From Streptomyces kanamyceticus (GTDB taxonomy: Bacteria; Actinomycetota; Actinomycetes; Streptomycetales; Streptomycetaceae): 64,000 nucleotides of DNA. Every line of letters starts with the position of its first letter. Position 1 is the first letter of the stretch. Where the stretch lies: the NCBI RefSeq assembly GCF_008704495.1, contig NZ_CP023699.1, positions 9,734,001 to 9,798,000 on the forward strand, given 5' to 3'. Position numbers and translations under genes: made by a program. Positions 1 through 64,000 of the stretch are shown here, one piece after another. The notes below the pieces were generated by a model. That model had not been told where the DNA came from. It saw only the letters and a list, made by a program, of their open reading frames with translations, and made no database searches.

Positions 1-2
1 GC

Positions 3-2162
3 GGCGAGCTGGCGCTGCTCGACGTCCCGGTGCCGGGATGCAAGCCGGACGGTGTGCTGGTCAGGACCGCCTTCTCGCTGATATCCACCGGGACCGAGCT
101 CATGAAGGTCTCCGAGGCGGGCATGTCGATGCTGGGCAAGGCCCGCTCCCGCCCCGACCAGGTGGCCAAGGTCATGCAGAGCGTGGCCACCAACGGGGTG
201 CCCGCCACCTACCGCAAGGTGATGGGCAAGCTCGACTCGTACACGCCGCTCGGCTACTCGCTGTGCGGGGTGGTCGAGCAGGTCGGCGCCGGGATCGACG
301 ACGTGAAGGCCGGCGACCTGGTGGCCTGCGCGGGCAACGAACACGCGCTGCACGCTGAGCTGAACTGGGTGCCGAAGAACCTCTACACCCCGGTGCCCGA
401 CGGCCTCGCGCCCCGCCACGCGGCCTTCGGCACCGTCGGATCGATCGCGATGCAGGGCGTCCGCCAGGGCGAGCCGCAGCTCGGCGAGGTGGCCCTGGTC
501 ATCGGCCTCGGCCTGATCGGACAGCTGGTGGCCCAGCTCCTCACCGCATCGGGCGTACGTGTCGTCGGCGTCGACCCCGACCCGGCGCGCTGCGAACTCG
601 CCGAGCGGCTCGGCGCGGCGGCCTGCGGTGATCCCGCGTCCGCGGCCGTGGCGGCCACCGTCGGGGAACTCACCGGCGGCCACGGCGTGGACCAGGTGTA
701 CCTGGCCGCGGGCGGCGGCAGCAACCAACCCGTCGAGCTGGCCGCCCAGTTGAGCAGGGACCGGGGCCGCGTCGTCGACATCGGCAAGTGCCGCCTCGAC
801 CTGCCGTGGAACGCGTACTACGAGAAGGAGCTCGACGTCCGGTTCTCCCGGTCGTACGGCCCCGGGCGCTACGACCCTTCGTACGAGCTGGAGGGGCGCG
901 ACTACCCGATCGGCTACGTGCGCTGGACCGAGCGCCGCAACCTGGCGTGCTTCCTCGACCTCGTCGCCCGCGGCAACGTCGACGTGGAGCCCCTGATCTC
1001 CCACATCGCCGACTTCGACGACGCCGTCGAGACGTACCAGAGCCTGAAGGACGGCGACCTCAAGGCCGTCGCCGTGCTGTTCCGCTACCCCGAAGCCGCG
1101 GTGGAAGGCGAAGCGGAGGCCCCGTCGGTGGCCGTGCCCGCGGTGCGGCGCGGCGGTGGGGCGGCGGCTGCCCCCGCCCGGACCGTCAGGACGCCGGTGC
1201 GCCTGGCGTTCGTCGGCGCGGGGAACTACGCGACGTCGATGCTGCTGCCGCATCTGACGGGACGCGACGGCGTGTCGTTGTCGACGGTCGTCACCACGAC
1301 GGCGCTGTCCGCGGCCAACGCCAAGCGGAAGTTCGGCTTCGCCGAGGCGACCACCGATCTCGACGCCGTGCTCGGCGACAAGTCCATCGACGCGGTGTTC
1401 GTCGTCACCCGGCACAGCTCGCACGCCGAACTGACCCGAAGGGCGCTCCTCGCGGGCAAGGCCGTGTTCGTGGAGAAGCCGTTGGCGCTCTCCGAGGACG
1501 AGCTCGCACGTGTGCTCGCGGCGGTGGAGGAGTCCGGCAACGACCGGCTCCAGGTGGGGTTCAACCGCCGGTTCTCGCCGCTGTTGCGGGAGGCCAAGAA
1601 GCGGTTCGGCGCCAGGACGGGACCGGCGAGCCTGCGCTACCTGGTCAACGCGGGGCAGCTGCAGCACGGCAGCTGGTACCTCCAACAGGGCACCGAGGGC
1701 TCGCGGTTCGCGGGCGAGGGCGGGCACTTCATCGACACGGCGAGCTGGCTGCTCGGCGCCGACCCGGTCTCGGTGTACGCGGCCGCCACGGCAGGAAACG
1801 AAGACCTGCAGATCGTGCTGCGGTACCCCGACGGGTCCACCGCCACCATCAGTTACGTCACCACCGGCGCGGCCAGTTTCCCCAAGGAGACCCTGGACCT
1901 CGTCGCCGACGGCAAGGTGCTGCGCCTCGACGACTTCGTCCGCGCCTCGGTCCACGGCCCCAAGAAGTGGGTCAGTTCGCGGCTGCCCAAGGCCCGGGAC
2001 AAGGGCCAGGAGGCGGAGCTGGCCTCGTTCGTCAAGGCCGTGCGGACCGGCGGTCCCATGCCGGTGCCGCTGGAGTCGCTGGTCGCCACCACGGCGGCCA
2101 CCCTCGCCGTGCGGGCGGGTCTGGCCGGTGGCGTGCCGGTGACGTTGGCGAGGGCGCTGTGA
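3..2162 (+). CDS. Two-domain oxidoreductase (MDR dehydrogenase fused to Gfo/Idh/MocA), 5' end outside window
   Basis: The frame is open to the window edge, and the residues before the GTG at 30 (reading GELALLDVPVPG) continue a family-typical sequence, so the true start lies upstream. The first half is a medium-chain dehydrogenase with the family's LISTGTE segment and a Rossmann motif (GLGLIGQL, near residue 170). An Ala/Pro-rich linker follows, then a Gfo/Idh/MocA NAD-binding domain (VGAGNYATSM) with the EKPLAL motif. Fused proteins of this type are characteristic of polysaccharide loci, where they are thought to oxidise or epimerise a sugar or sugar nucleotide; the substrate is not known. 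It ends 2 bases before the heparinase-like gene, so the two are likely co-translated. Confidence 0.85.
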   Translation, partial: GELALLDVPVPGCKPDGVLVRTAFSLISTGTELMKVSEAGMSMLGKARSRPDQVAKVMQSVATNGVPATYRKVMGKLDSYTPLGYSLCGVVEQVGAGIDDVKAGDLVACAGNEHALHAELNWVPKNLYTPVPDGLAPRHAAFGTVGSIAMQGVRQGEPQLGEVALVIGLGLIGQLVAQLLTASGVRVVGVDPDPARCELAERLGAAACGDPASAAVAATVGELTGGHGVDQVYLAAGGGSNQPVELAAQLSRDRGRVVDIGKCRLDLPWNAYYEKELDVRFSRSYGPGRYDPSYELEGRDYPIGYVRWTERRNLACFLDLVARGNVDVEPLISHIADFDDAVETYQSLKDGDLKAVAVLFRYPEAAVEGEAEAPSVAVPAVRRGGGAAAAPARTVRTPVRLAFVGAGNYATSMLLPHLTGRDGVSLSTVVTTTALSAANAKRKFGFAEATTDLDAVLGDKSIDAVFVVTRHSSHAELTRRALLAGKAVFVEKPLALSEDELARVLAAVEESGNDRLQVGFNRRFSPLLREAKKRFGARTGPASLRYLVNAGQLQHGSWYLQQGTEGSRFAGEGGHFIDTASWLLGADPVSVYAAATAGNEDLQIVLRYPDGSTATISYVTTGAASFPKETLDLVADGKVLRLDDFVRASVHGPKKWVSSRLPKARDKGQEAELASFVKAVRTGGPMPVPLESLVATTAATLAVRAGLAGGVPVTLARAL

Positions 2163-2164
2163 CC

Positions 2165-4126
2165 ATGAGCGCGGGCTGGTACGTGCGGCGGCTCTCTCGG
2201 ATGGGGCCGCGGGAGGTCGGCGGCCGGGCGGGCGACGCGGTGCGCAGGAGGCTGTGGCGGTCGGTGCGGCCGGACTGCCCCGGCGTGAGCGGCGCCCGGT
2301 TCACCGCCGTACTGCCCGCGGGGACGCTCGCCGCGGTGCCGCCGGACGCAGCGAAGCGCCTCGTCGCCGAGGCGGACCGGCTGATGGCCGGGCACGGCGA
2401 GTTCTTCGGGGTGGTCCGCGACGACCTGGCCGATCCCGACTGGTGGTACGACCCGAAGACCGGCCGCAGGGCTCCCTGGGGCTACGCCTTCGACGTGCCC
2501 TACCGGAACGAGGACGTGGTCGGGGACATCAAGCAGATCTGGGAGCCCTCCCGGCACCAGTACCTCACCGTCCTCGCCGCCGCCTACGCGCTCACCGGCC
2601 AGGAGCGGTACGCCGAGCGCGTGGCCGAGCTCCTGAGGCGGTGGTGGGCGGCCAACGCGCCGCTGCGCGGGGTGCACTGGATCAGCGGCATCGAGCTGGG
2701 CATCCGGCTCTTGTCCTGGGTGTGGATCCGCAGGCTGCTCGACGGCTGGCAGGGCGCGGCCGCCCTGTTCGAGGACAACCCGGTGGCGCTGAACCAGATC
2801 TGGCACCACCAGCGCTGGCTCGCCGCCTTTCCCAGCCGGGGTTCTTCGGCGAACAACCACGTCATCGCGGAGGCCGCCGGACAGTTCGCCGCGGCCTGCG
2901 CGTTCGACTGGTTCCCGGCCTCGGCGCGCTGGCGCAAGGACGCGCTGCGCTCTCTTGAGCGGCATCTGCGGAGCAACACCTTCCACTCGGGCCTCAACCG
3001 CGAACTGGCCACCGAATACCACGGACTCGTCCTCGAACTCGGCCTGGCCGCGGTGGCCGAGGCGGATGCCGCGCGCGTGCCCGTCCCCGCGACGGTCCGC
3101 ATCGTTCTGCTGCGGATGACCGACGCGCTCGCGGCCGTGGTGGACAGCCGGTTGCGGCCGCCCCGTCAGGGAGACGCCGACGACGGCCACGGTCTGATCG
3201 TGGACGGCGACGGCACCGACCGCTGGGCCTCGCTCCTGGCCACCGGCGACGCCGTGTTCGGCCGACTCGCCTGGTGGCCGGAGGTGACCGGCACCGATGT
3301 GCGCACCCCGCTCCTCGCCGCGCTCATCAGGCCGTACGCGAAGACCGAGGGCGTACCGGCCGTGTCCCGCCCGGGGAAGCGACCGGACCGGTTCCCGGAT
3401 GCGGGCATGACCGTCCTGCGCGGCCCCGAGGGGATCTGGTGCCGCTGCGACGGCGGGCCGCACGGCTTCCTCTCCATCGCCGCGCACGCCCACGCGGACG
3501 CGCTGTCCGTGGAGGTCAGGCACGACGGGGTCGACGTGCTCGCAGACCCCGGGACGTTCTGCTACCACGGGCAGCCCGAGTGGCGGCAGTACTTCCGCTC
3601 GACCCTCGGCCACAACACCCTGGAACTGGACGGCAAGGACCAGTCCGTCTCCGGCGGCCCCTTCCTGTGGACCAGGCAGGCCCGCAGCCGCGTCCTGGCC
3701 GTGGACACGCCCGACGCCTCCGCGGGGGGAACGGCCCGATGGTCCGCCGAGCACGACGGCTACCAGCCGTCCGTGCACCGGCGCAGTGTGGAACTGTCCG
3801 CAGCGACACGGGAGTTGAGAGTGACCGACGAGGTGCGCGGCCCGCGCGGGGCGGTGCGCCTGGCGTTCCACCTCGGCCCGGCGATCACCGCGGACCTGAC
3901 GGGCCACCGGGCCGAGCTCACCTGGACCCGGGACGGCGAGGACCGCTCCGCCGTGCTCGACCTGCCGGGGCAGCTGTCCTGGCAGGCCCATCGCGGCGAG
4001 ACGGAGCCGCCGCTCGGCTGGTACTCCGCCGGATTCGGGCGCAAGGAACCCACCACGACGCTGGTCGGCACGGGCTTCGCCGACGGCGCGCAGGGGTTCA
4101 CCACCGCACTCAGGTTCTGGGGCTAG
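2165..4126 (+). CDS. Heparinase II/III-family protein (alginate-lyase-like)
   Basis: A 653-residue protein with the N-terminal helical domain of heparinase II/III-like proteins (opening YVRRLSRMGPREVGGR, central HWISGIELGIRLLSW) and a C-terminal beta domain (ADALSVEVRHDG, TLGHNTLELDGKDQS). Members cleave uronic-acid-containing polysaccharides by beta-elimination or act as polymer-trimming enzymes in capsule loci. No clear signal peptide is seen, so it may act at the inner face of the membrane or be exported in another way. The ATG lies 2 bases after the previous stop. It forms the common trio oxidoreductase, heparinase, beta-helix lipoprotein. The exact substrate cannot be told from sequence. 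Confidence 0.85.
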   Translation: MSAGWYVRRLSRMGPREVGGRAGDAVRRRLWRSVRPDCPGVSGARFTAVLPAGTLAAVPPDAAKRLVAEADRLMAGHGEFFGVVRDDLADPDWWYDPKTGRRAPWGYAFDVPYRNEDVVGDIKQIWEPSRHQYLTVLAAAYALTGQERYAERVAELLRRWWAANAPLRGVHWISGIELGIRLLSWVWIRRLLDGWQGAAALFEDNPVALNQIWHHQRWLAAFPSRGSSANNHVIAEAAGQFAAACAFDWFPASARWRKDALRSLERHLRSNTFHSGLNRELATEYHGLVLELGLAAVAEADAARVPVPATVRIVLLRMTDALAAVVDSRLRPPRQGDADDGHGLIVDGDGTDRWASLLATGDAVFGRLAWWPEVTGTDVRTPLLAALIRPYAKTEGVPAVSRPGKRPDRFPDAGMTVLRGPEGIWCRCDGGPHGFLSIAAHAHADALSVEVRHDGVDVLADPGTFCYHGQPEWRQYFRSTLGHNTLELDGKDQSVSGGPFLWTRQARSRVLAVDTPDASAGGTARWSAEHDGYQPSVHRRSVELSAATRELRVTDEVRGPRGAVRLAFHLGPAITADLTGHRAELTWTRDGEDRSAVLDLPGQLSWQAHRGETEPPLGWYSAGFGRKEPTTTLVGTGFADGAQGFTTALRFWG

Positions 4127-4133
4127 GGGGCGC

Positions 4134-5669
4134 GTGGTGATCAAGTGGCGGAAGTGGACGCTGCCGGTGGCGGCGCAGGCGATCGTCCTGCTGGCGGCGA
4201 CCGGCTGCGTGAGCACGTCGGACTCCCCGGCGGCGGAGTCGAAGGGCCAGTCGTCCACGTCCGCGGCCCGGTCCGTGGCGCGGGTGTGCGCCAAGCCCGC
4301 CGACGGTCCCGCGAAGGCGCCGAAGGGGGCGGTGACGGTCGACCCCGCGGTCGTCGGTGACCTGGTGGCGAAGACCAAGAGCAGCCCCCCGAACACCACG
4401 TTCTGGCTGAAGGCGGGCAAGCACAGGCTCGATTCCAACCGCTACTCCCAGGTCATCCCCAAGAAGGGGAACCGCTACCTCGGCGCGCCGGGCGCGGTGC
4501 TCGACGGCGGGAAGAAGAACCAGTACGCGTTCGGCGGCACCGCCCAAGACGTCACCATCGGCTATCTGACGGTGCAACGCTTCGTGGCGCCGCCGGACGA
4601 GGGCGTGGTCAACCACGACTCGGCCGACGGCTGGGTGATCGAGCACTCGACGATCCAGCACAACTCCGGTGCCGGAATGATGGCCGGCGCCCGCCAGCAG
4701 GTCCGCGCCAACTGCCTGCGCGAGAACGGCCAGTACGGCATGAACGCGTACAAGGACAAGGGCCGCATCAGCGGCCTGGTGGTCGAGGGCAACGAGATCG
4801 TGGGCAACAACACCGGCGACTGGGAGCGGAAGCGCAAGGGCTGCGGCTGCACCGGAGGCATCAAGTTCTGGGCCGTCAACGGCGCCGACGTGCGCGGCAA
4901 CTGGGTGCACGACAACCGAGGCACCGGATTGTGGGCGGACACCAACAACAACGACTTCCGCATCGAGGGCAACGTACTCGAGGCCAACGACGGTGCCGCG
5001 CTGATCTACGAGACCAGCTACAACGCGGTCATCAGGAAGAACACGATCCGGCGGAACAACTGGGTCGAGGGCCGCAGGGCGGCGGAGCGCGGCGACAACT
5101 TCCCCTTCGCGACCGTCTACGTCTCCGAATCCGGCGGCGAACCACGGGTCAAGGCCCGCACGGACAAGATCGAGATCTACCAGAACGTACTGGAGGACAA
5201 CTGGTCGGGGATCACCCTGTGGGAGAACGCCGACCGGTTCTGCAACAGCCCGGCCAACACCTCCTCGGGCGACTGCACGTTGCTGGTGCGGGACGTCGAC
5301 CGCTGCGCGAAGCCCGCGATCGCCAAGGCACCGCTCTACGCCGACTGCCGGTGGAAGACCCAGCGGGTGGACATCCACGACAACCGCTTCACCCTCGACA
5401 AGTCCGTCGTCGAGTGCACGGCGAACTGCGACCGCATGGCGCTCCTCGCTAACTACGGCACCTATCCGGACTGGTCGCCCTACCAGGGCGAGCGGGTGGC
5501 CGAGGCGATCACCCAGAAGCAGCACAACCGCTGGCACGACAACACCTACGTCGGGCCGTGGAAGTTCGTCGCCCACGACCCGAGCCGGGTGCTCGACTCC
5601 GGGCAGTGGCAGGGCGCGCCGTACGAGCAGGACAAGGGCAGCACCTTCCGCGTACGGGGCGGTGGTTGA
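4134..5669 (+). CDS. Lipoprotein with right-handed parallel beta-helix
   Basis: A 511-residue exported protein. A basic start (MVIKWRKW), a hydrophobic stretch and the lipobox LAATGC predict lipidation at Cys23 or so. The rest shows repeated Asn-rich turns of a parallel beta-helix (IEHSTIQHNSG, VVEGNEIVGNN, IEGNVLEAN, AVIRKNTIRRNN), as in pectate-lyase-like and polysaccharide-epimerase folds. It probably binds, cleaves or epimerises the exported polymer at the outer membrane face. The GTG at 4134 is followed by a second GTG and lies 7 bases after the heparinase stop. Catalytic specificity is unknown. Confidence 0.85.
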   Translation: MVIKWRKWTLPVAAQAIVLLAATGCVSTSDSPAAESKGQSSTSAARSVARVCAKPADGPAKAPKGAVTVDPAVVGDLVAKTKSSPPNTTFWLKAGKHRLDSNRYSQVIPKKGNRYLGAPGAVLDGGKKNQYAFGGTAQDVTIGYLTVQRFVAPPDEGVVNHDSADGWVIEHSTIQHNSGAGMMAGARQQVRANCLRENGQYGMNAYKDKGRISGLVVEGNEIVGNNTGDWERKRKGCGCTGGIKFWAVNGADVRGNWVHDNRGTGLWADTNNNDFRIEGNVLEANDGAALIYETSYNAVIRKNTIRRNNWVEGRRAAERGDNFPFATVYVSESGGEPRVKARTDKIEIYQNVLEDNWSGITLWENADRFCNSPANTSSGDCTLLVRDVDRCAKPAIAKAPLYADCRWKTQRVDIHDNRFTLDKSVVECTANCDRMALLANYGTYPDWSPYQGERVAEAITQKQHNRWHDNTYVGPWKFVAHDPSRVLDSGQWQGAPYEQDKGSTFRVRGGG

Positions 5670-5670
5670 G

Positions 5671-6903
5671 ATGCGCACGGACCACACGTCGAAGATGGTC
5701 GGGACGGCCTGGGGGCTGCTGATCCTCAACACGCTCGGCTCCGCGGGGGCGAAGACCATCGTCCCGCTGCCCCGCTCGCTCATCCAGATGGTCACCATGG
5801 GCGCGCTGGTCGCCGCGTTCGCGCTGGCGCTCGCCGCCAATCTCCGGCTGCGCTTCCGCGCCAGTTCCTACGTGTTCCTGCTCACCCTGCTCCTTGTGCC
5901 GAGCGTGATCTCCAGCGCGCACCTGGAGTCCGGGTTCGGCGCGCTGTTCCGCTGCGCGAGGCTGGCGCTCTTCGTCGCCACGCTGTGGCTGCTCAGCCGC
6001 TGGTGGGACGGCAGCTTCACGTTCGTCAGACATCACATCCGGGTGTACTTCGTGGTGCTCGGGTCGGTGGCCGCGGGACTGGTCATGTCACCTGGCGCGG
6101 CCATGCCCGAGCTCTACGGCGGACGCCTCGTCGGCGCGTTGTGGCCGCTCACCCCGCCGCAGATCGGGCAGTACGCCGCAGTGATCATCGGGCTCACCGT
6201 GCTGCTCCTGCTCGGCCGCAGGACCGACCGGGCCAGCGCGGCGTTCGTCATCGTGCCCTCGCTCGTCCTGCTCGCGCTGACCCATACCCGCACGGCCACC
6301 CTCGGGCTCGTCGTCGGCCTCGTACTGGCGATCGGCTCGCTCGTGCTGACCAGCTCCGCCGCCCGCCGGTTCTTCACCTGGACGGTAGTGCTCGCCACGG
6401 TGGCCGCGGTGGCGCTCGGCTCCCTGCTCCAGGCGTGGTTCCTGCGCGGCCAGACCAAGGAGAACTTCTCCAGCCTCACCGGCCGGGCCAAGGTCTGGGA
6501 CGCCCTGCTGGCAGCCCCCAGGACCACCTCGGAGCAGCTGTTCGGCGTGGGCCTCGGCGACAAGTCCTTCGGCGGGCTGCCCATCGACAACAGCTGGCTG
6601 GCCGTCTACAACGAACAGGGCCTGATCGGCGTCGTCCTGGTGGGGACGACCATCGTCGTGCTCGGCGGCGTCGCGCTGCTGCGGCCGCCGTCGCTCCAGC
6701 GGGCCTGCGCGATCTTCCTCATCAGCTACTGCGCGATCGCGTCGTACACCGAGGCCGGGCTCGGCGACGCCTCGCCGTACCTGCTGCATCTGGCCCTGGC
6801 CGCCGCGCTCCTCGCGGCACCCGCCGAGGCCGCGAACCTCGCGCCGCCCGACGTTCCCCGACGACGCGTCCCACGGTGGGCCCGACGAGCGGAGGTGAGC
6901 TGA
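5671..6903 (+). CDS. O-antigen ligase/polymerase-like membrane protein
   Basis: A roughly 410-residue polytopic membrane protein with about ten hydrophobic segments and a larger extracytoplasmic loop containing TGRAKVWDALLAA and FGVGLGDKS, the pattern of Wzy polymerase and WaaL ligase families. Its likely job is to polymerise or transfer the lipid-linked repeat unit outside the membrane. I chose ATG 5671, one base after the previous stop; a GTG at 5662, overlapping that stop, is also possible. It lies between the beta-helix lipoprotein and a glycosyltransferase. Whether it acts as polymerase or ligase cannot be decided from sequence. Confidence 0.8.
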   Translation: MRTDHTSKMVGTAWGLLILNTLGSAGAKTIVPLPRSLIQMVTMGALVAAFALALAANLRLRFRASSYVFLLTLLLVPSVISSAHLESGFGALFRCARLALFVATLWLLSRWWDGSFTFVRHHIRVYFVVLGSVAAGLVMSPGAAMPELYGGRLVGALWPLTPPQIGQYAAVIIGLTVLLLLGRRTDRASAAFVIVPSLVLLALTHTRTATLGLVVGLVLAIGSLVLTSSAARRFFTWTVVLATVAAVALGSLLQAWFLRGQTKENFSSLTGRAKVWDALLAAPRTTSEQLFGVGLGDKSFGGLPIDNSWLAVYNEQGLIGVVLVGTTIVVLGGVALLRPPSLQRACAIFLISYCAIASYTEAGLGDASPYLLHLALAAALLAAPAEAANLAPPDVPRRRVPRWARRAEVS

Positions 6904-6905
6904 AC

Positions 6906-8183
6906 ATGCACGTTCTCGTGGCGCACAACCGCTACGGCTCCGCGCAGCCCAGCGGCGAGAACAAGGTCGTCGACCAGGAGGTGGCACTGCTGCGCGCGGC
7001 AGGACACCGGGTCGACGTGTTCGAGCGGCGCAGCGACACCATCGCCGACCGGTCCCTGCTCGGCAAGGTCGCGGTGCCGCTCCTCGTGCCGTGGAATCCG
7101 TCGGTCCGCAAGGAGCTCGCCGCTCGACTGCGCACCGAGCGCCCGGACGTGGTGCACGTCCACAACGTCTTCCCGCTGCTTTCGCCCGCGGTCATCGCCG
7201 CCTGCGCCGACGCGGGCGTGCCCGCCGTCGCCACGCTGCACAACTACACCCAGATCTGCCCGCCCGGCACGCTGCAGCGGGACGGACGGCCGTGCACCGA
7301 GTGCGTCGGTTCCACGGTGCCGCTGCCCGCCGTGCGGCACGGCTGCTACCGCGACTCTCGCCTCGCGACGGTCCCGCTCGCGGTCAGCCTGTCGGTCAAC
7401 CGGCGGCGGTGGTGGTCCGGCGTGGAGCGGTTCTTCTGCATCTCCGCGGCGCAGCGCGACGTCCTGGTACGAGCCGGGATGCCCGCGGAGCGTCTTGCGG
7501 TGAAGCACAACTTCGTACCGGACCCGGCCGATCGCCGGACGGGCGACGGCGAGCACCTGCTCTATCTCGGGCGGCTCGCGGAGGCCAAGGGCCTGCGGCT
7601 ACTCATGGCCGCGTGGGACGAGCTCGCGGCGAGCGGCGGGGTGGGCGTGCCGCTCGTCATCGCCGGTACCGGGCCACTGGAGCAAGAGGTGACCGACTGG
7701 GCGGCGGGCCGGGACGATGTGCGCTACGTCGGCCTGTACGACACGGTCCGGTGCCAGGAGGCCATCGCGCGGTCGGTCGCCGTGCTGGCTCCCTCGACCT
7801 GGCTGGAGGCGTTCGGCCTGGTCGTCGTGGAGGCGATGGCGGCCGGGGTGCCGGTCGTCGCCGCAGGGCACGGCGCCTTCGTCGAACTCGTCGACGACGG
7901 GGTGACCGGGCTGCTGCACCGGCCGGGCGAGTCCGGCTCGCTCGCGTCCTGCATGCGCCGGATCGCGGCCGAGCGGGGCCGCAACCGGGAGATGGGCCGG
8001 GCGGCCAGGCGGCGGTACGAGCAGGGCTTCAGCCCGGCCGTCGGCCTGGAGCGCCTGGTGGAGGGGTACCGGTCCGCGATCGCGGACCGGTTGGGCGGCG
8101 GGGAAAGCCCGCCGCCGGCAAGGAACGGAAACGCTGGCTCGCGGTGGGGGACCCGCGCGAGCAGGGATGGGGGCAGTAAATGA
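6906..8183 (+). CDS. Glycosyltransferase family 4 (GT-B)
   Basis: A 425-residue GT-B glycosyltransferase. The N-terminal half begins MHVLVAHNRYGSAQPSGENK, and the acceptor domain has VHVHNVFPLLSP. The C-terminal half carries LLYLGRLAEAKGL and the nucleotide-sugar-binding E-x7-E region (STWLEAFGLVVVEAMAAGVPVV). It is cytoplasmic and adds a sugar to the lipid-linked repeat. The ATG is 2 bases after the previous stop and the end overlaps the next ATG by 4 bases. A longer open frame upstream of this ATG runs antiparallel in reading sense to the membrane gene and is not coding. Donor and acceptor are unknown. Confidence 0.9.
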   Translation: MHVLVAHNRYGSAQPSGENKVVDQEVALLRAAGHRVDVFERRSDTIADRSLLGKVAVPLLVPWNPSVRKELAARLRTERPDVVHVHNVFPLLSPAVIAACADAGVPAVATLHNYTQICPPGTLQRDGRPCTECVGSTVPLPAVRHGCYRDSRLATVPLAVSLSVNRRRWWSGVERFFCISAAQRDVLVRAGMPAERLAVKHNFVPDPADRRTGDGEHLLYLGRLAEAKGLRLLMAAWDELAASGGVGVPLVIAGTGPLEQEVTDWAAGRDDVRYVGLYDTVRCQEAIARSVAVLAPSTWLEAFGLVVVEAMAAGVPVVAAGHGAFVELVDDGVTGLLHRPGESGSLASCMRRIAAERGRNREMGRAARRRYEQGFSPAVGLERLVEGYRSAIADRLGGGESPPPARNGNAGSRWGTRASRDGGSK

Positions 8184-9454
8184 CACGATGCCGACTCTGC
8201 GGCTCGGCGGCGCTCGCGAGCGTCGTCGATCTGGGGGCGACCCCGCCGTGCGAGAGCTTTCTCGCCGCGGACCAACTGGACAAGCCGGAACCCGCGTACC
8301 CGCTGCATCTGCAGGTCTGCACCGACTGCTGGCTCGCGCAGATCCCGCCGCTGATCACGCCCGAGGAGACGTTCAGCGAGTACGCGTACTTCTCCTCCTT
8401 CTCGACCTCCTGGGTGGAGCACGCGCGCACGTTCGTCGCGGACGCGGTGGAGCGGGTGGGGCTCGGCTCCGAAGGCTCCGGCGACACCGAAGGCTCCGAC
8501 GCCTTCGTGGTCGAGGTCGCGAGCAACGACGGATACCTGCTGAAGCACGTGGTGAACCGGGGGATCCGCTGCCTCGGCATCGAGCCCTCGGTGAACGTCG
8601 GCGCCGCGGCCCGGGAGGCCGGTGTGCCCACCGTCACCGAGTTCCTGAGCCCGGACACCGGCGCGGCCGTCCGCGCCGAGCACGGCCCGGCGAACCTGGT
8701 CGTGGCCAACAACGTGTACGCGCACATCCCCGACGTCGTCGGATTCACCCAGGGCCTGCGCGCCCTGGTCGCCGACGACGGCTGGGTCTCCATCGAGGTG
8801 CAGCACCTGCTGACCCTGATCGAGGAGAACCAGTACGACACGATCTACCACGAGCACTTCCAGTACTACACGGTCGCGTCCGCGATCCGGGCCCTCGCGA
8901 GCGGCGGCCTCGCGCTCGTGGACGTCGAGTTGCTGCCCACGCACGGCGGCTCCATCCGGCTGTGGGCCCGGCCCGCCGAGGTCGCCGGAGAGCCTTCGCA
9001 GCGGGTGTCCGACGTACTGGCCCGGGAGAAGGCCGCCGGGCTGCAGGAGCTGTCCGGATACACCGAGTTCTCCGCCCGCGTCGCCAAGGTGCGCAGGGAC
9101 CTCCTCAAGTTCCTCATCACCGCGGCCGAGCGCGGCGAGACGGTCGTCGGCTACGGCGCCCCCGGCAAGGGCAACACCCTGCTCAACCACTGCGGCATCC
9201 GGCCCGACCTGCTCGCGTACACGGTCGACCGCAACCCCTACAAGCACGGCCGGTTCACCCCGGGCACCCGCATCCCGATCCTGCCGCCCGAGCGGATCGC
9301 CGCCGACAAGCCGGACTACGTCCTGGTCCTGCCGTGGAACCTGCGGGCCGAACTGGTCGAGCAGCTGTCCTTCGTGCACGACTGGGGCGGCCGCCTCGTC
9401 TTCCCCATCCCGGAACTGAGCGTCGTCGAGGTCGCGAAAGAGGTCACAGCATGA
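8180..9454 (+). CDS. NDP-hexose C-methyltransferase (TylC3/NovU type)
   Basis: A 424-residue class I SAM methyltransferase with the three-part layout of sugar C-methyltransferases. It has an N-terminal zinc-binding region (CRLCG and CTDC), a central Rossmann domain (VVEVASNDGYLLK) with the active-site YHEHFQYY, and a C-terminal domain with GYGAPGKGNTLL. Relatives methylate C3 of NDP-4-keto-6-deoxy sugars using S-adenosylmethionine. Here it probably makes a branched sugar for the polymer, which implies a 4-keto intermediate. ATGA overlaps join it to both neighbours. Confidence 0.9.
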   Translation: MTRCRLCGSAALASVVDLGATPPCESFLAADQLDKPEPAYPLHLQVCTDCWLAQIPPLITPEETFSEYAYFSSFSTSWVEHARTFVADAVERVGLGSEGSGDTEGSDAFVVEVASNDGYLLKHVVNRGIRCLGIEPSVNVGAAAREAGVPTVTEFLSPDTGAAVRAEHGPANLVVANNVYAHIPDVVGFTQGLRALVADDGWVSIEVQHLLTLIEENQYDTIYHEHFQYYTVASAIRALASGGLALVDVELLPTHGGSIRLWARPAEVAGEPSQRVSDVLAREKAAGLQELSGYTEFSARVAKVRRDLLKFLITAAERGETVVGYGAPGKGNTLLNHCGIRPDLLAYTVDRNPYKHGRFTPGTRIPILPPERIAADKPDYVLVLPWNLRAELVEQLSFVHDWGGRLVFPIPELSVVEVAKEVTA

Positions 9455-10245
9455 AGGTCGTCCTGTTCTGCGGCGGTTACGGGATGCGCATGCGCAGCGG
9501 AGCCGCCGACGACGTGCCCAAGCCGATGGCGATGGTCGGCCCCAGGCCGCTGATCTGGCACGTCATGCGCTACTACGCCCACTTCGGGCACACGGAGTTC
9601 GTCCTGTGCCTCGGATACGGGGCGCACCACATCAAGAACTTCTTCCTCAACTACGAGGAGACGACGTCCAACGACTTCGTGCTCCGGGGCGGGAAGACCG
9701 AGCTGCTTTCCACCGACATAGCCGACTGGACGATCACGTTCGCGCAGACCGGCATCGAGTCGCCGATCGGGGAGCGCCTTCGCCGGGTGCGCCACCACCT
9801 CGACGGCGACGAGATGTTCCTCGCCAACTACGCGGACGTGCTCACCGACGCCCCGCTGCCGGAGATGATCGACTCCTTCGCCCGGCGCGACGCGGGCGCG
9901 TCGATGATGGTGGTGCCGCCGCAGTCCTCGTTCCACTGCGTGGACCTGGCCGAGGACGGTCTGGTGGGCGGCATCACCGCGGTGAGCGACATGCCGCTGT
10001 GGGAGAACGGCGGCTACTTCGTACTCCGCCAGGAGGTCTTCGACCACATACCGGAGAACGGCGACCTGGTCGCCGACGGCTGTGGCCAACTCGCCAAGCG
10101 GGGCCGCCTGGTGGCCCACCAGCACCGCGGCTTCTGGAAGCCGACCGACACGGTGAAGGAGCGGGCCGCGCTCGACGAGGCGTACGCCCGCGGTGACCGC
10201 CCGTGGGCCGTGTGGGAGCGGGACAGCGCCGGGGTGAGCGCGTGA
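9451..10245 (+). CDS. rfbF: Glucose-1-phosphate cytidylyltransferase-like protein
   Basis: A 264-residue nucleotidyltransferase opening KVVLFCGGYGMRM with the following VPKPM, and containing the cytidylyltransferase-specific stretches LCLGYGAHHIKNFFLNY, FANYADV-like and ENGGYFVLRQEVFD. The family makes CDP-glucose from CTP and glucose-1-phosphate, the entry to CDP-3,6-dideoxy and branched sugars. It is ATGA-coupled to the C-methyltransferase and GTGA-coupled to the deacetylase. The usual partner, CDP-glucose 4,6-dehydratase, is not seen in this window. The symbol follows family similarity only. Confidence 0.85.
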   Translation: MKVVLFCGGYGMRMRSGAADDVPKPMAMVGPRPLIWHVMRYYAHFGHTEFVLCLGYGAHHIKNFFLNYEETTSNDFVLRGGKTELLSTDIADWTITFAQTGIESPIGERLRRVRHHLDGDEMFLANYADVLTDAPLPEMIDSFARRDAGASMMVVPPQSSFHCVDLAEDGLVGGITAVSDMPLWENGGYFVLRQEVFDHIPENGDLVADGCGQLAKRGRLVAHQHRGFWKPTDTVKERAALDEAYARGDRPWAVWERDSAGVSA

Positions 10246-10889
10246 TCCGGCTCGGCGCGGGACCCCTGGAGCGGATCGCCGCGGTGGGCGCGCACTGCGA
10301 CGACATCGCCATCGGCGCGGGCGGCACGCTCCTCACGGCGTGCCTCGCGCGGCCGGGGATCCGCGTCGACGCGCTGGTGCTCACCGGCGGTGGCGGCGAC
10401 AGGGAGCAGGAGGAGCGGGCCGCGCTCGCCGCCTTCTGCCCCGGCGCCGACCTGCGCCTCACCGTGCTCAAACTGCCGGACGGCCGGATTCCCGCGCACT
10501 GGGAAGAGGCCAAGGCCGCGGTCGAGGAGCTGCGCGAGCGGACGGACCCCGATCTCGTGCTCGCCCCGCGCACCGACGACGCGCACCAGGACCACCGCGG
10601 CCTGGCGAAGCTGATGCCCACCGCGTTCCGCGACCACCTCGTACTCGGCTACGAGATCGTCAAGTGGGACGGCGATCTGGGCCGTCCCACCGCGTACCAG
10701 CCGCTCACACCGGAGATCGCCGAACAGAAGGTACGGCTGCTGCAGGAGCACTACGCCTCGCAGCGACACCGGGCCTGGTACGACCGCGAGGCCTTCATCG
10801 GCCTCGCGCGGATCCGCGGCATCGAATGCCAGGCGCGCTACGCCGAGGCGTTCGCCACCACCAAACTCACTCTGAACCTGGGGAACTGA
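10242..10889 (+). CDS. PIG-L/LmbE-family deacetylase
   Basis: A 215-residue protein of the LmbE/PIG-L family. The N-terminal metal site is AVGAHCDDIAIGAGGT (the H-x-DD motif), and the second part is APRTDDAHQDHRGL. These are zinc-dependent hydrolases that remove N-acetyl groups from amino sugars such as GlcNAc-inositol or GlcNAc-lipids. In this operon it may deacetylate an amino sugar before further tailoring. The GTG start overlaps the cytidylyltransferase stop (GTGA). Another GTG-like start further upstream would extend into the preceding gene and is unlikely. Confidence 0.85.
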   Translation: MIRLGAGPLERIAAVGAHCDDIAIGAGGTLLTACLARPGIRVDALVLTGGGGDREQEERAALAAFCPGADLRLTVLKLPDGRIPAHWEEAKAAVEELRERTDPDLVLAPRTDDAHQDHRGLAKLMPTAFRDHLVLGYEIVKWDGDLGRPTAYQPLTPEIAEQKVRLLQEHYASQRHRAWYDREAFIGLARIRGIECQARYAEAFATTKLTLNLGN

Positions 10890-10892
10890 ACC

Positions 10893-11918
10893 ATGCGCGT
10901 ACTGCTGACCGGGCACCAGGGCTACCTGGGCACCGTCATGGCCCCGGTCGTCGCCGCCGCCGGGCACGAGGTCGTCGGCCTCGACTCCGGCCTGTTCGCC
11001 GACTGCGTCCTCGGCCCGCCGCCCGCGGACCCGTCCGGGCACCGGGTCGACCTGCGCGACGTCACGGCCGAACACCTGGCCGGGGTGGACGCCGTGATCC
11101 ACCTCGCCGCGCTCTCCAACGACCCCCTGGGCTCCCTCGCGCCGGAGCTCACCTACGACATCAACCACCACGCGTCCGTACGCCTCGCACGGCTGGCCCG
11201 CGACGCCGGAGTGCGGCGCTTCCTGTACGCGTCGACCTGCTCCGTCTACGGTGCCGCGGGCGGGAGCGACCTGGTGTCGGAGGCCGCCCCGCTGCGCCCC
11301 GTGACGCCGTACGCGGAGTCCAAGGTGCGCGTGGAGGACGACCTGCACGCGCTCGCCGACGGCGACTTCAGCCCGGTCTACATGCGCAACGCCACCGCCT
11401 TCGGCTTCTCGCCCCGGCTGCGCGCCGACATCGTGCTGAACAACCTGGTGGGTCACGCGCTCCTGTCCGGCGAGGTCCTCGTGATGTCCGACGGCACCCC
11501 GTGGCGCCCCCTCGTGCACGCCGCCGACATCGCACGGGCGTTCACGGCCGCGCTGACCGCGCCGCGCGAAGAGGTTTACGACCGCGCGTTCAACATCGGC
11601 AGCGAGGTCAACAACGTCACGGTCGCCGAGATCGCCGAGCAGGTCGCCGCCGCGGTGTCCGGATCGAAGGTGGTGATCACCGGGGAGACCGGCGCCGATC
11701 CGCGGTCCTACCGGGTGGACTTCTCCCGGTTCCGCGCCGCGATTCCCGGCTTCGACTGCGAGTGGACGGTCAAGCAGGGCGCGCTCGAACTCGCCGACGC
11801 CTACCGGAAACACGGGCTGACCCGCGACGACTTCGAGCGACGCTTCACCCGGCTCGCCGTGCTGCGCGCGGCGTCCGAGGCCGGGGCCGTCGACGACACC
11901 CTGCGGTGGCGCCGATGA
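10893..11918 (+). CDS. NAD-dependent sugar epimerase/dehydratase (extended SDR)
   Basis: A 341-residue extended short-chain dehydrogenase. The NAD-binding glycine motif is GHQGYLG and the catalytic set is STCSVYG plus YAESK. Family stretches SNDPLG and RNATAFGFSPRLR are present. It should epimerise or dehydrate the CDP- or dTDP-sugar made by neighbouring enzymes. It lacks the hallmarks of CDP-glucose 4,6-dehydratase, so I do not assign that step. It sits 3 bases after the deacetylase and overlaps the next gene by ATGA. Confidence 0.85.
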   Translation: MRVLLTGHQGYLGTVMAPVVAAAGHEVVGLDSGLFADCVLGPPPADPSGHRVDLRDVTAEHLAGVDAVIHLAALSNDPLGSLAPELTYDINHHASVRLARLARDAGVRRFLYASTCSVYGAAGGSDLVSEAAPLRPVTPYAESKVRVEDDLHALADGDFSPVYMRNATAFGFSPRLRADIVLNNLVGHALLSGEVLVMSDGTPWRPLVHAADIARAFTAALTAPREEVYDRAFNIGSEVNNVTVAEIAEQVAAAVSGSKVVITGETGADPRSYRVDFSRFRAAIPGFDCEWTVKQGALELADAYRKHGLTRDDFERRFTRLAVLRAASEAGAVDDTLRWRR

Positions 11919-13189
11919 CCGCGGTCGGCGAGGAGATGCACGCCCTGGTGGAGCGGCTGTACCCGCTGTGCCGGAGCATCACGGGCGACGGCGTGCGCGC
12001 CACCCTGAGCATCGTCGGCGAGTACGTTCCGCTGCAGGTGCACGAGGTGCCGACCGGGACCCAGGTGCTCGACTGGACGGTGCCGCAGGAGTGGAACATC
12101 CGCGACGCCTACATCGCCGACGCCGCGGGGAACCGGGTCGTCGACTTCGCCGCGTCCAGCCTGCACGTGCTCGGCTACAGCGTGCCGGTGTCCAGGACCA
12201 TGCCGCTCGCCGAGCTGCGCGATCACCTGTACACCCTTCCGGACCACCCGAGTTGGGTGCCCTACCGCACCAGCTACTACAAGCCGGAATGGGGATTCTG
12301 CCTGGCCCAGGAGACCCTGGACGCCCTGCCGGACGGCGACTACCAGGTCCGTATCGACTCCACGCTCGAAGACGGCCACCTCACCTACGCCGAGCACGTG
12401 ATCCCCGGCCAGGTCCCCGACGAGGTGATCGTCTCCTGCCACACCTGCCACCCGTCGCTGGCCAACGACAACCTCGCGGGCATCGCGGTCGCCACGTTCC
12501 TGGCGCGGGCGCTGGCCGAACAGACGCCGTACTACACCTACCGGTTCATCTACGCGCCGGGCACCGTCGGGGCGATCACCTGGCTGGCCCGCAACGCGGA
12601 GCGGGTGGACCAGGTCAAGCACGGCCTCGTACTGGCCTGCGCCGGTGACGCGGGCGACCTGACGTACAAGCAGAGCAGACGCGGCGACGCGGAGATCGAC
12701 CGGGTGCTGCGGCACGTCCTCGCCACGTCCGAACGCCCGCACCGCGTCACCGAGTTCACCCCGTACGGCTACGACGAGCGGCAGTACTGCTCACCCGGGT
12801 TCAACCTCGGCGTGGGCTCGCTCAGCAGGACCCCGTACGCCGGATACCCCGAGTACCACACCTCGGCGGACAACCCGGACTTCGTCTCCCCGGAGGCGAT
12901 GGCGGACACCCTGTCCGTCTGCCGCGAGGCCTTCGCCGTCCTCGACCGCAACCGGAGCTACCTCAACCTCAGCCCGTACGGCGAACCCCAGCTGGGCCGA
13001 CGCGGGTTGTACGACTCGCTCGGCGGCCGCAGCGACGCGAAGCAGGCCCAGCTGGCCATGCTCTGGGTGCTCAGCCTCTCCGACGGCGGGCACAGCCTGC
13101 TCGACGTGGCCGAGCGGTCCGGGCTGGCGTTCGACACCGTCGCCGGTGCGGCGGACGCCCTGGGCGCCGCCGGACTGATCAAGGCATGA
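11915..13189 (+). CDS. DUF4910 / M28-like aminopeptidase-fold protein
   Basis: A 424-residue protein of the DUF4910 aminopeptidase-like family. The metal-binding pattern is visible: CHTCHPSLANDN (His and Asp ligands), then YAPGTVGAI, CAGDAGD, SDERQYCSPG-like (DERQYCSPGFN) and PEYHTSADN. A C-terminal winged-helix segment follows (LLDVAERSGLAFDTVAGAADALGAAGLI). Members occur in many carbohydrate and O-antigen loci, where they are thought to hydrolyse an amide on an amino sugar. The substrate is unknown. ATGA overlaps on both sides place it firmly in the operon. Confidence 0.8.
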   Translation: MTAVGEEMHALVERLYPLCRSITGDGVRATLSIVGEYVPLQVHEVPTGTQVLDWTVPQEWNIRDAYIADAAGNRVVDFAASSLHVLGYSVPVSRTMPLAELRDHLYTLPDHPSWVPYRTSYYKPEWGFCLAQETLDALPDGDYQVRIDSTLEDGHLTYAEHVIPGQVPDEVIVSCHTCHPSLANDNLAGIAVATFLARALAEQTPYYTYRFIYAPGTVGAITWLARNAERVDQVKHGLVLACAGDAGDLTYKQSRRGDAEIDRVLRHVLATSERPHRVTEFTPYGYDERQYCSPGFNLGVGSLSRTPYAGYPEYHTSADNPDFVSPEAMADTLSVCREAFAVLDRNRSYLNLSPYGEPQLGRRGLYDSLGGRSDAKQAQLAMLWVLSLSDGGHSLLDVAERSGLAFDTVAGAADALGAAGLIKA

Positions 13190-14481
13190 CGCCGATGACC
13201 ATCGAGGGGGAGAAGACGAGACGGGCCGGGCCCGCACGGCGGGCCATCGTCGGCCGACTGTCCTGGGGGCTCGCCGACCAGGCGGCCTCCAGCTTGTCCA
13301 ACTTCGTGGTGGGAATCTACGTGGCCCGCTCGCTGGGCCTCGGCGCGTTCGGCGTGTTCAGCCTGGCCTGGGTGACGTACGGCGTGGTGCTCAGCGTCTC
13401 CCGCGGCCTGGCCACCGACCCGCTCGTGGTGCGCTTCAGCGGTGTGCCCGGCTGGTCCTGGCGCAGGGCGGTGGCACAGTCGGCGGGCACCGCGCTCGGC
13501 GTCGGCACCGCCATCGGCGCGGCGTGTCTGGTGGTCGGTCTGGCGCTCGGCGGGCAGGTTGGGCCCGCGTTCGCCTGCCTCGGCGTCATGCTGCCGGGGC
13601 TGCTCCTCCAGGACGCCTGGCGGTACGCGTTCTTCGCCGCGGGCACCGGACGCAAGGCGTTCGTCAACGACCTGGTGTGGGGCGTCGCGCTCGTCCCCGC
13701 CATGGTGGTGGCGGCCCGCGTGGGCACCGTGGCCGCCTTCGTGCTCGCCTGGGGCGTCTCCGCCGCGGTGGCCGCGGTGTACGGCTGTTTCCAGTCCGGC
13801 ATCCGGCCCCGGATGACCCGGGCCCGCGAGTGGCTGCGCGAGCACCGCGACCTCAGCTACCGGTATCTGGCCGAGAACGTCGGCGTCAGCGGCGCCAGCC
13901 AGCTGCGGGCGTACGGGCTCGGCGCGATCGTCGGGGTCAGCGCGGTGGGCGTGGTGCGCGGCGCCGAGCTCCTGCTCGGCCCGTTCATGGCCATACTGAT
14001 GGGTCTTTCGCTGGTCACCGTCGCCGAGGCGGCACGGGTACTGCGGAGGGCCCCGCACCGCCTCGGCGTGTTCTGCCTGCTCCTCGGCGGCGCCCAGGCC
14101 GTCGCCGCGCTGCTCTGGGGCGCGGCGCTGCTGCTGATGCCCGACCGGCTCGGCGAGCTCGTGCTCGGCGACGTCTGGCACTCCGCGTCCGAGCTCATCG
14201 TGCCGGTCACGCTCGGCGTCGCGGCCGCCGGACTCGGCACCGGCGCGGCGGCCGGGCTCCGCGCGCTCGCCGCGGCCCGGCGCAGCCTGCGCTGTCAACT
14301 GTTCGCCTCCGCCTGCTACGTCGGCGGCGGGCTCGGCGGGGCGGCCCTGGCCGACACGGTCGGCTCGGCCTGGGGCGTCGCCGCCGCCACCGTCTGCGGC
14401 TCCTGCGTCTGGTGGCTGCAGCTGCGGGCCGCCCTGCGCGAGCGCCGCCAGAACTCCATTCCCGAAGTGAGGACGTCATGA
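13186..14481 (+). CDS. Wzx-like polysaccharide flippase
   Basis: A 431-residue membrane protein with about twelve hydrophobic helices and the start typical of MOP-superfamily exporters (LADQAASSLSNFVVGIYVARSLGLGAFGVFSL). It probably flips the undecaprenyl-linked repeat unit to the outer face, feeding the polymerase at 5671. ATGA overlaps join it to the peptidase-like gene and the following glycosyltransferase. Confidence 0.8.
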   Translation: MTPMTIEGEKTRRAGPARRAIVGRLSWGLADQAASSLSNFVVGIYVARSLGLGAFGVFSLAWVTYGVVLSVSRGLATDPLVVRFSGVPGWSWRRAVAQSAGTALGVGTAIGAACLVVGLALGGQVGPAFACLGVMLPGLLLQDAWRYAFFAAGTGRKAFVNDLVWGVALVPAMVVAARVGTVAAFVLAWGVSAAVAAVYGCFQSGIRPRMTRAREWLREHRDLSYRYLAENVGVSGASQLRAYGLGAIVGVSAVGVVRGAELLLGPFMAILMGLSLVTVAEAARVLRRAPHRLGVFCLLLGGAQAVAALLWGAALLLMPDRLGELVLGDVWHSASELIVPVTLGVAAAGLGTGAAAGLRALAAARRSLRCQLFASACYVGGGLGGAALADTVGSAWGVAAATVCGSCVWWLQLRAALRERRQNSIPEVRTS

Positions 14482-15425
14482 CCGCCCATCCCCGGTTGAG
14501 CATCGGCCTGCCCGTGTACAACGGCGAGGAGTACCTCGCCGAGGCGCTCGATGCCCTGCTCGGCCAGACCTACGAGGACTTCGAGCTGGTCATCTCGGAC
14601 AACGCCTCGGCCGACGGGACGCAGGACATCTGCCGCAAGTACGCCGCCCAGGACTCACGCATCCGGTACATCAGGCTGCACAAGAACATCGGCGCGGCGC
14701 CGAACCACAACTACGTGTTCACCCAGTGCCGCGGCGAACTGTTCAAGTGGGCGTCGCACGACGACCTGTACGCAAGGGACCTGCTGCGGCGCTGCGTCGA
14801 GGCACTCGACGAGCGCCCCGGCATCGTTCTCGCGCACTCCGGCCAGGCCGTCATCGACGAGAACGGCCAGGTGAAGGTCCCCTACGAGTACGGGATCGCC
14901 ACCGACGCGCCCCGCGCGCCCGAGCGCTTCCGCAGCTTCCTGTTCGCGCCCGGTGGCGACGACTTCTACGGGGTGATGCGGTCCGACATGCTGCGCCGGG
15001 TCAAGCCGCACGACAGCTACCACCACGCGGACCGCACGTTCGTCGCCGAGATCGTCCTGCACGGGCCCTTCCACCAGGTGCCCGAGCTGCTGTACTTCCG
15101 CCGCGACCACCCCACCCGCGCCGAGCGGGCGAACCCCTCCAAGCGCTCCCGGTGCGTCAACCTGGACCCGCGCAGGGCGGGCCCGCTGCACCCGACGCCC
15201 CGGCTGCTCGCCGAGTACGTCGGCGGCTTCGTCTCGGCGATCCGACGGGCGCCGCTGTCCGTGGCCGACCGGCGTGCGTGCTACGTCCACCTGGCCGCGT
15301 GGATGACCAGCAGGGCCAGGCCCGGCGCCGGTGAGCGGGTCGAGGACCGCGCCCCGGTCGACCCCGCCGGGCTCACCGTCTCCGTCGACGCGCTCGTCGC
15401 CGGACGTGAGGGGAGGCAGGCGTGA
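14478..15425 (+). CDS. Glycosyltransferase family 2 (GT-A)
   Basis: A 315-residue GT-A enzyme. The N-terminus has the classic fold start LSIGLPVYNGEEYL, followed by QTYEDFELVISDNASADGT and the metal-binding region FKWASHDDLYA (DD as DXD equivalent). It transfers a sugar in the cytoplasm to the growing repeat. The ATG overlaps the flippase stop; the end overlaps the next GTG by 4 bases. Donor unknown. Confidence 0.9.
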   Translation: MTAHPRLSIGLPVYNGEEYLAEALDALLGQTYEDFELVISDNASADGTQDICRKYAAQDSRIRYIRLHKNIGAAPNHNYVFTQCRGELFKWASHDDLYARDLLRRCVEALDERPGIVLAHSGQAVIDENGQVKVPYEYGIATDAPRAPERFRSFLFAPGGDDFYGVMRSDMLRRVKPHDSYHHADRTFVAEIVLHGPFHQVPELLYFRRDHPTRAERANPSKRSRCVNLDPRRAGPLHPTPRLLAEYVGGFVSAIRRAPLSVADRRACYVHLAAWMTSRARPGAGERVEDRAPVDPAGLTVSVDALVAGREGRQA

Positions 15426-16687
15426 GAGCCGCACGCGAAACCCCGGTGCGCGTCGGGGTGTTCGGCCTGCTCGGCTCCGGGAACCTCGGCAACGACGGGT
15501 CGCTCGAAGCCGTCCTCGGCTACCTCCGCGCCGAGCATCCGGACGCGGCCGTGGACGCGCTGTGCGGCGGACCCGAGGTCGTCGCGGCCCGGTACCGGAT
15601 CCCCGCGACGCGACTGCACTGGTACCGGGGCGAGTACCGGACCGCCTCGCGGGCGGGCGCGATCGTGGGGAAGGGCCTGGGCAAACTCGTCGATGCCTTC
15701 CGCACAGGGGCCTGGGTGCGCCGACACGACGTGGTGATCGTGCCGGGCATGGGCGTCCTGGAGGCCACGCTGCCGCTGCGGCCGTGGGGCTTCCCGTACG
15801 CGCTGTTCCTGCTCTGCGCGTCAGGACGGCTGTTCGGCACCCGGGTCGCGCTGGTCGGCGTGGGCGCCGCACCGATCGGCAGCAGGCCGACCCGGGCCCT
15901 GGTGCGCTGGTCGGCCCGGCTCGCCACCTACCGGTCGTACCGGGACGCCCTGTCCCGCGACGCCATCCGGGCGATGGGCGTGGACACCGCGCGCGACGAG
16001 GTCTACCCGGACCTCGCGTTCGCCCTGCCCGCGCCGCAAGCGCCTTCGAGCCCGCCGGGGGGCCAGGTCTGCGTCGGCGTCATGGACTTCCACGGCGGTG
16101 ACGACGACCGCGCCCGCGCCGACGAGATCCACCGGCGCTATCTCGAAGGGACGACCCGATTCGTCCGCGCGCTGGTCGACGAGGGCAGGCCGGTCCGGCT
16201 GCTCACCGGTGACGAGTGCGACGCCCCGGTGGTCGCCGCGATCCTCGACGCGGTGGACTCGCCCCTGGTCACCGCGGCCGACGCGGCCTCGCTCGCCGAC
16301 CTGATGAAGGAGACGGCGGCCGCCGACACCGTGGTGGCCACCCGCTACCACAACCTGATCTGCGCGCTGAAGGCCGGGACCCCGACGCTCGCCCTCAGCT
16401 ATGCGGCGAAGAGCGACGCGCTCATGGACCGGATGGGTCTGGGCGCGTACCGCCACCCGGCTCGCGAGGTCGACGCGGAGCGACTGCTCGAACAGTTCCG
16501 GGAGCTGGAACGGCGATCGGCTGAGCTGCGCGAGACCCTCGCCGAGCGCAACCTGGACGCCACCCGCCAACTGGAGCACCAGTTCACCGCTTTGACCGCG
16601 GCCCTGTTCCCGACGACCGCCCAAGCCCAAGCCCCAGCACAACGCCACGCCCACGATCACGATCACGCCATGCGGGAGACCCGATGA
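15422..16687 (+). CDS. Polysaccharide pyruvyltransferase-family protein
   Basis: A 421-residue protein of the PF04230 polysaccharide pyruvyltransferase/CsaB family. It opens VGVFGLLGSGNLGNDGSLEAV and later has VVATRYHNLICALKAGTPTLALSY, the conserved R-x-H segment. Members add a pyruvate ketal from phosphoenolpyruvate to a sugar, giving the polymer an acidic group; some homologues have other transferase roles. The C-terminal tail contains an unusual HAHDHDHAM His/Asp stretch just before the ATGA overlap with the epimerase. That tail could bind metal or be incidental. Confidence 0.8.
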   Translation: MRAARETPVRVGVFGLLGSGNLGNDGSLEAVLGYLRAEHPDAAVDALCGGPEVVAARYRIPATRLHWYRGEYRTASRAGAIVGKGLGKLVDAFRTGAWVRRHDVVIVPGMGVLEATLPLRPWGFPYALFLLCASGRLFGTRVALVGVGAAPIGSRPTRALVRWSARLATYRSYRDALSRDAIRAMGVDTARDEVYPDLAFALPAPQAPSSPPGGQVCVGVMDFHGGDDDRARADEIHRRYLEGTTRFVRALVDEGRPVRLLTGDECDAPVVAAILDAVDSPLVTAADAASLADLMKETAAADTVVATRYHNLICALKAGTPTLALSYAAKSDALMDRMGLGAYRHPAREVDAERLLEQFRELERRSAELRETLAERNLDATRQLEHQFTALTAALFPTTAQAQAPAQRHAHDHDHAMRETR

Positions 16688-17235
16688 AAGCGACCGAAGT
16701 CCCGGCGATCGTCGGCGCGTACCTCTTCGAGCCGACGCCGTACGCCGACGAACGCGGCTTCTTCTGCCGCACCTTCGACGCCGACGTGGTCCGCTCGGTG
16801 GGCCTCGACCCGGACGCCTTCATCCAGGACAGCCTGTCGCGCTCGGTCCGGGGCGTGCTGCGCGGACTGCACCTGCGCTCGGGCGCGGGCGAGGCCAAGC
16901 TGGTGCGGTGCTCGTACGGGAAGGTCTTCGACGTCGTCGTGGACCTGCGGCCGGACTCGCCGACCTACCGCAACGTGGCCGTCTTCGAGCTGTCCGGCGA
17001 GACACAGGTGACCCTGTACATCCCGGCGGGGTGCGCGCACGGCTTCCAGGCGCTCACCGAGACCGCCGACACCTCGTACCGGATCGACCGTCCGCACGAT
17101 CCGGCCGAGGACGTGACGATCGCCTTCGACGACCCGGAGCTCGCCATTCCCTGGCCGCTGCCCGTCACGTCGATGTCCCAGCGGGACCGGGAGGCGCCGA
17201 GCCTCGCCGAGGTCCTGAAGCACAAGGAGAAGTGA
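16684..17235 (+). CDS. dTDP-4-dehydrorhamnose 3,5-epimerase-like (RmlC family)
   Basis: A 183-residue cupin of the RmlC family. Seen motifs are FIQDSLSRSVRGVLRGLHL (catalytic His), GKVFDVVVDLR, YIPAGCAHGFQAL and the Tyr in TSYRIDRPHDP. The family epimerises C3 and/or C5 of NDP-4-keto-6-deoxyhexoses. With the C-methyltransferase it supports a 4-keto deoxysugar branch in this operon. It is ATGA-coupled to the pyruvyltransferase-family gene. Confidence 0.85.
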   Translation: MKATEVPAIVGAYLFEPTPYADERGFFCRTFDADVVRSVGLDPDAFIQDSLSRSVRGVLRGLHLRSGAGEAKLVRCSYGKVFDVVVDLRPDSPTYRNVAVFELSGETQVTLYIPAGCAHGFQALTETADTSYRIDRPHDPAEDVTIAFDDPELAIPWPLPVTSMSQRDREAPSLAEVLKHKEK

Positions 17236-17242
17236 GGTCGCC

Positions 17243-18595
17243 GTGGACACCGAACACACCGAAGAGGCCCGGGAGGGCGAGGAGTTGGCGCTGCCCCGGT
17301 CGCGTACGGCGAACGAGCGGCTGCACGCCCTGATCCCCGGCGGCGCCCACACCTACGCCAAGGGCGACGACCAGTACCCCGAGAACCTCGCCCCGGTCAT
17401 CAGCCACGGCCGCGGCGCCCACGTGTGGGACGTCGACGGGAACCGCTACGTCGAGTACGGCTCGGGACTCCGCTCCGTCAGCCTCGGCCACGCCCACCCG
17501 CGGGTGACCGAGGCGGTGCGGCGGCAGATCGACCGCGGCAGCAACTTCGTCCGGCCTTCCCTCATGGAGGTCGAGGCCGCGGAACGGTTCCTGGCCACGG
17601 TGCCGACCGCCGAGATGGTGAAGTTCGCGAAGAACGGCTCCGACGCCACCACCGCCGCGGTACGCCTGGCCCGCGCCGCCACCGGGCGCTCTCGGGTGGC
17701 CGTCTGCGGCGACCATCCCTTCTTCTCCGTCGACGACTGGTTCATCGGCACCACGCCGATGTCGGCCGGCATCCCGGCGGCGACCACCGAGCTCACCGTG
17801 GCGTTCCCGTACGGGGACCTGGCCGCCACGGAGGAGTTGCTCACCCGGTACCAGGACGAGATCGCCTGCCTGATCCTCGAACCGGCCGGACACACCGAGC
17901 CCGCGCCGGGGTATCTCGCCGCACTCCGTGAACTGGCCGACCGGCACGGCTGCGTACTGATCTTCGACGAGATGATCACCGGTTTCCGCTGGTCGGAGGC
18001 GGGAGCCCAGGGTCTGTACGGCGTCGTGCCCGACCTCTCCACGTTCGGCAAGGCGCTCGGCAACGGGTTCGCCGTCTCCGCCCTCGCGGGGCGCCGGGAG
18101 CTGATGGAGCGGGGCGGACTTCGCCACTCCGGCGAGCGGGTGTTCCTGCTGTCCACCACGCACGGAGCGGAGACGCACTCGCTGGCCGCCGCGATGGCCG
18201 TACAGAGCACCTACGCCGAGGAGGGCATCACCGAGCGGCTGCACGCCCTCGGTGAGCGGTTGGCCGCCGGTGTTCGTGACGCGACGGCCGCCATGGGCGT
18301 CGGGGACCACATCGTCGTCAGGGGCCGGGCCAGCAACCTGGTCTTCGCCACCCTCGACGAGAACGGGCGGCCCTCGCAGCCGTACCGCACCCTGTTCCTG
18401 CGGCGGCTCCTCGCGGGCGGGGTGCTCGCCCCGTCGTTCGTGGTGAGCAGCGCGCTCAGCGAAGCCGACATCGACCACACCGTCGATGTGGTGGCCCAGG
18501 CTTGTGCGGTGTACCGGAAGGCGCTGGACGCCGCCGACCCCACGCCCTGGCTGGGCGGTCGACCGGTGAAGCCGGTGTTCCGCCGCTTGGTGTGA
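17243..18595 (+). CDS. GSA-aminomutase-type class III aminotransferase
   Basis: A 450-residue PLP enzyme related to glutamate-1-semialdehyde 2,1-aminomutase. It shows IPGGAHTYAKGDDQYP, DVDGNRYVEYGSG, AKNGSDATTAAVRLAR, LIFDEMITGFRW and the PLP lysine in TFGKALGNGFAV. Being last in a sugar operon with no heme genes nearby, it is more likely a sugar-nucleotide aminotransferase than HemL. It lies 7 bases after the epimerase. The operon ends here; a convergent PAP2 gene ends 17 bases later. Confidence 0.85.
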   Translation: MDTEHTEEAREGEELALPRSRTANERLHALIPGGAHTYAKGDDQYPENLAPVISHGRGAHVWDVDGNRYVEYGSGLRSVSLGHAHPRVTEAVRRQIDRGSNFVRPSLMEVEAAERFLATVPTAEMVKFAKNGSDATTAAVRLARAATGRSRVAVCGDHPFFSVDDWFIGTTPMSAGIPAATTELTVAFPYGDLAATEELLTRYQDEIACLILEPAGHTEPAPGYLAALRELADRHGCVLIFDEMITGFRWSEAGAQGLYGVVPDLSTFGKALGNGFAVSALAGRRELMERGGLRHSGERVFLLSTTHGAETHSLAAAMAVQSTYAEEGITERLHALGERLAAGVRDATAAMGVGDHIVVRGRASNLVFATLDENGRPSQPYRTLFLRRLLAGGVLAPSFVVSSALSEADIDHTVDVVAQACAVYRKALDAADPTPWLGGRPVKPVFRRLV

Positions 18596-18612
18596 GGTGA
18601 CGTGATGTGACG

Positions 18613-19299
18613 TCAGCGGCGCTCCGACCGGTCGGCGTCGGCCCTTCGGCCGTCCAGCCGGTCGGCCGTCCGGTCGACCAGCCACGCGGTCGCCGGTACC
18701 ACCGCGAGCGCCGTGCACCAGCCGCCGAGGACGTCGGTCGGATAGTGCGCGCCCAGGGCGACTTGGGCCCAGCCCATGACGGCGCCCGCCACCAGCGCCG
18801 CGCCGAGCACGAGTGACAGGCCTGCCGTCCTGCCGAGCCCGAGCCGTCCGGTCGCGAGCAGTGCCACCACGAGGGCGAGCGCGGTGAGGAAGGCGGTGTG
18901 CCCGCTCGGGTAGGACAGGTTGTCGGCACCGTGGATGGTCCGTCCCACCAGCGACTTGAGGAGCGTCGCCGTCACGACGGTGACGCCGACCCCGGCGACG
19001 ACGAACACCGCCGCGCGACGACCGCACACCAGCAGGCAGCCCGTCACCGCGGCGACGACGAGCGTCGCCGATCCGGCGGGCTCGCCCAGGAAGTCCGTGG
19101 CCAGCGCGACGCGCCGCCACGGCGGCCGCACACTGTCCGCCGTCGGATCGATGAACCACCGGTCGACCGTGCCGGGCTCGCTGTGCCCGGCGTACAGGAC
19201 TCCGAGCGCGACGACCGCCAGCGCGGCGAGGACCGCGACAAGACCGAGCCACGCGCGCAGCGACGGGGGCAGCGCCGTGGGCGCAGGGCGGCCGGTCAC
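18613..19299 (-). CDS. PAP2-superfamily membrane phosphatase
   Basis: A 228-residue membrane protein with about six hydrophobic helices and the three PAP2 signatures: K-x6-R-like (LLKSLVGRT), PSGHT and AHYPTDVLGG. These enzymes dephosphorylate lipid phosphates such as undecaprenyl diphosphate or phosphatidic acid at the outer face. Next to a lipid-linked polysaccharide operon, recycling of the carrier lipid is a reasonable guess. The GTG start overlaps the stop of a 40-residue upstream gene (GTGA), so the two are translationally coupled. Confidence 0.85.
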   Translation of the reverse strand: MTGRPAPTALPPSLRAWLGLVAVLAALAVVALGVLYAGHSEPGTVDRWFIDPTADSVRPPWRRVALATDFLGEPAGSATLVVAAVTGCLLVCGRRAAVFVVAGVGVTVVTATLLKSLVGRTIHGADNLSYPSGHTAFLTALALVVALLATGRLGLGRTAGLSLVLGAALVAGAVMGWAQVALGAHYPTDVLGGWCTALAVVPATAWLVDRTADRLDGRRADADRSERR

Positions 19300-19418
19300 G
19301 CGCCCACCGGACCGAGTAGGCCGACGATCCCGTCGAGCACGAACTGGTCTGGGCCGACGCCCAGTTCCGCTCCGGCCAGGCGATCCAACGCGAGCCCCTC
19401 CGTCGTCTTCGAACTCAC
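19296..19418 (-). CDS. Small protein (40 aa), coupled to PAP2 gene
   Basis: A 40-residue frame starting GTG at 19418 and ending in a TGA that shares the GTGA overlap with the PAP2 start. AGGAAAGG stands about 7 bases before the GTG. The protein begins MSSKTTEGLALDRLAGAELG and ends in a Gly/Val/Leu-rich tail (GIVGLLGPVGA). No Cys and no recognised domain. It could be a small membrane-associated partner, or a leader cistron that controls PAP2 translation. I do not recognise a family. Confidence 0.5.
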   Translation of the reverse strand: MSSKTTEGLALDRLAGAELGVGPDQFVLDGIVGLLGPVGA

Positions 19419-19484
19419 GAGTCAGCCTTTCCTCGTCACCCTAACCAACAATCCGGTCGCGGAGAGGGGGACTACAGTGAACCG

Positions 19485-20030
19485 GTGACTTCCCTGCCTG
19501 AAGACCTGCCGACAGCGATCGGCGACGAGGACCGCGACGCGGCGGTGCGGCGGCTGCAAGAGGCGTACGCCGATGGGTACTTGTCGCACGAGGAGATGGA
19601 CGGACACCTCGGCCAAGTCCTCGCGGCGACGCGGCGGAGCGAGCTCGATGCGGCTCTGTCGTCGCTTCCGGCGGAGAAGCCGGGGACCATCGCCACGATC
19701 GGCGCCGCCGGTGGACGGATCAAGCGGAGCGGGGCGTGGCAGGTGCCGCGGACGCTCAAGGTCGCGTCTGCCTACGGACGTGTGCGGCTGGATCTGTCGC
19801 GGGCGGTCATCGAGCATCCGGTGATCGACATCGAGCTGGCGGTCGGCACCGGCAGGGCGAAGATCACCGTGCCGCATGACGCGGTCGTCGTCCTGGACGA
19901 ACTGAACACCGGGTGGAAGGACTACCGCTACCAGCCCCCGCGGCGGTCAAGTGGCCCCCGTGGCCCGGAGATCCGCATCTCCGGGACCATGGGCTTCGGA
20001 CGCCTCACGGTCCGTCACGCTCGCCGGTGA
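19485..20030 (+). CDS. DUF1707 SHOCT-like domain protein
   Basis: A 181-residue protein with the DUF1707 domain at the N-terminus (IGDEDRDAAVRRLQEAYADGYLSHEEMDGHLGQVLAA), the common short domain of actinobacterial proteins. The C-terminal half is beta-rich (IDIELAVGTGRAKITVPHDAVVVLDE, GTMGFGRLTVRH) like the DUF2154/cell-wall-active antibiotic response fold. Function unknown, perhaps envelope stress. A purine-rich GGAGAGGGGG lies about 14 bases before the GTG. Its stop overlaps the next start by GTGA. Confidence 0.8.
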   Translation: MTSLPEDLPTAIGDEDRDAAVRRLQEAYADGYLSHEEMDGHLGQVLAATRRSELDAALSSLPAEKPGTIATIGAAGGRIKRSGAWQVPRTLKVASAYGRVRLDLSRAVIEHPVIDIELAVGTGRAKITVPHDAVVVLDELNTGWKDYRYQPPRRSSGPRGPEIRISGTMGFGRLTVRHARR

Positions 20031-20703
20031 GGACCCGTTCGCACGAGCACCCACACCTGCAGTCGGGCCACGGTGTCCGATTCGAATGGGGACCCACCGG
20101 TGCTCAGCGGCTGGCGCCGGGTGTGAGCTGTGTCGTGGTCGTCGATGTGCTGTCGTTCACCACGGCGGTGAGCGTCGCGGTCGATGCCGGGACACGTGTC
20201 TTCCCCTACCGCTGGCGTGACGAGAGCGCCACCGCGTTCGCCGCCCAGCACGGTGCGAACCTCGCCGTGGGACGCCGAGCGGCCAGCGCCACGTCCCCGT
20301 GGACGCTCTCACCCGCGTCCCTGCGCGCCGCCCCCTTCATGCCGCGCCTGGTCCTGCCTTCCCCCAACGGCTCCGCCATCGCGGCGAGCGCTGGCCCGAC
20401 GACAGCCTGCGGCCTGCCCTGGAGGACTTGATCGGATCGGGTGCCGTCATCACCGCTCTGCGTGAACACGTCGGCGACGTACTGTCTCCCGAGGCCGCCG
20501 TCGCCGCATCCGCGTTCCACGCGACACGGGACGTCGGAGGCGCCGTGGCCGACAGCGCCTCCGGGCGGGAACTCATCGAGGGCGGATTCGAGCAGGACGT
20601 CGCCATCGCCACCGAACTGGACGCCAGTACAAGGGTCCCCGTCCTGACCGAGGGCGCCTTCACCGACCAGGCGCGCTGGCAGCCGGATCCGGTGGTTGGG
20701 TAG
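20027..20703 (+). pseudogene. 2-phosphosulfolactate phosphatase (ComB-like), broken by internal deletion/frameshift
   Basis: From GTG 20027 one frame reads family-typical sequence (VRFEWGPTGAQ, CVVVVDVLSFTTAVSVAVDAG, PSPNGSAIA) up to about 20390, then stops at 20431. A second frame continues with GERWPDDSLRPALEDLIGSGAVI through SGRELIEGGF to 20703. The two parts are the N- and C-terminal parts of one ComB-family protein. The middle segment expected between NGSAIA and GERWPD, some 35-40 residues in relatives, is absent and the frame changes. The intact enzyme would hydrolyse 2-phosphosulfolactate or a related phosphate. The gene was GTGA-coupled to DUF1707. A sequencing error could explain a frameshift but not the missing segment. 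Confidence 0.75.
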
Positions 20704-20712
20704 CCTCGCGGG

Positions 20713-21186
20713 ATGGATCTGCGACTGGCGGCGTACGCCGTGTGCATCGAGGACGGACGGGTACTGCTCGCGCACTCCGTGAAGCCCGACGGCACGAGGA
20801 CTTGGACGCTTCCCGGCGGCAGGGTCGAGGACGCGGAGGACCCCTTCGACACGGTGGTCCGCGAGGTCGCTGAGGAGACCGGTCTGGATGCCGTGGTCGA
20901 GTGCCTGCTGGGCGTGGACTCCCGGGTGGTCCCGGCCGCGGAGCGCCGCGTGCCCGGTCGGCCCGCGCTCCAGAACGTAGGCATCTTCTACCGGGCCCGT
21001 ATCACCGGCGGCCAGCTGCGTCCTGAACCCAACGGCGAGACCGCCGAGTCGATCTGGACCCCGGTCTCCGACGTCGCCCGCCTCGACCGCTCGTCACTGC
21101 TCGACATCGGCCTGTCCCTGGCCCGGACCACACCGGCGACCGGCCACGTGGACCCCGTCCCGGTCGGCGGCCTGATCCGGCACTGA
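20713..21186 (+). CDS. Nudix hydrolase
   Basis: A 157-residue Nudix protein with a full Nudix box: GGRVEDAEDPFDTVVREVAEETGL region (positions about 37-59, G-x5-E-x7-REVxEExGL). It should hydrolyse a nucleoside diphosphate linked to another moiety; the substrate is not predictable. The ATG starts 9 bases after the phosphatase pseudogene. It converges on the GNAT gene. Confidence 0.9.
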   Translation: MDLRLAAYAVCIEDGRVLLAHSVKPDGTRTWTLPGGRVEDAEDPFDTVVREVAEETGLDAVVECLLGVDSRVVPAAERRVPGRPALQNVGIFYRARITGGQLRPEPNGETAESIWTPVSDVARLDRSSLLDIGLSLARTTPATGHVDPVPVGGLIRH

Positions 21187-21219
21187 GCGCACCCTGCCCG
21201 AGGCACAGCGCGCGCGTAC

Positions 21220-21741
21220 TCACATCGGCAGCGAATGCAGCCGCGCCTCTCCGGTCGGCCATTTCGCGTCGTCGGTCAGCGGTGTCCACATCGCGCGCAA
21301 CGGCATGCGGACCGGTCCTTCGACATCGGGCTGCTCGACCCCTATGTCGTCGTCCAGAACGTGCCAGCCCATCCGTCCGTAGAGCGCGGTGAGCCGCGGC
21401 ACGCAGAAGAGCAGCCCGTGCGCCAAGCCGCCCGCGTCGCGGGCGTGTTCCATGGCCGCGGTCACCACCTGGCGTGCGAGCCCCTGCCCTCTGAGGTCGG
21501 AGGCCACGGCGACGCCACCGAGACCGGCCGCGTGCCATCGATCGGAACCTACTGAGAGCGGCACTCGCACCCACCCCGCATGCGCGACGAGACGGTCCTG
21601 CCGTCTGAGCCCGAAGTGCACGTCCTTGTCGCGCCACGTCAGACCGGCCGAAGCCACGCCGAAGGGGTCGGCGCCACCGCCGGTGATCTCATCGCGCTCC
21701 GCCATGGTGTACTGCGTGAGCCGTATGACTGAATCTCCCAT
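21220..21741 (-). CDS. GNAT-family N-acetyltransferase
   Basis: A 173-residue GNAT protein. The acetyl-CoA loop is seen as GVAVASDLRGQGLARQVVTAAMEHAR, with CVPRLTALYGRMGW at the C-terminal strand-helix typical of the fold. I chose the ATG at 21741 (MGDSVIRLTQY); an upstream start at 21783 would overlap the end of the large kinase gene. It lies just downstream of that gene on the same strand and could be in its operon. Acceptor unknown; the layout is loosely like AAC(2')-type enzymes but not enough to claim resistance. Confidence 0.8.
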   Translation of the reverse strand: MGDSVIRLTQYTMAERDEITGGGADPFGVASAGLTWRDKDVHFGLRRQDRLVAHAGWVRVPLSVGSDRWHAAGLGGVAVASDLRGQGLARQVVTAAMEHARDAGGLAHGLLFCVPRLTALYGRMGWHVLDDDIGVEQPDVEGPVRMPLRAMWTPLTDDAKWPTGEARLHSLPM

Positions 21742-21770
21742 GGAGATCACTCTCGCACCACGCGTCGGCG

Positions 21771-24700
21771 TCAGGGGAGCCAACGCCGCATCACGGTGAG
21801 CAGTTCGTCGGGCTCCACCGGTTTCGCCACGTAGTCGGAAGCGCCGGACTCCAGCGCCTTCTCGCGGTCGTACCGCATGGCCTTCGCGGTGAGCGCGATG
21901 ATGGGGAGACCGGCGAACCGCGGCTCCTTGCGGATGGCCGCGGTCGTCTCGTAGCCGTCCATGTCCGGCATCATCGTGTCCATCAGGACGAGTGCCACCT
22001 CGGGGTGCTGTTCGAGCACGTCGATGGCCTCGCGGCCGTCCTCCGCGTACAGCACCACCAACCCGCGATGCTCCAGCAGGCTGGTGAGAGCGAACACGAT
22101 CCGGATGTCGTCGTCGACCACCAGCACACGCTCGCCGTTGAACAGGAACGAGGTGTCGGGGTCGAGGGCGCTGTCGGCAACGGGACGTGGCCCGGATGGT
22201 TCATCGCGCGTCGCCGGGGCTGCCGGAGCCGGGGCCGGGTGAGGCGGGTAGGAGAAGTCGGCGTGGTGCTGCAGCGGAAGGTAGAGCGTGAAGGTGGATC
22301 CGCGGCCCAGCTCGCTCGCTGCGTGGATCTGGCCGCCGAGCAGCTGCGCGATCTCCCGGCTGATGGACAGGCCGAGACCGGTGCCGCCGTACTTCCTGCT
22401 GGTCGTGCCGTCCGCCTGTTTGAACGCTTCGAAGATCACCTGCATCTTGTCGGCCGCGACACCGATGCCGGTGTCCGTCACCGAGAAGGCGAGCAACTCG
22501 GCGCCGGGGTCCTGCAGGGACCCCGCTTCGTGCAAGTCCTCACGGATCGCCGGTGGCACGCTGGAACCGGCGAATGTCACGGCCAGTTCGATGGACCCGG
22601 AGTGGGTGAACTTCACGGCATTGGACAGCAGGTTCCGCAGTACCTGAAGGAGTCGTTGTTCGTCCGTCGGCACGGTCAGGGGCAGGTCGGGGGAGAGGTG
22701 AACGGAGAGGCCGAGACCCTTCTCCGTCGTCAGCGGACGGAACGTGGCAGCGACGTAGTCGAGGAGTTCCGCCAGGTTCACCGGGCTCGGTGACACCTCC
22801 ATCTTGCCCGCCTCGACCTTGGAGAGGTCGAGGATGTCGTTGATCAACATGAGCAGATCGGAGCCCGCGCCGTGAATCGTCTCGGCGAACTGGACCTGTT
22901 GCGCCGTGAGATTGGCCTCCGGGTTGTCGGCGAGCATCTTCGAAAGGATCAGCATGGACTGGAGGGGCGTGCGCAGTTCGTGAGACATGTTGGCGAGGAA
23001 CTCCGCCTTGTAGCTCATCGAGTAGGCGAGTTGCTCATTGCGTTCCTCCAGCACCTGCCGGGCTTCCTCGATCTCGCGCGTCTTGGCCTCGAGCTGCCGG
23101 TGGGATTCTCCCAGGGCCATCTGGTGGCTTTCGAGCTCCGCCGACCGTGCGCGCAGCTGCTCGGTCAACGCCTGTGACTGGCTGAGCAGTTGCTGGGTCT
23201 GCTGCTGTTTGATCACCTCCGCGCTGCTGTGCTCGATCAGGTCGGCGACCTCGGAAGGAATGTCCGGTCTGCGTTCGGTGAGCCAGTGCTGCGCCTCCGC
23301 CACACGTGTGGCGGACAGCAGGTCCTTCTCCTTGCCCTGGGCCCGCTCCTCCATGAGCGTCAGCCACTGCTGGAAGTCCGCGTCCGCCTCGACCCAGGCG
23401 GCCAGGCGTTCCCATTCGCGGATGAGGGCCTCATGCGCGATCTCGGCCGTGTCCGGGCCTTCGGGGCCCAGGATCACCAGGCGGCGCTCGGGATCGGCGA
23501 GCAACTGTGCGATCGACCAGTCGCCGCCCAGATGGGCGCGGCGGGCCGTGACGCGCACCGCGCTGGAGGCACCACCGCGGGCCCGGACCATGGTCAACAG
23601 GGCGCGCTTGATACGGGGTTCGTCGAGACCGAGCTGCTCGGAGAGCCAGATGTAGACCTTCTCCGCATGCTGATTGAGGGCTCCGGAGACACCGCCGAGG
23701 CCGTGATAGCTGTCGAAGCTGATCCGGCGGTCGTGCTGCATCGGCCACAACTCGGTCAGCGTGAATTCGAGCAGCGGCAGGCTTCCCGCGGCCTTGCTCG
23801 CCTCGCAGGCGATCTGCTCGGCGAGCCCCGGAGTGAAGGCGACGCCCGCCAGCTGGGCCGGTTCCACGATCACGCGTGTCAACGCGCCCTCGTCCAGCGG
23901 AGAGACGTTCAGCTGACGGTCCTGGAGGCGCGGGCCCAGGTCGGGGAGTTCGAGCAGTTCGGGCAGGAAGTCCGAGCGCAGCGTGCACACCAGTCGTACG
24001 CGCGGATCCTGTAAGGCGTCCGGGGGAGGCAGCAACTGCCGCAGGTACTCCAGCGGCGTCCCGCTCTCCGGTCCTGCGCTCAGGATCTCCTCGAACTGGT
24101 CGCCGATCAGGGCGAGTCGTTGGCCGGTGAGCACCGCGACCCGCGAGGCCACGGGCCAGAAGCCATCCTCCCGCACCGCCCCGGCCCGGTTCTCCAACTG
24201 CTCGAGCGAGTGGTCACCCCCGGGGTGTTCCAGATCGAGCAGCGCCCGCGCGACCGACTCGTACGGCGTCACGCCCGGGCGGAAGGACACCACGCTCCAG
24301 CCGTCGGCCGCGAGGGCGGGCTGTAGACCGGCGGCGACCAGGGAGGACTTCCCGACCCCCGAAGGTCCTGTGACCATGACGAAGGGCTGCGCCTTCACCA
24401 TGTCGCGCAGCCGCTCGACTTCGCGCTCCCGGCCCACGAACACGCCGGTCTGCGCGTCGGCTGCGGTGAAGGCCCGCAGCCCGCGATAGGGGCAGGGGGG
24501 CAGCACGGTGCGCCCCAGGACCTCGGGCCAGGCCGCGGCGACCTCGGTCATCGGCACCGCGTACGCGTCCTGGGCGCCGCCGCCACGACTGGCGACGGCG
24601 AGCATGCCGACGACGGCGTCCCCCCACCGGTCGGTCGCGACGACCGGTGCCCCGCTGTAGCCGGGCTGAGCGCGCAGCGCCGACTCCGCGCCGGAGTCCA

Positions 24701-25181
24701 GCTGGATCAGCCCGCCGCCGACGGCACCCCGCAGTACGCAGGTGCTCCAGGCTCCGTGGGCCTTCCGGTCCGGCACGCCCGCGTACCCGAACACCGACAC
24801 GGGCGCGTCACCCACCAGACCCACCCGCGCGTCCAGCAGCCGGGCCGGACCGGCACCGACCGGCAAGGTGTCCCCGCCCACCAGGATCAGGCCCGCCACG
24901 TCACGCCCCGGACACCCGGCGCCCGGCGGCGGATCCCAGGCGGCGATCCGGCAGTGCCGCAGCGGCGCGCCCTCGGCATCGCCCAGCAACACGAACTCGA
25001 CCTGCACGCGCGCCGTGTCGGCGGGCCGGTCGCGCACGCTCTTGTCCCGGCCGAGCGCGGCGTTGACCACGTGGGCGCAGGTGACGATGTGCCGCTCGCC
25101 GACGACGAAGCCGACCCCGACAGGGGAGTCCGAGGTGCTGACCCGGATCTTGACGATGAGTCCCTCGCGCTGGGCACGCAC
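21771..25181 (-). CDS. Trypsin-like protease / STAND NTPase / hybrid histidine kinase fusion
   Basis: An 1136-residue multidomain protein. Residues about 10-215 are a trypsin-like protease with intact triad His37 (TCAHVV), Asp94 (GRDVAGL) and Ser176 (GYSGAPVV). Residues 230-600 are a STAND NTPase, starting CPYRGLRAF, with Walker A GPSGVGKSS (272-280) and Walker B LALIGDQFEE (356-365). A Gln/Glu-rich coiled coil spans about 650-725. HisKA has His734 (NMSHELRTPL); HATPase has N-, G1 (DTGIG) and G2 (GGTGLGL) boxes. After an Ala/Pro linker comes a receiver with Asp1068 (VLMDTMMPDMDG) and Lys1120. No transmembrane segment, so it is cytoplasmic. All catalytic parts look active. It lies 5 bases after the Trypco1 gene. 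Such proteases are thought to gate STAND signalling in immunity or stress. Ligand unknown. Confidence 0.85.
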   Translation of the reverse strand: MRAQREGLIVKIRVSTSDSPVGVGFVVGERHIVTCAHVVNAALGRDKSVRDRPADTARVQVEFVLLGDAEGAPLRHCRIAAWDPPPGAGCPGRDVAGLILVGGDTLPVGAGPARLLDARVGLVGDAPVSVFGYAGVPDRKAHGAWSTCVLRGAVGGGLIQLDSGAESALRAQPGYSGAPVVATDRWGDAVVGMLAVASRGGGAQDAYAVPMTEVAAAWPEVLGRTVLPPCPYRGLRAFTAADAQTGVFVGREREVERLRDMVKAQPFVMVTGPSGVGKSSLVAAGLQPALAADGWSVVSFRPGVTPYESVARALLDLEHPGGDHSLEQLENRAGAVREDGFWPVASRVAVLTGQRLALIGDQFEEILSAGPESGTPLEYLRQLLPPPDALQDPRVRLVCTLRSDFLPELLELPDLGPRLQDRQLNVSPLDEGALTRVIVEPAQLAGVAFTPGLAEQIACEASKAAGSLPLLEFTLTELWPMQHDRRISFDSYHGLGGVSGALNQHAEKVYIWLSEQLGLDEPRIKRALLTMVRARGGASSAVRVTARRAHLGGDWSIAQLLADPERRLVILGPEGPDTAEIAHEALIREWERLAAWVEADADFQQWLTLMEERAQGKEKDLLSATRVAEAQHWLTERRPDIPSEVADLIEHSSAEVIKQQQTQQLLSQSQALTEQLRARSAELESHQMALGESHRQLEAKTREIEEARQVLEERNEQLAYSMSYKAEFLANMSHELRTPLQSMLILSKMLADNPEANLTAQQVQFAETIHGAGSDLLMLINDILDLSKVEAGKMEVSPSPVNLAELLDYVAATFRPLTTEKGLGLSVHLSPDLPLTVPTDEQRLLQVLRNLLSNAVKFTHSGSIELAVTFAGSSVPPAIREDLHEAGSLQDPGAELLAFSVTDTGIGVAADKMQVIFEAFKQADGTTSRKYGGTGLGLSISREIAQLLGGQIHAASELGRGSTFTLYLPLQHHADFSYPPHPAPAPAAPATRDEPSGPRPVADSALDPDTSFLFNGERVLVVDDDIRIVFALTSLLEHRGLVVLYAEDGREAIDVLEQHPEVALVLMDTMMPDMDGYETTAAIRKEPRFAGLPIIALTAKAMRYDREKALESGASDYVAKPVEPDELLTVMRRWLP

Positions 25182-25186
25182 CGCGA

Positions 25187-25510
25187 TCAGCTGCTCTTCC
25201 AGACCACCCGGATCGCGAAGTTGACCTCTGCCGTTCCCTTGGCGATGATCACTCCGGTCTCGCCGCCCATCTTGAGACCGAACTGGATCTCCGTCTCGTC
25301 GGGCTTCAATTCCCTTACGGCCCGGGCGACATGAGTGAGCGTCGGCGCGACCCGGTCGAGTGCCTCCTGGAGCGTCAGGTGCGCCCTGGCCACCGTGCTG
25401 TCTCCAGCGGCCGCCAGATCCAGGTCCGAGCCCGGTTGTTCGCCGCCGTCCACTTCGAAGACGGCCGTCGCCTCGTCGCCGTCCCTCAGCGCCATCACGA
25501 GTTCTGCCAC
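25187..25510 (-). CDS. Trypco1 (trypsin-co-occurring) domain protein
   Basis: A 107-residue protein. I chose GTG 25510 because AAGGGG stands 4-5 bases before it and the product then begins VAELVMALRDG, like family members. The core ELKPDETEIQFGLKMGGETGVIIAKGTAEVNFAIRVVW region matches the Trypco1/CU044_2847 family, a small beta-rich domain often encoded beside trypsin-like/STAND proteins. It probably acts as a sensor, substrate or regulator of the neighbouring fusion, whose gene begins 5 bases after this stop. Confidence 0.8.
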   Translation of the reverse strand: MAELVMALRDGDEATAVFEVDGGEQPGSDLDLAAAGDSTVARAHLTLQEALDRVAPTLTHVARAVRELKPDETEIQFGLKMGGETGVIIAKGTAEVNFAIRVVWKSS

Positions 25511-25621
25511 GATGCCCCTTGCAGCCGCGTTCGCCGGCGGATCACCGGTACTCCCCAATCCTGAGGCACGGCGCGGGCGCGGCGCAGGCGTTCCCGGGGA
25601 TGACCGCGCACAGCCCGCGAC

Positions 25622-26509
25622 TCAGAGGGCGTCGAGCTCGCGGCGCAGCAAGTGGCCGAGTCTGAAGAGCAGTTGCTGCCCTGTGCCATCGATCTGCCCT
25701 TGCAGCCCTGGCCCGTTGAGTAGGTCGGCGAGGAGCAGCCCCGTGCTGTCGATCGCCTTGAGTTGGCTGGGGCCCCGGTGGGCCTCGGCGGTGCGGTGGA
25801 CGGCACGTGCCTGCTCGAGGAGCTGTTCGCTGGGGCGTCCGCGCAGGAGGTGCTGTACGGCCAGGATCACGGTCTCGGCGTGCGTGACGACGCCGTCGAC
25901 GCTCACCCGGGCAGGGAGGGCGGGGGCGGCCGGGACGCCGGACAGGAGGGTGCGCGCCGGGTTGTCGTCGGGGGACAGCACCGCCCCTACGGCGGCGTGG
26001 AGTTCGGCGTGTTCGCCCGGCGTCAGCTGGCTGCCGAGGCTCAGCTGGGTGACCAGGCGTACGAGCCGTGCGCGGAGCGGGGGCGCGGCATGGAGGTGCG
26101 GTAGCGACGCCAAGGGGTCGAGGGCGCCGTCGCGGGCGACCTGCTGGCTGCGGCGGCCGCGGCCCAGCCAGGTGAGCAGCGCCTTGTGGGCCTGGCGCGT
26201 GGGCACCCAGTCGTCGCACCGCAGCCAGAGCCACAGCGGAACTTGGGCGAGGGCGTGCAGCTTCGGCGGCGGCTCGCGTCGGCGCTGCTCCAGGAGGATC
26301 AGCAGGAGTCTGCGCTGGCTCGCGGGGTGCTCGGCCTTGTGCGAACCGCGGTGTGCGGGGCGCGGGCGGGGGTGGTCCAGTAGCCCTTTGGCGGTCCAGG
26401 TGTTGATCAGCCGCTCGGTGACTTCTGGGTGACCCGCGTCGCGCGCGTCGAGGAGGAGATCGTCGATGGTGCCCGGCTCAGTCTTGGCCCAGTGCTGCAC
26501 ACCTTGCAC
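25622..26509 (-). CDS. Hypothetical protein with N-terminal HTH-like segment
   Basis: A 295-residue protein I do not recognise. Residues about 12-50 (TIDDLLLDARDAGHPEVTERLINTWTAKGLLDHP) look like a winged-helix or MerR-like DNA-binding segment; the rest is Leu/Ala/Arg-rich alpha-helix with no clear motif. GTG 26509 is the longest reasonable start. It is on the same strand and 111 bases upstream of the Trypco1 gene, so it may regulate or be part of that unit. Membrane segments are absent. Confidence 0.6.
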   Translation of the reverse strand: MQGVQHWAKTEPGTIDDLLLDARDAGHPEVTERLINTWTAKGLLDHPRPRPAHRGSHKAEHPASQRRLLLILLEQRRREPPPKLHALAQVPLWLWLRCDDWVPTRQAHKALLTWLGRGRRSQQVARDGALDPLASLPHLHAAPPLRARLVRLVTQLSLGSQLTPGEHAELHAAVGAVLSPDDNPARTLLSGVPAAPALPARVSVDGVVTHAETVILAVQHLLRGRPSEQLLEQARAVHRTAEAHRGPSQLKAIDSTGLLLADLLNGPGLQGQIDGTGQQLLFRLGHLLRRELDAL

Positions 26510-26769
26510 GCTACACGGATGACGGTGCGTTGGTACTGACCAATGGGAGTGCGTCGCCCTCTGTCAAAAGGTCGACGGATGCTGTCGTTAACCGCAGGCC
26601 AAGGCGCTGTTGAATGAAAGGATTTGCCAATCCGGACGCACTCTCGGGGACCGGTTCTCAGGTGAGTCGCATGAGACTGACGCTCGGCTGCGGACCGCGC
26701 CTGGAGGCAGCCGTGGCCCTGCCCGCGCTGTTCGCCCGCTTCCCATTGAAGGTGTCCTAGAGTCGCCGC

Positions 26770-27396
26770 ATGCGACGAAGGGCTGGACTGGTGATGGCCG
26801 GGGTCGTGGCCCTGGCCTGGGGCGAGTGGTTGAACCGGCGCTGGTCTCGAACTCTCGTGGGGAACGGCTGGGGCGCTTCCGGGGCCGGTCCCGGGACCGG
26901 GACGGAAGCCGTGGTGGTCTTGGGATTCCGGAACCCCCAGCCGACGGCGAACGTGATCAACCGATGGCGGGTCCGCGCCGGAATGCGCTCCATCACCGCT
27001 GGCGACGGTGCGCGGGAGACCCGCCTGATCTTCAGCGGCGGCGCGATCGGCAGCGGCGCGGCGGAGGCCCGGCTGATGGCTGACTACGCGAAGTCGGAAC
27101 TTGGGTACGACGGCACCGTGCTCCTCGAAGACCGGAGCGCGACGACGTGGGAGAACATCGAGAACGTCATCCCGCTCATCGAGGACGTCGACCGCATCAA
27201 GATCGTCTCCCAGCCCGCTCACGCGCTCAAGGCCCGCGCCTACCTGAGGCGGCAGCGCCCCGACCTCGCGCAGAGGCTGGTGAACGCGGCAGATTACCGC
27301 TCCGGCGAGTGGATGCTGGTCAAACCGCTGCTGGCCCTCTACGGACTGTGGACGCTCCGCGGCCTGGACGCCGACGAACGGAGGGGCTCGCTGTAG
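26770..27396 (+). CDS. YdcF-family (DUF218) protein
   Basis: A 208-residue DUF218 protein with a short N-terminal hydrophobic stretch and family motifs VVVLGFRNP, LIFSGGAIGSGAAEARLM, LLEDRSATTWENIENV and IVSQPAHALKARAYLRR. E. coli YdcF binds S-adenosylmethionine in vitro, and SanA-type relatives affect the envelope; the role is unknown. No good Shine-Dalgarno is seen. The 3' end overlaps the convergent MarR-like gene by 77 bases. The 260 bases upstream (26510-26769) hold nothing else I can support. Confidence 0.8.
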   Translation: MRRRAGLVMAGVVALAWGEWLNRRWSRTLVGNGWGASGAGPGTGTEAVVVLGFRNPQPTANVINRWRVRAGMRSITAGDGARETRLIFSGGAIGSGAAEARLMADYAKSELGYDGTVLLEDRSATTWENIENVIPLIEDVDRIKIVSQPAHALKARAYLRRQRPDLAQRLVNAADYRSGEWMLVKPLLALYGLWTLRGLDADERRGSL

Positions 27397-27871
27397 CCGC
27401 GAGGGCAGACCTCGGGCCATGCGCGTTGCGGATCAGCCGCTGCAGCACCTTCACCGTGGTGACGTAGTCCGCGTCGTCGATGCCCTCGTGGAGAGCGGCG
27501 CGGATCGCGGGAGCGTTGCGCGCGAGGTCGACGCGGGCCTGTTCCCCCGCCTCGGTGAGCCACAGCCGGTCCTCGGCGTCCAGGGTCAGCCAGCCGCGCT
27601 CCAGAAGCGCCTCGGCCTCCACCGCCAGATCGTCCTCGGGCCGGATGTAGGAGGCCATGGCCGCCCGCAGCTGCGGCACGGTCATCCCCGCGCCGTCGGG
27701 TGAGATGTCGTTCTTCGACAGATTGCGCAGCAGCCAGAACTGGGGCTGGGTGTAGCCCTTTTCGGCCTGCCGGGACCGGGTGTACGCGATGAGCGCCTCG
27801 TAGGCGACACCGGTCCAGTACGCGGCGGGCTGTCCGGCGAGTTCGGCGTCGGGGATCTGCTGGGCCGTCAT
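27320..27871 (-). CDS. MarR-family winged-helix regulator
   Basis: A 183-residue MarR-like protein. The winged helix is visible as YTQPQFWLLRNLSKNDISPDGAGMTVPQLRAAMASYIRPEDD followed by the wing LLERGWLTLDAEDRLWLTEAGEQARVDL. The last 35 residues are low-complexity and lie antisense to the YdcF gene. It probably binds DNA as a dimer and responds to a small molecule. A SoxR/MerR-type operator with a 19-base spacer lies upstream, suggesting redox or drug induction. Confidence 0.75.
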   Translation of the reverse strand: MTAQQIPDAELAGQPAAYWTGVAYEALIAYTRSRQAEKGYTQPQFWLLRNLSKNDISPDGAGMTVPQLRAAMASYIRPEDDLAVEAEALLERGWLTLDAEDRLWLTEAGEQARVDLARNAPAIRAALHEGIDDADYVTTVKVLQRLIRNAHGPRSALAATASPSVRRRPGRGASTVRRGPAAV

Positions 27872-27935
27872 GAGGTGCCCCTCCTGAAAGTTCTTCGGTG
27901 CGTCGCCCGCGCTTGCTCGCGCGGGCAGTACGTTG

Positions 27936-27966
27936 ACCGTAGAACCTCAAGTGAGCTTGAGAGCAA
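27936..27966 (-). promoter_or_regulatory. SoxR/MerR-type promoter-operator upstream of the MarR-like gene
   Basis: On the minus strand a -35-like TTGCTC (27961-27966) and -10-like TACGGT (27936-27941) are separated by exactly 19 bases. The spacer holds the dyad CTCAAG-N4-CTTGAG (27946-27961), which matches the SoxR box consensus. Long 19-base spacers are the hallmark of MerR-family promoters. A hairpin (arms GCCCGCGC/GCGCGGGC, 27905-27926) follows in the leader. Confidence 0.6.
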
Positions 27967-28113
27967 GTGAGGTTGGGCGGAAGCGGGCGGTGCCCGACCC
28001 GCTGACGGGCTGACGGAATCGCTCAACCGCTCCCGTTGATGGGGGATTGCGCGCCGACGCAAGGGCAGCAACAGTGAGGGGGTGGTGCCGATACCTTCAC
28101 ACCGGAGGCTCTA

Positions 28114-28503
28114 TTGACCCAGCACGGCCATGAGCGCCCCGAGGGCGCGACCGGCTCTGAGGAAGAGGTCGCCGAAGAGGTCGTCGAAGAGATGGCCGAA
28201 GAGGTGGCCGAACTCAAGGAAGAGGTCGCCCAGCTGCAGCAAGCCGTGCAGTCGCACGCGATCGTCGACCAGGCGATAGGGCTCCTCGTCGGACTCGGGC
28301 AGATCACTCCGGCCGAGGCGTGGGACGCCCTGCGCGAAGTCTCCATGAACACCAACACCAAGCTGCGCGAGGTGGCCGAGACGCTGATCGACTGGGGGTG
28401 CAGCGGGGTGCTGCCGGGCGAGATCCGTGCGGAACTGGAATGTCGCCTGACGCATCAGCGGCAGAACAGCCAGTGCGCGGACGTGGAACCGCCGACCGGC
28501 TGA
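28114..28503 (+). CDS. ANTAR-domain protein
   Basis: A 129-residue protein. An acidic heptad-rich stretch (residues about 15-45, VAEEVVEEMAEEVAEL) forms a coiled coil. An ANTAR-like three-helix region follows (IVDQAIGLLVGLGQITPAEAWDALREVS, NTKLREVAETLID). ANTAR proteins bind dual hairpins in nascent RNA and prevent termination. The start is TTG 28114, chosen because GGAGG lies 6 bases before it. No sensory GAF domain is fused, so a partner may control it. A strong terminator follows. Confidence 0.8.
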   Translation: MTQHGHERPEGATGSEEEVAEEVVEEMAEEVAELKEEVAQLQQAVQSHAIVDQAIGLLVGLGQITPAEAWDALREVSMNTNTKLREVAETLIDWGCSGVLPGEIRAELECRLTHQRQNSQCADVEPPTG

Positions 28504-28547
28504 GGTGCCCCGCCCGCCCGGCGTCCGATGTGTCGCTTCCTCGCTGC

Positions 28548-28577
28548 TTCGCCCCTTGCCGCTGAGCAAGGGGCGAA
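28548..28577 (+). terminator. Hairpin terminator after the ANTAR gene
   Basis: A perfect 12-base stem (TTCGCCCCTTGC / GCAAGGGGCGAA) with a 6-base loop CGCTGA, 45 bases after the ANTAR stop. A second copy of CGCCCCTTGC about 30 bases on could form an alternative pairing. No T-run follows, as is usual in Streptomyces. The rest of 28504-28716 has no gene. Confidence 0.65.
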
Positions 28578-28716
28578 GAGCGGGCTCACTGCCGAACCCG
28601 CCCCTTGCGGGATGACTCGGTTGCTCCGCTGATATCACGAAGTGCCCCGATCGCATACGCTCAAACGAACGCGTCGCGTGGTCCTCGCCCCCCGGGGCCC
28701 CCGGGCGGCCCCCCGG

Positions 28717-29604
28717 CTAGGCGGCCCGGCGCGTCGGTGGCACGGGCGTCAGCCGATAGGCGCCGTCGTGCGACGTCACGCGGCCGGACGTGGGCTCGGG
28801 GAAGTGTGTGCCGAGAACGAGCGTGTCCGTGTCGGCGAGCGCGCTGAGCAGGGCGCGGCGTGAGGCCTCGGCCTGTTCCGGGTCGATGTCGACGCAGCTT
28901 CCGATGTGGGGATGGGGGAGTTGTACGGGGTGGTGGATCAAGTCGCCGGTGATGACCGCTGTCTCGCCGCGGCTGCTCACCTCGACGGTCACCTGGCCGG
29001 GCGTGTGGCCGGGGGCGGGCACGAGCCGCAGCCCCGGGGCGACTTCGGCGCCGTGGGGCGGGACGTCGACGAGATCCAGCAGTCCGGCGTCCTCCACCGG
29101 GTGCACGGAGTCGCGGAACATCTGCTTGCGCGGCTCGTCCATGTCCTGCGCGGCCCAGAAATCCCGCTCGGCGCGTGAGGTGACGTAGCGGGCGTGAGGG
29201 AAGGTGGGGACCCATGTGCCGTCCACTTCCCGGGTGTTCCAGCCGACGTGGTCGGTGTGCAGGTGCGTGAGGATGACCAGGTCGACCGAGTCCGGTGCGA
29301 ACCCGGCGGCGGCGAGGCGTCGCAGGTAGTCGGTGCGCAGGTCGTGCCACGCCGGGTTGGCTCGCGTCTTTCCGTTGCCGATGCCCGTGTCGACGAGCAC
29401 GCGGAGGCCGTCCACGGTGAGCGCGAAGCTGTGGCTGTCCAGGCGCAGTACGCCTTCGTGGTCCGCGAAGTCGGGGCGCAGCCAGTCGTGTCGCGAGACC
29501 ACGTCGGCGGTGGCGTCGGGCAGGAGCCAGGGCCCGGTGCCGGAAGGCAGGGGCGTCTCGTCGATGCGGTGGACGGTGATGTCGCCGACGGTCCAGTACG
29601 GCAT
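28717..29604 (-). CDS. MBL-fold metallo-hydrolase
   Basis: A 295-residue metallo-beta-lactamase-fold protein with TGIGNGK, the zinc motif THLHTDHVGW, PAPGHTPGQ, TGDLIHHP and a late LGTHFPEP. It belongs to the lactonase/hydrolase-like branch (AHL-lactonase or alkylquinolone-hydrolase relatives) and not to true beta-lactamases. It is cytoplasmic with no signal peptide. It is divergent from the amidase operon and shares an operator region with it, so the two may be co-regulated. Confidence 0.85.
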   Translation of the reverse strand: MPYWTVGDITVHRIDETPLPSGTGPWLLPDATADVVSRHDWLRPDFADHEGVLRLDSHSFALTVDGLRVLVDTGIGNGKTRANPAWHDLRTDYLRRLAAAGFAPDSVDLVILTHLHTDHVGWNTREVDGTWVPTFPHARYVTSRAERDFWAAQDMDEPRKQMFRDSVHPVEDAGLLDLVDVPPHGAEVAPGLRLVPAPGHTPGQVTVEVSSRGETAVITGDLIHHPVQLPHPHIGSCVDIDPEQAEASRRALLSALADTDTLVLGTHFPEPTSGRVTSHDGAYRLTPVPPTRRAA

Positions 29605-29622
29605 GGGGGCCTCCCCTTCTCG

Positions 29623-29692
29623 TAAAAGCTAAGCGTTTGCGTTAGGTGAGCCTAGGCCCTACCGTGGCGCTAACGCAAACAGTTAGCTTTTA
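29623..29692. promoter_or_regulatory. Paired inverted operators between MBL and amidase genes
   Basis: Two 23-base arms (29623-29645 and 29670-29692) are inverted copies of each other, identical at 21 of 23 positions. Each contains CTAA-N9-TTAG. They lie in the 108-base divergent promoter region. The TetR regulator at 31352 in the amidase operon is the obvious candidate to bind here and control both directions. Confidence 0.65.
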
Positions 29693-29712
29693 GTGGCGCG
29701 AGAGGGATTCCC

Positions 29713-29922
29713 ATGCCTGCCCCCGAAGAACTCACCCCGCCGGAAGCCGCCCGCTGGGCAGCCCGTTCCGGCCTCCCGCTGGCGGCCGACCGGCACCACG
29801 TGGTGGCGGCCACCGCGAATCACATCCACTCCGTCGTGAGCCGACTGCGGGAGCTGGACTTCGCCGAGACCCCGCCCGCCGCTCACCGCACGGGAGAGGA
29901 GCGGCACGATGCAGCCGTATGA
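29713..29922 (+). CDS. AtzG-like small amidase partner subunit
   Basis: A 69-residue protein overlapping the amidase start by 14 bases. It resembles AtzG/DUF4089-type small subunits, themselves related to GatC, that form complexes with amidases (segment AARSGLPLAADRHHVVAATANHIHSVVSRLRELDF). It probably stabilises the amidase and not a tRNA amidotransferase. Assignment rests on size, context and general similarity. Confidence 0.6.
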   Translation: MPAPEELTPPEAARWAARSGLPLAADRHHVVAATANHIHSVVSRLRELDFAETPPAAHRTGEERHDAAV

Positions 29923-31342
29923 GCTGACTCTCGCCGCCGCCGTGGAGGAGATGCGCGAACACCGCCTCTCCCCGGTGGAGTTGGTGGACTCTGTACTGGA
30001 GCGCATCGAGCAGACGGAGCCCGGCCTCCAGGCGTACGTCACGGTGACGGCGGAACGGGCGCGTGACGCGGCGCGTGCCGCAGAGCGTGAAGCGGCACGT
30101 GTCTCGGCGCGCGAGTCCCGTGCGCGCGGTCACCTGGGATCGCCGCTGCGCGGCATTCCCGTAGCGCTCAAGGACCTGATCGATGTCGCAGGCGTGGCGA
30201 CCACGGCGAGTTCCCGGGTCCGGTCGGAGCACCGGGCGGCCGCCGACAGCTCGGTCGCGGCACGCCTGGCCGCCGCCGGTACCGCCCTGGTGGGCAAGAC
30301 CCACACGCACGAGTTCGCCTACGGGCTGACCACGCCCCAGACCCGCAATGCCTGGGACCCGGACCGGGTGGCGGGCGGCTCGAGCGGAGGTTCGGCCGTC
30401 GCCGTGGCGGCGGGCGCGGCGACCTTCGCCCTGGGCACCGACACCGGCGGCTCGATCCGTGTGCCCGCCGCGCTGAACGGCGTCGTCGGCCTCAAGCCCA
30501 CGTACGGCCTCGTCGCCCGGCACGGCGTGACGTCCCTGTCGTGGTCGCTCGACCACGTCGGACCCCTCACCCGCACCGTCGAGGACGCCGCCCTGGTGAT
30601 GTCCGTCCTCGCCGGGCACGACCCCCGCGACCCCGCCAGCCTGTCCGTGCCCGCCACGGACTACCGACCGGCCCCCGGCGGGAACCTGCGCGGCCTGCGC
30701 GTCGGTGTCCCCCGGAACTACTACTTCGACCACGTCGACCCCGAGGTCGAGGCCGCGGTACGCACCGCCCTCACCCACCTGGAAGCCCTCGGCGCGACCC
30801 TCGTCGAGGTCGAGATCCCCATGGCCCGCTACGTCCAGGCCACCCTGTGGGGCCTGATGGTCCCGGAAGCCACCGCCTACCACGAGCAGACGCTGCGCTC
30901 GGCCCCCGAACACTACGGCGACGACATCCGCGTCCTGCTGGAGGCCGGGGAACTGATGTCCGCCGGGGACTACCTGCGCGCCCAACGGGCCCGCACGCTC
31001 ATGCGGCAGGCGTGGCTCCGCATGCTGGACGAGGTCGACGTGGTCGCCGCCCCGACCGTTCCCGCGACCGCGGTGCGCTCGGGCCAGGAGACCATCACGT
31101 GGACCGACGGCACGACGGAGAGCGTCTCCGACGCCTATGTGCGCCTGTCCGCCCCGGCCAACATCACCGGAGTTCCGGCCCTGTCCCTGCCGGTCGGCCG
31201 CGACCGCGCGGGCATGCCGATCGGCATGCAACTGCTCGGCAGGCCGCTCGCCGAGGACGTGGTCCTGCGGGTGGGGCACGCCTACGAGGAGACCGCCGCT
31301 GCCCATGGATACGCCCCGGTGGCGGTCGCCACCGGGCCTTAA
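29909..31342 (+). CDS. Amidase-signature family amidase
   Basis: A 477-residue amidase with the complete Ser-cisSer-Lys triad: Lys88 (VALKDLID), cis-Ser158 (GGSSGGS) and Ser182 (TDTGGSIRVPA). It hydrolyses a carboxylic amide to acid and ammonia; the substrate is unknown. It is more likely an AtzE/allophanate-type or general amidase than GatA, because the other Gat subunits are absent. It lies in an operon with the small subunit, a TetR regulator and a nucleotidyltransferase. Confidence 0.85.
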   Translation: MQPYELTLAAAVEEMREHRLSPVELVDSVLERIEQTEPGLQAYVTVTAERARDAARAAEREAARVSARESRARGHLGSPLRGIPVALKDLIDVAGVATTASSRVRSEHRAAADSSVAARLAAAGTALVGKTHTHEFAYGLTTPQTRNAWDPDRVAGGSSGGSAVAVAAGAATFALGTDTGGSIRVPAALNGVVGLKPTYGLVARHGVTSLSWSLDHVGPLTRTVEDAALVMSVLAGHDPRDPASLSVPATDYRPAPGGNLRGLRVGVPRNYYFDHVDPEVEAAVRTALTHLEALGATLVEVEIPMARYVQATLWGLMVPEATAYHEQTLRSAPEHYGDDIRVLLEAGELMSAGDYLRAQRARTLMRQAWLRMLDEVDVVAAPTVPATAVRSGQETITWTDGTTESVSDAYVRLSAPANITGVPALSLPVGRDRAGMPIGMQLLGRPLAEDVVLRVGHAYEETAAAHGYAPVAVATGP

Positions 31343-31351
31343 GGTGACGTC

Positions 31352-31957
31352 GTGAGTCGTAGACCGATGGCGCGCCCCGGCGGGCGCAGCGCCCGAGTGC
31401 AGGAAGCGGTGCACACCGCCGTGCGTGACCTCTCGACGGAGGTGGGCCGCGACGCGCTGACCGTGCCCCTGATCGCGGCCCGCGCCGAGGTCACCCCGTC
31501 GACGATCTACCGCCGCTGGGGCGACCTCCAGGCGCTCCTGTCGGACGTGGCGGTCGAACACCTGCGCCCCGAGGCGCCGCCGGAGGACACGGGAGACCTG
31601 GCATCCGACCTCCGGGCCTGGGCCGAACAGTTCCTCGACGAGATGGCGTCCCCGGCGGGCCGCGCCTACATCCGCGACGCCCTGCTCGGCGACCCGGACG
31701 GCAGCAACGCGGGTCGCTGCTCCGCCTACGCGGCGGAGCAGGTCGACGTCATCCTCGCCAGGGCCGCCGACCGGGGCGAGAGCGGCCCGGACGTCGAGAG
31801 GGTGCTTGACCACGTGGTCGCGCCGATGATGTACCGCATCCTGTTCCGCCCCGGCGGACACGACTCCGCGTACGCGCGCCAGCTGGTGACCGATGCGCTC
31901 GGCGCATTCCGCGGGGATCGACAGGGAGAAGCTGGCACGATCGACCCCCATGGATGA
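31352..31957 (+). CDS. TetR-family regulator of the amidase/MBL unit
   Basis: A 201-residue TetR-family protein. The HTH is PLIAARAEVTPSTIYRRWGDLQALLSD (about residues 40-68), and a TetR_C-type ligand domain follows. GTG start 9 bases after the amidase. It likely represses the divergent promoters through the CTAA-N9-TTAG sites at 29623-29692. Its stop overlaps the next ATG by 8 bases. Confidence 0.8.
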   Translation: MSRRPMARPGGRSARVQEAVHTAVRDLSTEVGRDALTVPLIAARAEVTPSTIYRRWGDLQALLSDVAVEHLRPEAPPEDTGDLASDLRAWAEQFLDEMASPAGRAYIRDALLGDPDGSNAGRCSAYAAEQVDVILARAADRGESGPDVERVLDHVVAPMMYRILFRPGGHDSAYARQLVTDALGAFRGDRQGEAGTIDPHG

Positions 31958-32711
31958 TCAGGAAATCGCGGACGGCGGCGCGCCCTTGGCCGACCGGAAA
32001 GCCGTCGAAGCCGAAGCGCGCCGCGTGGTCGCGGAACACTTCCCGCACGCCTTGGGCGCCGTACTGGGAGGGTCCGCGGCCCAGGGGCGCGCCACCGCCA
32101 GGAGCGACCTGGACGTGGCCGTTCTCCTGCCGGACTCGGACGTGGGCCGCCGGGAGGTGATCCGTCACGAGGGCCGCGTCGTCGAACTGTTCCTCAACCC
32201 CCTCGCCGGCATACCGGAGTTCTTCGCCTGGGACAGGGCCCGGCGTCGCGCGACCGTCCTCTTCGTCTACGGACAGGGCCTGACGCTGACCGACCCGCAG
32301 GGTCACGTGGCCCGAACGCGCCAACTGGCCCAGGACATACTCGCCGCAGGGCCGCCCGCGCTCACGGCGACCGAAGGGGAGCACGGCCGCTACGTCCTCA
32401 CCTGCTTCATGGACGACCTGGCCGCCACCTCACCGGACAACCGGTACGAACAGCTGTCGCTCGCCGACCATGTGCTGCGCGAATCGGCCCACCTGGTCAC
32501 CGCCCACCACGGAGCCTGGAGCGGCATCGGCAGATGGCTTCCCCGCCGCTTGCTGGACGCGGACCCGGTGCTGGGCAAGGCCCTGCTGGAGGGGCATCGG
32601 ACCGTGGCCGAGCGCGCGGACCCGCTCCCGTTGGCCGCCGCGGCGCAGGAGACGCTGGACCTTCTCGGTGGACCGCTGCGGGAGGGGTTCAGCCACCGGT
32701 GGCCTGCTTGA
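31950..32711 (+). CDS. MNT-type nucleotidyltransferase domain protein
   Basis: A 253-residue protein. The N-terminal half has the nucleotidyltransferase motif GGSAAQGRATARSDLDVAVLL (G-S, then SDLD). The C-terminal half is helical and substrate-binding-like (KALLEGHRTVAERADPLPLA). Such proteins include aminoglycoside nucleotidyltransferases and MNT antitoxins; no HEPN toxin gene is adjacent. Its ATG overlaps the TetR stop. I would not claim drug resistance. Confidence 0.75.
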   Translation: MDDQEIADGGAPLADRKAVEAEARRVVAEHFPHALGAVLGGSAAQGRATARSDLDVAVLLPDSDVGRREVIRHEGRVVELFLNPLAGIPEFFAWDRARRRATVLFVYGQGLTLTDPQGHVARTRQLAQDILAAGPPALTATEGEHGRYVLTCFMDDLAATSPDNRYEQLSLADHVLRESAHLVTAHHGAWSGIGRWLPRRLLDADPVLGKALLEGHRTVAERADPLPLAAAAQETLDLLGGPLREGFSHRWPA

Positions 32712-32746
32712 GGCGCGATGCGGGCGGTAGCCGGTGTCGAGGTGGC

Positions 32747-32766
32747 GGTTTCAAGGTGTTGAAACC
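32747..32766. promoter_or_regulatory. Perfect palindrome upstream of the ABC exporter
   Basis: GGTTTCAAGGTGTTGAAACC is two perfect 8-base arms around GGTG, 45 bases before ATG 32811. It suggests a repressor site for the exporter operon. No regulator gene is adjacent, apart from the convergent SARP. Confidence 0.5.
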
Positions 32767-32810
32767 GTGGTGAGTGTGCGCTGAAAGCGGCGCGTCGCAG
32801 CCTCTTCCGC

Positions 32811-33854
32811 ATGACGAGAAAAGCAGCATCCCCCCGCACCTCCACCCATACGTCCGCCCGCGCATCGGCAGTCTCACCCAGCGCGCCCGACCCGGATCCG
32901 ATGGCGGTTCGGGTCCGGGGGATGAAGAAGGCGTACGGGGGTCGGGCGATCCTGGACGGGATCGATCTGACGGTTCCGGCGGGCACCGTCTTCTCTCTGC
33001 TCGGGCCGAACGGCGCAGGGAAGACCACCGTCGTGAAGATCCTCTCCACCCTGATCACCGCCGACTCCGGCGACCTGCGCGTAGGCGGTCACGACCTGGC
33101 CGCCGACCCGGGGGCGGTGCGGGAGTCGATCGGGGTCACCGGGCAGTTCTCCGCGGTGGACGGGCTGATCACCGGGGAGGAGAACATGCGGCTGATGGCG
33201 GACCTGCACCGGCTGCCCCGCCGCGAAGGACGCAGCCGCGTCGCCACGCTCCTGGAGCGTTTCGATCTGGTGGAGGCCGCCAAGAAGCCCGCGTCCACGT
33301 ACTCCGGAGGGATGCGGCGCCGCTTGGACATCGCCATGACCCTGGTCGGCGACCCGCGGATCATCTTCCTCGACGAGCCGACCACCGGCCTCGACCCGCG
33401 CAGCCGTCACGCCATGTGGGAGATCGTCCGCGAGCTGGTGGCCGACGGCGTGACCGTCTTCCTCACCACGCAGTATCTGCAGGAGGCCGATGAACTCGCC
33501 GACCGCGTCGCGGTGTTGAACGGCGGCGCGCTCGTCGCCGAGGGCACCCCCGACGAGCTGAAACGGCTCGTGCCCGGCGGCCACGTGCGGCTGAGGTTCG
33601 CCGACGCGGACGAACTCCGCAGGGCGCGACGGCTGTTCCGCGAGGCGGAGGCGGAGCGGGAGCTCGGCGTCGGGACCGGTGACGAGGAGGCGCTGACCTT
33701 GCAGATTCCCAGCGACGGCGGCGTACAGTCGGTCAAGGCGATTCTCGACCGGGTCGACGGCGCGGGCCTCGAGGTGGCGGGACTCACCCTCGAAAGACCC
33801 GACCTGGACGACGTGTTCTTCGCCGTGACCGGTCAGCAGGTGGTGACCTCGTGA
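32811..33854 (+). CDS. DrrA-type ABC exporter ATP-binding protein
   Basis: A 347-residue ATPase with Walker A GPNGAGKTT, the Q-loop region VTGQFSAVDGLITGEENM typical of daunorubicin-resistance exporters, signature YSGGMRRRLD, Walker B IIFLDEPTTGLDPRSR and H-switch equivalent LTTQYLQEADELADR. The first 30 residues are Ser/Thr/Ala-rich and not conserved, so ATG 32901 may be the true start; neither has a good Shine-Dalgarno. It pairs with the permease through a GTGA overlap. Confidence 0.9.
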   Translation: MTRKAASPRTSTHTSARASAVSPSAPDPDPMAVRVRGMKKAYGGRAILDGIDLTVPAGTVFSLLGPNGAGKTTVVKILSTLITADSGDLRVGGHDLAADPGAVRESIGVTGQFSAVDGLITGEENMRLMADLHRLPRREGRSRVATLLERFDLVEAAKKPASTYSGGMRRRLDIAMTLVGDPRIIFLDEPTTGLDPRSRHAMWEIVRELVADGVTVFLTTQYLQEADELADRVAVLNGGALVAEGTPDELKRLVPGGHVRLRFADADELRRARRLFREAEAERELGVGTGDEEALTLQIPSDGGVQSVKAILDRVDGAGLEVAGLTLERPDLDDVFFAVTGQQVVTS

Positions 33855-34651
33855 ACGCCCCCGTACGCGACGGCGTCACCATGCTGCGCCGTAACCTCCT
33901 GCACGTACGCCGCTATCCGTCACTCACCCTGAACACCCTGCTCACCCCCCTCGTCCTGCTCCTGCTGTTCGTGTACATCTTCGGCGACGTGATGAGCGCG
34001 GGCATCGGCGCCGAGCTGAGTGGCGGTCCCGGTGGCGGCGACCGTTCCGCGTACGTCGCCTATCTGGTCCCCGGCATCCTGCTGATGACGCTGGGCTGTT
34101 CCCTGGTGGGGACCGCGGTGTCGGTCTGCGACGACATGACCGAGGGCATCGTCGCGCGCTTCCGTACGATGCCGATCCATCGTGCCTCGGTGCTGGTGGG
34201 ACACGTGGTGAGCAGCGTGCTGCAGGCGGTCGTCAGCGTGGTGGTAGTCGGGGCCGTCGCGGTGGCCGTCGGCTTCCGCTCCGCGAACGCCACGGTCGTG
34301 GAGTGGCTCGCGGCCTTCGGGCTCCTCGTCCTCGTGGCCCTGGCGCTCACCTGGATCGCGGTGGGCGTGGGCATGGCCAGCCCGAACGGGGAGGCGGCCG
34401 GGAACAACGCGGTGCCGCTGATCGTCCTGCCGTTCCTCTCCAGCGCGTTCGTGCCGCTGTCCGCGATGCCCGGCTGGTTCAGGCCCGTTGCCGAGTACCA
34501 GCCGTTCACCCCGGCCATCGAGACACTGCGCGGTCTGCTGCTCGGCAGCGGGATCGGTGGCGAAGGATGGCTCGCGGTGGCGTGGTGCCTGGCCCTGGCC
34601 GCGCTCGGTTACGCCTGGTCCCTTTCGCTGTTCACCCGCGACCCGAGGTGA
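33851..34651 (+). CDS. DrrB-type ABC-2 permease
   Basis: A 266-residue permease with about six helices and the ABC-2 features TLLTPLVLLLLFVYIFG, VPGILLMTLGCSLVG and DDMTEGIVARFRTMPIHRASVLVGH. It works with the ATPase at 32811 to export a drug-like molecule. Its 3' end overlaps the convergent SARP gene by 20 bases. Confidence 0.88.
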   Translation: MNAPVRDGVTMLRRNLLHVRRYPSLTLNTLLTPLVLLLLFVYIFGDVMSAGIGAELSGGPGGGDRSAYVAYLVPGILLMTLGCSLVGTAVSVCDDMTEGIVARFRTMPIHRASVLVGHVVSSVLQAVVSVVVVGAVAVAVGFRSANATVVEWLAAFGLLVLVALALTWIAVGVGMASPNGEAAGNNAVPLIVLPFLSSAFVPLSAMPGWFRPVAEYQPFTPAIETLRGLLLGSGIGGEGWLAVAWCLALAALGYAWSLSLFTRDPR

Positions 34652-37600
34652 GCGCGCGGGCCGCCTGACACAGCTCGCCCGGCCGCAGGGCGGTGTACGC
34701 CGATACCGCCTCGGCGTACACCGCCGCGTCGGCGTCCAGCGCCGCCCGGCGGGCCCGGTCCGCGGACATGGTGGGCTGGAACTCGCGCAGCGCCCGCAGC
34801 CGTTCGGCCAGCGCGATCATGCGTACGGCGTCGGCGCGGGCGTCGTCGCCCGAGGCGCACCGAGCCGTTCCCGAGGCGAGCCCAGCCGTGCCCAGCGCGT
34901 GCAGCACGGTTCCCAGGACCCGGAGATCCACGGGCCCGGCCTCCGCGTCGACGAGCAGCGTACGCAGCCGTCGGCCGAGCTGTTCGGTCAGTTCCGCGAC
35001 GGGTTCGAGGTCACCGGCGGTCGCGTGCGCGGTCACCGCCGCGGCCTGGATCTGCAGTGCCCACGGATCCAGCCAGGGATCGCCGGGATGCTGGGAGCCG
35101 GTCGCGGGCATCTGTCGAACGGCGGTGCGCCACAGGCCGAGCCCGGTCGGGGTCAGCCCGCGGGCGAGCGCGATCTCGGCGCGGAGGCCGGGGAGAGGAC
35201 TGTAGAAGGCGTCCTGGTGCGGACTGCGCGAAGCGTCGTCCGGTGGGCCGCTCTCGCCCTCGGCCCGGCGCAGCCAGCGCTCGGCCTCGTCCGTACGGCC
35301 GCGCTGCAGGCAGGCAAGGGCCAGCGCCTGGCGGACCCCGAGCACACCGAGTACGTCGTGCTCCGCACCGAGCCGACCCATCGCCTCGAGCACCACGGTG
35401 AGGTGCTGGTGGGCCGCCTCGCCCTGTCCCGCCCGCAGACACAGGTCACTCAGCCGACCGTGGCTGATGACCCGCAGGGACGGGATGTCGGCCGGTGCCA
35501 GGGCGGTGATCATCCGCTGCGCGGCGGCGAGTTGGCGATCGGTGTCGTGCTCGGACTCCCAAACGTAGGTGGCCACGAACTCGGCGATCCCGGCGACGAG
35601 CGGCTGACCGCTGTCGCAGAGCCGGTCCAGCGCGTCGTACGCGGGAGGCCGCATCGCCGGGATCGCGGCGAGCACGGTCGCGGTGGCGCGCGGCAGGGTG
35701 TCGGGCGGTGCCGGTGGCAGCCGACGCAGCGCGAGGAGCTGGCGCGCGGCGTCGGCGCGCGGGCCGAAGCTCAGGAACAGGCCCGCCGCGCACAACACCG
35801 CGGCGGTGCGCGCCACTTCGACGTGCGCGGCACCGGCGGGCTGCCCGGAGTCGAGGCGGTGGTGGGAGAGGGCAGGACCGGTGTCGGCGGCGAGGGCGGC
35901 GAGGCGCGGGTAGTACGAGCCGGTGAACCACAGGGCGGCGAGTACGGCGGTGACGGCGGCGGTGGTGGATCCTTCCTCGCGGGCCAGGGCCAGGCGCAGG
36001 GCCCCTACGAGATTGTCCTGCTCGGCCCGGATCCGCTCACGGGCGACCGCGGGTTCGGCACCTAAGAGCACGTCATGGTGGGCGAGTCCGAACTCCCTTG
36101 CCCAGCCCAGGAACCGGTCCTCCGCGGCCTCGTCCTCACCCGCCTCCGTACGACGGGCCGCGCTGAACTCCCGTACGGTCTCCAGCATTCCGAAGCGCAC
36201 ACCGGCCGGTGATTCGGCGACGGTGACGAGCGACTGGCCCGCCAGCTGCTCCAACAGCCCGAGCGCGTCCCCGCCGAGGACGTGCTCCGCCGCCGGGCCC
36301 GAGAAGCCGCCGGGGAAGACGGACAGGGTGCGCAGCGCCGCCTGGGCGTCCTGGGTGAGCAGGTTCCAGCTCCATTCGACGACCGCGTGCAACGTGCGGT
36401 GGCGCTCGGGCCCGTCCCTGGCCCCGCCGCGCAGGAGCGCGAACCGGTCGTCGAGACGGCGGGCGATCTCCGTCACCGACAGGACCCGCACCCGTGCCGC
36501 CGCCAGCTCCAAGGCCAGCGGCAGACCGTCCAGATGTCGGCAGAGCACGGCCACCGCCTGAGGCGGCACCTGCACACCGGGCCTGGCGGCGCGGGCGCGC
36601 TGGGTGAACAGCTCGGCGGCCGTGTCGGGAGCGAGCGCGTCCGGTGCGTACACCGCCTCCGAGGTCAGACCCAGTGGGGCCCGGCTGGTGGCGAGCACGC
36701 GCAGCTGCGCGGAGGCGGAGACCAGTGCGTGGACGAGGCGGGCGGCGCCCTCGACGACCTGCTCGCAGTTGTCCAGGATCAGCAGCGCGGGCCCGGAGCC
36801 GAGGACTCCGAGGATGGCGGGGACGGGGTCGGCCGGGGGAGCGGGGGAGGCCGGGGCGTGCCGGCCCACCGGCTTGTGCGGTCCCTGGCCCGCGCCGAGC
36901 GCGAACGCCACCTCCCGGGCCACGTCCTGGTCCTCGCGGACCCCGGCCAGCGGCACGCAGTACACCAGGCGTTGCTCGGCCGTGCGGCCGACGGCATGCG
37001 CGAGCCGGGTCTTGCCGAGGCCACCTGGGCCCACGACGGTGACGGCGCGGGACCCGCGCAGCAGCCCGGTCACCGCGGTGATGTCGTCCTCCCGCCCGAG
37101 GAGCGGGTTCGGCTCGTGGGGAACGCCGATCCGTACCGTGCGCGGCGCATCGTCGAGCAGCTCCCGCTGCACCGCCTTGAGGCCCGCGCCCGGATCCGTA
37201 CCGAGCTGCTCGCGCAGATCACGCCGGTAGTCCTCGTACCGGGTCAGCGCGGCCGCCGGGCCCGCCGTGGCGGCCAGGCCGCGCAGCAGCTCGGCGAGCA
37301 CCTCCTCGTCGCGGGGCTGCTCCTCGGAGATCATCGCCAGTGGCCCGGCGGCTTCGGCGTGCCGGCCCAGCCTCGCGAGGGCGAGGGCCCGCGCGCGGAC
37401 GAGCCGGTCGCGCACCGGGGCCCGTGCGGCGCGCAACTCCTCGACGGGGCCACCGATTCGACCCCCGCCCTCGCCCTCGAACGCGGCGCCGGTGCCGCCG
37501 CCCTCCCACAGCGCGAGCCCGGCCTCGGCCGCCGCCAGCGATCCCGTGGGGTCCCCGGCCCGGGCCCGCTCCTCGCTCGTGGCGGCGTGCAACGGCAGCG

Positions 37601-37886
37601 CGGCACTGTCCACCTGCTCATCGGCCAGGGCGAGCCGGTAGCCGACCGGCGTACTGACCAGGACGTCGGCGCCCAACGCGGCCCGCGCCCTGGACACCAG
37701 AACCTGCAAGGCCTTGTCCGGGTGCTGCGGCAACGCGTCGGGCCACAGCCCCTGTACGAGCCGTTCGGTGCCGCAGCCGGTGCGCACATCGCCCGCGAGC
37801 AGCGCCAGGAGCCCGCGCAGCCGGGGCGCGGTGATCTCCTGTCCGTGCCAGGCGACCCGTGCCAGCAAGGTCAGTTCGGTGCTCAC
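34632..37886 (-). CDS. SARP/AfsR-type regulator with BTAD, NB-ARC and TPR regions
   Basis: A 1084-residue regulator. Residues 1-90 are an OmpR-like winged helix; about 95-245 are the BTAD domain (RYEDYRRDLREQLGTDPGAGL). An NB-ARC-type NTPase follows with Walker A GPGGLGKT (286-293) and ILDNCEQV. A long helical TPR-like C-terminus completes it. This is the AfsR-like class that controls secondary metabolism. It is convergent with the Drr exporter, a common arrangement in Streptomyces, and may control it. No TTA codon was searched systematically. Confidence 0.85.
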   Translation of the reverse strand: MSTELTLLARVAWHGQEITAPRLRGLLALLAGDVRTGCGTERLVQGLWPDALPQHPDKALQVLVSRARAALGADVLVSTPVGYRLALADEQVDSAALPLHAATSEERARAGDPTGSLAAAEAGLALWEGGGTGAAFEGEGGGRIGGPVEELRAARAPVRDRLVRARALALARLGRHAEAAGPLAMISEEQPRDEEVLAELLRGLAATAGPAAALTRYEDYRRDLREQLGTDPGAGLKAVQRELLDDAPRTVRIGVPHEPNPLLGREDDITAVTGLLRGSRAVTVVGPGGLGKTRLAHAVGRTAEQRLVYCVPLAGVREDQDVAREVAFALGAGQGPHKPVGRHAPASPAPPADPVPAILGVLGSGPALLILDNCEQVVEGAARLVHALVSASAQLRVLATSRAPLGLTSEAVYAPDALAPDTAAELFTQRARAARPGVQVPPQAVAVLCRHLDGLPLALELAAARVRVLSVTEIARRLDDRFALLRGGARDGPERHRTLHAVVEWSWNLLTQDAQAALRTLSVFPGGFSGPAAEHVLGGDALGLLEQLAGQSLVTVAESPAGVRFGMLETVREFSAARRTEAGEDEAAEDRFLGWAREFGLAHHDVLLGAEPAVARERIRAEQDNLVGALRLALAREEGSTTAAVTAVLAALWFTGSYYPRLAALAADTGPALSHHRLDSGQPAGAAHVEVARTAAVLCAAGLFLSFGPRADAARQLLALRRLPPAPPDTLPRATATVLAAIPAMRPPAYDALDRLCDSGQPLVAGIAEFVATYVWESEHDTDRQLAAAQRMITALAPADIPSLRVISHGRLSDLCLRAGQGEAAHQHLTVVLEAMGRLGAEHDVLGVLGVRQALALACLQRGRTDEAERWLRRAEGESGPPDDASRSPHQDAFYSPLPGLRAEIALARGLTPTGLGLWRTAVRQMPATGSQHPGDPWLDPWALQIQAAAVTAHATAGDLEPVAELTEQLGRRLRTLLVDAEAGPVDLRVLGTVLHALGTAGLASGTARCASGDDARADAVRMIALAERLRALREFQPTMSADRARRAALDADAAVYAEAVSAYTALRPGELCQAARALTSGRG

Positions 37887-37937
37887 CCGTGCAGGTTAGA
37901 CGCCGCGCATCGGGCCTGCCCCGGCGCGGAGTTCACC

Positions 37938-38501
37938 TCACCACCAGTACGCGGGATACCGCGCCGCCCCGGGACGGGCGTACGAGAGGGCCCAGCCCGC
38001 GAGGACGAGCAGCACCGTGGAGCCCACCAGGAGAGGGACGAAGGAGGTGGGGTGCGGAGTGTGCAGGACGATGACGACGGACGTGGCGCACGCCGGTGAG
38101 TGCGGGGTACGGGCGACGGTCATCACCGCCAGGCCGATCCCCGCGGCGAGCGCCGCCGCCCACGGCGCGGAGCCCAACGAGGCGGCGACGGCGTAGCCGA
38201 CGACGGCGCACAGCAGATGGCCCGCGATCACGCTGCGCGGCTGGGCCAGCGGCAGTCCGGGCACGCTGTGGATGATCGCGGCGGACGCGGCGAGGGGCGG
38301 TATGAGCACGGGCTCGTGGATGAGCGAGCCGATGGCGACGAGGACGAGCAGGACGGCGGTGGCGGCGCTGATGCCGTGCAGCGCGGTGCCCGGTGGCGGC
38401 GGGGCGGGCGCGCGGCCCGCGAGGCGGGTGAGGATGCGGGGGCGGGCAGGCGCGGGCGACGCCTCGACGGATTCGTCGGTGTTCAAGACATCGGTGCTCA
38501 A
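37938..38501 (-). CDS. HPP-family membrane protein
   Basis: A 187-residue membrane protein with four or more hydrophobic segments and the HPP-family pattern (IPPLAASAAIIHSVPGLPLAQPRSVIAGHLLCAVVGY, RTPHSPACATSVV). Cyanobacterial relatives have been linked to nitrite transport. Here the role is unknown. A Pro/Ala-rich N-terminal 40 residues precede the first helix. Confidence 0.75.
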   Translation of the reverse strand: MSTDVLNTDESVEASPAPARPRILTRLAGRAPAPPPPGTALHGISAATAVLLVLVAIGSLIHEPVLIPPLAASAAIIHSVPGLPLAQPRSVIAGHLLCAVVGYAVAASLGSAPWAAALAAGIGLAVMTVARTPHSPACATSVVIVLHTPHPTSFVPLLVGSTVLLVLAGWALSYARPGAARYPAYWW

Positions 38502-38825
38502 AGAAGGGGAGTTCCGGGACTGGGCCGTCGGGAGATCCGGACGGCGGGGACGACAGGGCAGGAGTCGGCGCGGGCTCCTCGCGGTCGGCGAGAGAGCCCG
38601 GGTACCGGCGGCCTTCCAGGGTCAGGACGTCCGCGTACTCATCCAGGATCTTACGAAGGGTCTTCGCGTTGCCGCAGGTCAGGGGGTGCCGTTGCCCGCT
38701 TCGGGGTCTCGTTGCCCGATTCCGGGTCCCGTTGCCCGCTGCTGAGGGCAGGGTGGCGTCATTTCTCGTCCGTTCGGGCCCTTCGTCCCTGCCGTACGGC
38801 CTTCACCGGGCGCAGGATGGAGATC
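38502..38825. other. Gene-free stretch with tandem repeat and a remnant-like minus frame
   Basis: No intact gene is supported. On the minus strand, about 38695 to 38510, an open frame without a start reads HPLTCGNAKTLRKILDEYAD and continues with VLTLEGRRYPGSLADRE. This looks protein-like in the first part, then becomes Pro/Ser-rich. It may be the leftover of a gene. Upstream of it sits the tandem repeat 38690-38749. Confidence 0.35.
38690..38749. repeat. Three tandem 20-base repeats
   Basis: Three head-to-tail units begin CGTTGCCCG (at 38690, 38710 and 38730). The first two are identical at 17 of 20 positions; the third is diverged after the first 11 bases. They lie 76 bases before the universal stress gene and might be regulatory sites or simple expansion. 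Confidence 0.6.
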
Positions 38826-39719
38826 ATGAACAGCCTTCCGGTCATCACCGCAGTCGACGGATCAGACCACAGCCTCAAGGCCCTCGAGTGGGCGCTGGAC
38901 GCCGCGCGGCGCCGCAGTGCGGAACTGCTCGTCGTCCACATCAGGGCCGACTATGTGAAGGCCCTTCCCCTGCCGGGCGCGCTGCCCGTCATGCCACCCG
39001 TCGACGAGGTCCCGGTCCTCGCCGCGGTGCGGGAGACGATGGAGGGCCGTGCGGACCTGCCGCCCGTCCGCTACTCCGCGGTCGACGGGAGTCCCGCCCC
39101 CGCGCTGATCGAACTCGCCGACGAGGCGCAGCTCCTGGTGCTCGGTTCACGGGGGCGCGGCGGCTTCGCGAGTCTGCTGCTCGGCTCCGTGAGCCGCGCC
39201 TGCACCGCGCGCGCCGCCTGTCCCGTGGTCGTCGTACCGCATGCCGCGAGGACCGAGGCGGTCGAGGCGGCGGGCACGTTCGGCAGGGTCGCGCTCGGCC
39301 TCGCGCCGACGGAGACGAGCGATGCCACGGTGGAGTTCGCGTTCGAGGAGGCCCGGCGCAGGGGCGCCGGACTCCAGGTGGTCACCACGTACCCGGTGCC
39401 CTTCTCCACCCTGGCGCTCATGGGCGGATACCTGGACGCGGCGGGGACGCCCGAGAGCCCGCGCGAGGAGAAGTCGCTGTCCGAGGCGCAGGACGAGCGG
39501 CTCGGTGCCTTCACCGAGCGCTTCCCCGACGTGGCCGTCGAGAAGGTGGTCACCGCGGCCGACGCCGCGGGCCGTCTCGTCGTGGCCTCACAGACCGCCG
39601 ACCTGCTGGTCGTCGGGCGCCACCGGCGTCGCGTGAACGCCGACTCGTTCCTGGTCGGCTCGGCCGCCAACGCGGTCCTGCTGCACGCGCAGTGCCCGGT
39701 CGCGGTGGTGCCCGCCTAG
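38826..39719 (+). CDS. Tandem-domain universal stress protein
   Basis: A 297-residue protein of two UspA domains. Domain one (to about residue 140) has VITAVDGSDHSLKALEWA and the ATP motif GSRGRGGFASLLLGSVS. Domain two ends VGRHRRRVNADSFLVGSAA, a related but looser motif. These bind ATP and act in dormancy, hypoxia or stress. ATG 38826 is preceded by GGATGGAG at a good distance; ATG 38817 is an alternative. Confidence 0.9.
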   Translation: MNSLPVITAVDGSDHSLKALEWALDAARRRSAELLVVHIRADYVKALPLPGALPVMPPVDEVPVLAAVRETMEGRADLPPVRYSAVDGSPAPALIELADEAQLLVLGSRGRGGFASLLLGSVSRACTARAACPVVVVPHAARTEAVEAAGTFGRVALGLAPTETSDATVEFAFEEARRRGAGLQVVTTYPVPFSTLALMGGYLDAAGTPESPREEKSLSEAQDERLGAFTERFPDVAVEKVVTAADAAGRLVVASQTADLLVVGRHRRRVNADSFLVGSAANAVLLHAQCPVAVVPA

Positions 39720-39723
39720 CACC

Positions 39724-39755
39724 GTGCCCCCGCCGGGAGGTCCCGGCGGGGGCAC
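39724..39755. terminator. Bidirectional hairpin terminator
   Basis: Perfect 15-base arms (39724-39738 and 39741-39755) around GG, lying 5 bases after the stress-protein stop and 12 bases from the end of the convergent permease. It should end transcription in both directions. Confidence 0.8.
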
Positions 39756-39767
39756 GCGGAGCCCGGC

Positions 39768-41165
39768 TCAACGACGTCCGTGCGCCGTTCGCTGCCGTAC
39801 GTATCCGGCGACCACGAGCGCGACCGTCAGGCCGCTCGTCCACGCGAGCTGCCCCCGAGTCGTCGGCTCCATCGCCATCAGGACGAACACGGCCGCCATG
39901 CCTGCCAGCGCCACCCAGGTCAGGTACGGATACGCCCACATCCGCACCGCGAGCTTCCCGGGCTCCTCCTGCTCGGTGCGGCGGCGCAGGATCAGCTGGG
40001 AGACGGCGGTGAACGTCCAGACGACGAGGATCACCGCGCCGATCATGTTCAGCAGCCACTGGAAGATGTCGTCGGGCCGCCAGTAGCTCAGCAGGACGCA
40101 GAGGAAGCCGAAGGCCGACGAGGCGATGACCGAGCGGCGCGGCACGCCGGAGACGATGCGGCCGAGCGCGGCGGGTCCCTGGCCGCGGGAGACCAGCGAA
40201 CAGGCCATGCGCGAGGAGCCGTAGATGTTGGCGTTCATCGCCGAAAGCAGCGCGATCAGTACGACCACGTTCATGATCTGACCCGCGCCGGGGATCCCCA
40301 GCTGGTCGAGGGCGGCGACGTAGGGGCCCTTCTCCACGACCTCCTTGTCGTCCCACGGCACCAGCGCCACGATCACCAGCATCGAGCCGATGTAGAAGAC
40401 CGCGATCCGCCACATCGCCGTGCGCACGGCTCCGGCGACGCCGCGCACCGGGTCGTCCGACTCGGCGGCGGCGATGGTGACGGTCTCCAGGCCGCCGTAC
40501 GCGAGGACCGAGGCGAGCAGGCCGATGATCAGCCCCTCGGTGCCGTTGGGCAGGAAGCCTCCGTGGCCGACGAGGTTGGCGGTGCCCGGCGCGTCCGTGC
40601 CGGGCAGTACACCGGCGATGGCGAGTCCGCCGACGACCAGGAAGAGGACGATCGCGCCGACCTTCAGCGCGGCGAACCAGAACTCGAACTCGCCGAAGTT
40701 CTTCACGGCCGCCAGGTTCGCGCCGCAGAACACCACCATGAACAGCGCCACCCACGCCCACTCGGGCGTACCGGGCAGCCAGCCGGTCATGATGTGGGCG
40801 GCGCCGATGCCCTCCAGGCCCACGCCCATGCACAGCATGAACCAGAACGACCAGCCCGAGGTGAAGCCCGCCCACGGTCCGATCGCGCGTTCGGCGTGGA
40901 CGGAGAAGGAGCCGGAGGCCGGATGGGCGGCCGACATCTCGCCGAGCATCCGCATGACCAGCATCACCAGGAGGCCGGAAGCGGTGTAGGCGAGGACGAT
41001 CGAGGGCCCCGCGGCGGCGATGCCCGCTCCGGACCCCACGAAGAGCCCGGCGCCGATGACTCCGCCGAGCGCGATCATCGACAAGTGCCGCTGCTTGAGC
41101 CCCTTGGCGAGCTGTGGCTCCGGGGTGAGCGGGGGCTTGGGAGGGGTGCTTGTCGAGGAAGGCAT
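39768..41165 (-). CDS. APC-superfamily amino-acid permease
   Basis: A 465-residue permease with twelve hydrophobic segments and the AAT-family start KQRHLSMIALGGVIGAGLFVGSGAG. Later motifs are HPASGSFSVHAERAIGPWAGF and AYGGLETVTIAAAESDDP. It is close to GabP/CycA-type permeases, which take up GABA, D-serine or similar amino acids with protons. The specific substrate cannot be assigned. Two GATATCC sites lie upstream. Confidence 0.88.
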   Translation of the reverse strand: MPSSTSTPPKPPLTPEPQLAKGLKQRHLSMIALGGVIGAGLFVGSGAGIAAAGPSIVLAYTASGLLVMLVMRMLGEMSAAHPASGSFSVHAERAIGPWAGFTSGWSFWFMLCMGVGLEGIGAAHIMTGWLPGTPEWAWVALFMVVFCGANLAAVKNFGEFEFWFAALKVGAIVLFLVVGGLAIAGVLPGTDAPGTANLVGHGGFLPNGTEGLIIGLLASVLAYGGLETVTIAAAESDDPVRGVAGAVRTAMWRIAVFYIGSMLVIVALVPWDDKEVVEKGPYVAALDQLGIPGAGQIMNVVVLIALLSAMNANIYGSSRMACSLVSRGQGPAALGRIVSGVPRRSVIASSAFGFLCVLLSYWRPDDIFQWLLNMIGAVILVVWTFTAVSQLILRRRTEQEEPGKLAVRMWAYPYLTWVALAGMAAVFVLMAMEPTTRGQLAWTSGLTVALVVAGYVRQRTAHGRR

Positions 41166-41177
41166 GCGGGCAAGTGT

Positions 41178-41217
41178 GGATATCCCGCCCGCATGGTGAG
41201 AGCGGTGTCCGATATCC
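41178..41217. promoter_or_regulatory. Paired GATATCC sites upstream of the permease
   Basis: GATATCC occurs at 41179-41185 (inside the palindrome GGATATCC) and again at 41211-41217, about three helical turns apart, 14-52 bases before the permease ATG. They may be regulator half-sites. No promoter hexamers are clear. Confidence 0.35.
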
Positions 41218-41312
41218 GAACATGATGGCTACGTGGGGTGATGTCGTGAACACGAAATGCAGGTGAGCGGGCTTGTCGGCGTGGCCGCGTGTCGCATGTG
41301 GTTCACCAACGC

Positions 41313-41400
41313 ATGCCGTTCACCAAGGAGGGGTCAGTTGCCAAGGCCGAGTTCCTGACCGACATCAAGACCAAACGCCGCGGAGAGCACCGTGACGACC
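41313..41400 (+). pseudogene. N-terminal remnant resembling a ferritin-like protein
   Basis: A short frame reads KEGSVAKAEFLTDIKT, which looks like the beginning of Streptomyces bacterioferritin/ferritin-like proteins (AKAEFLTDIKT then LRERAR). Family similarity stops there and the sequence continues as KRRGEHRDDP. A strong AAGGAGGGG precedes it, but the expected ATG before the Ala is replaced by GTT. It looks like a gene that lost its start and most of its body. Confidence 0.35.
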
Positions 41401-41423
41401 CGGTCGACCGCGACGTAGCCGCC

Positions 41424-41663
41424 TCACCCGGAAGGTTCCTCGGGCTCCGGCTTGTCGGTCGGGGCGCTCGCGTCGTGCCCGTCCTGTGCGGCCTGTCCGC
41501 CCCGTGCGTCACCGGAGTCACCGCGCCGACCGGTTCCGGCCTCGTCGATGTCGGGTACGTCGCCCGCACCGTTCTCTCGGTTTCCCCCGCTCTCCCCGCT
41601 CTCGTCCAGCTCCCAGGGGTCCCGTCCGCCGTCCGCCTGCTGATCGGGCAGGTCCCTGGGCAC
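41424..41663 (-). CDS. Small acidic disordered protein, possibly 5'-truncated
   Basis: A 79-residue acidic, Gly/Asp/Pro-rich protein (MPRDLPDQQADGGRDPWELD start, IDEAGTGRRGD middle, KPEPEEPSG end), with no predicted fold. It resembles small disordered proteins of Streptomyces. GTG 41663 is usable, but in-frame sequence upstream (DGSTPV) is also protein-like and runs into the phosphatase fragment, so the 5' end may be missing. Function unknown. Confidence 0.4.
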   Translation of the reverse strand: MPRDLPDQQADGGRDPWELDESGESGGNRENGAGDVPDIDEAGTGRRGDSGDARGGQAAQDGHDASAPTDKPEPEEPSG

Positions 41664-41697
41664 GGGCGTGCTGCCGTCCGCGCCGGGGGACGCCGGT

Positions 41698-41815
41698 ATG
41701 GGGCTCCTCTACACCGACGGACTGACCGAGGCGCGGCTCGTGGACGGCACCGCATTCGGCCTCGACCGGTTCGCCGACTCCGTGATCCGCGCCTCGACCG
41801 CGGGCGTTCCGCCCC
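41698..41815 (+). pseudogene. Fragment of a SpoIIE/RsbU-type PP2C phosphatase
   Basis: About 36 residues read MGLLYTDGLTEARLVDGTAF, then GLDRFADSVIRASTAGVPP. This is the LYTDGLTEAR motif near the C-terminus of PP2C phosphatases of the RsbU/SpoIIE type. No N-terminal part or continuation is present in this frame. It is a remnant left in the scar between the permease and the YciI-like gene. Confidence 0.6.
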
Positions 41816-41857
41816 GCCGCAGGCATGTACCTGGCGATCGTGGGGGAGTTGAAGACC

Positions 41858-41932
41858 ATGAAGATCCTCATCATCCTCGTCCTCATCGGCATCGCCGCCG
41901 CCTGGTACATGAAGTCACGGAAGGGGCAGTGA
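41858..41932 (+). CDS. Tiny membrane protein (24 aa)
   Basis: A 24-residue frame begins MKILIILVLIGIAAAWYMKS and ends RKGQ: one transmembrane helix and a basic tail. GGGGGAG lies 11 bases before ATG 41858; an in-frame ATG at 41825 would add 11 residues but lacks a ribosome site. Similar tiny hydrophobic proteins are common in actinobacteria. Function unknown. Confidence 0.45.
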   Translation: MKILIILVLIGIAAAWYMKSRKGQ

Positions 41933-42039
41933 AGCCGGAAGAAAAAAATCTGGCCGCCGATGTCGAGAACCCGTGATCGGCTCCGTCCCCGGTACGAACG
42001 CGACCACAATGGGCCGCACCAGCACCAAGGAGAGCCACC

Positions 42040-42447
42040 ATGGCCAAGTACCTGCTGCTCAAGCACTACCGAGGCGCCCCCGCTCCGGTCAATGACGTCC
42101 CCATGGACCAGTGGACGCCCGAGGAGGTCTCGGACCACATCCGGTACATGAACGACTTCGCGGACCGGCTCAAGGAGACCGGCGAGTTCGTCGACGGCCA
42201 GGCGCTCGCCCCCGAGGGATCCTTCGTCCGCTACGACGGCGAGGGCCGCCCGCCGGTCACCGACGGCCCCTTCGCCGAGACGAAGGACCTCATCGCGGGC
42301 TGGATGATCATCGACGTCGACAGCCACGAGCGGGCCGTCGAGCTCGCGGGGGAGCTGTCGGCCGCTCCCGGCGCGGGCGGCAAGCCGATCCACGAGTGGC
42401 TGGAACTGCGCCCGTTCCTGGGCGAGGCGCCCACCATCACGGAGTGA
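42040..42447 (+). CDS. YCII-related DGPF-domain protein
   Basis: A 135-residue ferredoxin-like-fold protein with the motif VTDGPFAETKDLIAGWMIIDVDS that names DGPF proteins. Such genes sit beside ECF42 sigma factors and are among their direct targets. AAGGAG precedes the ATG (about 9 bases). The next gene is the sigma factor, 8 bases on. The biochemical role is unknown. Confidence 0.88.
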   Translation: MAKYLLLKHYRGAPAPVNDVPMDQWTPEEVSDHIRYMNDFADRLKETGEFVDGQALAPEGSFVRYDGEGRPPVTDGPFAETKDLIAGWMIIDVDSHERAVELAGELSAAPGAGGKPIHEWLELRPFLGEAPTITE

Positions 42448-42455
42448 CCTCTCCG

Positions 42456-43607
42456 ATGAACGAAGCGCTGCTCCGGGGCCTCACCCCGAGTGTGCTCACC
42501 GTCCTCGTCCGCCGCGGAGCCGATTTCGCGGCGGCCGAGGACGCCGTGCAGGACGCGCTGGTGGAGGCGGTGCGCGTCTGGCCGACCGACCCGCCGCGCG
42601 ACCCGAAGGGTTGGCTGGTCACGGTGGCCTGGCGCCGCTTCCTCGACGCGCGGCGGGCGGACACCGCCCGCCGCCGGCGGGAGGACCTCATCGAGGAGGA
42701 ACCGGCCCCGGGCCCCGCACCGGCGGCGGACGACACCCTCCAGCTGTACTTCCTGTGCGCCCACCCGTCCCTGACCCCGTCATCCGCCGTCGCGCTCACG
42801 CTGCGCGCCGTCGGCGGACTGACCACCCGCCAGATCGCCCGCGCCTACCTGGTCCCCGAGGCGACCATGGCGCAGCGCATCAGCCGCGCCAAACGGGCCG
42901 TGTCCGGCGTGCGCCTCGACCGGCACGGAGACGTCGCCACCGTGCTGCGTGTCCTCTACCTGGTCTTCAACGAGGGCTACTCCACGGACGCCGATGTCGA
43001 CCTGACCGCCGAGGCCATCCGGCTCACCCGGCAGCTCGCGGCCGTGATCGACCACCCGGAGGTGGTGGGCCTGCTCGCCCTCATGCTGCTGCACCACGCC
43101 CGGCGCGCGGCCAGGACAGGACCCGACGGCGGCCTGGTGCCGCTCGCCGAACAGGACCGGAGCCGCTGGGACACCGAACTGATCACCGAGGGCATCGGCA
43201 TCCTGCAGACGGCCCTCGCCCGCGACAGGCTGGGCGAGTTCCAGGCCCAGGCCGCCATCGCCGCCCTGCACGCCGACGCGCCCACGGCCGAGGAGACCGA
43301 CTGGGTGCAGATCGTCGAGTGGTACGACGAGCTCGTACGACTGACCGACAGCCCGGTCGTCCGGCTCAACCGCGCCGTGGCCGTGGGCGAGGCCGACGGA
43401 GCGCGCGCAGGTCTCGCGCGGCTCGCGGAGCTGGACGACACACTGCCCCGGCACACGGCGGTGGCGGCCTACCTCCACGAACGGGACGGCGACCTGGAGA
43501 CGGCGGCCCGGCTGTACGCCGAAGCGGCGGGCAAGGCCGCCAACCTCGCCGAGCGCGACCACCTGACGCGCCAGGCGGCACGGCTCAACGCCCGCCGACG
43601 CCAGTGA
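42456..43607 (+). CDS. ECF42-group sigma factor with C-terminal extension
   Basis: A 383-residue ECF sigma factor. Region 2 is ADFAAAEDAVQDALVEAVRVWP with DPKGWLVTVAWRRFLD. Region 4 is GGLTTRQIARAYLVPEATMAQRISRAKRAV. A long C-terminal TPR-like domain (VFNEGYS, LNRAVAVGEADG, HAVAAYLHERDG-like) is characteristic of ECF42, which has no anti-sigma factor and is thought to be controlled by this extension. It is coupled to its DGPF partner. Confidence 0.88.
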   Translation: MNEALLRGLTPSVLTVLVRRGADFAAAEDAVQDALVEAVRVWPTDPPRDPKGWLVTVAWRRFLDARRADTARRRREDLIEEEPAPGPAPAADDTLQLYFLCAHPSLTPSSAVALTLRAVGGLTTRQIARAYLVPEATMAQRISRAKRAVSGVRLDRHGDVATVLRVLYLVFNEGYSTDADVDLTAEAIRLTRQLAAVIDHPEVVGLLALMLLHHARRAARTGPDGGLVPLAEQDRSRWDTELITEGIGILQTALARDRLGEFQAQAAIAALHADAPTAEETDWVQIVEWYDELVRLTDSPVVRLNRAVAVGEADGARAGLARLAELDDTLPRHTAVAAYLHERDGDLETAARLYAEAAGKAANLAERDHLTRQAARLNARRRQ

Positions 43608-43648
43608 CGGCCGCGGTCACGGAAGCGGTCGCGGTCGCGGCCGCCGGA

Positions 43649-44389
43649 TCAGACACGGCAACGCAGCATCTCCAGCGGGGGATTGGCGCGGAAGTCCGCC
43701 CAGTGATCCGCGCCGAACTCGCGCACACCGGCCTCCGACACGGTGAGGGGAACCCAGGTCAACTCGCTGAACCCGGCAGCCCGCAGACACTTCTCGTAGA
43801 CCTCGCGGCGCGGGAGGTTGGCGACGAACGAGACCGGCGGGTCGAGCAGCGCGGTGGTCCGCACCTTCGGCCCGGTCTCGACCTCCTCGCCGGTGAGCAC
43901 GCTGCGGAACCCGTACTTCTCCGGAGTCGGCCCTTCGAAGTCGAAGTCGGGTGACTGGTTGAGCAGGAAGAACTCCCCGCCGGGCGCCAGGCTCCGGTGC
44001 ACGTTGCGGCACATCCGCTCCGTGGTGGCGATGTCCTCCGCGTAGTTGAGCAGCTGGACCGCCAGGCCGATGTCGAACCGCTGCTCAAAATCGCGGAGTT
44101 CGGACGCGTCGCCCACCTCGTAGCGCACACCCAGCGGATCGCGCTCCTCCAACGCCTGTGCCACGGCGACCATCTCGCCGGAGATGTCGATGCCGAGCAG
44201 CTCCCCGGCGCCGCGCCGCTTGAACTCCCTGCTGTAGAAACCGGTGCCGCAGGCCAGGTCGAGGACCGACTTGCCGCGCACGTCGCCGACCAGTGCCAGG
44301 AATCCGGGCACCACCGAGTACTGCTCCAACGGCAGGGCCTTGAACCCTTCGTACGCCTCACCGATCTCGTCATACTGCTGCGCGCTCAT
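43649..44389 (-). CDS. Class I SAM-dependent methyltransferase
   Basis: A 246-residue methyltransferase with motif I VLDLACGTGFYSREF, acidic motif GIDISGEMVAVA and YEVGDASEL. The start ATG 44389 is chosen because GGGGAGAG lies 8 bases before it; a frame extends further upstream without support. It resembles small-molecule methyltransferases of the ToxA/UbiE-like kind. Substrate unknown. It converges on the ECF42 gene. Confidence 0.85.
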   Translation of the reverse strand: MSAQQYDEIGEAYEGFKALPLEQYSVVPGFLALVGDVRGKSVLDLACGTGFYSREFKRRGAGELLGIDISGEMVAVAQALEERDPLGVRYEVGDASELRDFEQRFDIGLAVQLLNYAEDIATTERMCRNVHRSLAPGGEFFLLNQSPDFDFEGPTPEKYGFRSVLTGEEVETGPKVRTTALLDPPVSFVANLPRREVYEKCLRAAGFSELTWVPLTVSEAGVREFGADHWADFRANPPLEMLRCRV

Positions 44390-44663
44390 CGTGCCGCTCT
44401 CCCCTGTTGCCTGGTCATCCGGGTCATGTCCTGGCGCGCAGTCTTCCCGCACTCCTGCGTAGGGGCGTACTGGCTGAAGCCACAAAGATCCGGCCAGTGT
44501 TCCGGTGTCCCGTACGGGCGGAGGGTGCGGGTGCCGAGTCAACCAGCGCGGTAGCGGCGGTGGGCTGCCGCGAGGGGTGGAGGGGCGGTTACGGCGCTCG
44601 TTCGACGACACCGGATCCGTGAACTCCTAGCGTTTTCCCATCACTTCGAGTTGAGGGGGACGC

Positions 44664-45221
44664 ATGCGAAAGCAGCGGATCGGCCGGATGTTGGGGGCGC
44701 TGGCACTGGGTATCGGCGCCGTTCCCGCTTCCGCGGCGGTGGTACACGCCGACGGAGTCGCGCAGCAGGAGGCGCGGCCCAAGTGCCCCGACGGCCACTA
44801 CGCGTACACCTTCGGAACTCCCGGCGGGCCGGGAGCCTACGTGTACCTGAACGTCGCGGGCGGCAGTCACAAGGGTGCCAAGGTCATCACGTATCCGTGG
44901 TCGGGCGGCAAGGGCAACGAGATGTGGTGTCTGACGGCGGGCCCCAAGGGCTACGGCCACCGGATGCACCCGTACGACAACAAGAACCTCTGCCTGGACG
45001 TGCCGGGGAGCCGCTACAAGAAGGGGCAGGGCCTGATCGTCTGGGACTGCAACGGTCGTAAGAACCAGACCTTCTACGTGCAGCCCGTCCACACGGACAA
45101 CCCGTACTCGATCATCGGTCCCTGGGAGAAGTCGGACCTCAAGGTGCATCGGGGCAAGGACGCGGTCGGCAGTCAGGTCTCTCTGTGGCCGCACATGAAC
45201 ACGCATGCCGAGTGGCGGTAG
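44664..45221 (+). CDS. Secreted ricin-B-lectin-like protein
   Basis: A 185-residue protein. A signal peptide is clear (MRKQRIGRMLGALALGIGAV, then cleavage near ASAAVVHADG). The mature part has a beta-trefoil-like pattern (NEMWCLTAGPKGYG, NKNLCLDVPGSRYKKGQGLIVWDCNG, KNQTF), the CLDV and QxF/W motifs of ricin-B domains. It should bind carbohydrate outside the cell. GAGGGGG precedes the ATG by 4-5 bases. The 274 bases before it (44390-44663) hold only promoter space. Confidence 0.8.
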   Translation: MRKQRIGRMLGALALGIGAVPASAAVVHADGVAQQEARPKCPDGHYAYTFGTPGGPGAYVYLNVAGGSHKGAKVITYPWSGGKGNEMWCLTAGPKGYGHRMHPYDNKNLCLDVPGSRYKKGQGLIVWDCNGRKNQTFYVQPVHTDNPYSIIGPWEKSDLKVHRGKDAVGSQVSLWPHMNTHAEWR

Positions 45222-45250
45222 CGCTGGGCGGAGAGCTCTTCCCTGTTGCG

Positions 45251-45289
45251 TTCCTAGGACCTCAAAGTGCATCCTAGAGGTCCTAGGAA
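45251..45289. promoter_or_regulatory. Perfect inverted repeat upstream of a TetR gene
   Basis: Perfect 13-base arms TTCCTAGGACCTC (45251-45263) and GAGGTCCTAGGAA (45277-45289), with a further CCTAGG at 45293-45298. It lies 34 bases before the regulator ATG, so it is a likely autoregulatory operator. It could alternatively be a terminator for the lectin gene. Confidence 0.6.
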
Positions 45290-45322
45290 ATGCCTAGGGA
45301 GGCAAGTTTCCAGGGAGTGCGC

Positions 45323-45916
45323 ATGGTGAGGGCCGGTCTTACGGCGGAGCGGGTGACGGTCGCGGGCGCCGAACTGGCGGACGAGGTCGGGTTCGAGCAG
45401 GTGACCATGTCGCAGGTGGCCCGGCGGCTCGGCGTGAAGGACGCGAGTCTCTACACGCACGTACGGAACTTGGCGGATCTGCGGGGACGGATCGCGCTCC
45501 TCGCGGCGGACGAGAAGACCATCCGCATCGCGGAGGCGACGGTCGGCCTCGCGGGCAAGGACGCGTTGGTCGCGTTCGCCACCGCCTGGCGGGAGTACGC
45601 CCACCGGCACCCGGGCCGCTACACCGCGACGCAGACCCCGATCGACATCGACCCCGAACTGGCCGCGCACGCACCGGGACCGCGCCGCGCGGTCGAGCTG
45701 ACCTACGGCATGCTGCGCGGCTACGGACTTGCCGAGCCCGACCTGACCGACGCGGTGCGGCTGCTGCGCAGCACGTTCCACGGATTCGTCGCCTTGGAGG
45801 CCATGGGCGGTTTCGCGCACCAGCGCGCGCCGCAGCGGTCCTGGGTCCGCACCCTCGACGCCCTGCACACGCTCCTGGAGCACTGGCCCCCGCTCGAAGA
45901 CGGAGAATCCGCATGA
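45323..45916 (+). CDS. TetR/AcrR-family regulator
   Basis: A 197-residue regulator with HTH VTMSQVARRLGVKDASLYTHVRNLADL and a WHG-type C-terminal domain (TYGMLRGYGL, FHGFVALEAMGGF). ATG 45323 has AGGGAG 7 bases before it. It is ATGA-coupled to the hydrolase it probably regulates, most likely through the 45251-45289 dyad. Confidence 0.85.
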   Translation: MVRAGLTAERVTVAGAELADEVGFEQVTMSQVARRLGVKDASLYTHVRNLADLRGRIALLAADEKTIRIAEATVGLAGKDALVAFATAWREYAHRHPGRYTATQTPIDIDPELAAHAPGPRRAVELTYGMLRGYGLAEPDLTDAVRLLRSTFHGFVALEAMGGFAHQRAPQRSWVRTLDALHTLLEHWPPLEDGESA

Positions 45917-46800
45917 CCACGCCGACCACGCCCACGACGGGGAGCACCCCGGCGGCCCCGACCACCGGCAGCCTCCGCGTGCCGGGTGCGACCCTGCACT
46001 ACCAAGTGCGCGGCGAAGGACCTCTTCTGCTGCTGATCCCCGGTGGGGCGGGCGGGGCAGCCGCCTTCGACAACGTCGCCGACGGCCTGGCCGCCGAGTA
46101 CACCGTCGCCACCTACGACCCGCGCGGCATTTCTCAGAGCACGCTCGACGACCCCGATGCCACGCAGCGGGTTCCCGAACACGCCGACGACGCCTGCCGA
46201 CTCCTGGAACTGCTCTCGCCCGGCGTGCCCGCCCGGGTGTTCGGCATGAGCTCGGGCGCGATCGCCGCTCTGCACCTGCTCACCGCGCATCCCGAACGCA
46301 TCGAACGCCTCGTGGCGCACGAGCCGCCGGTGGTGGAAGTCCTGCCGGACGCCGCCGAACACCGCGCGCTCCTCGCCCGGGTACAGGAGACGCTCCGCAC
46401 CCAGGGACTCATGGCGGCGATGGCCGTGTTCGCCGAGGGTTCCCGGAGCAGCAGCGGCGTCAGGAACGGCGAGCCTGCCGAGCCGAAGGCCGAGGCGACG
46501 CTCCCGCCCCAAGCGGCGGCACGGGCCGAGCGGACGATGGCCAACCTGCCGTACTTCGTCGAGCGCATCATGCCGAGCTTCATGGCCTACGCCCCGGACA
46601 CCGACCGCCTGGAAGCACTCTCGGACCGGCTCGTGTTCGCCGGGGGACAGGACTCCCGCGGTGAACTGCCCTACCGACCGGCCGCCGTGCTGGCGGAGCG
46701 ATTCGGCACGGAACTCCGTCATTTCCCTGGCGGGCACACCGGTCTGACCACTCACCCGGACCAGTTCGGCGAACTCCTTCGCAAGGTGTTCCGCGCGTAG
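45913..46800 (+). CDS. Alpha/beta hydrolase
   Basis: A 295-residue alpha/beta hydrolase. Its Thr/Pro-rich start is followed by the oxyanion region LLLIPGGAGGAA, YDPRGIS, the nucleophile elbow FGMSSGAIAAL (Ser) and the catalytic His in FPGGHTGLT. It probably cleaves an ester or lactone. It forms a two-gene operon with the TetR regulator and converges on the lanthipeptide precursor gene. Confidence 0.85.
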   Translation: MTTPTTPTTGSTPAAPTTGSLRVPGATLHYQVRGEGPLLLLIPGGAGGAAAFDNVADGLAAEYTVATYDPRGISQSTLDDPDATQRVPEHADDACRLLELLSPGVPARVFGMSSGAIAALHLLTAHPERIERLVAHEPPVVEVLPDAAEHRALLARVQETLRTQGLMAAMAVFAEGSRSSSGVRNGEPAEPKAEATLPPQAAARAERTMANLPYFVERIMPSFMAYAPDTDRLEALSDRLVFAGGQDSRGELPYRPAAVLAERFGTELRHFPGGHTGLTTHPDQFGELLRKVFRA

Positions 46801-46877
46801 CAATTCAGAGCGCGTTTCTGTAAGGGCGCGGAATATGCCCTCAACTGGAAAACTTGCCCAGCCGGTCAAAGGTGCGT

Positions 46878-46903
46878 GCCCTTAAGGGCAATGCGCATTG
46901 CCC
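46878..46903. repeat. Overlapping palindromes between hydrolase and precursor genes
   Basis: GCCCTTAAGGGC (46878-46889) shares its last four bases with GGGCAATGCGCATTGCCC (46886-46903), a perfect 18-base palindrome with no loop. They lie about 80 bases after the hydrolase stop. A transcription-factor site, or part of a terminator for the plus-strand operon. Confidence 0.5.
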
Positions 46904-46938
46904 CTTGATGTTCCCGCGCCCGTGAAAAGGGCGCGACC

Positions 46939-46979
46939 GGGCCGGTTCCGGCCATGCGGGGCACCGCTGGAACCGGCCC
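46939..46979. terminator. Hairpin terminator behind the precursor gene
   Basis: Perfect 11-base arms GGGCCGGTTCC / GGAACCGGCCC, with a 19-base loop that itself can pair. On the minus strand it starts 15 bases after the precursor stop and is followed by CCCTTTTC. It probably ends the precursor transcript. Confidence 0.7.
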
Positions 46980-46994
46980 TTCACACGGCCTGCG

Positions 46995-47138
46995 TCAGCA
47001 GAGCGAACAGGTCGTGCACGTGCGGAAGCAGGACTCTTCGCCGGAGATCGCGCCCGCGGCGCTGTCCTGCGCGACGTCCTGGATGGAGGTCTCGGTGAGG
47101 TCGATGTCGAAGAGGTCCTGAGTCATGCTCTCGGGCAT
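46995..47138 (-). CDS. Class I lanthipeptide precursor (47 aa)
   Basis: A 47-residue peptide. The leader (MPESMTQDLFDIDL start) contains FDIDL at residues 10-14, the counterpart of the FNLDL box that LanB/LanC enzymes bind, and is acidic. The C-terminal core is SGEESCFRTCTTCSLC: four Cys with Ser32, Ser36, Thr40, Thr42, Thr43 and Ser45 as possible dehydration sites. Ring pairs such as Thr40-Cys44 and Thr43-Cys47 are possible, but this is inference. AGGAAGG lies 9 bases before ATG 47138; ATG 47126 is an alternative. It is divergent from lanB, has its own strong promoter, and is the only peptide candidate in the locus. The leader cleavage site is not certain. Confidence 0.85.
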   Translation of the reverse strand: MPESMTQDLFDIDLTETSIQDVAQDSAAGAISGEESCFRTCTTCSLC

Positions 47139-47202
47139 GGGAATTCCTTCCTGTGGAACCTTTGAAACCGAACGAACCGCCGCCCTTTGGCGACAAGAGC
47201 GG

Positions 47203-47232
47203 AATCTAGGTACGGATAGCGGACGGAGTCAA
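47203..47232 (-). promoter_or_regulatory. Vegetative-type promoter of the precursor gene
   Basis: On the minus strand, -35 TTGACT (47227-47232) and -10 TAGATT (47203-47208) are 18 bases apart. Transcription would begin near 47196, giving a 58-base leader before ATG 47138. This closely fits the main-sigma-factor consensus in Streptomyces. Confidence 0.7.
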
Positions 47233-47288
47233 GGGGTTACAGGTGAAGTGTGTCTGGGTTAGTGTGACCGCATTCCCTGGGTAGGGAA

Positions 47289-47316
47289 TTGACGATTCTT
47301 AACTTATTTTTATGGG
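47289..47316 (+). promoter_or_regulatory. Possible lanB promoter
   Basis: TTGACG (47289-47294) and TATGGG (47311-47316), 16 bases apart, in an AT-rich patch unusual for this window. The spacing and -10 are imperfect, so support is weak. Confidence 0.35.
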
Positions 47317-47342
47317 GCATGGAGTAAGGGGGAGTGGCGCAG

Positions 47343-50300
47343 ATGCGGCATGGCCAAAGCGCGGAAACGGTGTTCCGTTGCGCGGACGGAGTGCTTTTGA
47401 GGGCGCCGCTCCTGGCACGGCCGAGAGCCCGCGCGACCTGGCAGGACGAGGTGCGGCAGAGCCCGGACGGGACGGGTGCGCCGCCGCCGGAGTCCACGGA
47501 CCTCGACGCACTCCGGGCCCAGCTCCAAGAACTGCTCGCCGACGCACGCTTCCGCGAGGCGGTGGAGGTCTCCAGCCCCTCGCTCGCCCGCACCGTCGAC
47601 GCCGTCCTCGCGAACGCGCCGGTAACCCCATCCGATCTGCGCAAAGCCCACCGGGCGGTGACCCGCTATTTCCTGCGGGCCGCGTCGAGGCCCACCCCCT
47701 TCGGCCTGCTCGCGGGTGTCCTGTGGGGCTCCTTCGGCGCGGCGACCAAGGGCGAACTCACCGGTGAGGGACACAAGGCGGCACGGCTCGACGCCGGTCT
47801 GCTGGCCCGGCTCATCGCCGAGTGGGAGCGCGACCCGGCCGTCCACCAAGGGCTGAGCGTGGTGGCCAACGGTCTGTGCTTCGTACGCGGCGGGCGTCTG
47901 GTCCTGCCCTTCGCCCCGGCCGGACCCGGCCAGGACGCCGCCTCGTCGGACGAGAGCCGCCCCAAGTCACGGACGCTGCGCCACACCCCGGTCGTCCGCG
48001 CCGTGCTCGATGCCGCCGCCCGTCCCGTCCGCTGCGACGACCTGGTCCGCGAGGTCGAGGAGCGGTTCCCGGGGGCGCCCGACGGCGCGGTCGCCCGACT
48101 CGTCGCCCAACTCATCGGCGCGGAGGTGCTGCTGACGGAGCTTCGTCCACCGCTGGACGCCCCCGACCCGCTGGCCCACGTCGAGGCGCTGCTCCCGGCC
48201 GCCACCCCCGCCGCCCGGCGCATCGCCGAGCTGCGCGCGTCCCTCGCCGACTACCTCCGCACCCCGCTCGGTGAGGGAAGGACCGCCTGGCGCACGGCAC
48301 TTGGAGCCGCCGCCGGGGCCACCGAGGACGTCTCGTCCGGCGACTCCTCACCCAAGGACACCCCGGCGAGCGGGCACGCCGTCCAAGTGGACCTGCGCCT
48401 GGACGGTTCCGTCGTGCTCTCGCACGAGGTGGCCCGCGAGCTGGAGCACGCCGCCGCCGCGCTGTGGCGCCTCGCGCCCCAGGGCAGGAGCCGGTTGACC
48501 GCGTACCACCAGGACTTCGTCGAGCGGTACGGCCTCGGGCGCTACGTCCCCGTCAAGGAACTCCTCGATCCCGACATCGGCCTCGGTGCCCCTGCCGGAT
48601 ACCGCCTGCCGCCCAGCCACCGCCCCGACCCGGGGCCCGCGCCCCTGGGAGCCGTACGCCAGCGGCTGTTGCTGGGTCTCGCCGCCGAGGCGCAGGCGCG
48701 CGGATCGCGCGAAGTCGTCCTGGACGAGCGGTGGCTGGGCAAGCTGGAGTCCGCCGACCGTGCCGAGTCCGCGGACCGGGACGCGCCCACCGTGCGGCCG
48801 CCCGCCCTCGAACTCGTCGTGCAGATCGCCGCGACGTCCGCCGCCGCGGTGGACCGGGGCGACTACACGCTCGTCCTCAACGGCGCGGCCACCGCGTCCG
48901 GCGGCCTCATGGGCAGGTTCGCCCACCTCTTCGAGCCCGCACAGGCCTCGGCGATCCGGCACACGGTGCGGGCCGCGCGCGAGGACACCGGACGTCTCCC
49001 CGTCCAGGTCCACCACCAGGCCTCGCACCACCGGCACGCCAACGTCGCGCAGGTGCCGACCTGGCTGGACGGGCGCCTGGTCATCGGCGTCCACCCCGGC
49101 CCAGCCGCGCCGGGCGTCACCGACCTCGCCCTCGACGACATCGCCGTCTGCGCCGACTCCGAGGGCTTTCGGATCGTGTCCGTCCCGCTCGGCCGCGAGC
49201 TGACCCCTTCGGCGCTCCACGTGCTCAACCGCGAACTGACCGCGCCCAACGCGGTGCGCTTCCTCATCGAGGCCGCCGCGTTCGGCCGCAGGCAGTGGCG
49301 GCTGTGGGAATGGGGCGCCGCGGAGGACCTGCCGTTCCTGCCCGCCGTACGCGTCGGACGCACCGTCCTGGCCCCGGCCCGCTGGCGCCTGGAAGCGAAG
49401 GGCCCCTCCCTGGCGGAGTGGCGCGCGCTCTGGAACGTGCCCGACCACGTCCAGCTGACCCTCGGCGACCACCGCATCCCCCTGAACCTCTCCGTTCCCG
49501 CGCACCGGGAGATCCTGCGCCGCGAGTGCGAGCGGACGGGCGCTGCCGTGGTCCACGAGCCGCCCCTGGGACAAGACCCCGACAGCGGTTGGCTGCACGG
49601 ACCCGGCGGCGCCCACGAAGCGGAAGCCGTAGTGACCCTGACGCCCTGTCAGCAAGGCCCCGAGCCGAAGCCCCGGCCCGCGAAGCCCGCGCGCATCTCC
49701 CTCCCGGCGAGTCGGGGCGGCACCGGCGAGATCCCGCCCGGCGGCCCCTGGCTCTACGCGATGCTCTACACCTCCGCCGAGCGCCAGGACGAACTCCTGA
49801 CCGGGCCGCTGCGGCGATTCCTGACCGAGCTGCCGATCCCGCCGGAGGAACCGGGCGGCGTCGACCGGTGGTTCTTCATCCGGTACGCCGACCCGGACCC
49901 GCACCTGCGCCTGCGACTGCACGGCGATCCGGCCCTGCTCAACGGCGTACTGCTGCCCGCGCTCCACGACCTGGCCGGACAACTGGCCGCCGACGGACTC
50001 GCCCGCGGACTGCGCGTCGACAGCTACGCCCCCGAGACCGAGCGCTACGGCGGCCCGGTCCTGCTCGGCGCGGCCGAAGAGGTGTTCCACGCGGACAGCC
50101 GACTGGTGATCGAACGGCTCGCGACCCCGACGGACGACCGGATCCTGTCCACCGCGCACGACGTGGCCGGGCTGGTCAGGGCCTTCCACCGGGGCTACGG
50201 CGGGGACTGGCGGCAGTGGATCACCACCACGTACCCCAAGCGGGAAAAGCACCACAAGGCGTTCGCGGCCCGCAGGAGAGAAGCTCTCGCACGCATCACG

Positions 50301-50537
50301 CCGGACGGCCCCGCGGCCCACGCGCACCACGCGGCGCCCGAGCGCTTCGGGCAACTGGTGCGCGAGGAACAGCGGCGCGGCACGCTGAGCGTCTCCCCGG
50401 ACGCGGTGCTCGCCTCCCTCGTCCACATGCACTGCAATCGGCGCCTCGGTACCGACCGTACGGCCGAGGCACAGACCCTGGCCGTGGCCCGGGGTGCGGT
50501 CCAGGCACACCTCGACCGGGAAAGGGCCGGATCATGA
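47343..50537 (+). CDS. lanB: Full-length LanB lantibiotic dehydratase
   Basis: A 1064-residue class I dehydratase. It has the N-terminal glutamylation domain (from LLRAPLLARP; FLRAASRPTPFGLLAGV; HQASHHRHANVAQVP; FLIEAAAFGRRQWRLWEW). The C-terminal SpaB_C elimination domain is about residues 800-1060 (WLYAMLYTSAERQDELLTG, DRWFFIRYADPDPHLRLRLHG). LanB uses glutamyl-tRNA to esterify Ser/Thr and then eliminates to Dha/Dhb. ATG 47343 has AAGGGGG about 10 bases before it; GTG 47334 sits too close to that site. ATGA-coupled to lanC. Full-length enzymes with both domains fused fit class I lanthipeptides, not thiopeptides. Confidence 0.92.
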   Translation: MRHGQSAETVFRCADGVLLRAPLLARPRARATWQDEVRQSPDGTGAPPPESTDLDALRAQLQELLADARFREAVEVSSPSLARTVDAVLANAPVTPSDLRKAHRAVTRYFLRAASRPTPFGLLAGVLWGSFGAATKGELTGEGHKAARLDAGLLARLIAEWERDPAVHQGLSVVANGLCFVRGGRLVLPFAPAGPGQDAASSDESRPKSRTLRHTPVVRAVLDAAARPVRCDDLVREVEERFPGAPDGAVARLVAQLIGAEVLLTELRPPLDAPDPLAHVEALLPAATPAARRIAELRASLADYLRTPLGEGRTAWRTALGAAAGATEDVSSGDSSPKDTPASGHAVQVDLRLDGSVVLSHEVARELEHAAAALWRLAPQGRSRLTAYHQDFVERYGLGRYVPVKELLDPDIGLGAPAGYRLPPSHRPDPGPAPLGAVRQRLLLGLAAEAQARGSREVVLDERWLGKLESADRAESADRDAPTVRPPALELVVQIAATSAAAVDRGDYTLVLNGAATASGGLMGRFAHLFEPAQASAIRHTVRAAREDTGRLPVQVHHQASHHRHANVAQVPTWLDGRLVIGVHPGPAAPGVTDLALDDIAVCADSEGFRIVSVPLGRELTPSALHVLNRELTAPNAVRFLIEAAAFGRRQWRLWEWGAAEDLPFLPAVRVGRTVLAPARWRLEAKGPSLAEWRALWNVPDHVQLTLGDHRIPLNLSVPAHREILRRECERTGAAVVHEPPLGQDPDSGWLHGPGGAHEAEAVVTLTPCQQGPEPKPRPAKPARISLPASRGGTGEIPPGGPWLYAMLYTSAERQDELLTGPLRRFLTELPIPPEEPGGVDRWFFIRYADPDPHLRLRLHGDPALLNGVLLPALHDLAGQLAADGLARGLRVDSYAPETERYGGPVLLGAAEEVFHADSRLVIERLATPTDDRILSTAHDVAGLVRAFHRGYGGDWRQWITTTYPKREKHHKAFAARRREALARITPDGPAAHAHHAAPERFGQLVREEQRRGTLSVSPDAVLASLVHMHCNRRLGTDRTAEAQTLAVARGAVQAHLDRERAGS

Positions 50538-51829
50538 CCGAGAACCCCGTCGCGCTGCTCGCCGACCGCCTCGCCGATCCGGTCGCCCTGGCCGCACGGG
50601 TGACCGAGGCCCAGACCCCCGAGCTGGCCGAGACCCGGTCCCTGTGGCACCCCCAGTCCCTCGCGGATGGCCACGCGGGCGTCGCGTTGCTCCTCGCGGC
50701 ACTCGCCCACACCGACGCCGGGTACGCGCGAGCCGCGCACGCCCACCTGACGAGTGCCGTCACCGGAGTGCGCAGGCCCGCACGCGAAGGGCTGTACGCG
50801 GGACTGCCCGCGGTCGCCTTCGCCGCCCGCACGGCCGTCACCAAGCCCGGCGAGTACGCCGCGCTGCTCAGCAAGCTGGACGCCCAAGTCGCCCTGCTCG
50901 CCCGCAGACTCGTGGCGGAGGACGCCCCGCGGGTGGCGGCGGGGACCGCCGGTGCCCGGATGGCCGGGTACGACGTGGTGGCGGGCCTCGCCGGTCTGGG
51001 GCGGCTGCTCCTCGCGGCGGGACCCGACCACCGGGACACCACCGAACTCGTCCTCACCCACCTCGTCGCACTCACCCGCCCGGTCGTGGAACCGGGCGGC
51101 AGGACCGTCCCCGGCTGGTGGACCAGCGACCCGATCCTGCTCAGCGAGCCCGAAGGCGTCCCCGGCGGACACTTCAACGCGGGCCTCGCCCACGGCATCC
51201 CCGGGCCGCTCGCACTGCTCTCCCTGGCCCACCGCGCGGGCGTACGCGTGCCGGGCCAGGAGCGGGCGATCCGCACCATCGCCACCTGGCTCCTGGCACG
51301 CCGCAGCCCGGACGGTGCGGGCTGGCCCAACATCGTGCCGCTCGAAGCCGAGTTGACGGCGGCCGCCGGGGGCCGCCCCGACTTGGCCGAAGCGCGCACC
51401 GGCTGGTGCTACGGAACGCCCGGCGCCGCCCGGTCCCTCCAACTGGCCGCGCTCGCACTCAAGGAGCCGGAGTGGAACCGGCAGGCCCTGGCCGCGGTCG
51501 CCGCCGCCTGCGAGCGCAAGGACTTCGCCGACCCCACGCTCTGCCACGGCCTGGCGGGACTCACCACCATCGTGACCCTCATGGCCAAGGAGCCCGGGGG
51601 AGAGGAACTGGCAGCGCTGATACCGAGTTTGACCGACTCCCTGGCCGCCGTGGCGGACCCGGCGCATCCCTTCCTGTGGCCCGCGGCCGCACCCGGCGAG
51701 CGCACGGTCGTGCACCGGCCCGGATTCCTGGACGGAGCGGCGGGCGCCGCGCTCGCCCTGCGCCACGCGACAGACCCGGCCGCGCCACTCGGTGAACTGC
51801 CCTGGCAGGCGGCCCTGTTGCTGTGCTGA
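50534..51829 (+). CDS. lanC: LanC lanthionine cyclase
   Basis: A 431-residue LanC with the zinc ligands Cys292 (GWCYGTPG), Cys337 and His338 (LCHGLAG), and the conserved GLAHGIPGPLALL. It adds Cys thiols to Dha/Dhb, closing thioether rings. Opening SLADGHAGVALLLA is the typical alpha-barrel start. Its ATG overlaps the lanB stop. It ends the visible operon; no transporter or protease gene follows. Confidence 0.92.
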   Translation: MTENPVALLADRLADPVALAARVTEAQTPELAETRSLWHPQSLADGHAGVALLLAALAHTDAGYARAAHAHLTSAVTGVRRPAREGLYAGLPAVAFAARTAVTKPGEYAALLSKLDAQVALLARRLVAEDAPRVAAGTAGARMAGYDVVAGLAGLGRLLLAAGPDHRDTTELVLTHLVALTRPVVEPGGRTVPGWWTSDPILLSEPEGVPGGHFNAGLAHGIPGPLALLSLAHRAGVRVPGQERAIRTIATWLLARRSPDGAGWPNIVPLEAELTAAAGGRPDLAEARTGWCYGTPGAARSLQLAALALKEPEWNRQALAAVAAACERKDFADPTLCHGLAGLTTIVTLMAKEPGGEELAALIPSLTDSLAAVADPAHPFLWPAAAPGERTVVHRPGFLDGAAGAALALRHATDPAAPLGELPWQAALLLC

Positions 51830-51997
51830 GCAGCGGCCACCGCGCCGAGGGATAGTCCAAGCCCGTACCGCGAATGTCCATGGCGTGGAGGTGGGGGGAG
51901 AGGACGACACTGAGCTCCGTCACCTGGCCATGCGCGGTGCTCGCCGGTGCAGTGCGCGAGCACCGTTCTCTGCCCCCACACAGAGGAGGACCAGCAC

Positions 51998-52780
51998 ATG
52001 ACTGGAGTCAAGACCTGGCGGCGGTGCGGCACGGCCGCCGCGTCCATCGGGCTGCTGTTCGCACTGTCCGACCCCGCGGCCTCGTCGGTCGGCGGCGGGA
52101 ACGTGTCGATCGGCTGGTCGATCCCCGGCGCCCCCGCGGGAGGCCTGAGCAACATCACCTTCCCCATGACCGTCAACAAGGGCACGGCCCACAAGGACGG
52201 CATCTACTTCGCCCAGCAGTTCGGCTTCACGAACGCGCCGGACGTCGGATACACGGGCCTGCAGCCACGTGTGAACAGCGGAGGAAGCGAGCGTCTCTCC
52301 GCCCGCTTCTCCAACTTCGTCGCGGGCTCGACCACCACCGACCCGCTCTGCCACGAGGGAGCCGACGGCGGCCCCGGCGTCACCTGCGCGGTCGACTTCG
52401 ACGCCGTGTACGGCCATCGCTACGACATCGAGGTCGAGCGGACGGGAACCGACACCTGGACCGGCACGGCCCGCGACACGGTCACCGGCAAGGAAACCCA
52501 TCTCGGCCGCTACACGCTACCGACGGGCAGCGGCAACCTCCGGGGCTCCCAGGGCGGTTTCGTCGAGTACTACGCGGGGATCCCCAGCTGCGCCGAGATG
52601 CCCAGGTCCGACGTCGTCTTCGGCGGCCCCACCTCCACCGACGGGGGCGGCCTGAACGGCACGGCCAGGGCCAACTACGAGTACAGCGACTGCGTCGGCG
52701 AGTCCAACTACCAGGCCCAGAACGACGGATCGGGCACACACGTCACCCGCGGCTTCGTCTCCGGCAGGAACGCCGGCTGA
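51998..52780 (+). CDS. Secreted protein, DUF3472-like
   Basis: A 260-residue secreted protein: signal peptide (MTGVKTWRRCGTAAASIGLL, cleavage near PAASS) and a beta-rich mature part (IYFAQQFGFTN, VGYTGLQPRVNS, EGADGGPGVTCAVDF, YYAGIPSCAEMP) that recalls DUF3472-type secreted proteins. GAGGAGG lies about 8 bases before ATG 51998. Function unknown. It follows lanC by 168 bases and may be independent of the lanthipeptide operon. Confidence 0.65.
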   Translation: MTGVKTWRRCGTAAASIGLLFALSDPAASSVGGGNVSIGWSIPGAPAGGLSNITFPMTVNKGTAHKDGIYFAQQFGFTNAPDVGYTGLQPRVNSGGSERLSARFSNFVAGSTTTDPLCHEGADGGPGVTCAVDFDAVYGHRYDIEVERTGTDTWTGTARDTVTGKETHLGRYTLPTGSGNLRGSQGGFVEYYAGIPSCAEMPRSDVVFGGPTSTDGGGLNGTARANYEYSDCVGESNYQAQNDGSGTHVTRGFVSGRNAG

Positions 52781-52790
52781 GGTCCGGCCG

Positions 52791-53378
52791 TCACGGGCCG
52801 TCGTCCTCCTGGTAGGAGTGGCGCTGGCCCGTCCAGGGGTCGGCGATGTTGTGATAGCCGCGCTCCTCCCAGAATCCGCGTCGGTCCTGGGTCATGTACT
52901 CGATGCCGCGCAGCCACTTGGGGCCCTTGTAGCCGAAGAGGTGGGGGACCACCAGGCGCAGCGGGAAGCCGTGTTCGGCGGTGAGCGGCTCGCCGTTGTG
53001 GTGGGTGGCGAGGACGGTGGAGTCGGCGGTGAAGTCGCTCAGGCGGAGGTTGGCGCTGTAGCCGTACTCGGCCCACGCCATGACGTGGGACACGTCCACG
53101 GCGGGCGGGGCGAGGTCCAGCAGGGCGGTGGCGGGCACGCCGAAGAACTCATGGCCCAGCGTGCTGGTGCCGGTGGCGCAGTGCAGGTCCGCGACGACGG
53201 TGACCCTGGGCATGTCGGCCAGGTCGTCGAAGGCCCACGAGTGCTTCTCCCCGCTCTCGGTCGCGCCGAAGACTTGGAGGGACCAGCGTTCGGGACGGAA
53301 GCGCGGCACAGGACCGTAGTGCGAGACGGGCCATCCCTTCGCCAGCCGCTGGCCCGGCGGCAGCATGCCTTGATCCAT
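52791..53378 (-). CDS. Sulfite-oxidase-like molybdoenzyme
   Basis: A 195-residue protein of the sulfite oxidase/YedY-like family without a signal peptide. The molybdenum-binding Cys is in ADLHCATGTS; other motifs are LPPGQRLAKGWPVSHYG, THHNGEPLTAEHGFPLRLVVP and GVKGPKW-like YKGPKWLRGIEYM, EERGYHN. It holds the cofactor and probably oxidises or reduces a small molecule. ATG 53378 has GAGGG before it. A molybdate-binding gene lies 2 kb away. Confidence 0.85.
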   Translation of the reverse strand: MDQGMLPPGQRLAKGWPVSHYGPVPRFRPERWSLQVFGATESGEKHSWAFDDLADMPRVTVVADLHCATGTSTLGHEFFGVPATALLDLAPPAVDVSHVMAWAEYGYSANLRLSDFTADSTVLATHHNGEPLTAEHGFPLRLVVPHLFGYKGPKWLRGIEYMTQDRRGFWEERGYHNIADPWTGQRHSYQEDDGP

Positions 53379-53493
53379 CACACGGCCCTCAGATTCGGTA
53401 TACGCAGATGCGAGGCAAGAGCCTATGTCAGGCCACAGAAGCAAGCCGTATCGATGGGTGATGTGTGCATGTGCCGTGAGGGAGTGAACCGGA

Positions 53494-54651
53494 TCAGTTC
53501 AGCGACGGCGGGGTCCAGGCGTGGTGGCGCAGGAGCATACGTATGGCGAGTCGCGAGGGTGTGAGCCGCATCGCCGTGTTCCGCAGCGTGACAGCCAGTG
53601 GGTGGGAGAGTCGCTGGCCCATTCTTCCGGCCTGCCGGGCGGCCCGTGCGATGGCCCGGCTGCGCGGCAGGCGCTCGGCGTCGTAGCGGGCGAGCGCGGC
53701 TTCGACGGTGGAATCGGCGCCGAGGGAGGCGGCCAGGGTCACCGCGTCCTCCAGGGCCTGGCAGGCGCCCTGTCCGAGGTTGGGGGTCATCGCATGGGCC
53801 GCGTCGCCGAGCAGCGCGATCCGGCCGACCACGTAGGAGGGGAGTGGCGTGCCGAGTTCGTTCACGTCGTGATGCAGCACGGCCTGCGGCCGGGTCGCGT
53901 CGAGCAGGGCGGGGATCGGGTCGTGCCACGTGTGGAACCGTCGGCGCAGCTCGGCCAGCGGGTCGGCGAACCGCGTACCGGCGGGCAGGTTGAGGACGGC
54001 GTGCCACTCGGCCCTACCGTCCTGGAGGGCGATGTGTCCGAACTCCGCGCCGCGGCCCCAGGTCAGTTCGAAATCGGTGCGCAGGTCGACCGCGTGCTCG
54101 GTGAGGGCGCGCAGCACCGTCGAGCCGCTGTGTACCGGGCCGGGGTGGTCCGGGAAGAGCCTGCCGCGGATCTTGCTGCCGATGCCGTCGGCCGCCACCA
54201 CCAGATCGGCGTCCAGGACCGTGGCGCCGCAGTCGACCTGGACGGTCCCCGGCCCGGTCCGCTCGACCGAGGTCACCTCGGCGCCGGTCACCAGTGCCGC
54301 GGCGGGCAGTGCGTCGCGGAGCAGCCGGTGCAACGTGGCGCGGGGGATGCCCATGATCGGCGTGCCCACCGCCTCTTCCAGTGCCGAGCCGTCCATCCGG
54401 GCCAGCCACCTGCCCTCGGGCGTCCGCGTGCCACCGGTGTACTGGCCGCGCGAGGCATCCCGAACCGCTTTGCCGACGCCGAGTTCGTCCAGTGCCCGCA
54501 GTCCGTTGGCGGCCAGTGAAATGCCCGCTCCCGCGTCATCGAGCGTGGACGCACGCTCAAGGACCGTCACGTCCCATCCCACGCGGCGCAGACCGATCGC
54601 GGCGGCCAGCCCGCCGATGCCCCCTCCGACCACCACTGCTGTGTTCCCCAT
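53494..54651 (-). CDS. FAD-dependent monooxygenase
   Basis: A 385-residue PHBH-fold monooxygenase. The FAD-binding GxGxxG motif is VVVGGGIGGLAAAIGLRR; the second is VVAADGIGSKIRGRL; and GRIALLGDAAHAMTPNLGQGACQALEDA is the GD motif. It hydroxylates an aromatic or related substrate with NAD(P)H and oxygen. It is divergent from a TetR gene, with twin palindromes between them. Confidence 0.88.
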   Translation of the reverse strand: MGNTAVVVGGGIGGLAAAIGLRRVGWDVTVLERASTLDDAGAGISLAANGLRALDELGVGKAVRDASRGQYTGGTRTPEGRWLARMDGSALEEAVGTPIMGIPRATLHRLLRDALPAAALVTGAEVTSVERTGPGTVQVDCGATVLDADLVVAADGIGSKIRGRLFPDHPGPVHSGSTVLRALTEHAVDLRTDFELTWGRGAEFGHIALQDGRAEWHAVLNLPAGTRFADPLAELRRRFHTWHDPIPALLDATRPQAVLHHDVNELGTPLPSYVVGRIALLGDAAHAMTPNLGQGACQALEDAVTLAASLGADSTVEAALARYDAERLPRSRAIARAARQAGRMGQRLSHPLAVTLRNTAMRLTPSRLAIRMLLRHHAWTPPSLN

Positions 54652-54666
54652 GCCGATGCCCCCTCG

Positions 54667-54718
54667 TTTTCTACACCTGTAGAAAACGACCCTACCCCGC
54701 GCTTCTACGGGTGTAGAA
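54667..54718. promoter_or_regulatory. Twin TetR operators
   Basis: TTTTCTACACCTGTAGAAAA (54667-54686) and TTCTACGGGTGTAGAA (54703-54718) are two copies of one palindrome, with centres about 34 bases apart. They lie in the 74-base region between the monooxygenase and the TetR gene and very probably bind that regulator. Confidence 0.8.
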
Positions 54719-54725
54719 AGGGGCT

Positions 54726-55316
54726 ATGACCTCGGATCGGCGCACCCTTCTGGCAGACGCGGCCCTCGACGTACTCGCGGACGAAGGGATGCGCGGCCTG
54801 ACCCACCGTGCCGTCGACCGGAAAGCCGCCCTGCCGCCCGGCACCACCTCGGCCTACTTCCGCACCCGTGCCGCCCTGCTGACCGGACTCGTGACGCGCC
54901 TCGTCCAACGCGACCAGACGGAACTTCGCACCATGGCCGAAGAGCTTCCACCCTTGCGTACCGCCGAGGAGTTGGTGGACGGCATGGTGGCGCTGACCCG
55001 ACAGCGGCTCACCGGTGAGGGGCGCCGCCGTTCACTCGCCCGCTATGCCTGCACGATCGAAAGCGTGCGCGACGCGGAGCTGCGCGAGATCCTTGTACCC
55101 CGCGAGAACCCCGGCCGTGAGGCCGTCAGGACCTTTCTCGCCGCGCACGGCGCCACGGACGTCGAGAACCGCACCCACACCCTGCTGACCTGCATCGACG
55201 GACTGGTCTTCGACCGGCTGGTGAGCGGTGGCGAGGTGCGGCGCGAGGCCCTCGAAGGGCTGGTGGCCGCCGCACTGCGTCAGGCCCCTGGAGGATCTGC
55301 CAGCCCCGCGGCCTGA
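54726..55316 (+). CDS. TetR-family regulator of the monooxygenase
   Basis: A 196-residue TetR protein with HTH LTHRAVDRKAALPPGTTSAYFRTRAALL and a C-terminal ligand domain. It starts 7 bases after the second operator. It likely represses itself and the divergent monooxygenase until an aromatic ligand appears. The ligand is unknown. Confidence 0.85.
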   Translation: MTSDRRTLLADAALDVLADEGMRGLTHRAVDRKAALPPGTTSAYFRTRAALLTGLVTRLVQRDQTELRTMAEELPPLRTAEELVDGMVALTRQRLTGEGRRRSLARYACTIESVRDAELREILVPRENPGREAVRTFLAAHGATDVENRTHTLLTCIDGLVFDRLVSGGEVRREALEGLVAAALRQAPGGSASPAA

Positions 55317-55449
55317 TCCGCCTCGCGGATGCGATGCGTGCACAACGGGATGTTTCCGGGCGTAATAGCGTCAGAGCGCGACGGTCCGTCCCGCGCGGAC
55401 CGCCCCTTACTCCGACCTTTCTCCGATCGACTCCGTGAGGCAGCACCCC

Positions 55450-55869
55450 ATGAGCCTGAGCATCCGCAACCAGATTCCCGGCACCGTCACGTCCGTCACC
55501 ACCGGCGAGGCCATGGCGACCGTCAAGGTCCGCCTCGCGGGCGGCCAGGACGTCACCGCCGCGATCACCACCGAGTCCGTCAAGGAGCTCGGCCTCGCCG
55601 AGGGCTCCGAGGTGAAGATCCTCGTGAAGTCCACGGAGGTGTCCCTCGCGACAGGGCCGGTCCAGGGCCTCTCCATCCGCAACCAGCTCGCGGGCACCGT
55701 CACCGACGTGGCCGCCGGTGGCGCCATGGCCTCCGTCAAGGTCGACGTCGAGGGCGGCGCGCTCACCGCGGCCATCACCAAGGACGCCGTCGCCGACCTG
55801 AACCTCGCGGCCGGTGCCTCGGTCGTCGCGCTCATCAAGTCGACCGAGGTCTCCCTCGCCACGGTCTGA
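55450..55869 (+). CDS. Di-Mop molybdate-binding (TOBE) protein
   Basis: A 139-residue protein of two Mop/TOBE repeats: SIRNQIPGTVTSVTTGEAM to KSTEVSLAT, and SIRNQLAGTVTDVAAGGAM to KSTEVSLAT. The repeats share the same SIRNQ start and KSTEVSLAT end. Such molbindins bind molybdate or tungstate oxyanions. ATG 55450 has GAGG about 10 bases before it; GTG 55435 is an alternative. It could buffer molybdate for the sulfite-oxidase-like enzyme nearby. Confidence 0.88.
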   Translation: MSLSIRNQIPGTVTSVTTGEAMATVKVRLAGGQDVTAAITTESVKELGLAEGSEVKILVKSTEVSLATGPVQGLSIRNQLAGTVTDVAAGGAMASVKVDVEGGALTAAITKDAVADLNLAAGASVVALIKSTEVSLATV

Positions 55870-55890
55870 TCGCAGGCGCCCGTCGCCGTG

Positions 55891-56814
55891 TCATGCGGTG
55901 GCGGGCATACGTTCCTGTGCCCAGTCCTCGAAGCTGGTGAGCGGGATGCCGAGGTCCCTGGCGAACTGCGGGCGGCCCGGCTGGCCGGCCACGTTCAGCC
56001 ACTCGTGCGAGGCGCCCATCTCCGGCATTCCGGCGGCGAGCGCCTGCTCCTCGGTCATGTCCGGCGCGGAAAGGCGCGTGCCCAGGGCCCGGGACAGGAC
56101 CTCGGCGATCTCCGTCATCGACAGGTAGTCGCTCGCCAGCTCCAGCTCGACCCCGTGGAACCGCTCCGGCGCGGCGATGGCCGCCGCGGCCGCCCGGCCG
56201 ATGTCCTCCACCGCGACCAGGGACAGCCGTGTCCCGGGGTTCAGGACGCTCACCAGGCCGCCCTCGATGCCGCGCGGGAACAGGAACGCCATGGACGGGA
56301 GGAAGTTCTCCATGAAGAAGCTCGGCTTGAGCAGGGTCCAGTGCGGGAAGCCCGCCGCGCGCACCCGGTCCTGAAGCGCGCTCTTGGTGCCCAGGGTCGG
56401 TTCCATCGAAGCCCAGCGGCCCTCGGCCCAGCCGGGACTCTCGGTGTGCTGACCGGCACCGCTGACGGACGTGTGCACGAACTGCGCCACTCCGGCGGCC
56501 TTCGCGGCCTCGATGAGGTTGACGCCCTGGGTCATCTCCCCCTCGAAATCAGGGCCTTCCGCGGTCATGAGGGGCATCTGCACGGAGAAGACGGCACGGG
56601 TACCCTCGGCGGCCCGGAGCACGGAGTCGCGGTCGTGCAGATCGCCGGTGACCAGTTCGACGCCGAGTGCCTCGACGGCCTTGGCGCGGTCGGTGCCCGG
56701 GTCGCGCACAAGGGCGCGGACGGGAACACTCGCCGCGCGCAGGGCGCGGACGGTGGCGCCGCCCTGCTTGCCGGTGGCGCCGGTGACCAGGACGTGCGCG
56801 GAATCTGCGGACAT
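55891..56814 (-). CDS. NmrA-like NAD(P)-binding reductase
   Basis: A 307-residue NmrA/atypical SDR. The dinucleotide motif is VLVTGATGKQGGATVRAL, and GDLHDRDSV and HTSVSGAGQH follow. Members are redox sensors or NAD(P)H-dependent quinone/flavin reductases; lack of the classical YxxxK leaves this open. It is divergent from a TetR gene, with palindromes between. Confidence 0.82.
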   Translation of the reverse strand: MSADSAHVLVTGATGKQGGATVRALRAASVPVRALVRDPGTDRAKAVEALGVELVTGDLHDRDSVLRAAEGTRAVFSVQMPLMTAEGPDFEGEMTQGVNLIEAAKAAGVAQFVHTSVSGAGQHTESPGWAEGRWASMEPTLGTKSALQDRVRAAGFPHWTLLKPSFFMENFLPSMAFLFPRGIEGGLVSVLNPGTRLSLVAVEDIGRAAAAAIAAPERFHGVELELASDYLSMTEIAEVLSRALGTRLSAPDMTEEQALAAGMPEMGASHEWLNVAGQPGRPQFARDLGIPLTSFEDWAQERMPATA

Positions 56815-56838
56815 GACGCTCCCCGGGTGGTCGTCCAT

Positions 56839-56891
56839 TAAACGGCGGGGCCCGCCGTTTATGCTCCGGTACGATATGGCGGGCCCCGCCA
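56839..56891. promoter_or_regulatory. Palindromic operators between NmrA-like and TetR genes
   Basis: The first dyad (56839-56861) has perfect 11-base arms TAAACGGCGGG / CCCGCCGTTTA around one G. The second (56877-56891) has 7-base arms TGGCGGG / CCCGCCA. They share GGCGGG/CCCGCC. They lie in the divergent promoter region and probably bind the TetR protein at 56941. Confidence 0.7.
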
Positions 56892-56940
56892 CTTCGCAAG
56901 CACGGACCCCGCCACTCGCCATGCATCGGAGGTGACCGCC

Positions 56941-57507
56941 ATGCCCGACCGCCAGCGCGCCGACGCCCGGCGCAACTACACGCGCATCCTCGCCGCGGCC
57001 GAGGAGGAGGTCGCCGCCCACGGCGCCGACGCCTCCCTGGAACAGATCGCCCGCACCACGGGGATGGGCTCGGCGACCGTACGCAGACACTTCCCCACCC
57101 GCCAGGCGTTGTTGGAGGCGGTCTCCCGGAAACGGATCGAGGCCCTGTGCGTCCGCGCCCACGACCTGACCGGCAAGGGCGACAGCCGGGACGCGCTCCT
57201 GGAGTGGCTGAGTGACGTCGTCGGCTACTGCGTCTCGGCCCGGGGCCTTGCGGCCGCGCTGGCGTACGACGGCGCTGGTGCTGACCACGTGCACGAGAAC
57301 GCCTGCTCGACGGCGTTGGAAGAAGCCGCGGGCCCGTTGCTCCAACGCGCCGCGCAGGACGGCGCGGTGGCGACGGGCGTCACCGTCGGGGACCTCATCA
57401 CGCTGATCGTCGGCATCGTCCTGGCCACGGAGCGGCACCCCGACCCCGCGGCCCGAGCGGACCGACTGTTCCGGCTGGCCGTGGCGGGACTGAGCCCGCT
57501 GGGCTGA
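56941..57507 (+). CDS. TetR-family regulator
   Basis: A 188-residue TetR protein. HTH ASLEQIARTTGMGSATVRRHFPTRQALLEA. ATG 56941 is chosen because GGAGG lies about 8 bases before it; GTG 56932 is too close to that site. It probably controls the divergent NmrA-like gene. Confidence 0.85.
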   Translation: MPDRQRADARRNYTRILAAAEEEVAAHGADASLEQIARTTGMGSATVRRHFPTRQALLEAVSRKRIEALCVRAHDLTGKGDSRDALLEWLSDVVGYCVSARGLAAALAYDGAGADHVHENACSTALEEAAGPLLQRAAQDGAVATGVTVGDLITLIVGIVLATERHPDPAARADRLFRLAVAGLSPLG

Positions 57508-57518
57508 GCCGCTCCGGC

Positions 57519-58481
57519 TCAGCCCAGCGCGTCCATCAGGGACGTGACGTACGCGTCCAGCCGCTCCTCCACGGTCCGCGTCGTCAGCTCCGGCCTCCCC
57601 GCCTTCCGCCATGCCCGCGCCACCGGCCGCACGTCTTCCGAGAACGCGAGCCCGTCCCGCACCAGCCAGTACAGCCGCTCGCTCGGGGCCGCGGCCAACA
57701 CCCCGCCCGCAGCCTCGTACGCCTCGGCGAACCGCAGACCCCATGCCGGGCCGTGCAGCGCCGCGAGAATGGTGGAGCAGTGCGCCACATCGAGATCCGC
57801 CGGGCCCCAGCAGGATCCCGGCCAGTCGATGACGCCGGTGATGCGCGCATCCGCAGTCCTTGAGGGCGGTGCGTCGAACAGTACGTTGCCGGGTTGGAAG
57901 TCGCGGTGCAGGAAGCGCCCCTCATAGGGCGGCGGGGGCTTGCGGATCACGTTGATCGCCGCGGTCCATGCCGCCGCGTCGGCGCCCTTGGGCGGCACGA
58001 CCGTGTCGGCGGTCGTCAACGCCTCGTACTCCTTGGGCTGTTCGGCGGGGCGCACCGCATGGATCGCCACGAGCTGACTCGCCAGCACGGGGACGCGCGC
58101 CTCCAGCCCTTCGTCGTCGAGGATCGTCCGGCCCGCGACGTGGGTCATCAGGAGCGCCGGATACTCGCAGTGCTCGGCGGTCGGATCGACCGCGACCAGC
58201 GAAGGAGTCGGTACGCCGGTCTCCGCGAGCAGGGTCAGGGTGCGGGCCTCCCTGGTCAGCAAGGACTCGGCCGCCGCCACGAAGAACGGGTCGACGAAGG
58301 TCCGCAGGACCAGCTCACGGGCGCCGCCGTCTCGCGAACCGATGGTCAGCCGCCGTATCTCAGCGGTGATGCCGCCGTGCAGTGCCTCGGTTGCGACGAT
58401 CCGTTCACCGCTCTCCAGGTGCCGTTCGGCCCAGGCCAGCGCCAACGGCCGGACGGCCGCCGCCTCGTCGTGGTCGGTCAC
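57519..58481 (-). CDS. APH/choline-kinase-like phosphotransferase
   Basis: A 320-residue aminoglycoside-phosphotransferase-fold protein with the catalytic loop FLHRDFQPGNVLFD and the metal-binding VIDWPGSCWGPADLDVAH. It transfers phosphate to a small hydroxyl-containing substrate. GTG 58481 has GAGGAGG before it. Membership does not itself mean antibiotic resistance; many relatives are housekeeping. It is divergent from Arr. Confidence 0.82.
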   Translation of the reverse strand: MTDHDEAAAVRPLALAWAERHLESGERIVATEALHGGITAEIRRLTIGSRDGGARELVLRTFVDPFFVAAAESLLTREARTLTLLAETGVPTPSLVAVDPTAEHCEYPALLMTHVAGRTILDDEGLEARVPVLASQLVAIHAVRPAEQPKEYEALTTADTVVPPKGADAAAWTAAINVIRKPPPPYEGRFLHRDFQPGNVLFDAPPSRTADARITGVIDWPGSCWGPADLDVAHCSTILAALHGPAWGLRFAEAYEAAGGVLAAAPSERLYWLVRDGLAFSEDVRPVARAWRKAGRPELTTRTVEERLDAYVTSLMDALG

Positions 58482-58572
58482 CGTGCCTCCTCGCCCCTTT
58501 GGCCACGGCAGAGCGTACAGCTCACGCCTTCCGGGATACCGTGGCCGGACCATCAACGTTCAAGGGGCGCAT

Positions 58573-58998
58573 GTGAGCGAGCCGATCCGGTGGGGCAGCA
58601 AGGACCCCGGTCCCTTCTTCCACGGCACGAAGGCCGAGATCGCCGTCGGGGCCCTGTTGGAGCCGGGATACGGCTCCAACTACGGCAAGGGCAGCACGGC
58701 GAACTTCGTCTACCTGACGGCCACGTTGGACGCCGCCGTCTGGGGAGCCGAACTGGCGGCCGGCGAGGGGCGCGAGCGGATCTACCTCGTCGAGCCCACC
58801 GGCTCCTTCGAGGACGACCCGAACCTGACGGACAAGAAGTTCCCCGGCAACCCGACCCGGTCCTACCGCACGCGCCAGGTACTGCGCGTCCTGGCGGAAG
58901 TCCGGGACTGGCAAGGACACCCGCCCGAGGTCCTCCAGCACATGCGGGACCACCTCGAAGCACTCAAGGCCCAGGGCATCGAGGCCATCAACGACTGA
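58573..58998 (+). CDS. arr: Rifamycin ADP-ribosyltransferase (Arr)
   Basis: A 141-residue Arr protein, typical length. It has PFFHGTKAEIAVG (catalytic His), FVYLTA (Tyr), the WGAEL and IYLVEPTGSFEDDPNLTDKK stretches (Asp) and FPGNPTRSYR. The enzyme transfers ADP-ribose from NAD to the 23-hydroxyl of rifampin, inactivating it. GTG start with AAGGGG 5-6 bases before it. Arr genes are common in the chromosomes of soil actinobacteria. Confidence 0.9.
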   Translation: MSEPIRWGSKDPGPFFHGTKAEIAVGALLEPGYGSNYGKGSTANFVYLTATLDAAVWGAELAAGEGRERIYLVEPTGSFEDDPNLTDKKFPGNPTRSYRTRQVLRVLAEVRDWQGHPPEVLQHMRDHLEALKAQGIEAIND

Positions 58999-59083
58999 TC
59001 CTTGCGGCCTCGCGGCCGGTGGCAGGGGAGCTGAGCCGCTGCCCGCCGCGGGCGCCGCCGAGGACGGCGCCCGCAGTGGCAAC

Positions 59084-59533
59084 TCACCAGGTCTTGCCTG
59101 CCTGTTCCCTGATCGTGCGGTTGATCCGGTTGAAGAAGTTGGTCGTCGCGATCTCCAGGATGATCGCCGAGAGCTGTGCCTCGTCGAAGTGGTCGGCCGC
59201 GGCGTCCCAGATCTCGTCGGTCACCCCCACCGCGCCGTCCTGGATCCGGGTGGCGGCCTCGGTCAGCTCCAGCGCGGCCCGTTCCTCAGCGGAGTAGAAG
59301 GGCGTCTCGCGCCACGCGACCACGTTGTGCAGCCGCTCGTCCGTCTCACCGGCCTTCTTCGCCGCGTCGATCGAGGCGAAGACGCACGGGCTGCAGCCGT
59401 TGATCTGGCTGGCCCGCAGGTGGACCAGCGACAGCAGGCGGTGGTCGACGCCCCCGGCGGCTATCGCCTTGTAGATGTGCTGGATCGCGGTACCCAGATC
59501 CGGGTTCATCGCGGCCTTCATACGTGCTTCCAT
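59084..59533 (-). CDS. Carboxymuconolactone decarboxylase/AhpD-like protein
   Basis: A 149-residue AhpD-like protein with CxxC (GCSPCVF) and His in a nearby helix, the pattern for a peroxidase/disulfide reductase of this fold. ATG 59533. It is divergent from the ECF41 sigma factor, whose group is known to have such genes as its regulated partner, so it is probably the target of that sigma factor. Confidence 0.85.
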   Translation of the reverse strand: MEARMKAAMNPDLGTAIQHIYKAIAAGGVDHRLLSLVHLRASQINGCSPCVFASIDAAKKAGETDERLHNVVAWRETPFYSAEERAALELTEAATRIQDGAVGVTDEIWDAAADHFDEAQLSAIILEIATTNFFNRINRTIREQAGKTW

Positions 59534-59615
59534 CGGCTTCGCTCCTACGTCGGTTACCTGTGCCCGTTCGGGCTCGTCATCCACATGACGGAGCGATGCC
59601 GAGGAAGGTAACACC

Positions 59616-60494
59616 ATGTACGAGACCAGCCGGACGAACCCGATGGCCGAGGAGTTCGAAGCCCAGCGCGGCCGACTGCACGCGGTCGCCCACCGCGTGC
59701 TCGGATCCCACGCCGATGCCGAGGACGCGGTCCAGGAGGCCTGGCTGCGCCTCTCCCGCCAGGACGCGGCGACCATCGACAACCTCGCGGGCTGGCTGAC
59801 CACGGTGGTCGGCCGGATCAGCCTCGACGTCCTGCGATCGCGCCAGGCCCGCCCCGAGACGCCCTACGACCACCGGCTGCCCGAGCTCGTCGTGACGCTC
59901 GACGACGGTGCGGCTCCCGAGGACGACGCGGTGCTCGCCGACGCCGTGGGGCTGGCGCTCCTGGTCGTCCTCGACTCGCTCGGACCGAACGAGCGGCTGG
60001 CGTTCGTCCTGCACGACCTGTTCGCGGTCCCGTTCGACGAGATCGGCAGGATCCTCGACAAGTCCACCGCTGCCGCCAAGATGCTGGCCAGCCGCGCCCG
60101 GAGGAAGGTGCGGGCGACCGAGCGGCCGACAGGCGCCGGACGGGAGCAGCGCAAGGTGGTGCAGGCATTCCTCGCGGCGGCTCGCAGCGGTGACTTCCAG
60201 GAATTGCTGCGAGTGCTCGACCCCGACGTACGCATGACCATCGACACCCCCGCGGGAGTGGTCGTCACCCTCGGAGCCACCAAGATCGCCGCCGGTGCGC
60301 AGTTGGCCGCCGGTGCGGCCACACTGGGGCACGCGGCGTTCGTCAACGGCCTGCCAGGAGTCATTTCCTGGCACGAGGACGGCACCCCGGTCTCCGTCCT
60401 CGCGTTCACCGTCACCGACGGCCGGATCACCGGCATCACGGCCGTGGTCGATCCGGCCAAGCTCGCGCTGATGGACCTTCCGGCTCCGGCGTGA
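59616..60494 (+). CDS. ECF41-group sigma factor
   Basis: A 292-residue sigma factor. Region 2 is AHRVLGSHADAEDAVQEAWLRLSR with DNLAGWLTTVVGRISLDVLRSR. Region 4 is LHDLFAVPFDEIGRILDKSTAAAKMLASRARRKV. The C-terminal SnoaL-like domain has FVNGLPGVISW and VVDPAKLA, matching the conserved NGxPG and NPDKL-like motifs of ECF41. This domain is known to regulate sigma activity, with no anti-sigma. I found no clear TGTCACA-type promoter in the 82-base divergent region. Confidence 0.88.
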   Translation: MYETSRTNPMAEEFEAQRGRLHAVAHRVLGSHADAEDAVQEAWLRLSRQDAATIDNLAGWLTTVVGRISLDVLRSRQARPETPYDHRLPELVVTLDDGAAPEDDAVLADAVGLALLVVLDSLGPNERLAFVLHDLFAVPFDEIGRILDKSTAAAKMLASRARRKVRATERPTGAGREQRKVVQAFLAAARSGDFQELLRVLDPDVRMTIDTPAGVVVTLGATKIAAGAQLAAGAATLGHAAFVNGLPGVISWHEDGTPVSVLAFTVTDGRITGITAVVDPAKLALMDLPAPA

Positions 60495-60558
60495 GACGCG
60501 GGGAACGCGGTCATGGCGGCTGCCGTCAGCGGCGATGGCGTCTGCGCAGGGGCTTTGA

Positions 60559-60789
60559 CTACGCGGGCGCCTTGACCGGAGCAGTCGTGCCCGCCTCCTT
60601 GACGAGGCGGTCACCCGTCGTCAGCGATTCCCACAGGTCCTTGTCGATACGGGCCTTCTTGGACGTACCGTCCTCAAGGCGGACCTCGACGTAGTGGTAG
60701 AGGTTGGATCCGTCAGGCATCGAGCGGGTCTTGTCGACGACGACGCCGTTCCAGACATCTTCTGCTCGTACTTTGCGAGAGGTGAACAT
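60559..60789 (-). CDS. Small conserved hypothetical protein (DUF7489-like)
   Basis: A 76-residue basic-acidic mixed protein (VWNGVVVDKTRSMPDG, YHYVEVRLEDGTSKKARIDKDLW) with a small beta-barrel-like pattern that looks like the actinobacterial DUF7489 group. ATG 60789 is the natural start. No good ribosome site. Function unknown. Confidence 0.6.
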   Translation of the reverse strand: MFTSRKVRAEDVWNGVVVDKTRSMPDGSNLYHYVEVRLEDGTSKKARIDKDLWESLTTGDRLVKEAGTTAPVKAPA

Positions 60790-60852
60790 TTCGCCAGGGT
60801 ATCGGCCCACGCCGAGGGGCGCTGGAAACGGCATCGTCCTAGCGTGGAGCCC

Positions 60853-61431
60853 ATGGCACTGGACTGGAACGCACTCCTCGTCGACCAGCTCGACTGGCAC
60901 TGGCAGCACCAGCTGCGCGCGCGCCTGGACGGCCTCACCGACGACGAATACTTCTGGGAGCCCGTACCGGAATGCTGGACCGTGCGCCCGAGCGGCACCG
61001 GCACGGCCCCGGTACAGGCCGGGTCCGGAGACTTCACGATCGACTGGGCCTATCCGGAACCGGTGCCCGCGCCGGTCACGACGATCGCCTGGCGCCTCGG
61101 GCACATCCTCGTCGGCGTCCTGGGCGCGCGCAGCGCCGCACACTTCGGCGGGCCGCCTGCGGATTACCTGACGTACGCGTACCCAGGAACCGGCGCGGCG
61201 GCGCTGGACCGGCTCGACGAGGCGTACGCACGATGGATCGCCGGGGTGCGGGGACTCGGCGAGGACGGCTTGGCGCGGCCGTGCGGCGAGGCCGAGGGGG
61301 CGTTCGCGAAGGAGCCGATGGCGACGCTCGTGCTGCACATCCACCGCGAGATGATCCACCACGGAGCGGAGATCTCCCTGCTCAGGGACCTGTACGCACA
61401 CCGGACAAGCCGGGGCTCGGCCACTGCCTGA
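60853..61431 (+). CDS. DinB-family protein
   Basis: A 192-residue four-helix DinB-like protein with an N-terminal WHWQHQLRARLDGLTDDEYFWEP and late LVLHIHREMIHHGAEISLLRDLY. The His residues fit the metal-binding triad of DinB/YfiT hydrolases or thiol S-transferases. It lies divergent from the small hypothetical gene. Substrate unknown. Confidence 0.8.
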   Translation: MALDWNALLVDQLDWHWQHQLRARLDGLTDDEYFWEPVPECWTVRPSGTGTAPVQAGSGDFTIDWAYPEPVPAPVTTIAWRLGHILVGVLGARSAAHFGGPPADYLTYAYPGTGAAALDRLDEAYARWIAGVRGLGEDGLARPCGEAEGAFAKEPMATLVLHIHREMIHHGAEISLLRDLYAHRTSRGSATA

Positions 61432-61649
61432 CGCGCCGGTTCGTCGCGGTCGTCAGTACGTCGCCGGTCGTGCCGCCCGTGGGCGGCGGAAGTGACCGGA
61501 ACTGAGCGGAAGTGAACAAGGCGCGTCGGAGGTCGACTGTGTGGCCGTTCTGGCGCTCGGCGGCGCGGAATCGGGGATTATGGCGCCAGACCCGCATTCC
61601 CTCAGGCGGACCGTTCCGTGGCCGGTTCGGGGCGAGGGACGGAGGAGGG

Positions 61650-62417
61650 GTGCGCGATGGCGCAGTGGGGGAGAGGGACGAGCAACTCGCGCGAGCGTTC
61701 GTGGAGTTGGCCGACACCCTGGTGGAAGGCTTCTACCTGGTCGACTTCCTGCACGTGTTGACCGACCACATGATCGCTCTGTTGGACGTGACGGCGATCG
61801 GGGTGGTCATGGTCGATGCGCAGGGGCGGCTGGTGGACGTCACCGCATCGACTCATACCGCCCACCAACTGGAGGAAGCGCAAGTCGAGTTCGACGAGGG
61901 CCCCTGCAGGGACTGCTGCCTTCAGGGGGAACAGGTCGGCCCGGTGGGCCTGACCCTGCCCGCGGCCGCCGAGCGCTGGCCACGCTTCACTCAAACTGCC
62001 CGCGCGGCCGGATTCGCCACCGTGGCCGCCGTCCCGCTGCGCCTGCGCGACGAGGTCATCGGCGCGGTGAACATCTTCCACTCGGACCCGGTCGGCATTC
62101 ACCCGGCGAGCCTGCGTCTGGCCCAGGCCCTGGCGGATGCCGCGACCATCGGCATCCTGCACCAACGCATCTCCCAGAACCAGGCCGAGCGGGTCAGCCA
62201 ACTGCAGACCGCGCTCAACAGCCGGATCACCATCGAGCAGGCCAAGGGCGTCGTCGGGGCCCTCCTGCACGTCACCCCCGATGCCGCCTTCGGGTATCTG
62301 CGCGCCCACGCCCGCAGCAACCAGACGTCACTGACCAAGGTGTGCCAACTCGTCGTCGAAGGGCAGCTGTCCGTCGAGACGTTCGCCGTGCCTCAGGACC
62401 GGAAGCGGCACCTGTGA
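61650..62417 (+). CDS. GAF-ANTAR protein
   Basis: A 255-residue protein: a GAF domain (about residues 25-165, LLDVTAIGVVMVDAQGRL, FATVAAVPLRLRDEVIGAVNIFH) and ANTAR (SRITIEQAKGVVGALLHVTPDAAFGYLRAHARSNQTSLTKVCQLVV). It senses a ligand or redox state and controls RNA antitermination. GTG 61650 has GGAGG 4 bases before it. CRDCC in the GAF domain could form a disulfide or bind metal. The next GAF-ANTAR gene follows 72 bases later. Confidence 0.85.
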   Translation: MRDGAVGERDEQLARAFVELADTLVEGFYLVDFLHVLTDHMIALLDVTAIGVVMVDAQGRLVDVTASTHTAHQLEEAQVEFDEGPCRDCCLQGEQVGPVGLTLPAAAERWPRFTQTARAAGFATVAAVPLRLRDEVIGAVNIFHSDPVGIHPASLRLAQALADAATIGILHQRISQNQAERVSQLQTALNSRITIEQAKGVVGALLHVTPDAAFGYLRAHARSNQTSLTKVCQLVVEGQLSVETFAVPQDRKRHL

Positions 62418-62489
62418 TGCTCTTGCCGTATCGCCCTGCGGCCGGTGCCAGCAGCGCCTCACCGGGCCAGTCAGTCAAGGAGTTGCGCG

Positions 62490-63188
62490 GTGCCCGCAGA
62501 CACCCCCGGCATTCCCGGTCTCCTGTCCGCCGCTGCCCAGGCAGGGCACGGCCTGCCCGCGCTCTCACCCAGTGCCTGCGCGGCCGCGCTCGGCCTTGAC
62601 GGGCTCACCCTCTGCGTCCTTGATCGCTCAGGCCTCGAACTCGTGTGGTACGACCCGGCCGACATCGTGGGGATCGCCTTCGAAGACCTCCAGTTCACCC
62701 TCGGCGAAGGCCCCACCCTGGACGTCGCCCGCACCGGCGAACCCGTACTCGTGCCCGACCTGCAGGCCCTGCCCGGACACCGGTGGCCCGCCCTGCTGGC
62801 CGCCCTCCACCGGAAGCTCCCGCGCGTCGCGTACTCCGTCCCCCTCAGCCTGGGCGCCATCCGCCTCGGCGTCCTCAACGGCCACCGCAGCACACCCGGC
62901 CTGCCCACCCGCTCTCAACTCGGCCAACTCTTCGCCCTCGCCGAAGGCGTCACCGCCATCCTTACGACGCCCGACGGCATCCACGACATGGGCACCAACA
63001 ACCCGATCCCGCTGCACCGAGCCGTTATCCACCAGGCGACCGGCGCCCTGACGGTCCTCCTGGACATCCCCATCGACCAAGCCCTCGCCCGCCTGCGCGC
63101 CTACGCCTTCACCCACAACCTCGCACTCCTGGACGTCGCCCACGCCGTTGTCCATCACCAGGACACCCTGGACAAACCGCCCGGCTAG
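62490..63188 (+). CDS. GAF-ANTAR-like protein
   Basis: A 232-residue protein with a GAF-like domain (LTLCVLDRSGLELVWYDPA, VLVPDLQALPGHRWPAL) and an ANTAR-like tail (HRAVIHQATGALTVLLDIPIDQALARLRAYAFTHNLALLDVAHAVV). It was placed by AAGGAG 8 bases before GTG 62490. The pair with the preceding gene may act together on one RNA. The ANTAR motif is looser here. Confidence 0.75.
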   Translation: MPADTPGIPGLLSAAAQAGHGLPALSPSACAAALGLDGLTLCVLDRSGLELVWYDPADIVGIAFEDLQFTLGEGPTLDVARTGEPVLVPDLQALPGHRWPALLAALHRKLPRVAYSVPLSLGAIRLGVLNGHRSTPGLPTRSQLGQLFALAEGVTAILTTPDGIHDMGTNNPIPLHRAVIHQATGALTVLLDIPIDQALARLRAYAFTHNLALLDVAHAVVHHQDTLDKPPG

Positions 63189-63387
63189 CTTTTGCGGGCA
63201 CCTCGGGTAGTACCAGTGAGTTACCCCCCCCGTACCACGCTGGGTGGAACCACCGTCTCGCTACATCCAGGGGGCTAGCGGCAGATCAACCACTGGTCGG
63301 ATGCGCGCAGTTGACCAGGTCGCCTATCGTTTCCACTCCGCTGGAGCGCAACGCGAAGACAGCGCGACGCGGAGACGGGGGATAGGC

Positions 63388-64000
63388 ATGCGGCACGGCA
63401 TTGCGCGGCACACGCTCGAGGGTGTGGGCGACGCGCGGGTTTCGACACACCCGTTCACCACCGCGGACGGGCTCGCCCTGAACCTGACCCGCTTTCAGCG
63501 GGGCGAGGGCGAGAGCGACGACGTCGTACTCCTGATGCACGGCCTGACCGCATCGAGCGACCTGTTCATCATGCCCGAGCACTACAACATGGCGACCTAC
63601 CTCCTGGACCACGGCTTCCCCGACGTGTGGACGGTCGACCTGCGCATCAGCAGCAGGTATCCGTACAACACCGAACCCGGGGACTCCTCGATCGACGACG
63701 TCGTCCACTACGACCACCCCGCCATGCTGGCCGAACTGCGTCGGCACGTCGGGCAGCGGCGGCGCATCCACGTCGTCGCCCACTGCCTGGGCTCCACATC
63801 GTTCTCGATGAGTCTGGCCGCGGGGACGGTCACGGGCATCACCAGCATGGTCGCGCAGAGCGTGGGCCTGGTGGTCAAGGTGCCCGGCTGGTCCCGGTGG
63901 AAGATCGAACTCGCTCCGACGCTGCTCGAACACGTGCTGGGGCTCTCGGCGATCGATCCCAGGATGGGGAACTCGCCGCGTTTGACGCGGTCCTGGGCGC
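63388..64000 (+). CDS. Alpha/beta hydrolase with Cys at nucleophile elbow, 3' end outside window
   Basis: The first 204 residues of a protein whose frame runs off the window. It has LLMHGLTASSDLF (oxyanion loop), FPDVWTVDLRISSRYPYN and HVVAHCLGSTSFSMSLAAG. The elbow is A-H-C-L-G, with Cys where Ser is usual, as in dienelactone hydrolase and PHA synthase. It resembles the hydrolase part of proteins linked to GMC/cholesterol oxidases. ATG 63388 follows GGGGGATAGGC. The 199 bases before it hold no gene. Confidence 0.7.
   Translation, partial: MRHGIARHTLEGVGDARVSTHPFTTADGLALNLTRFQRGEGESDDVVLLMHGLTASSDLFIMPEHYNMATYLLDHGFPDVWTVDLRISSRYPYNTEPGDSSIDDVVHYDHPAMLAELRRHVGQRRRIHVVAHCLGSTSFSMSLAAGTVTGITSMVAQSVGLVVKVPGWSRWKIELAPTLLEHVLGLSAIDPRMGNSPRLTRSWA

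Follow-up and report, generated by a model that had tools for sequence, protein, structure and literature searches.

Positions 46995–51829 of the 64,000-nucleotide stretch of DNA analysed here (the window; G000:C1:9734001-9798000, from a 10.13-Mb single-contig genome) very probably hold a self-contained class I lanthipeptide cassette, a reading to which we assign a probability of about 0.85. A precursor gene (LanA) and a lanB–lanC operon read outward from a 13-base block, G[GT]AACCCCTTGAC, and the unit recurs in ten genomes. The sequence-only reading had proposed a 47-residue FDIDL precursor with four Cys residues, divergent from full-length LanB and LanC, and had assigned the locus to class I. 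The translation, the Pfam domains and nine homologous cassettes bear out the first proposal; the second is supported, at the level of sequence comparison, by a full-length LanB with both domains (5ehk and NisB matched), a separate LanC with zinc-ligand motifs, an FxLD-like leader (FDIDL) and a conserved Ser/Thr/Cys core. Conservation, as far as we found, extends to no more than the 47-residue peptide and the two enzymes, which makes the cassette a compact new lanthipeptide source.

Ten related loci in Streptomyces

LanB searches (E <= 1e-150) gave matches in 4/199 relatives and 5/199 genus genomes, two overlapping sets; in each, close LanBs occurred in the window's own genome and in G081 (82% identical) alone, the other matches being 43–45% identical. 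A contig scan with two close LanBs yielded seven loci from 74 candidate stretches, all from Streptomyces and with best segments 76–81% identical. Searches with the precursor alignment were matched in 3/382 genus genomes, 1/384 class genomes (the window's own) and 4/384 family genomes, again overlapping sets; two of the four family-genome matches (G926 and G915) belong to a different, sister type. With G081 and L008, which have an identical precursor, counted as one locus, there are ten distinct loci: the window, L008 (S. atriruber NRRL B-24165), L009 (sp. SDr-06), L010 (sp. NRRL B-1347), L011 (sp. WM6378), L012 (S. spiroverticillatus), L013 (sp. CB01201), L014 (S. silaceus), and L020 (G429) and L024 (G1007) of the same genus. 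In all ten, a divergent precursor accompanies a LanB 72–81% identical and a LanC 76–83% identical to those of the window. Recurring as it does in nine other genomes, the divergent arrangement of precursor and LanB/LanC is, on this comparative evidence, more than chance.

All three loci on chromosome-scale contigs are close to a contig end, at distances of 353 kb (G000), 475 kb (G429) and 9 kb (G1007), and these contig ends are assumed to be chromosome ends. A plasmid collection contained no match to the LanA precursor or to the intergenic region; 36 of its records match LanB, all at less than 60% identity.

The two sister loci, L025 (G926) and L026 (G915), share the divergent layout, with a LanB 39–40% and a LanC 43–44% identical to those of the window. 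Their precursors end in SISCEGSCHRPYCI and SISCDGSCFRPYCI, respectively, and reach no NCBIfam cut-off; unlike the ten-locus core, theirs reads SISC[ED]GSC[HF]RPYCI. A 627-aa ORF at L025 is a putative ABC transporter, judged by eye. For two further LanBs, at L004 and L015 (~41%, tblastn), a simple filter found no precursor.

The precursor gene and its control elements

LanA occupies 46995..47138 on the minus strand and encodes 47 amino acids, MPESMTQDLFDIDLTETSIQDVAQDSAAGAISGEESCFRTCTTCSLC, with a computed unmodified mass of 5019.14 Da. The leader carries an LFDIDL box, the C-terminus is SGEESCFRTCTTCSLC with its four Cys residues, and the core probably lies within ISGEE-SCFRTCTTCSLC. Both LFDIDL and the core are conserved across the ten loci, the core consensus being [ST]CFRTCTTC[SA][LIV]C, where position 1 is Ser in seven loci and Thr in three, and position 10 is Ser in five and Ala in five. 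Nine of the 12 core positions are invariant in amino acid; six of these are encoded by synonymous codons that differ among loci (TGC/TGT, ACG/ACC, CGC/CGT). Over nine precursor sequences (the set without L024), the pooled pairwise Nei–Gojobori dN/dS is 0.263 for the whole gene, 0.326 for the leader and 0.121 for the 12-residue core. Distinct homologues occupy the same divergent position next to LanB/LanC in nine further Streptomyces genomes, which marks LanA as a real gene; it is under purifying selection that is strongest in the core.

A consensus promoter scan of 46801–47345 returned a single promoter-like site (mean of shuffles 0.1), TTGACT - 18 - TAGATT at 47203..47232 on the minus strand, which we take as the LanA promoter. 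In an alignment of eight loci, TTGAC..18..TAGATT is gap-free and its spacer sequence is variable. A pattern search that named both promoter boxes and permitted other spacings found the spacing of 18 in 9/9 loci, and the promoter is readable in L024 too. On the LanB side, conserved blocks at gap-free spacing mark a probable promoter at 47236..47265 on the plus strand, with a GTTAC-type -35 element abutting the LanA -35 and a TAGTGT -10; this site is absent from the scan list for 46801–47345. CACACTA (TAGTGTG on the LanB strand) is identical in 8/10 loci, L012 and L024 being different, and an AACCCC block is also conserved at gap-free spacing. From these we infer back-to-back promoters for LanA and LanB. 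The block G[GT]AACCCCTTGAC, present in 10/10 loci, contains the LanA -35 and probably also holds that of lanB.

The LanA ribosome-binding site, GGAAGGAA (47144..47151, minus strand), precedes the ATG and takes the form GG[AG][AG]GGAA in nine loci, and also in L024. Downstream of the LanA stop, an inverted repeat, GGGCCGGTTCC...GGAACCGGCCC (46939..46979, minus strand), is predicted to form a hairpin; a GC-rich hairpin is predicted at this place in 10/10 loci, with paired changes judged by eye, and could possibly be the transcript end of LanA. It lacks a following T run and for this reason is missing from the terminator-scan list.

A genuine cassette that has fallen silent or degenerated in the window's strain is an improbable alternative. 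Its position 353 kb from the contig end would fit such a reading; however, all three frames are intact, and the promoter and ribosome-binding site of the window copy match the conserved form.

The LanB and LanC enzymes and their proposed chemistry

LanB (47343..50537, plus strand) is a dehydratase of 1064 aa when counted from the ATG at 47343, with glutamylation and elimination domains (PF04738, 580.9 bits; PF14028, 177.2 bits; both above the Pfam cut-off). A GTG at 47334 is also a possible start. As the purine-rich AGGGGGAG directly abuts this GTG and stands at normal spacing from the in-frame ATG, the latter is the likelier start. Solved relatives at E <= 0.001 were 5ehk, a lantibiotic dehydratase and the best match (E 1.1e-115), 9g04 and NisB. 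The NisB residues R83, R87, T89, D121, D299, R464, R784, R786, E823 and R826, whose catalytic roles we take as given, are all kept in LanB as R115, R119, T121, D153, D353, R528, R859, R861, E901 and R904 in the same order (GTG-start numbering, positions by eye; NisB R14 and H961 fall outside the alignment). An elimination domain distinguishes dehydratase LanBs from those of the amino-acid-adding PEARL type, and its presence here ruled out the latter.

LanC (50534..51829, plus strand; 431 aa) starts within a 4-base overlap with the LanB stop. It passes the cut-off of PF05147 (LANC_like; 158 bits), matches 8byk and NisC, and has C292, C337, H338, H220 and D147 by motif position; the Cys–Cys–His motifs that presumably bind zinc are kept.

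From what is known of these enzyme families, LanB would bind the LFDIDL leader, glutamylate the conserved core Ser/Thr residues from glutamyl-tRNA and eliminate glutamate to leave dehydro residues, to which LanC would add Cys thiols to form (methyl)lanthionine rings. Removal of the leader, and export if any, would fall to proteins encoded elsewhere. The dehydrated residues are probably, as an informed guess, [ST]1, T5, T7 and T8 rather than S10, since position 1 is always Ser/Thr while position 10 is Ala in half of the loci. We further guess that the spacing SC..TC.TC..C gives an overlapping ladder of rings, [ST]1-C6, T5-C9 and T8-C12.

The TCTTC in the core raises another origin, in which the locus would descend, by decay or splitting, from a cluster for a thiopeptide or other azole-containing peptide, with LanB providing the dehydro residues and the azole enzymes missing or distant. 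Thiazolylpeptide precursor models (TIGR03892, NF033400) do give some precursors weak scores, of 11.9 of 30 bits (L009, E 0.17), 10.5 (L020) and 7.8 of 25, all far below cut-off. LanB is full length and not split, LanC is kept at the identities given above, and the nine precursor sequences are under purifying selection. The nearest YcaO gene in G000 is at 7.12 Mb against 9.78 Mb for the cassette (~2.66 Mb away), and no YcaO was found in the L008 draft genome; the other six genomes searched do have YcaO genes somewhere on their contigs. A remnant of this kind is therefore very improbable, and the thiopeptide reading was rejected on the full-length LanB, the kept LanC and the lack of a linked YcaO in the window's genome.

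Known relatives, flanking genes and export

All ten precursors stay below every NCBIfam cut-off, and neither the FxLD family TIGR04363 (cut-off 30 bits) nor the FDLD family NF038155 (cut-off 20 bits) has a listed match to any of them. Pfam gave no family for the seven precursors searched (the set without L013, L020 and L024). Two control precursors, L002 (FxLD) and L006 (FDLD), pass NCBIfam and are likewise not detected in Pfam, which makes Pfam uninformative for such precursors. L002 is from the window's own genome, where a second class I locus lies at ~4.74 Mb (L002 1187-1333 of G000:C1; 31.6 bits against the TIGR04363 cut-off of 30). The FxLD and FDLD families have in common with the ten-locus family an FDLD-like leader box and a LanB partner; their cut-offs, missed by all ten precursors, are reached by precursors beside LanBs 35% (L002) and 44% (L006) identical to that of the window. 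Five core strings had no occurrence in a text search of 5.39 million papers, which does not reach supplementary precursor lists. The novelty claimed for the core by the sequence-only reading holds within NCBIfam, Pfam (seven of ten precursors) and literature text, a scope to which RiPP databases and supplementary lists are external. The ten-locus precursor family is real, conserved, of a known kind and apparently uncharacterised.

Comparison with microbisporicin- and planosporicin-type systems shows both likeness and difference. The closest solved LanB by sequence, 5ehk, is presumably the microbisporicin dehydratase. Leaders of this type have a DLDL-like box, and the clusters contain transporters, LanD and a halogenase; at our locus, however, none of these genes adjoins the cassette and the core lacks the SxxxCTPGC lipid II motif.

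The coi and olv clusters of Streptomyces are a second comparison. As described in PMC9486935, these class I clusters have a canonical LanB and LanC and no protease, as here, and their products are not reported from native strains; the lack of a protease alone is therefore not new. They also contain an O-methyltransferase, and families having this enzyme are described in PMC7268733 as showing a conserved core Asp. In contrast, our conserved 12-residue core lacks Asp, and the ten loci have no methyltransferase gene in common; for a generic methyltransferase ORF in the window (43649–44611), the flank comparison revealed no counterpart elsewhere. A distinct core and the lack of any methyltransferase common to its loci appear to separate the ten-locus family from coi and olv. 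Most lanthipeptide families are uncharacterised according to PMC7268733, and the present one may already be in its supplementary lists.

Flanking genes were compared as translated frames of at least 80 residues (E <= 1e-10). Across the ten loci and the two sister loci this gave isolated pairwise matches and no gene common to at least three loci. The ten-locus run dropped frames overlapping the cassette margins; an earlier eight-locus comparison, with cruder margins and with frames retained if they lay clear of the cassette at any one locus, gave one further pair (L011–L012). The flanks compared reach ~3–11 kb, those of L008 being short as its contig is only 7.4 kb, and the window slices began at 37334 (eight loci) or 39001 (ten loci). 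The three-gene unit is unusually bare and portable, recurring in unrelated neighbourhoods of other Streptomyces.

Genes for export and proteolysis were sought with Pfam in 38 window ORFs, 35 of them outside the three-gene cassette; some of these ORFs are probably spurious, and for 20 of the 38 the matches are those at E <= 1e-10. The nearest transporter genes found were an amino-acid permease (39768–41165) and an ABC pair (32811–34651) made up of an ATPase and an ABC-2 membrane gene, which lies outside both flank comparisons. Just beyond LanA lies an alpha/beta hydrolase (45913–46800; Abhydrolase_1, 45.2 of 25.8 bits), which also passes PF12146 (32.2 of 27 bits; Pfam title 'Serine aminopeptidase, S33') and has no counterpart found at other loci. 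A DUF4910/DUF2172 protein (10340–13189) is, we assume, aminopeptidase-like. All four were considered as a linked exporter or protease, and linkage was shown for none. Also beside the cassette are a TetR regulator (45290–45916) and a weak DUF3472 match (51947–52780; 21.2 bits, cut-off 24.8). At five other loci, ten proteins encoded nearby (Pfam, E up to 1e-5) included one MFS transporter (L010) and no peptidase.

The earlier statement that no transporter, protease or immunity gene is present stands insofar as none is common to the loci; as to the window itself, it has to be qualified by the S33-matching hydrolase. Because no flanking gene was found in at least three of the ten loci, lacking an exporter and a protease of its own seems to be a feature of the whole family. 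Against the cassette reading, no gene for either is common to the ten loci, which leaves maturation and export to proteins encoded elsewhere. The window hydrolase and the MFS transporter of L010 are candidates at single loci. The cassette thereby sharpens the question raised by coi and olv, namely how a class I lanthipeptide matures when no protease gene is linked, and whether such peptides leave the cell.

One answer would be that the product, made by the same chemistry, is a signal or morphogen that acts internally or at the surface and not a secreted antibiotic, which would explain the missing exporter, protease and immunity genes. The lack of any flanking gene at three or more loci fits this, as do the missing protease and undetected products of coi and olv in the account of PMC9486935. 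However, exporters and proteases can be borrowed, and rarity (3/382 genus genomes) ill suits a general developmental role, so that we consider such a function doubtful. Equally tentative is a broader extension of the lanthipeptide cassette reading, in which a context-free three-gene unit moves between Streptomyces chromosome arms, relies wholly on host export and proteolysis or acts inside the cell, and makes a peptide whose SC-TC-TC-C core closes into an undescribed overlapping thioether ladder.

Several other window genes were recorded. A large regulator with a BTAD domain, encoded on the opposite strand, adjoins the ABC ATPase/ABC-2 pair (32811–37886 together). Genes at 30–16687, comprising an ADH and GFO_IDH_MocA oxidoreductase fusion, a beta-helix protein, the DUF4910/DUF2172 protein and a polysaccharide pyruvyl transferase, are perhaps a surface-sugar cluster. 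A 1136-residue protein (21771–25181) fuses a STAND NTPase (nSTAND1) to histidine-kinase and response-regulator receiver domains, and a small protein near the cassette (44664–45221) has a ricin-type beta-trefoil lectin domain and, by eye, an apparent secretion signal.
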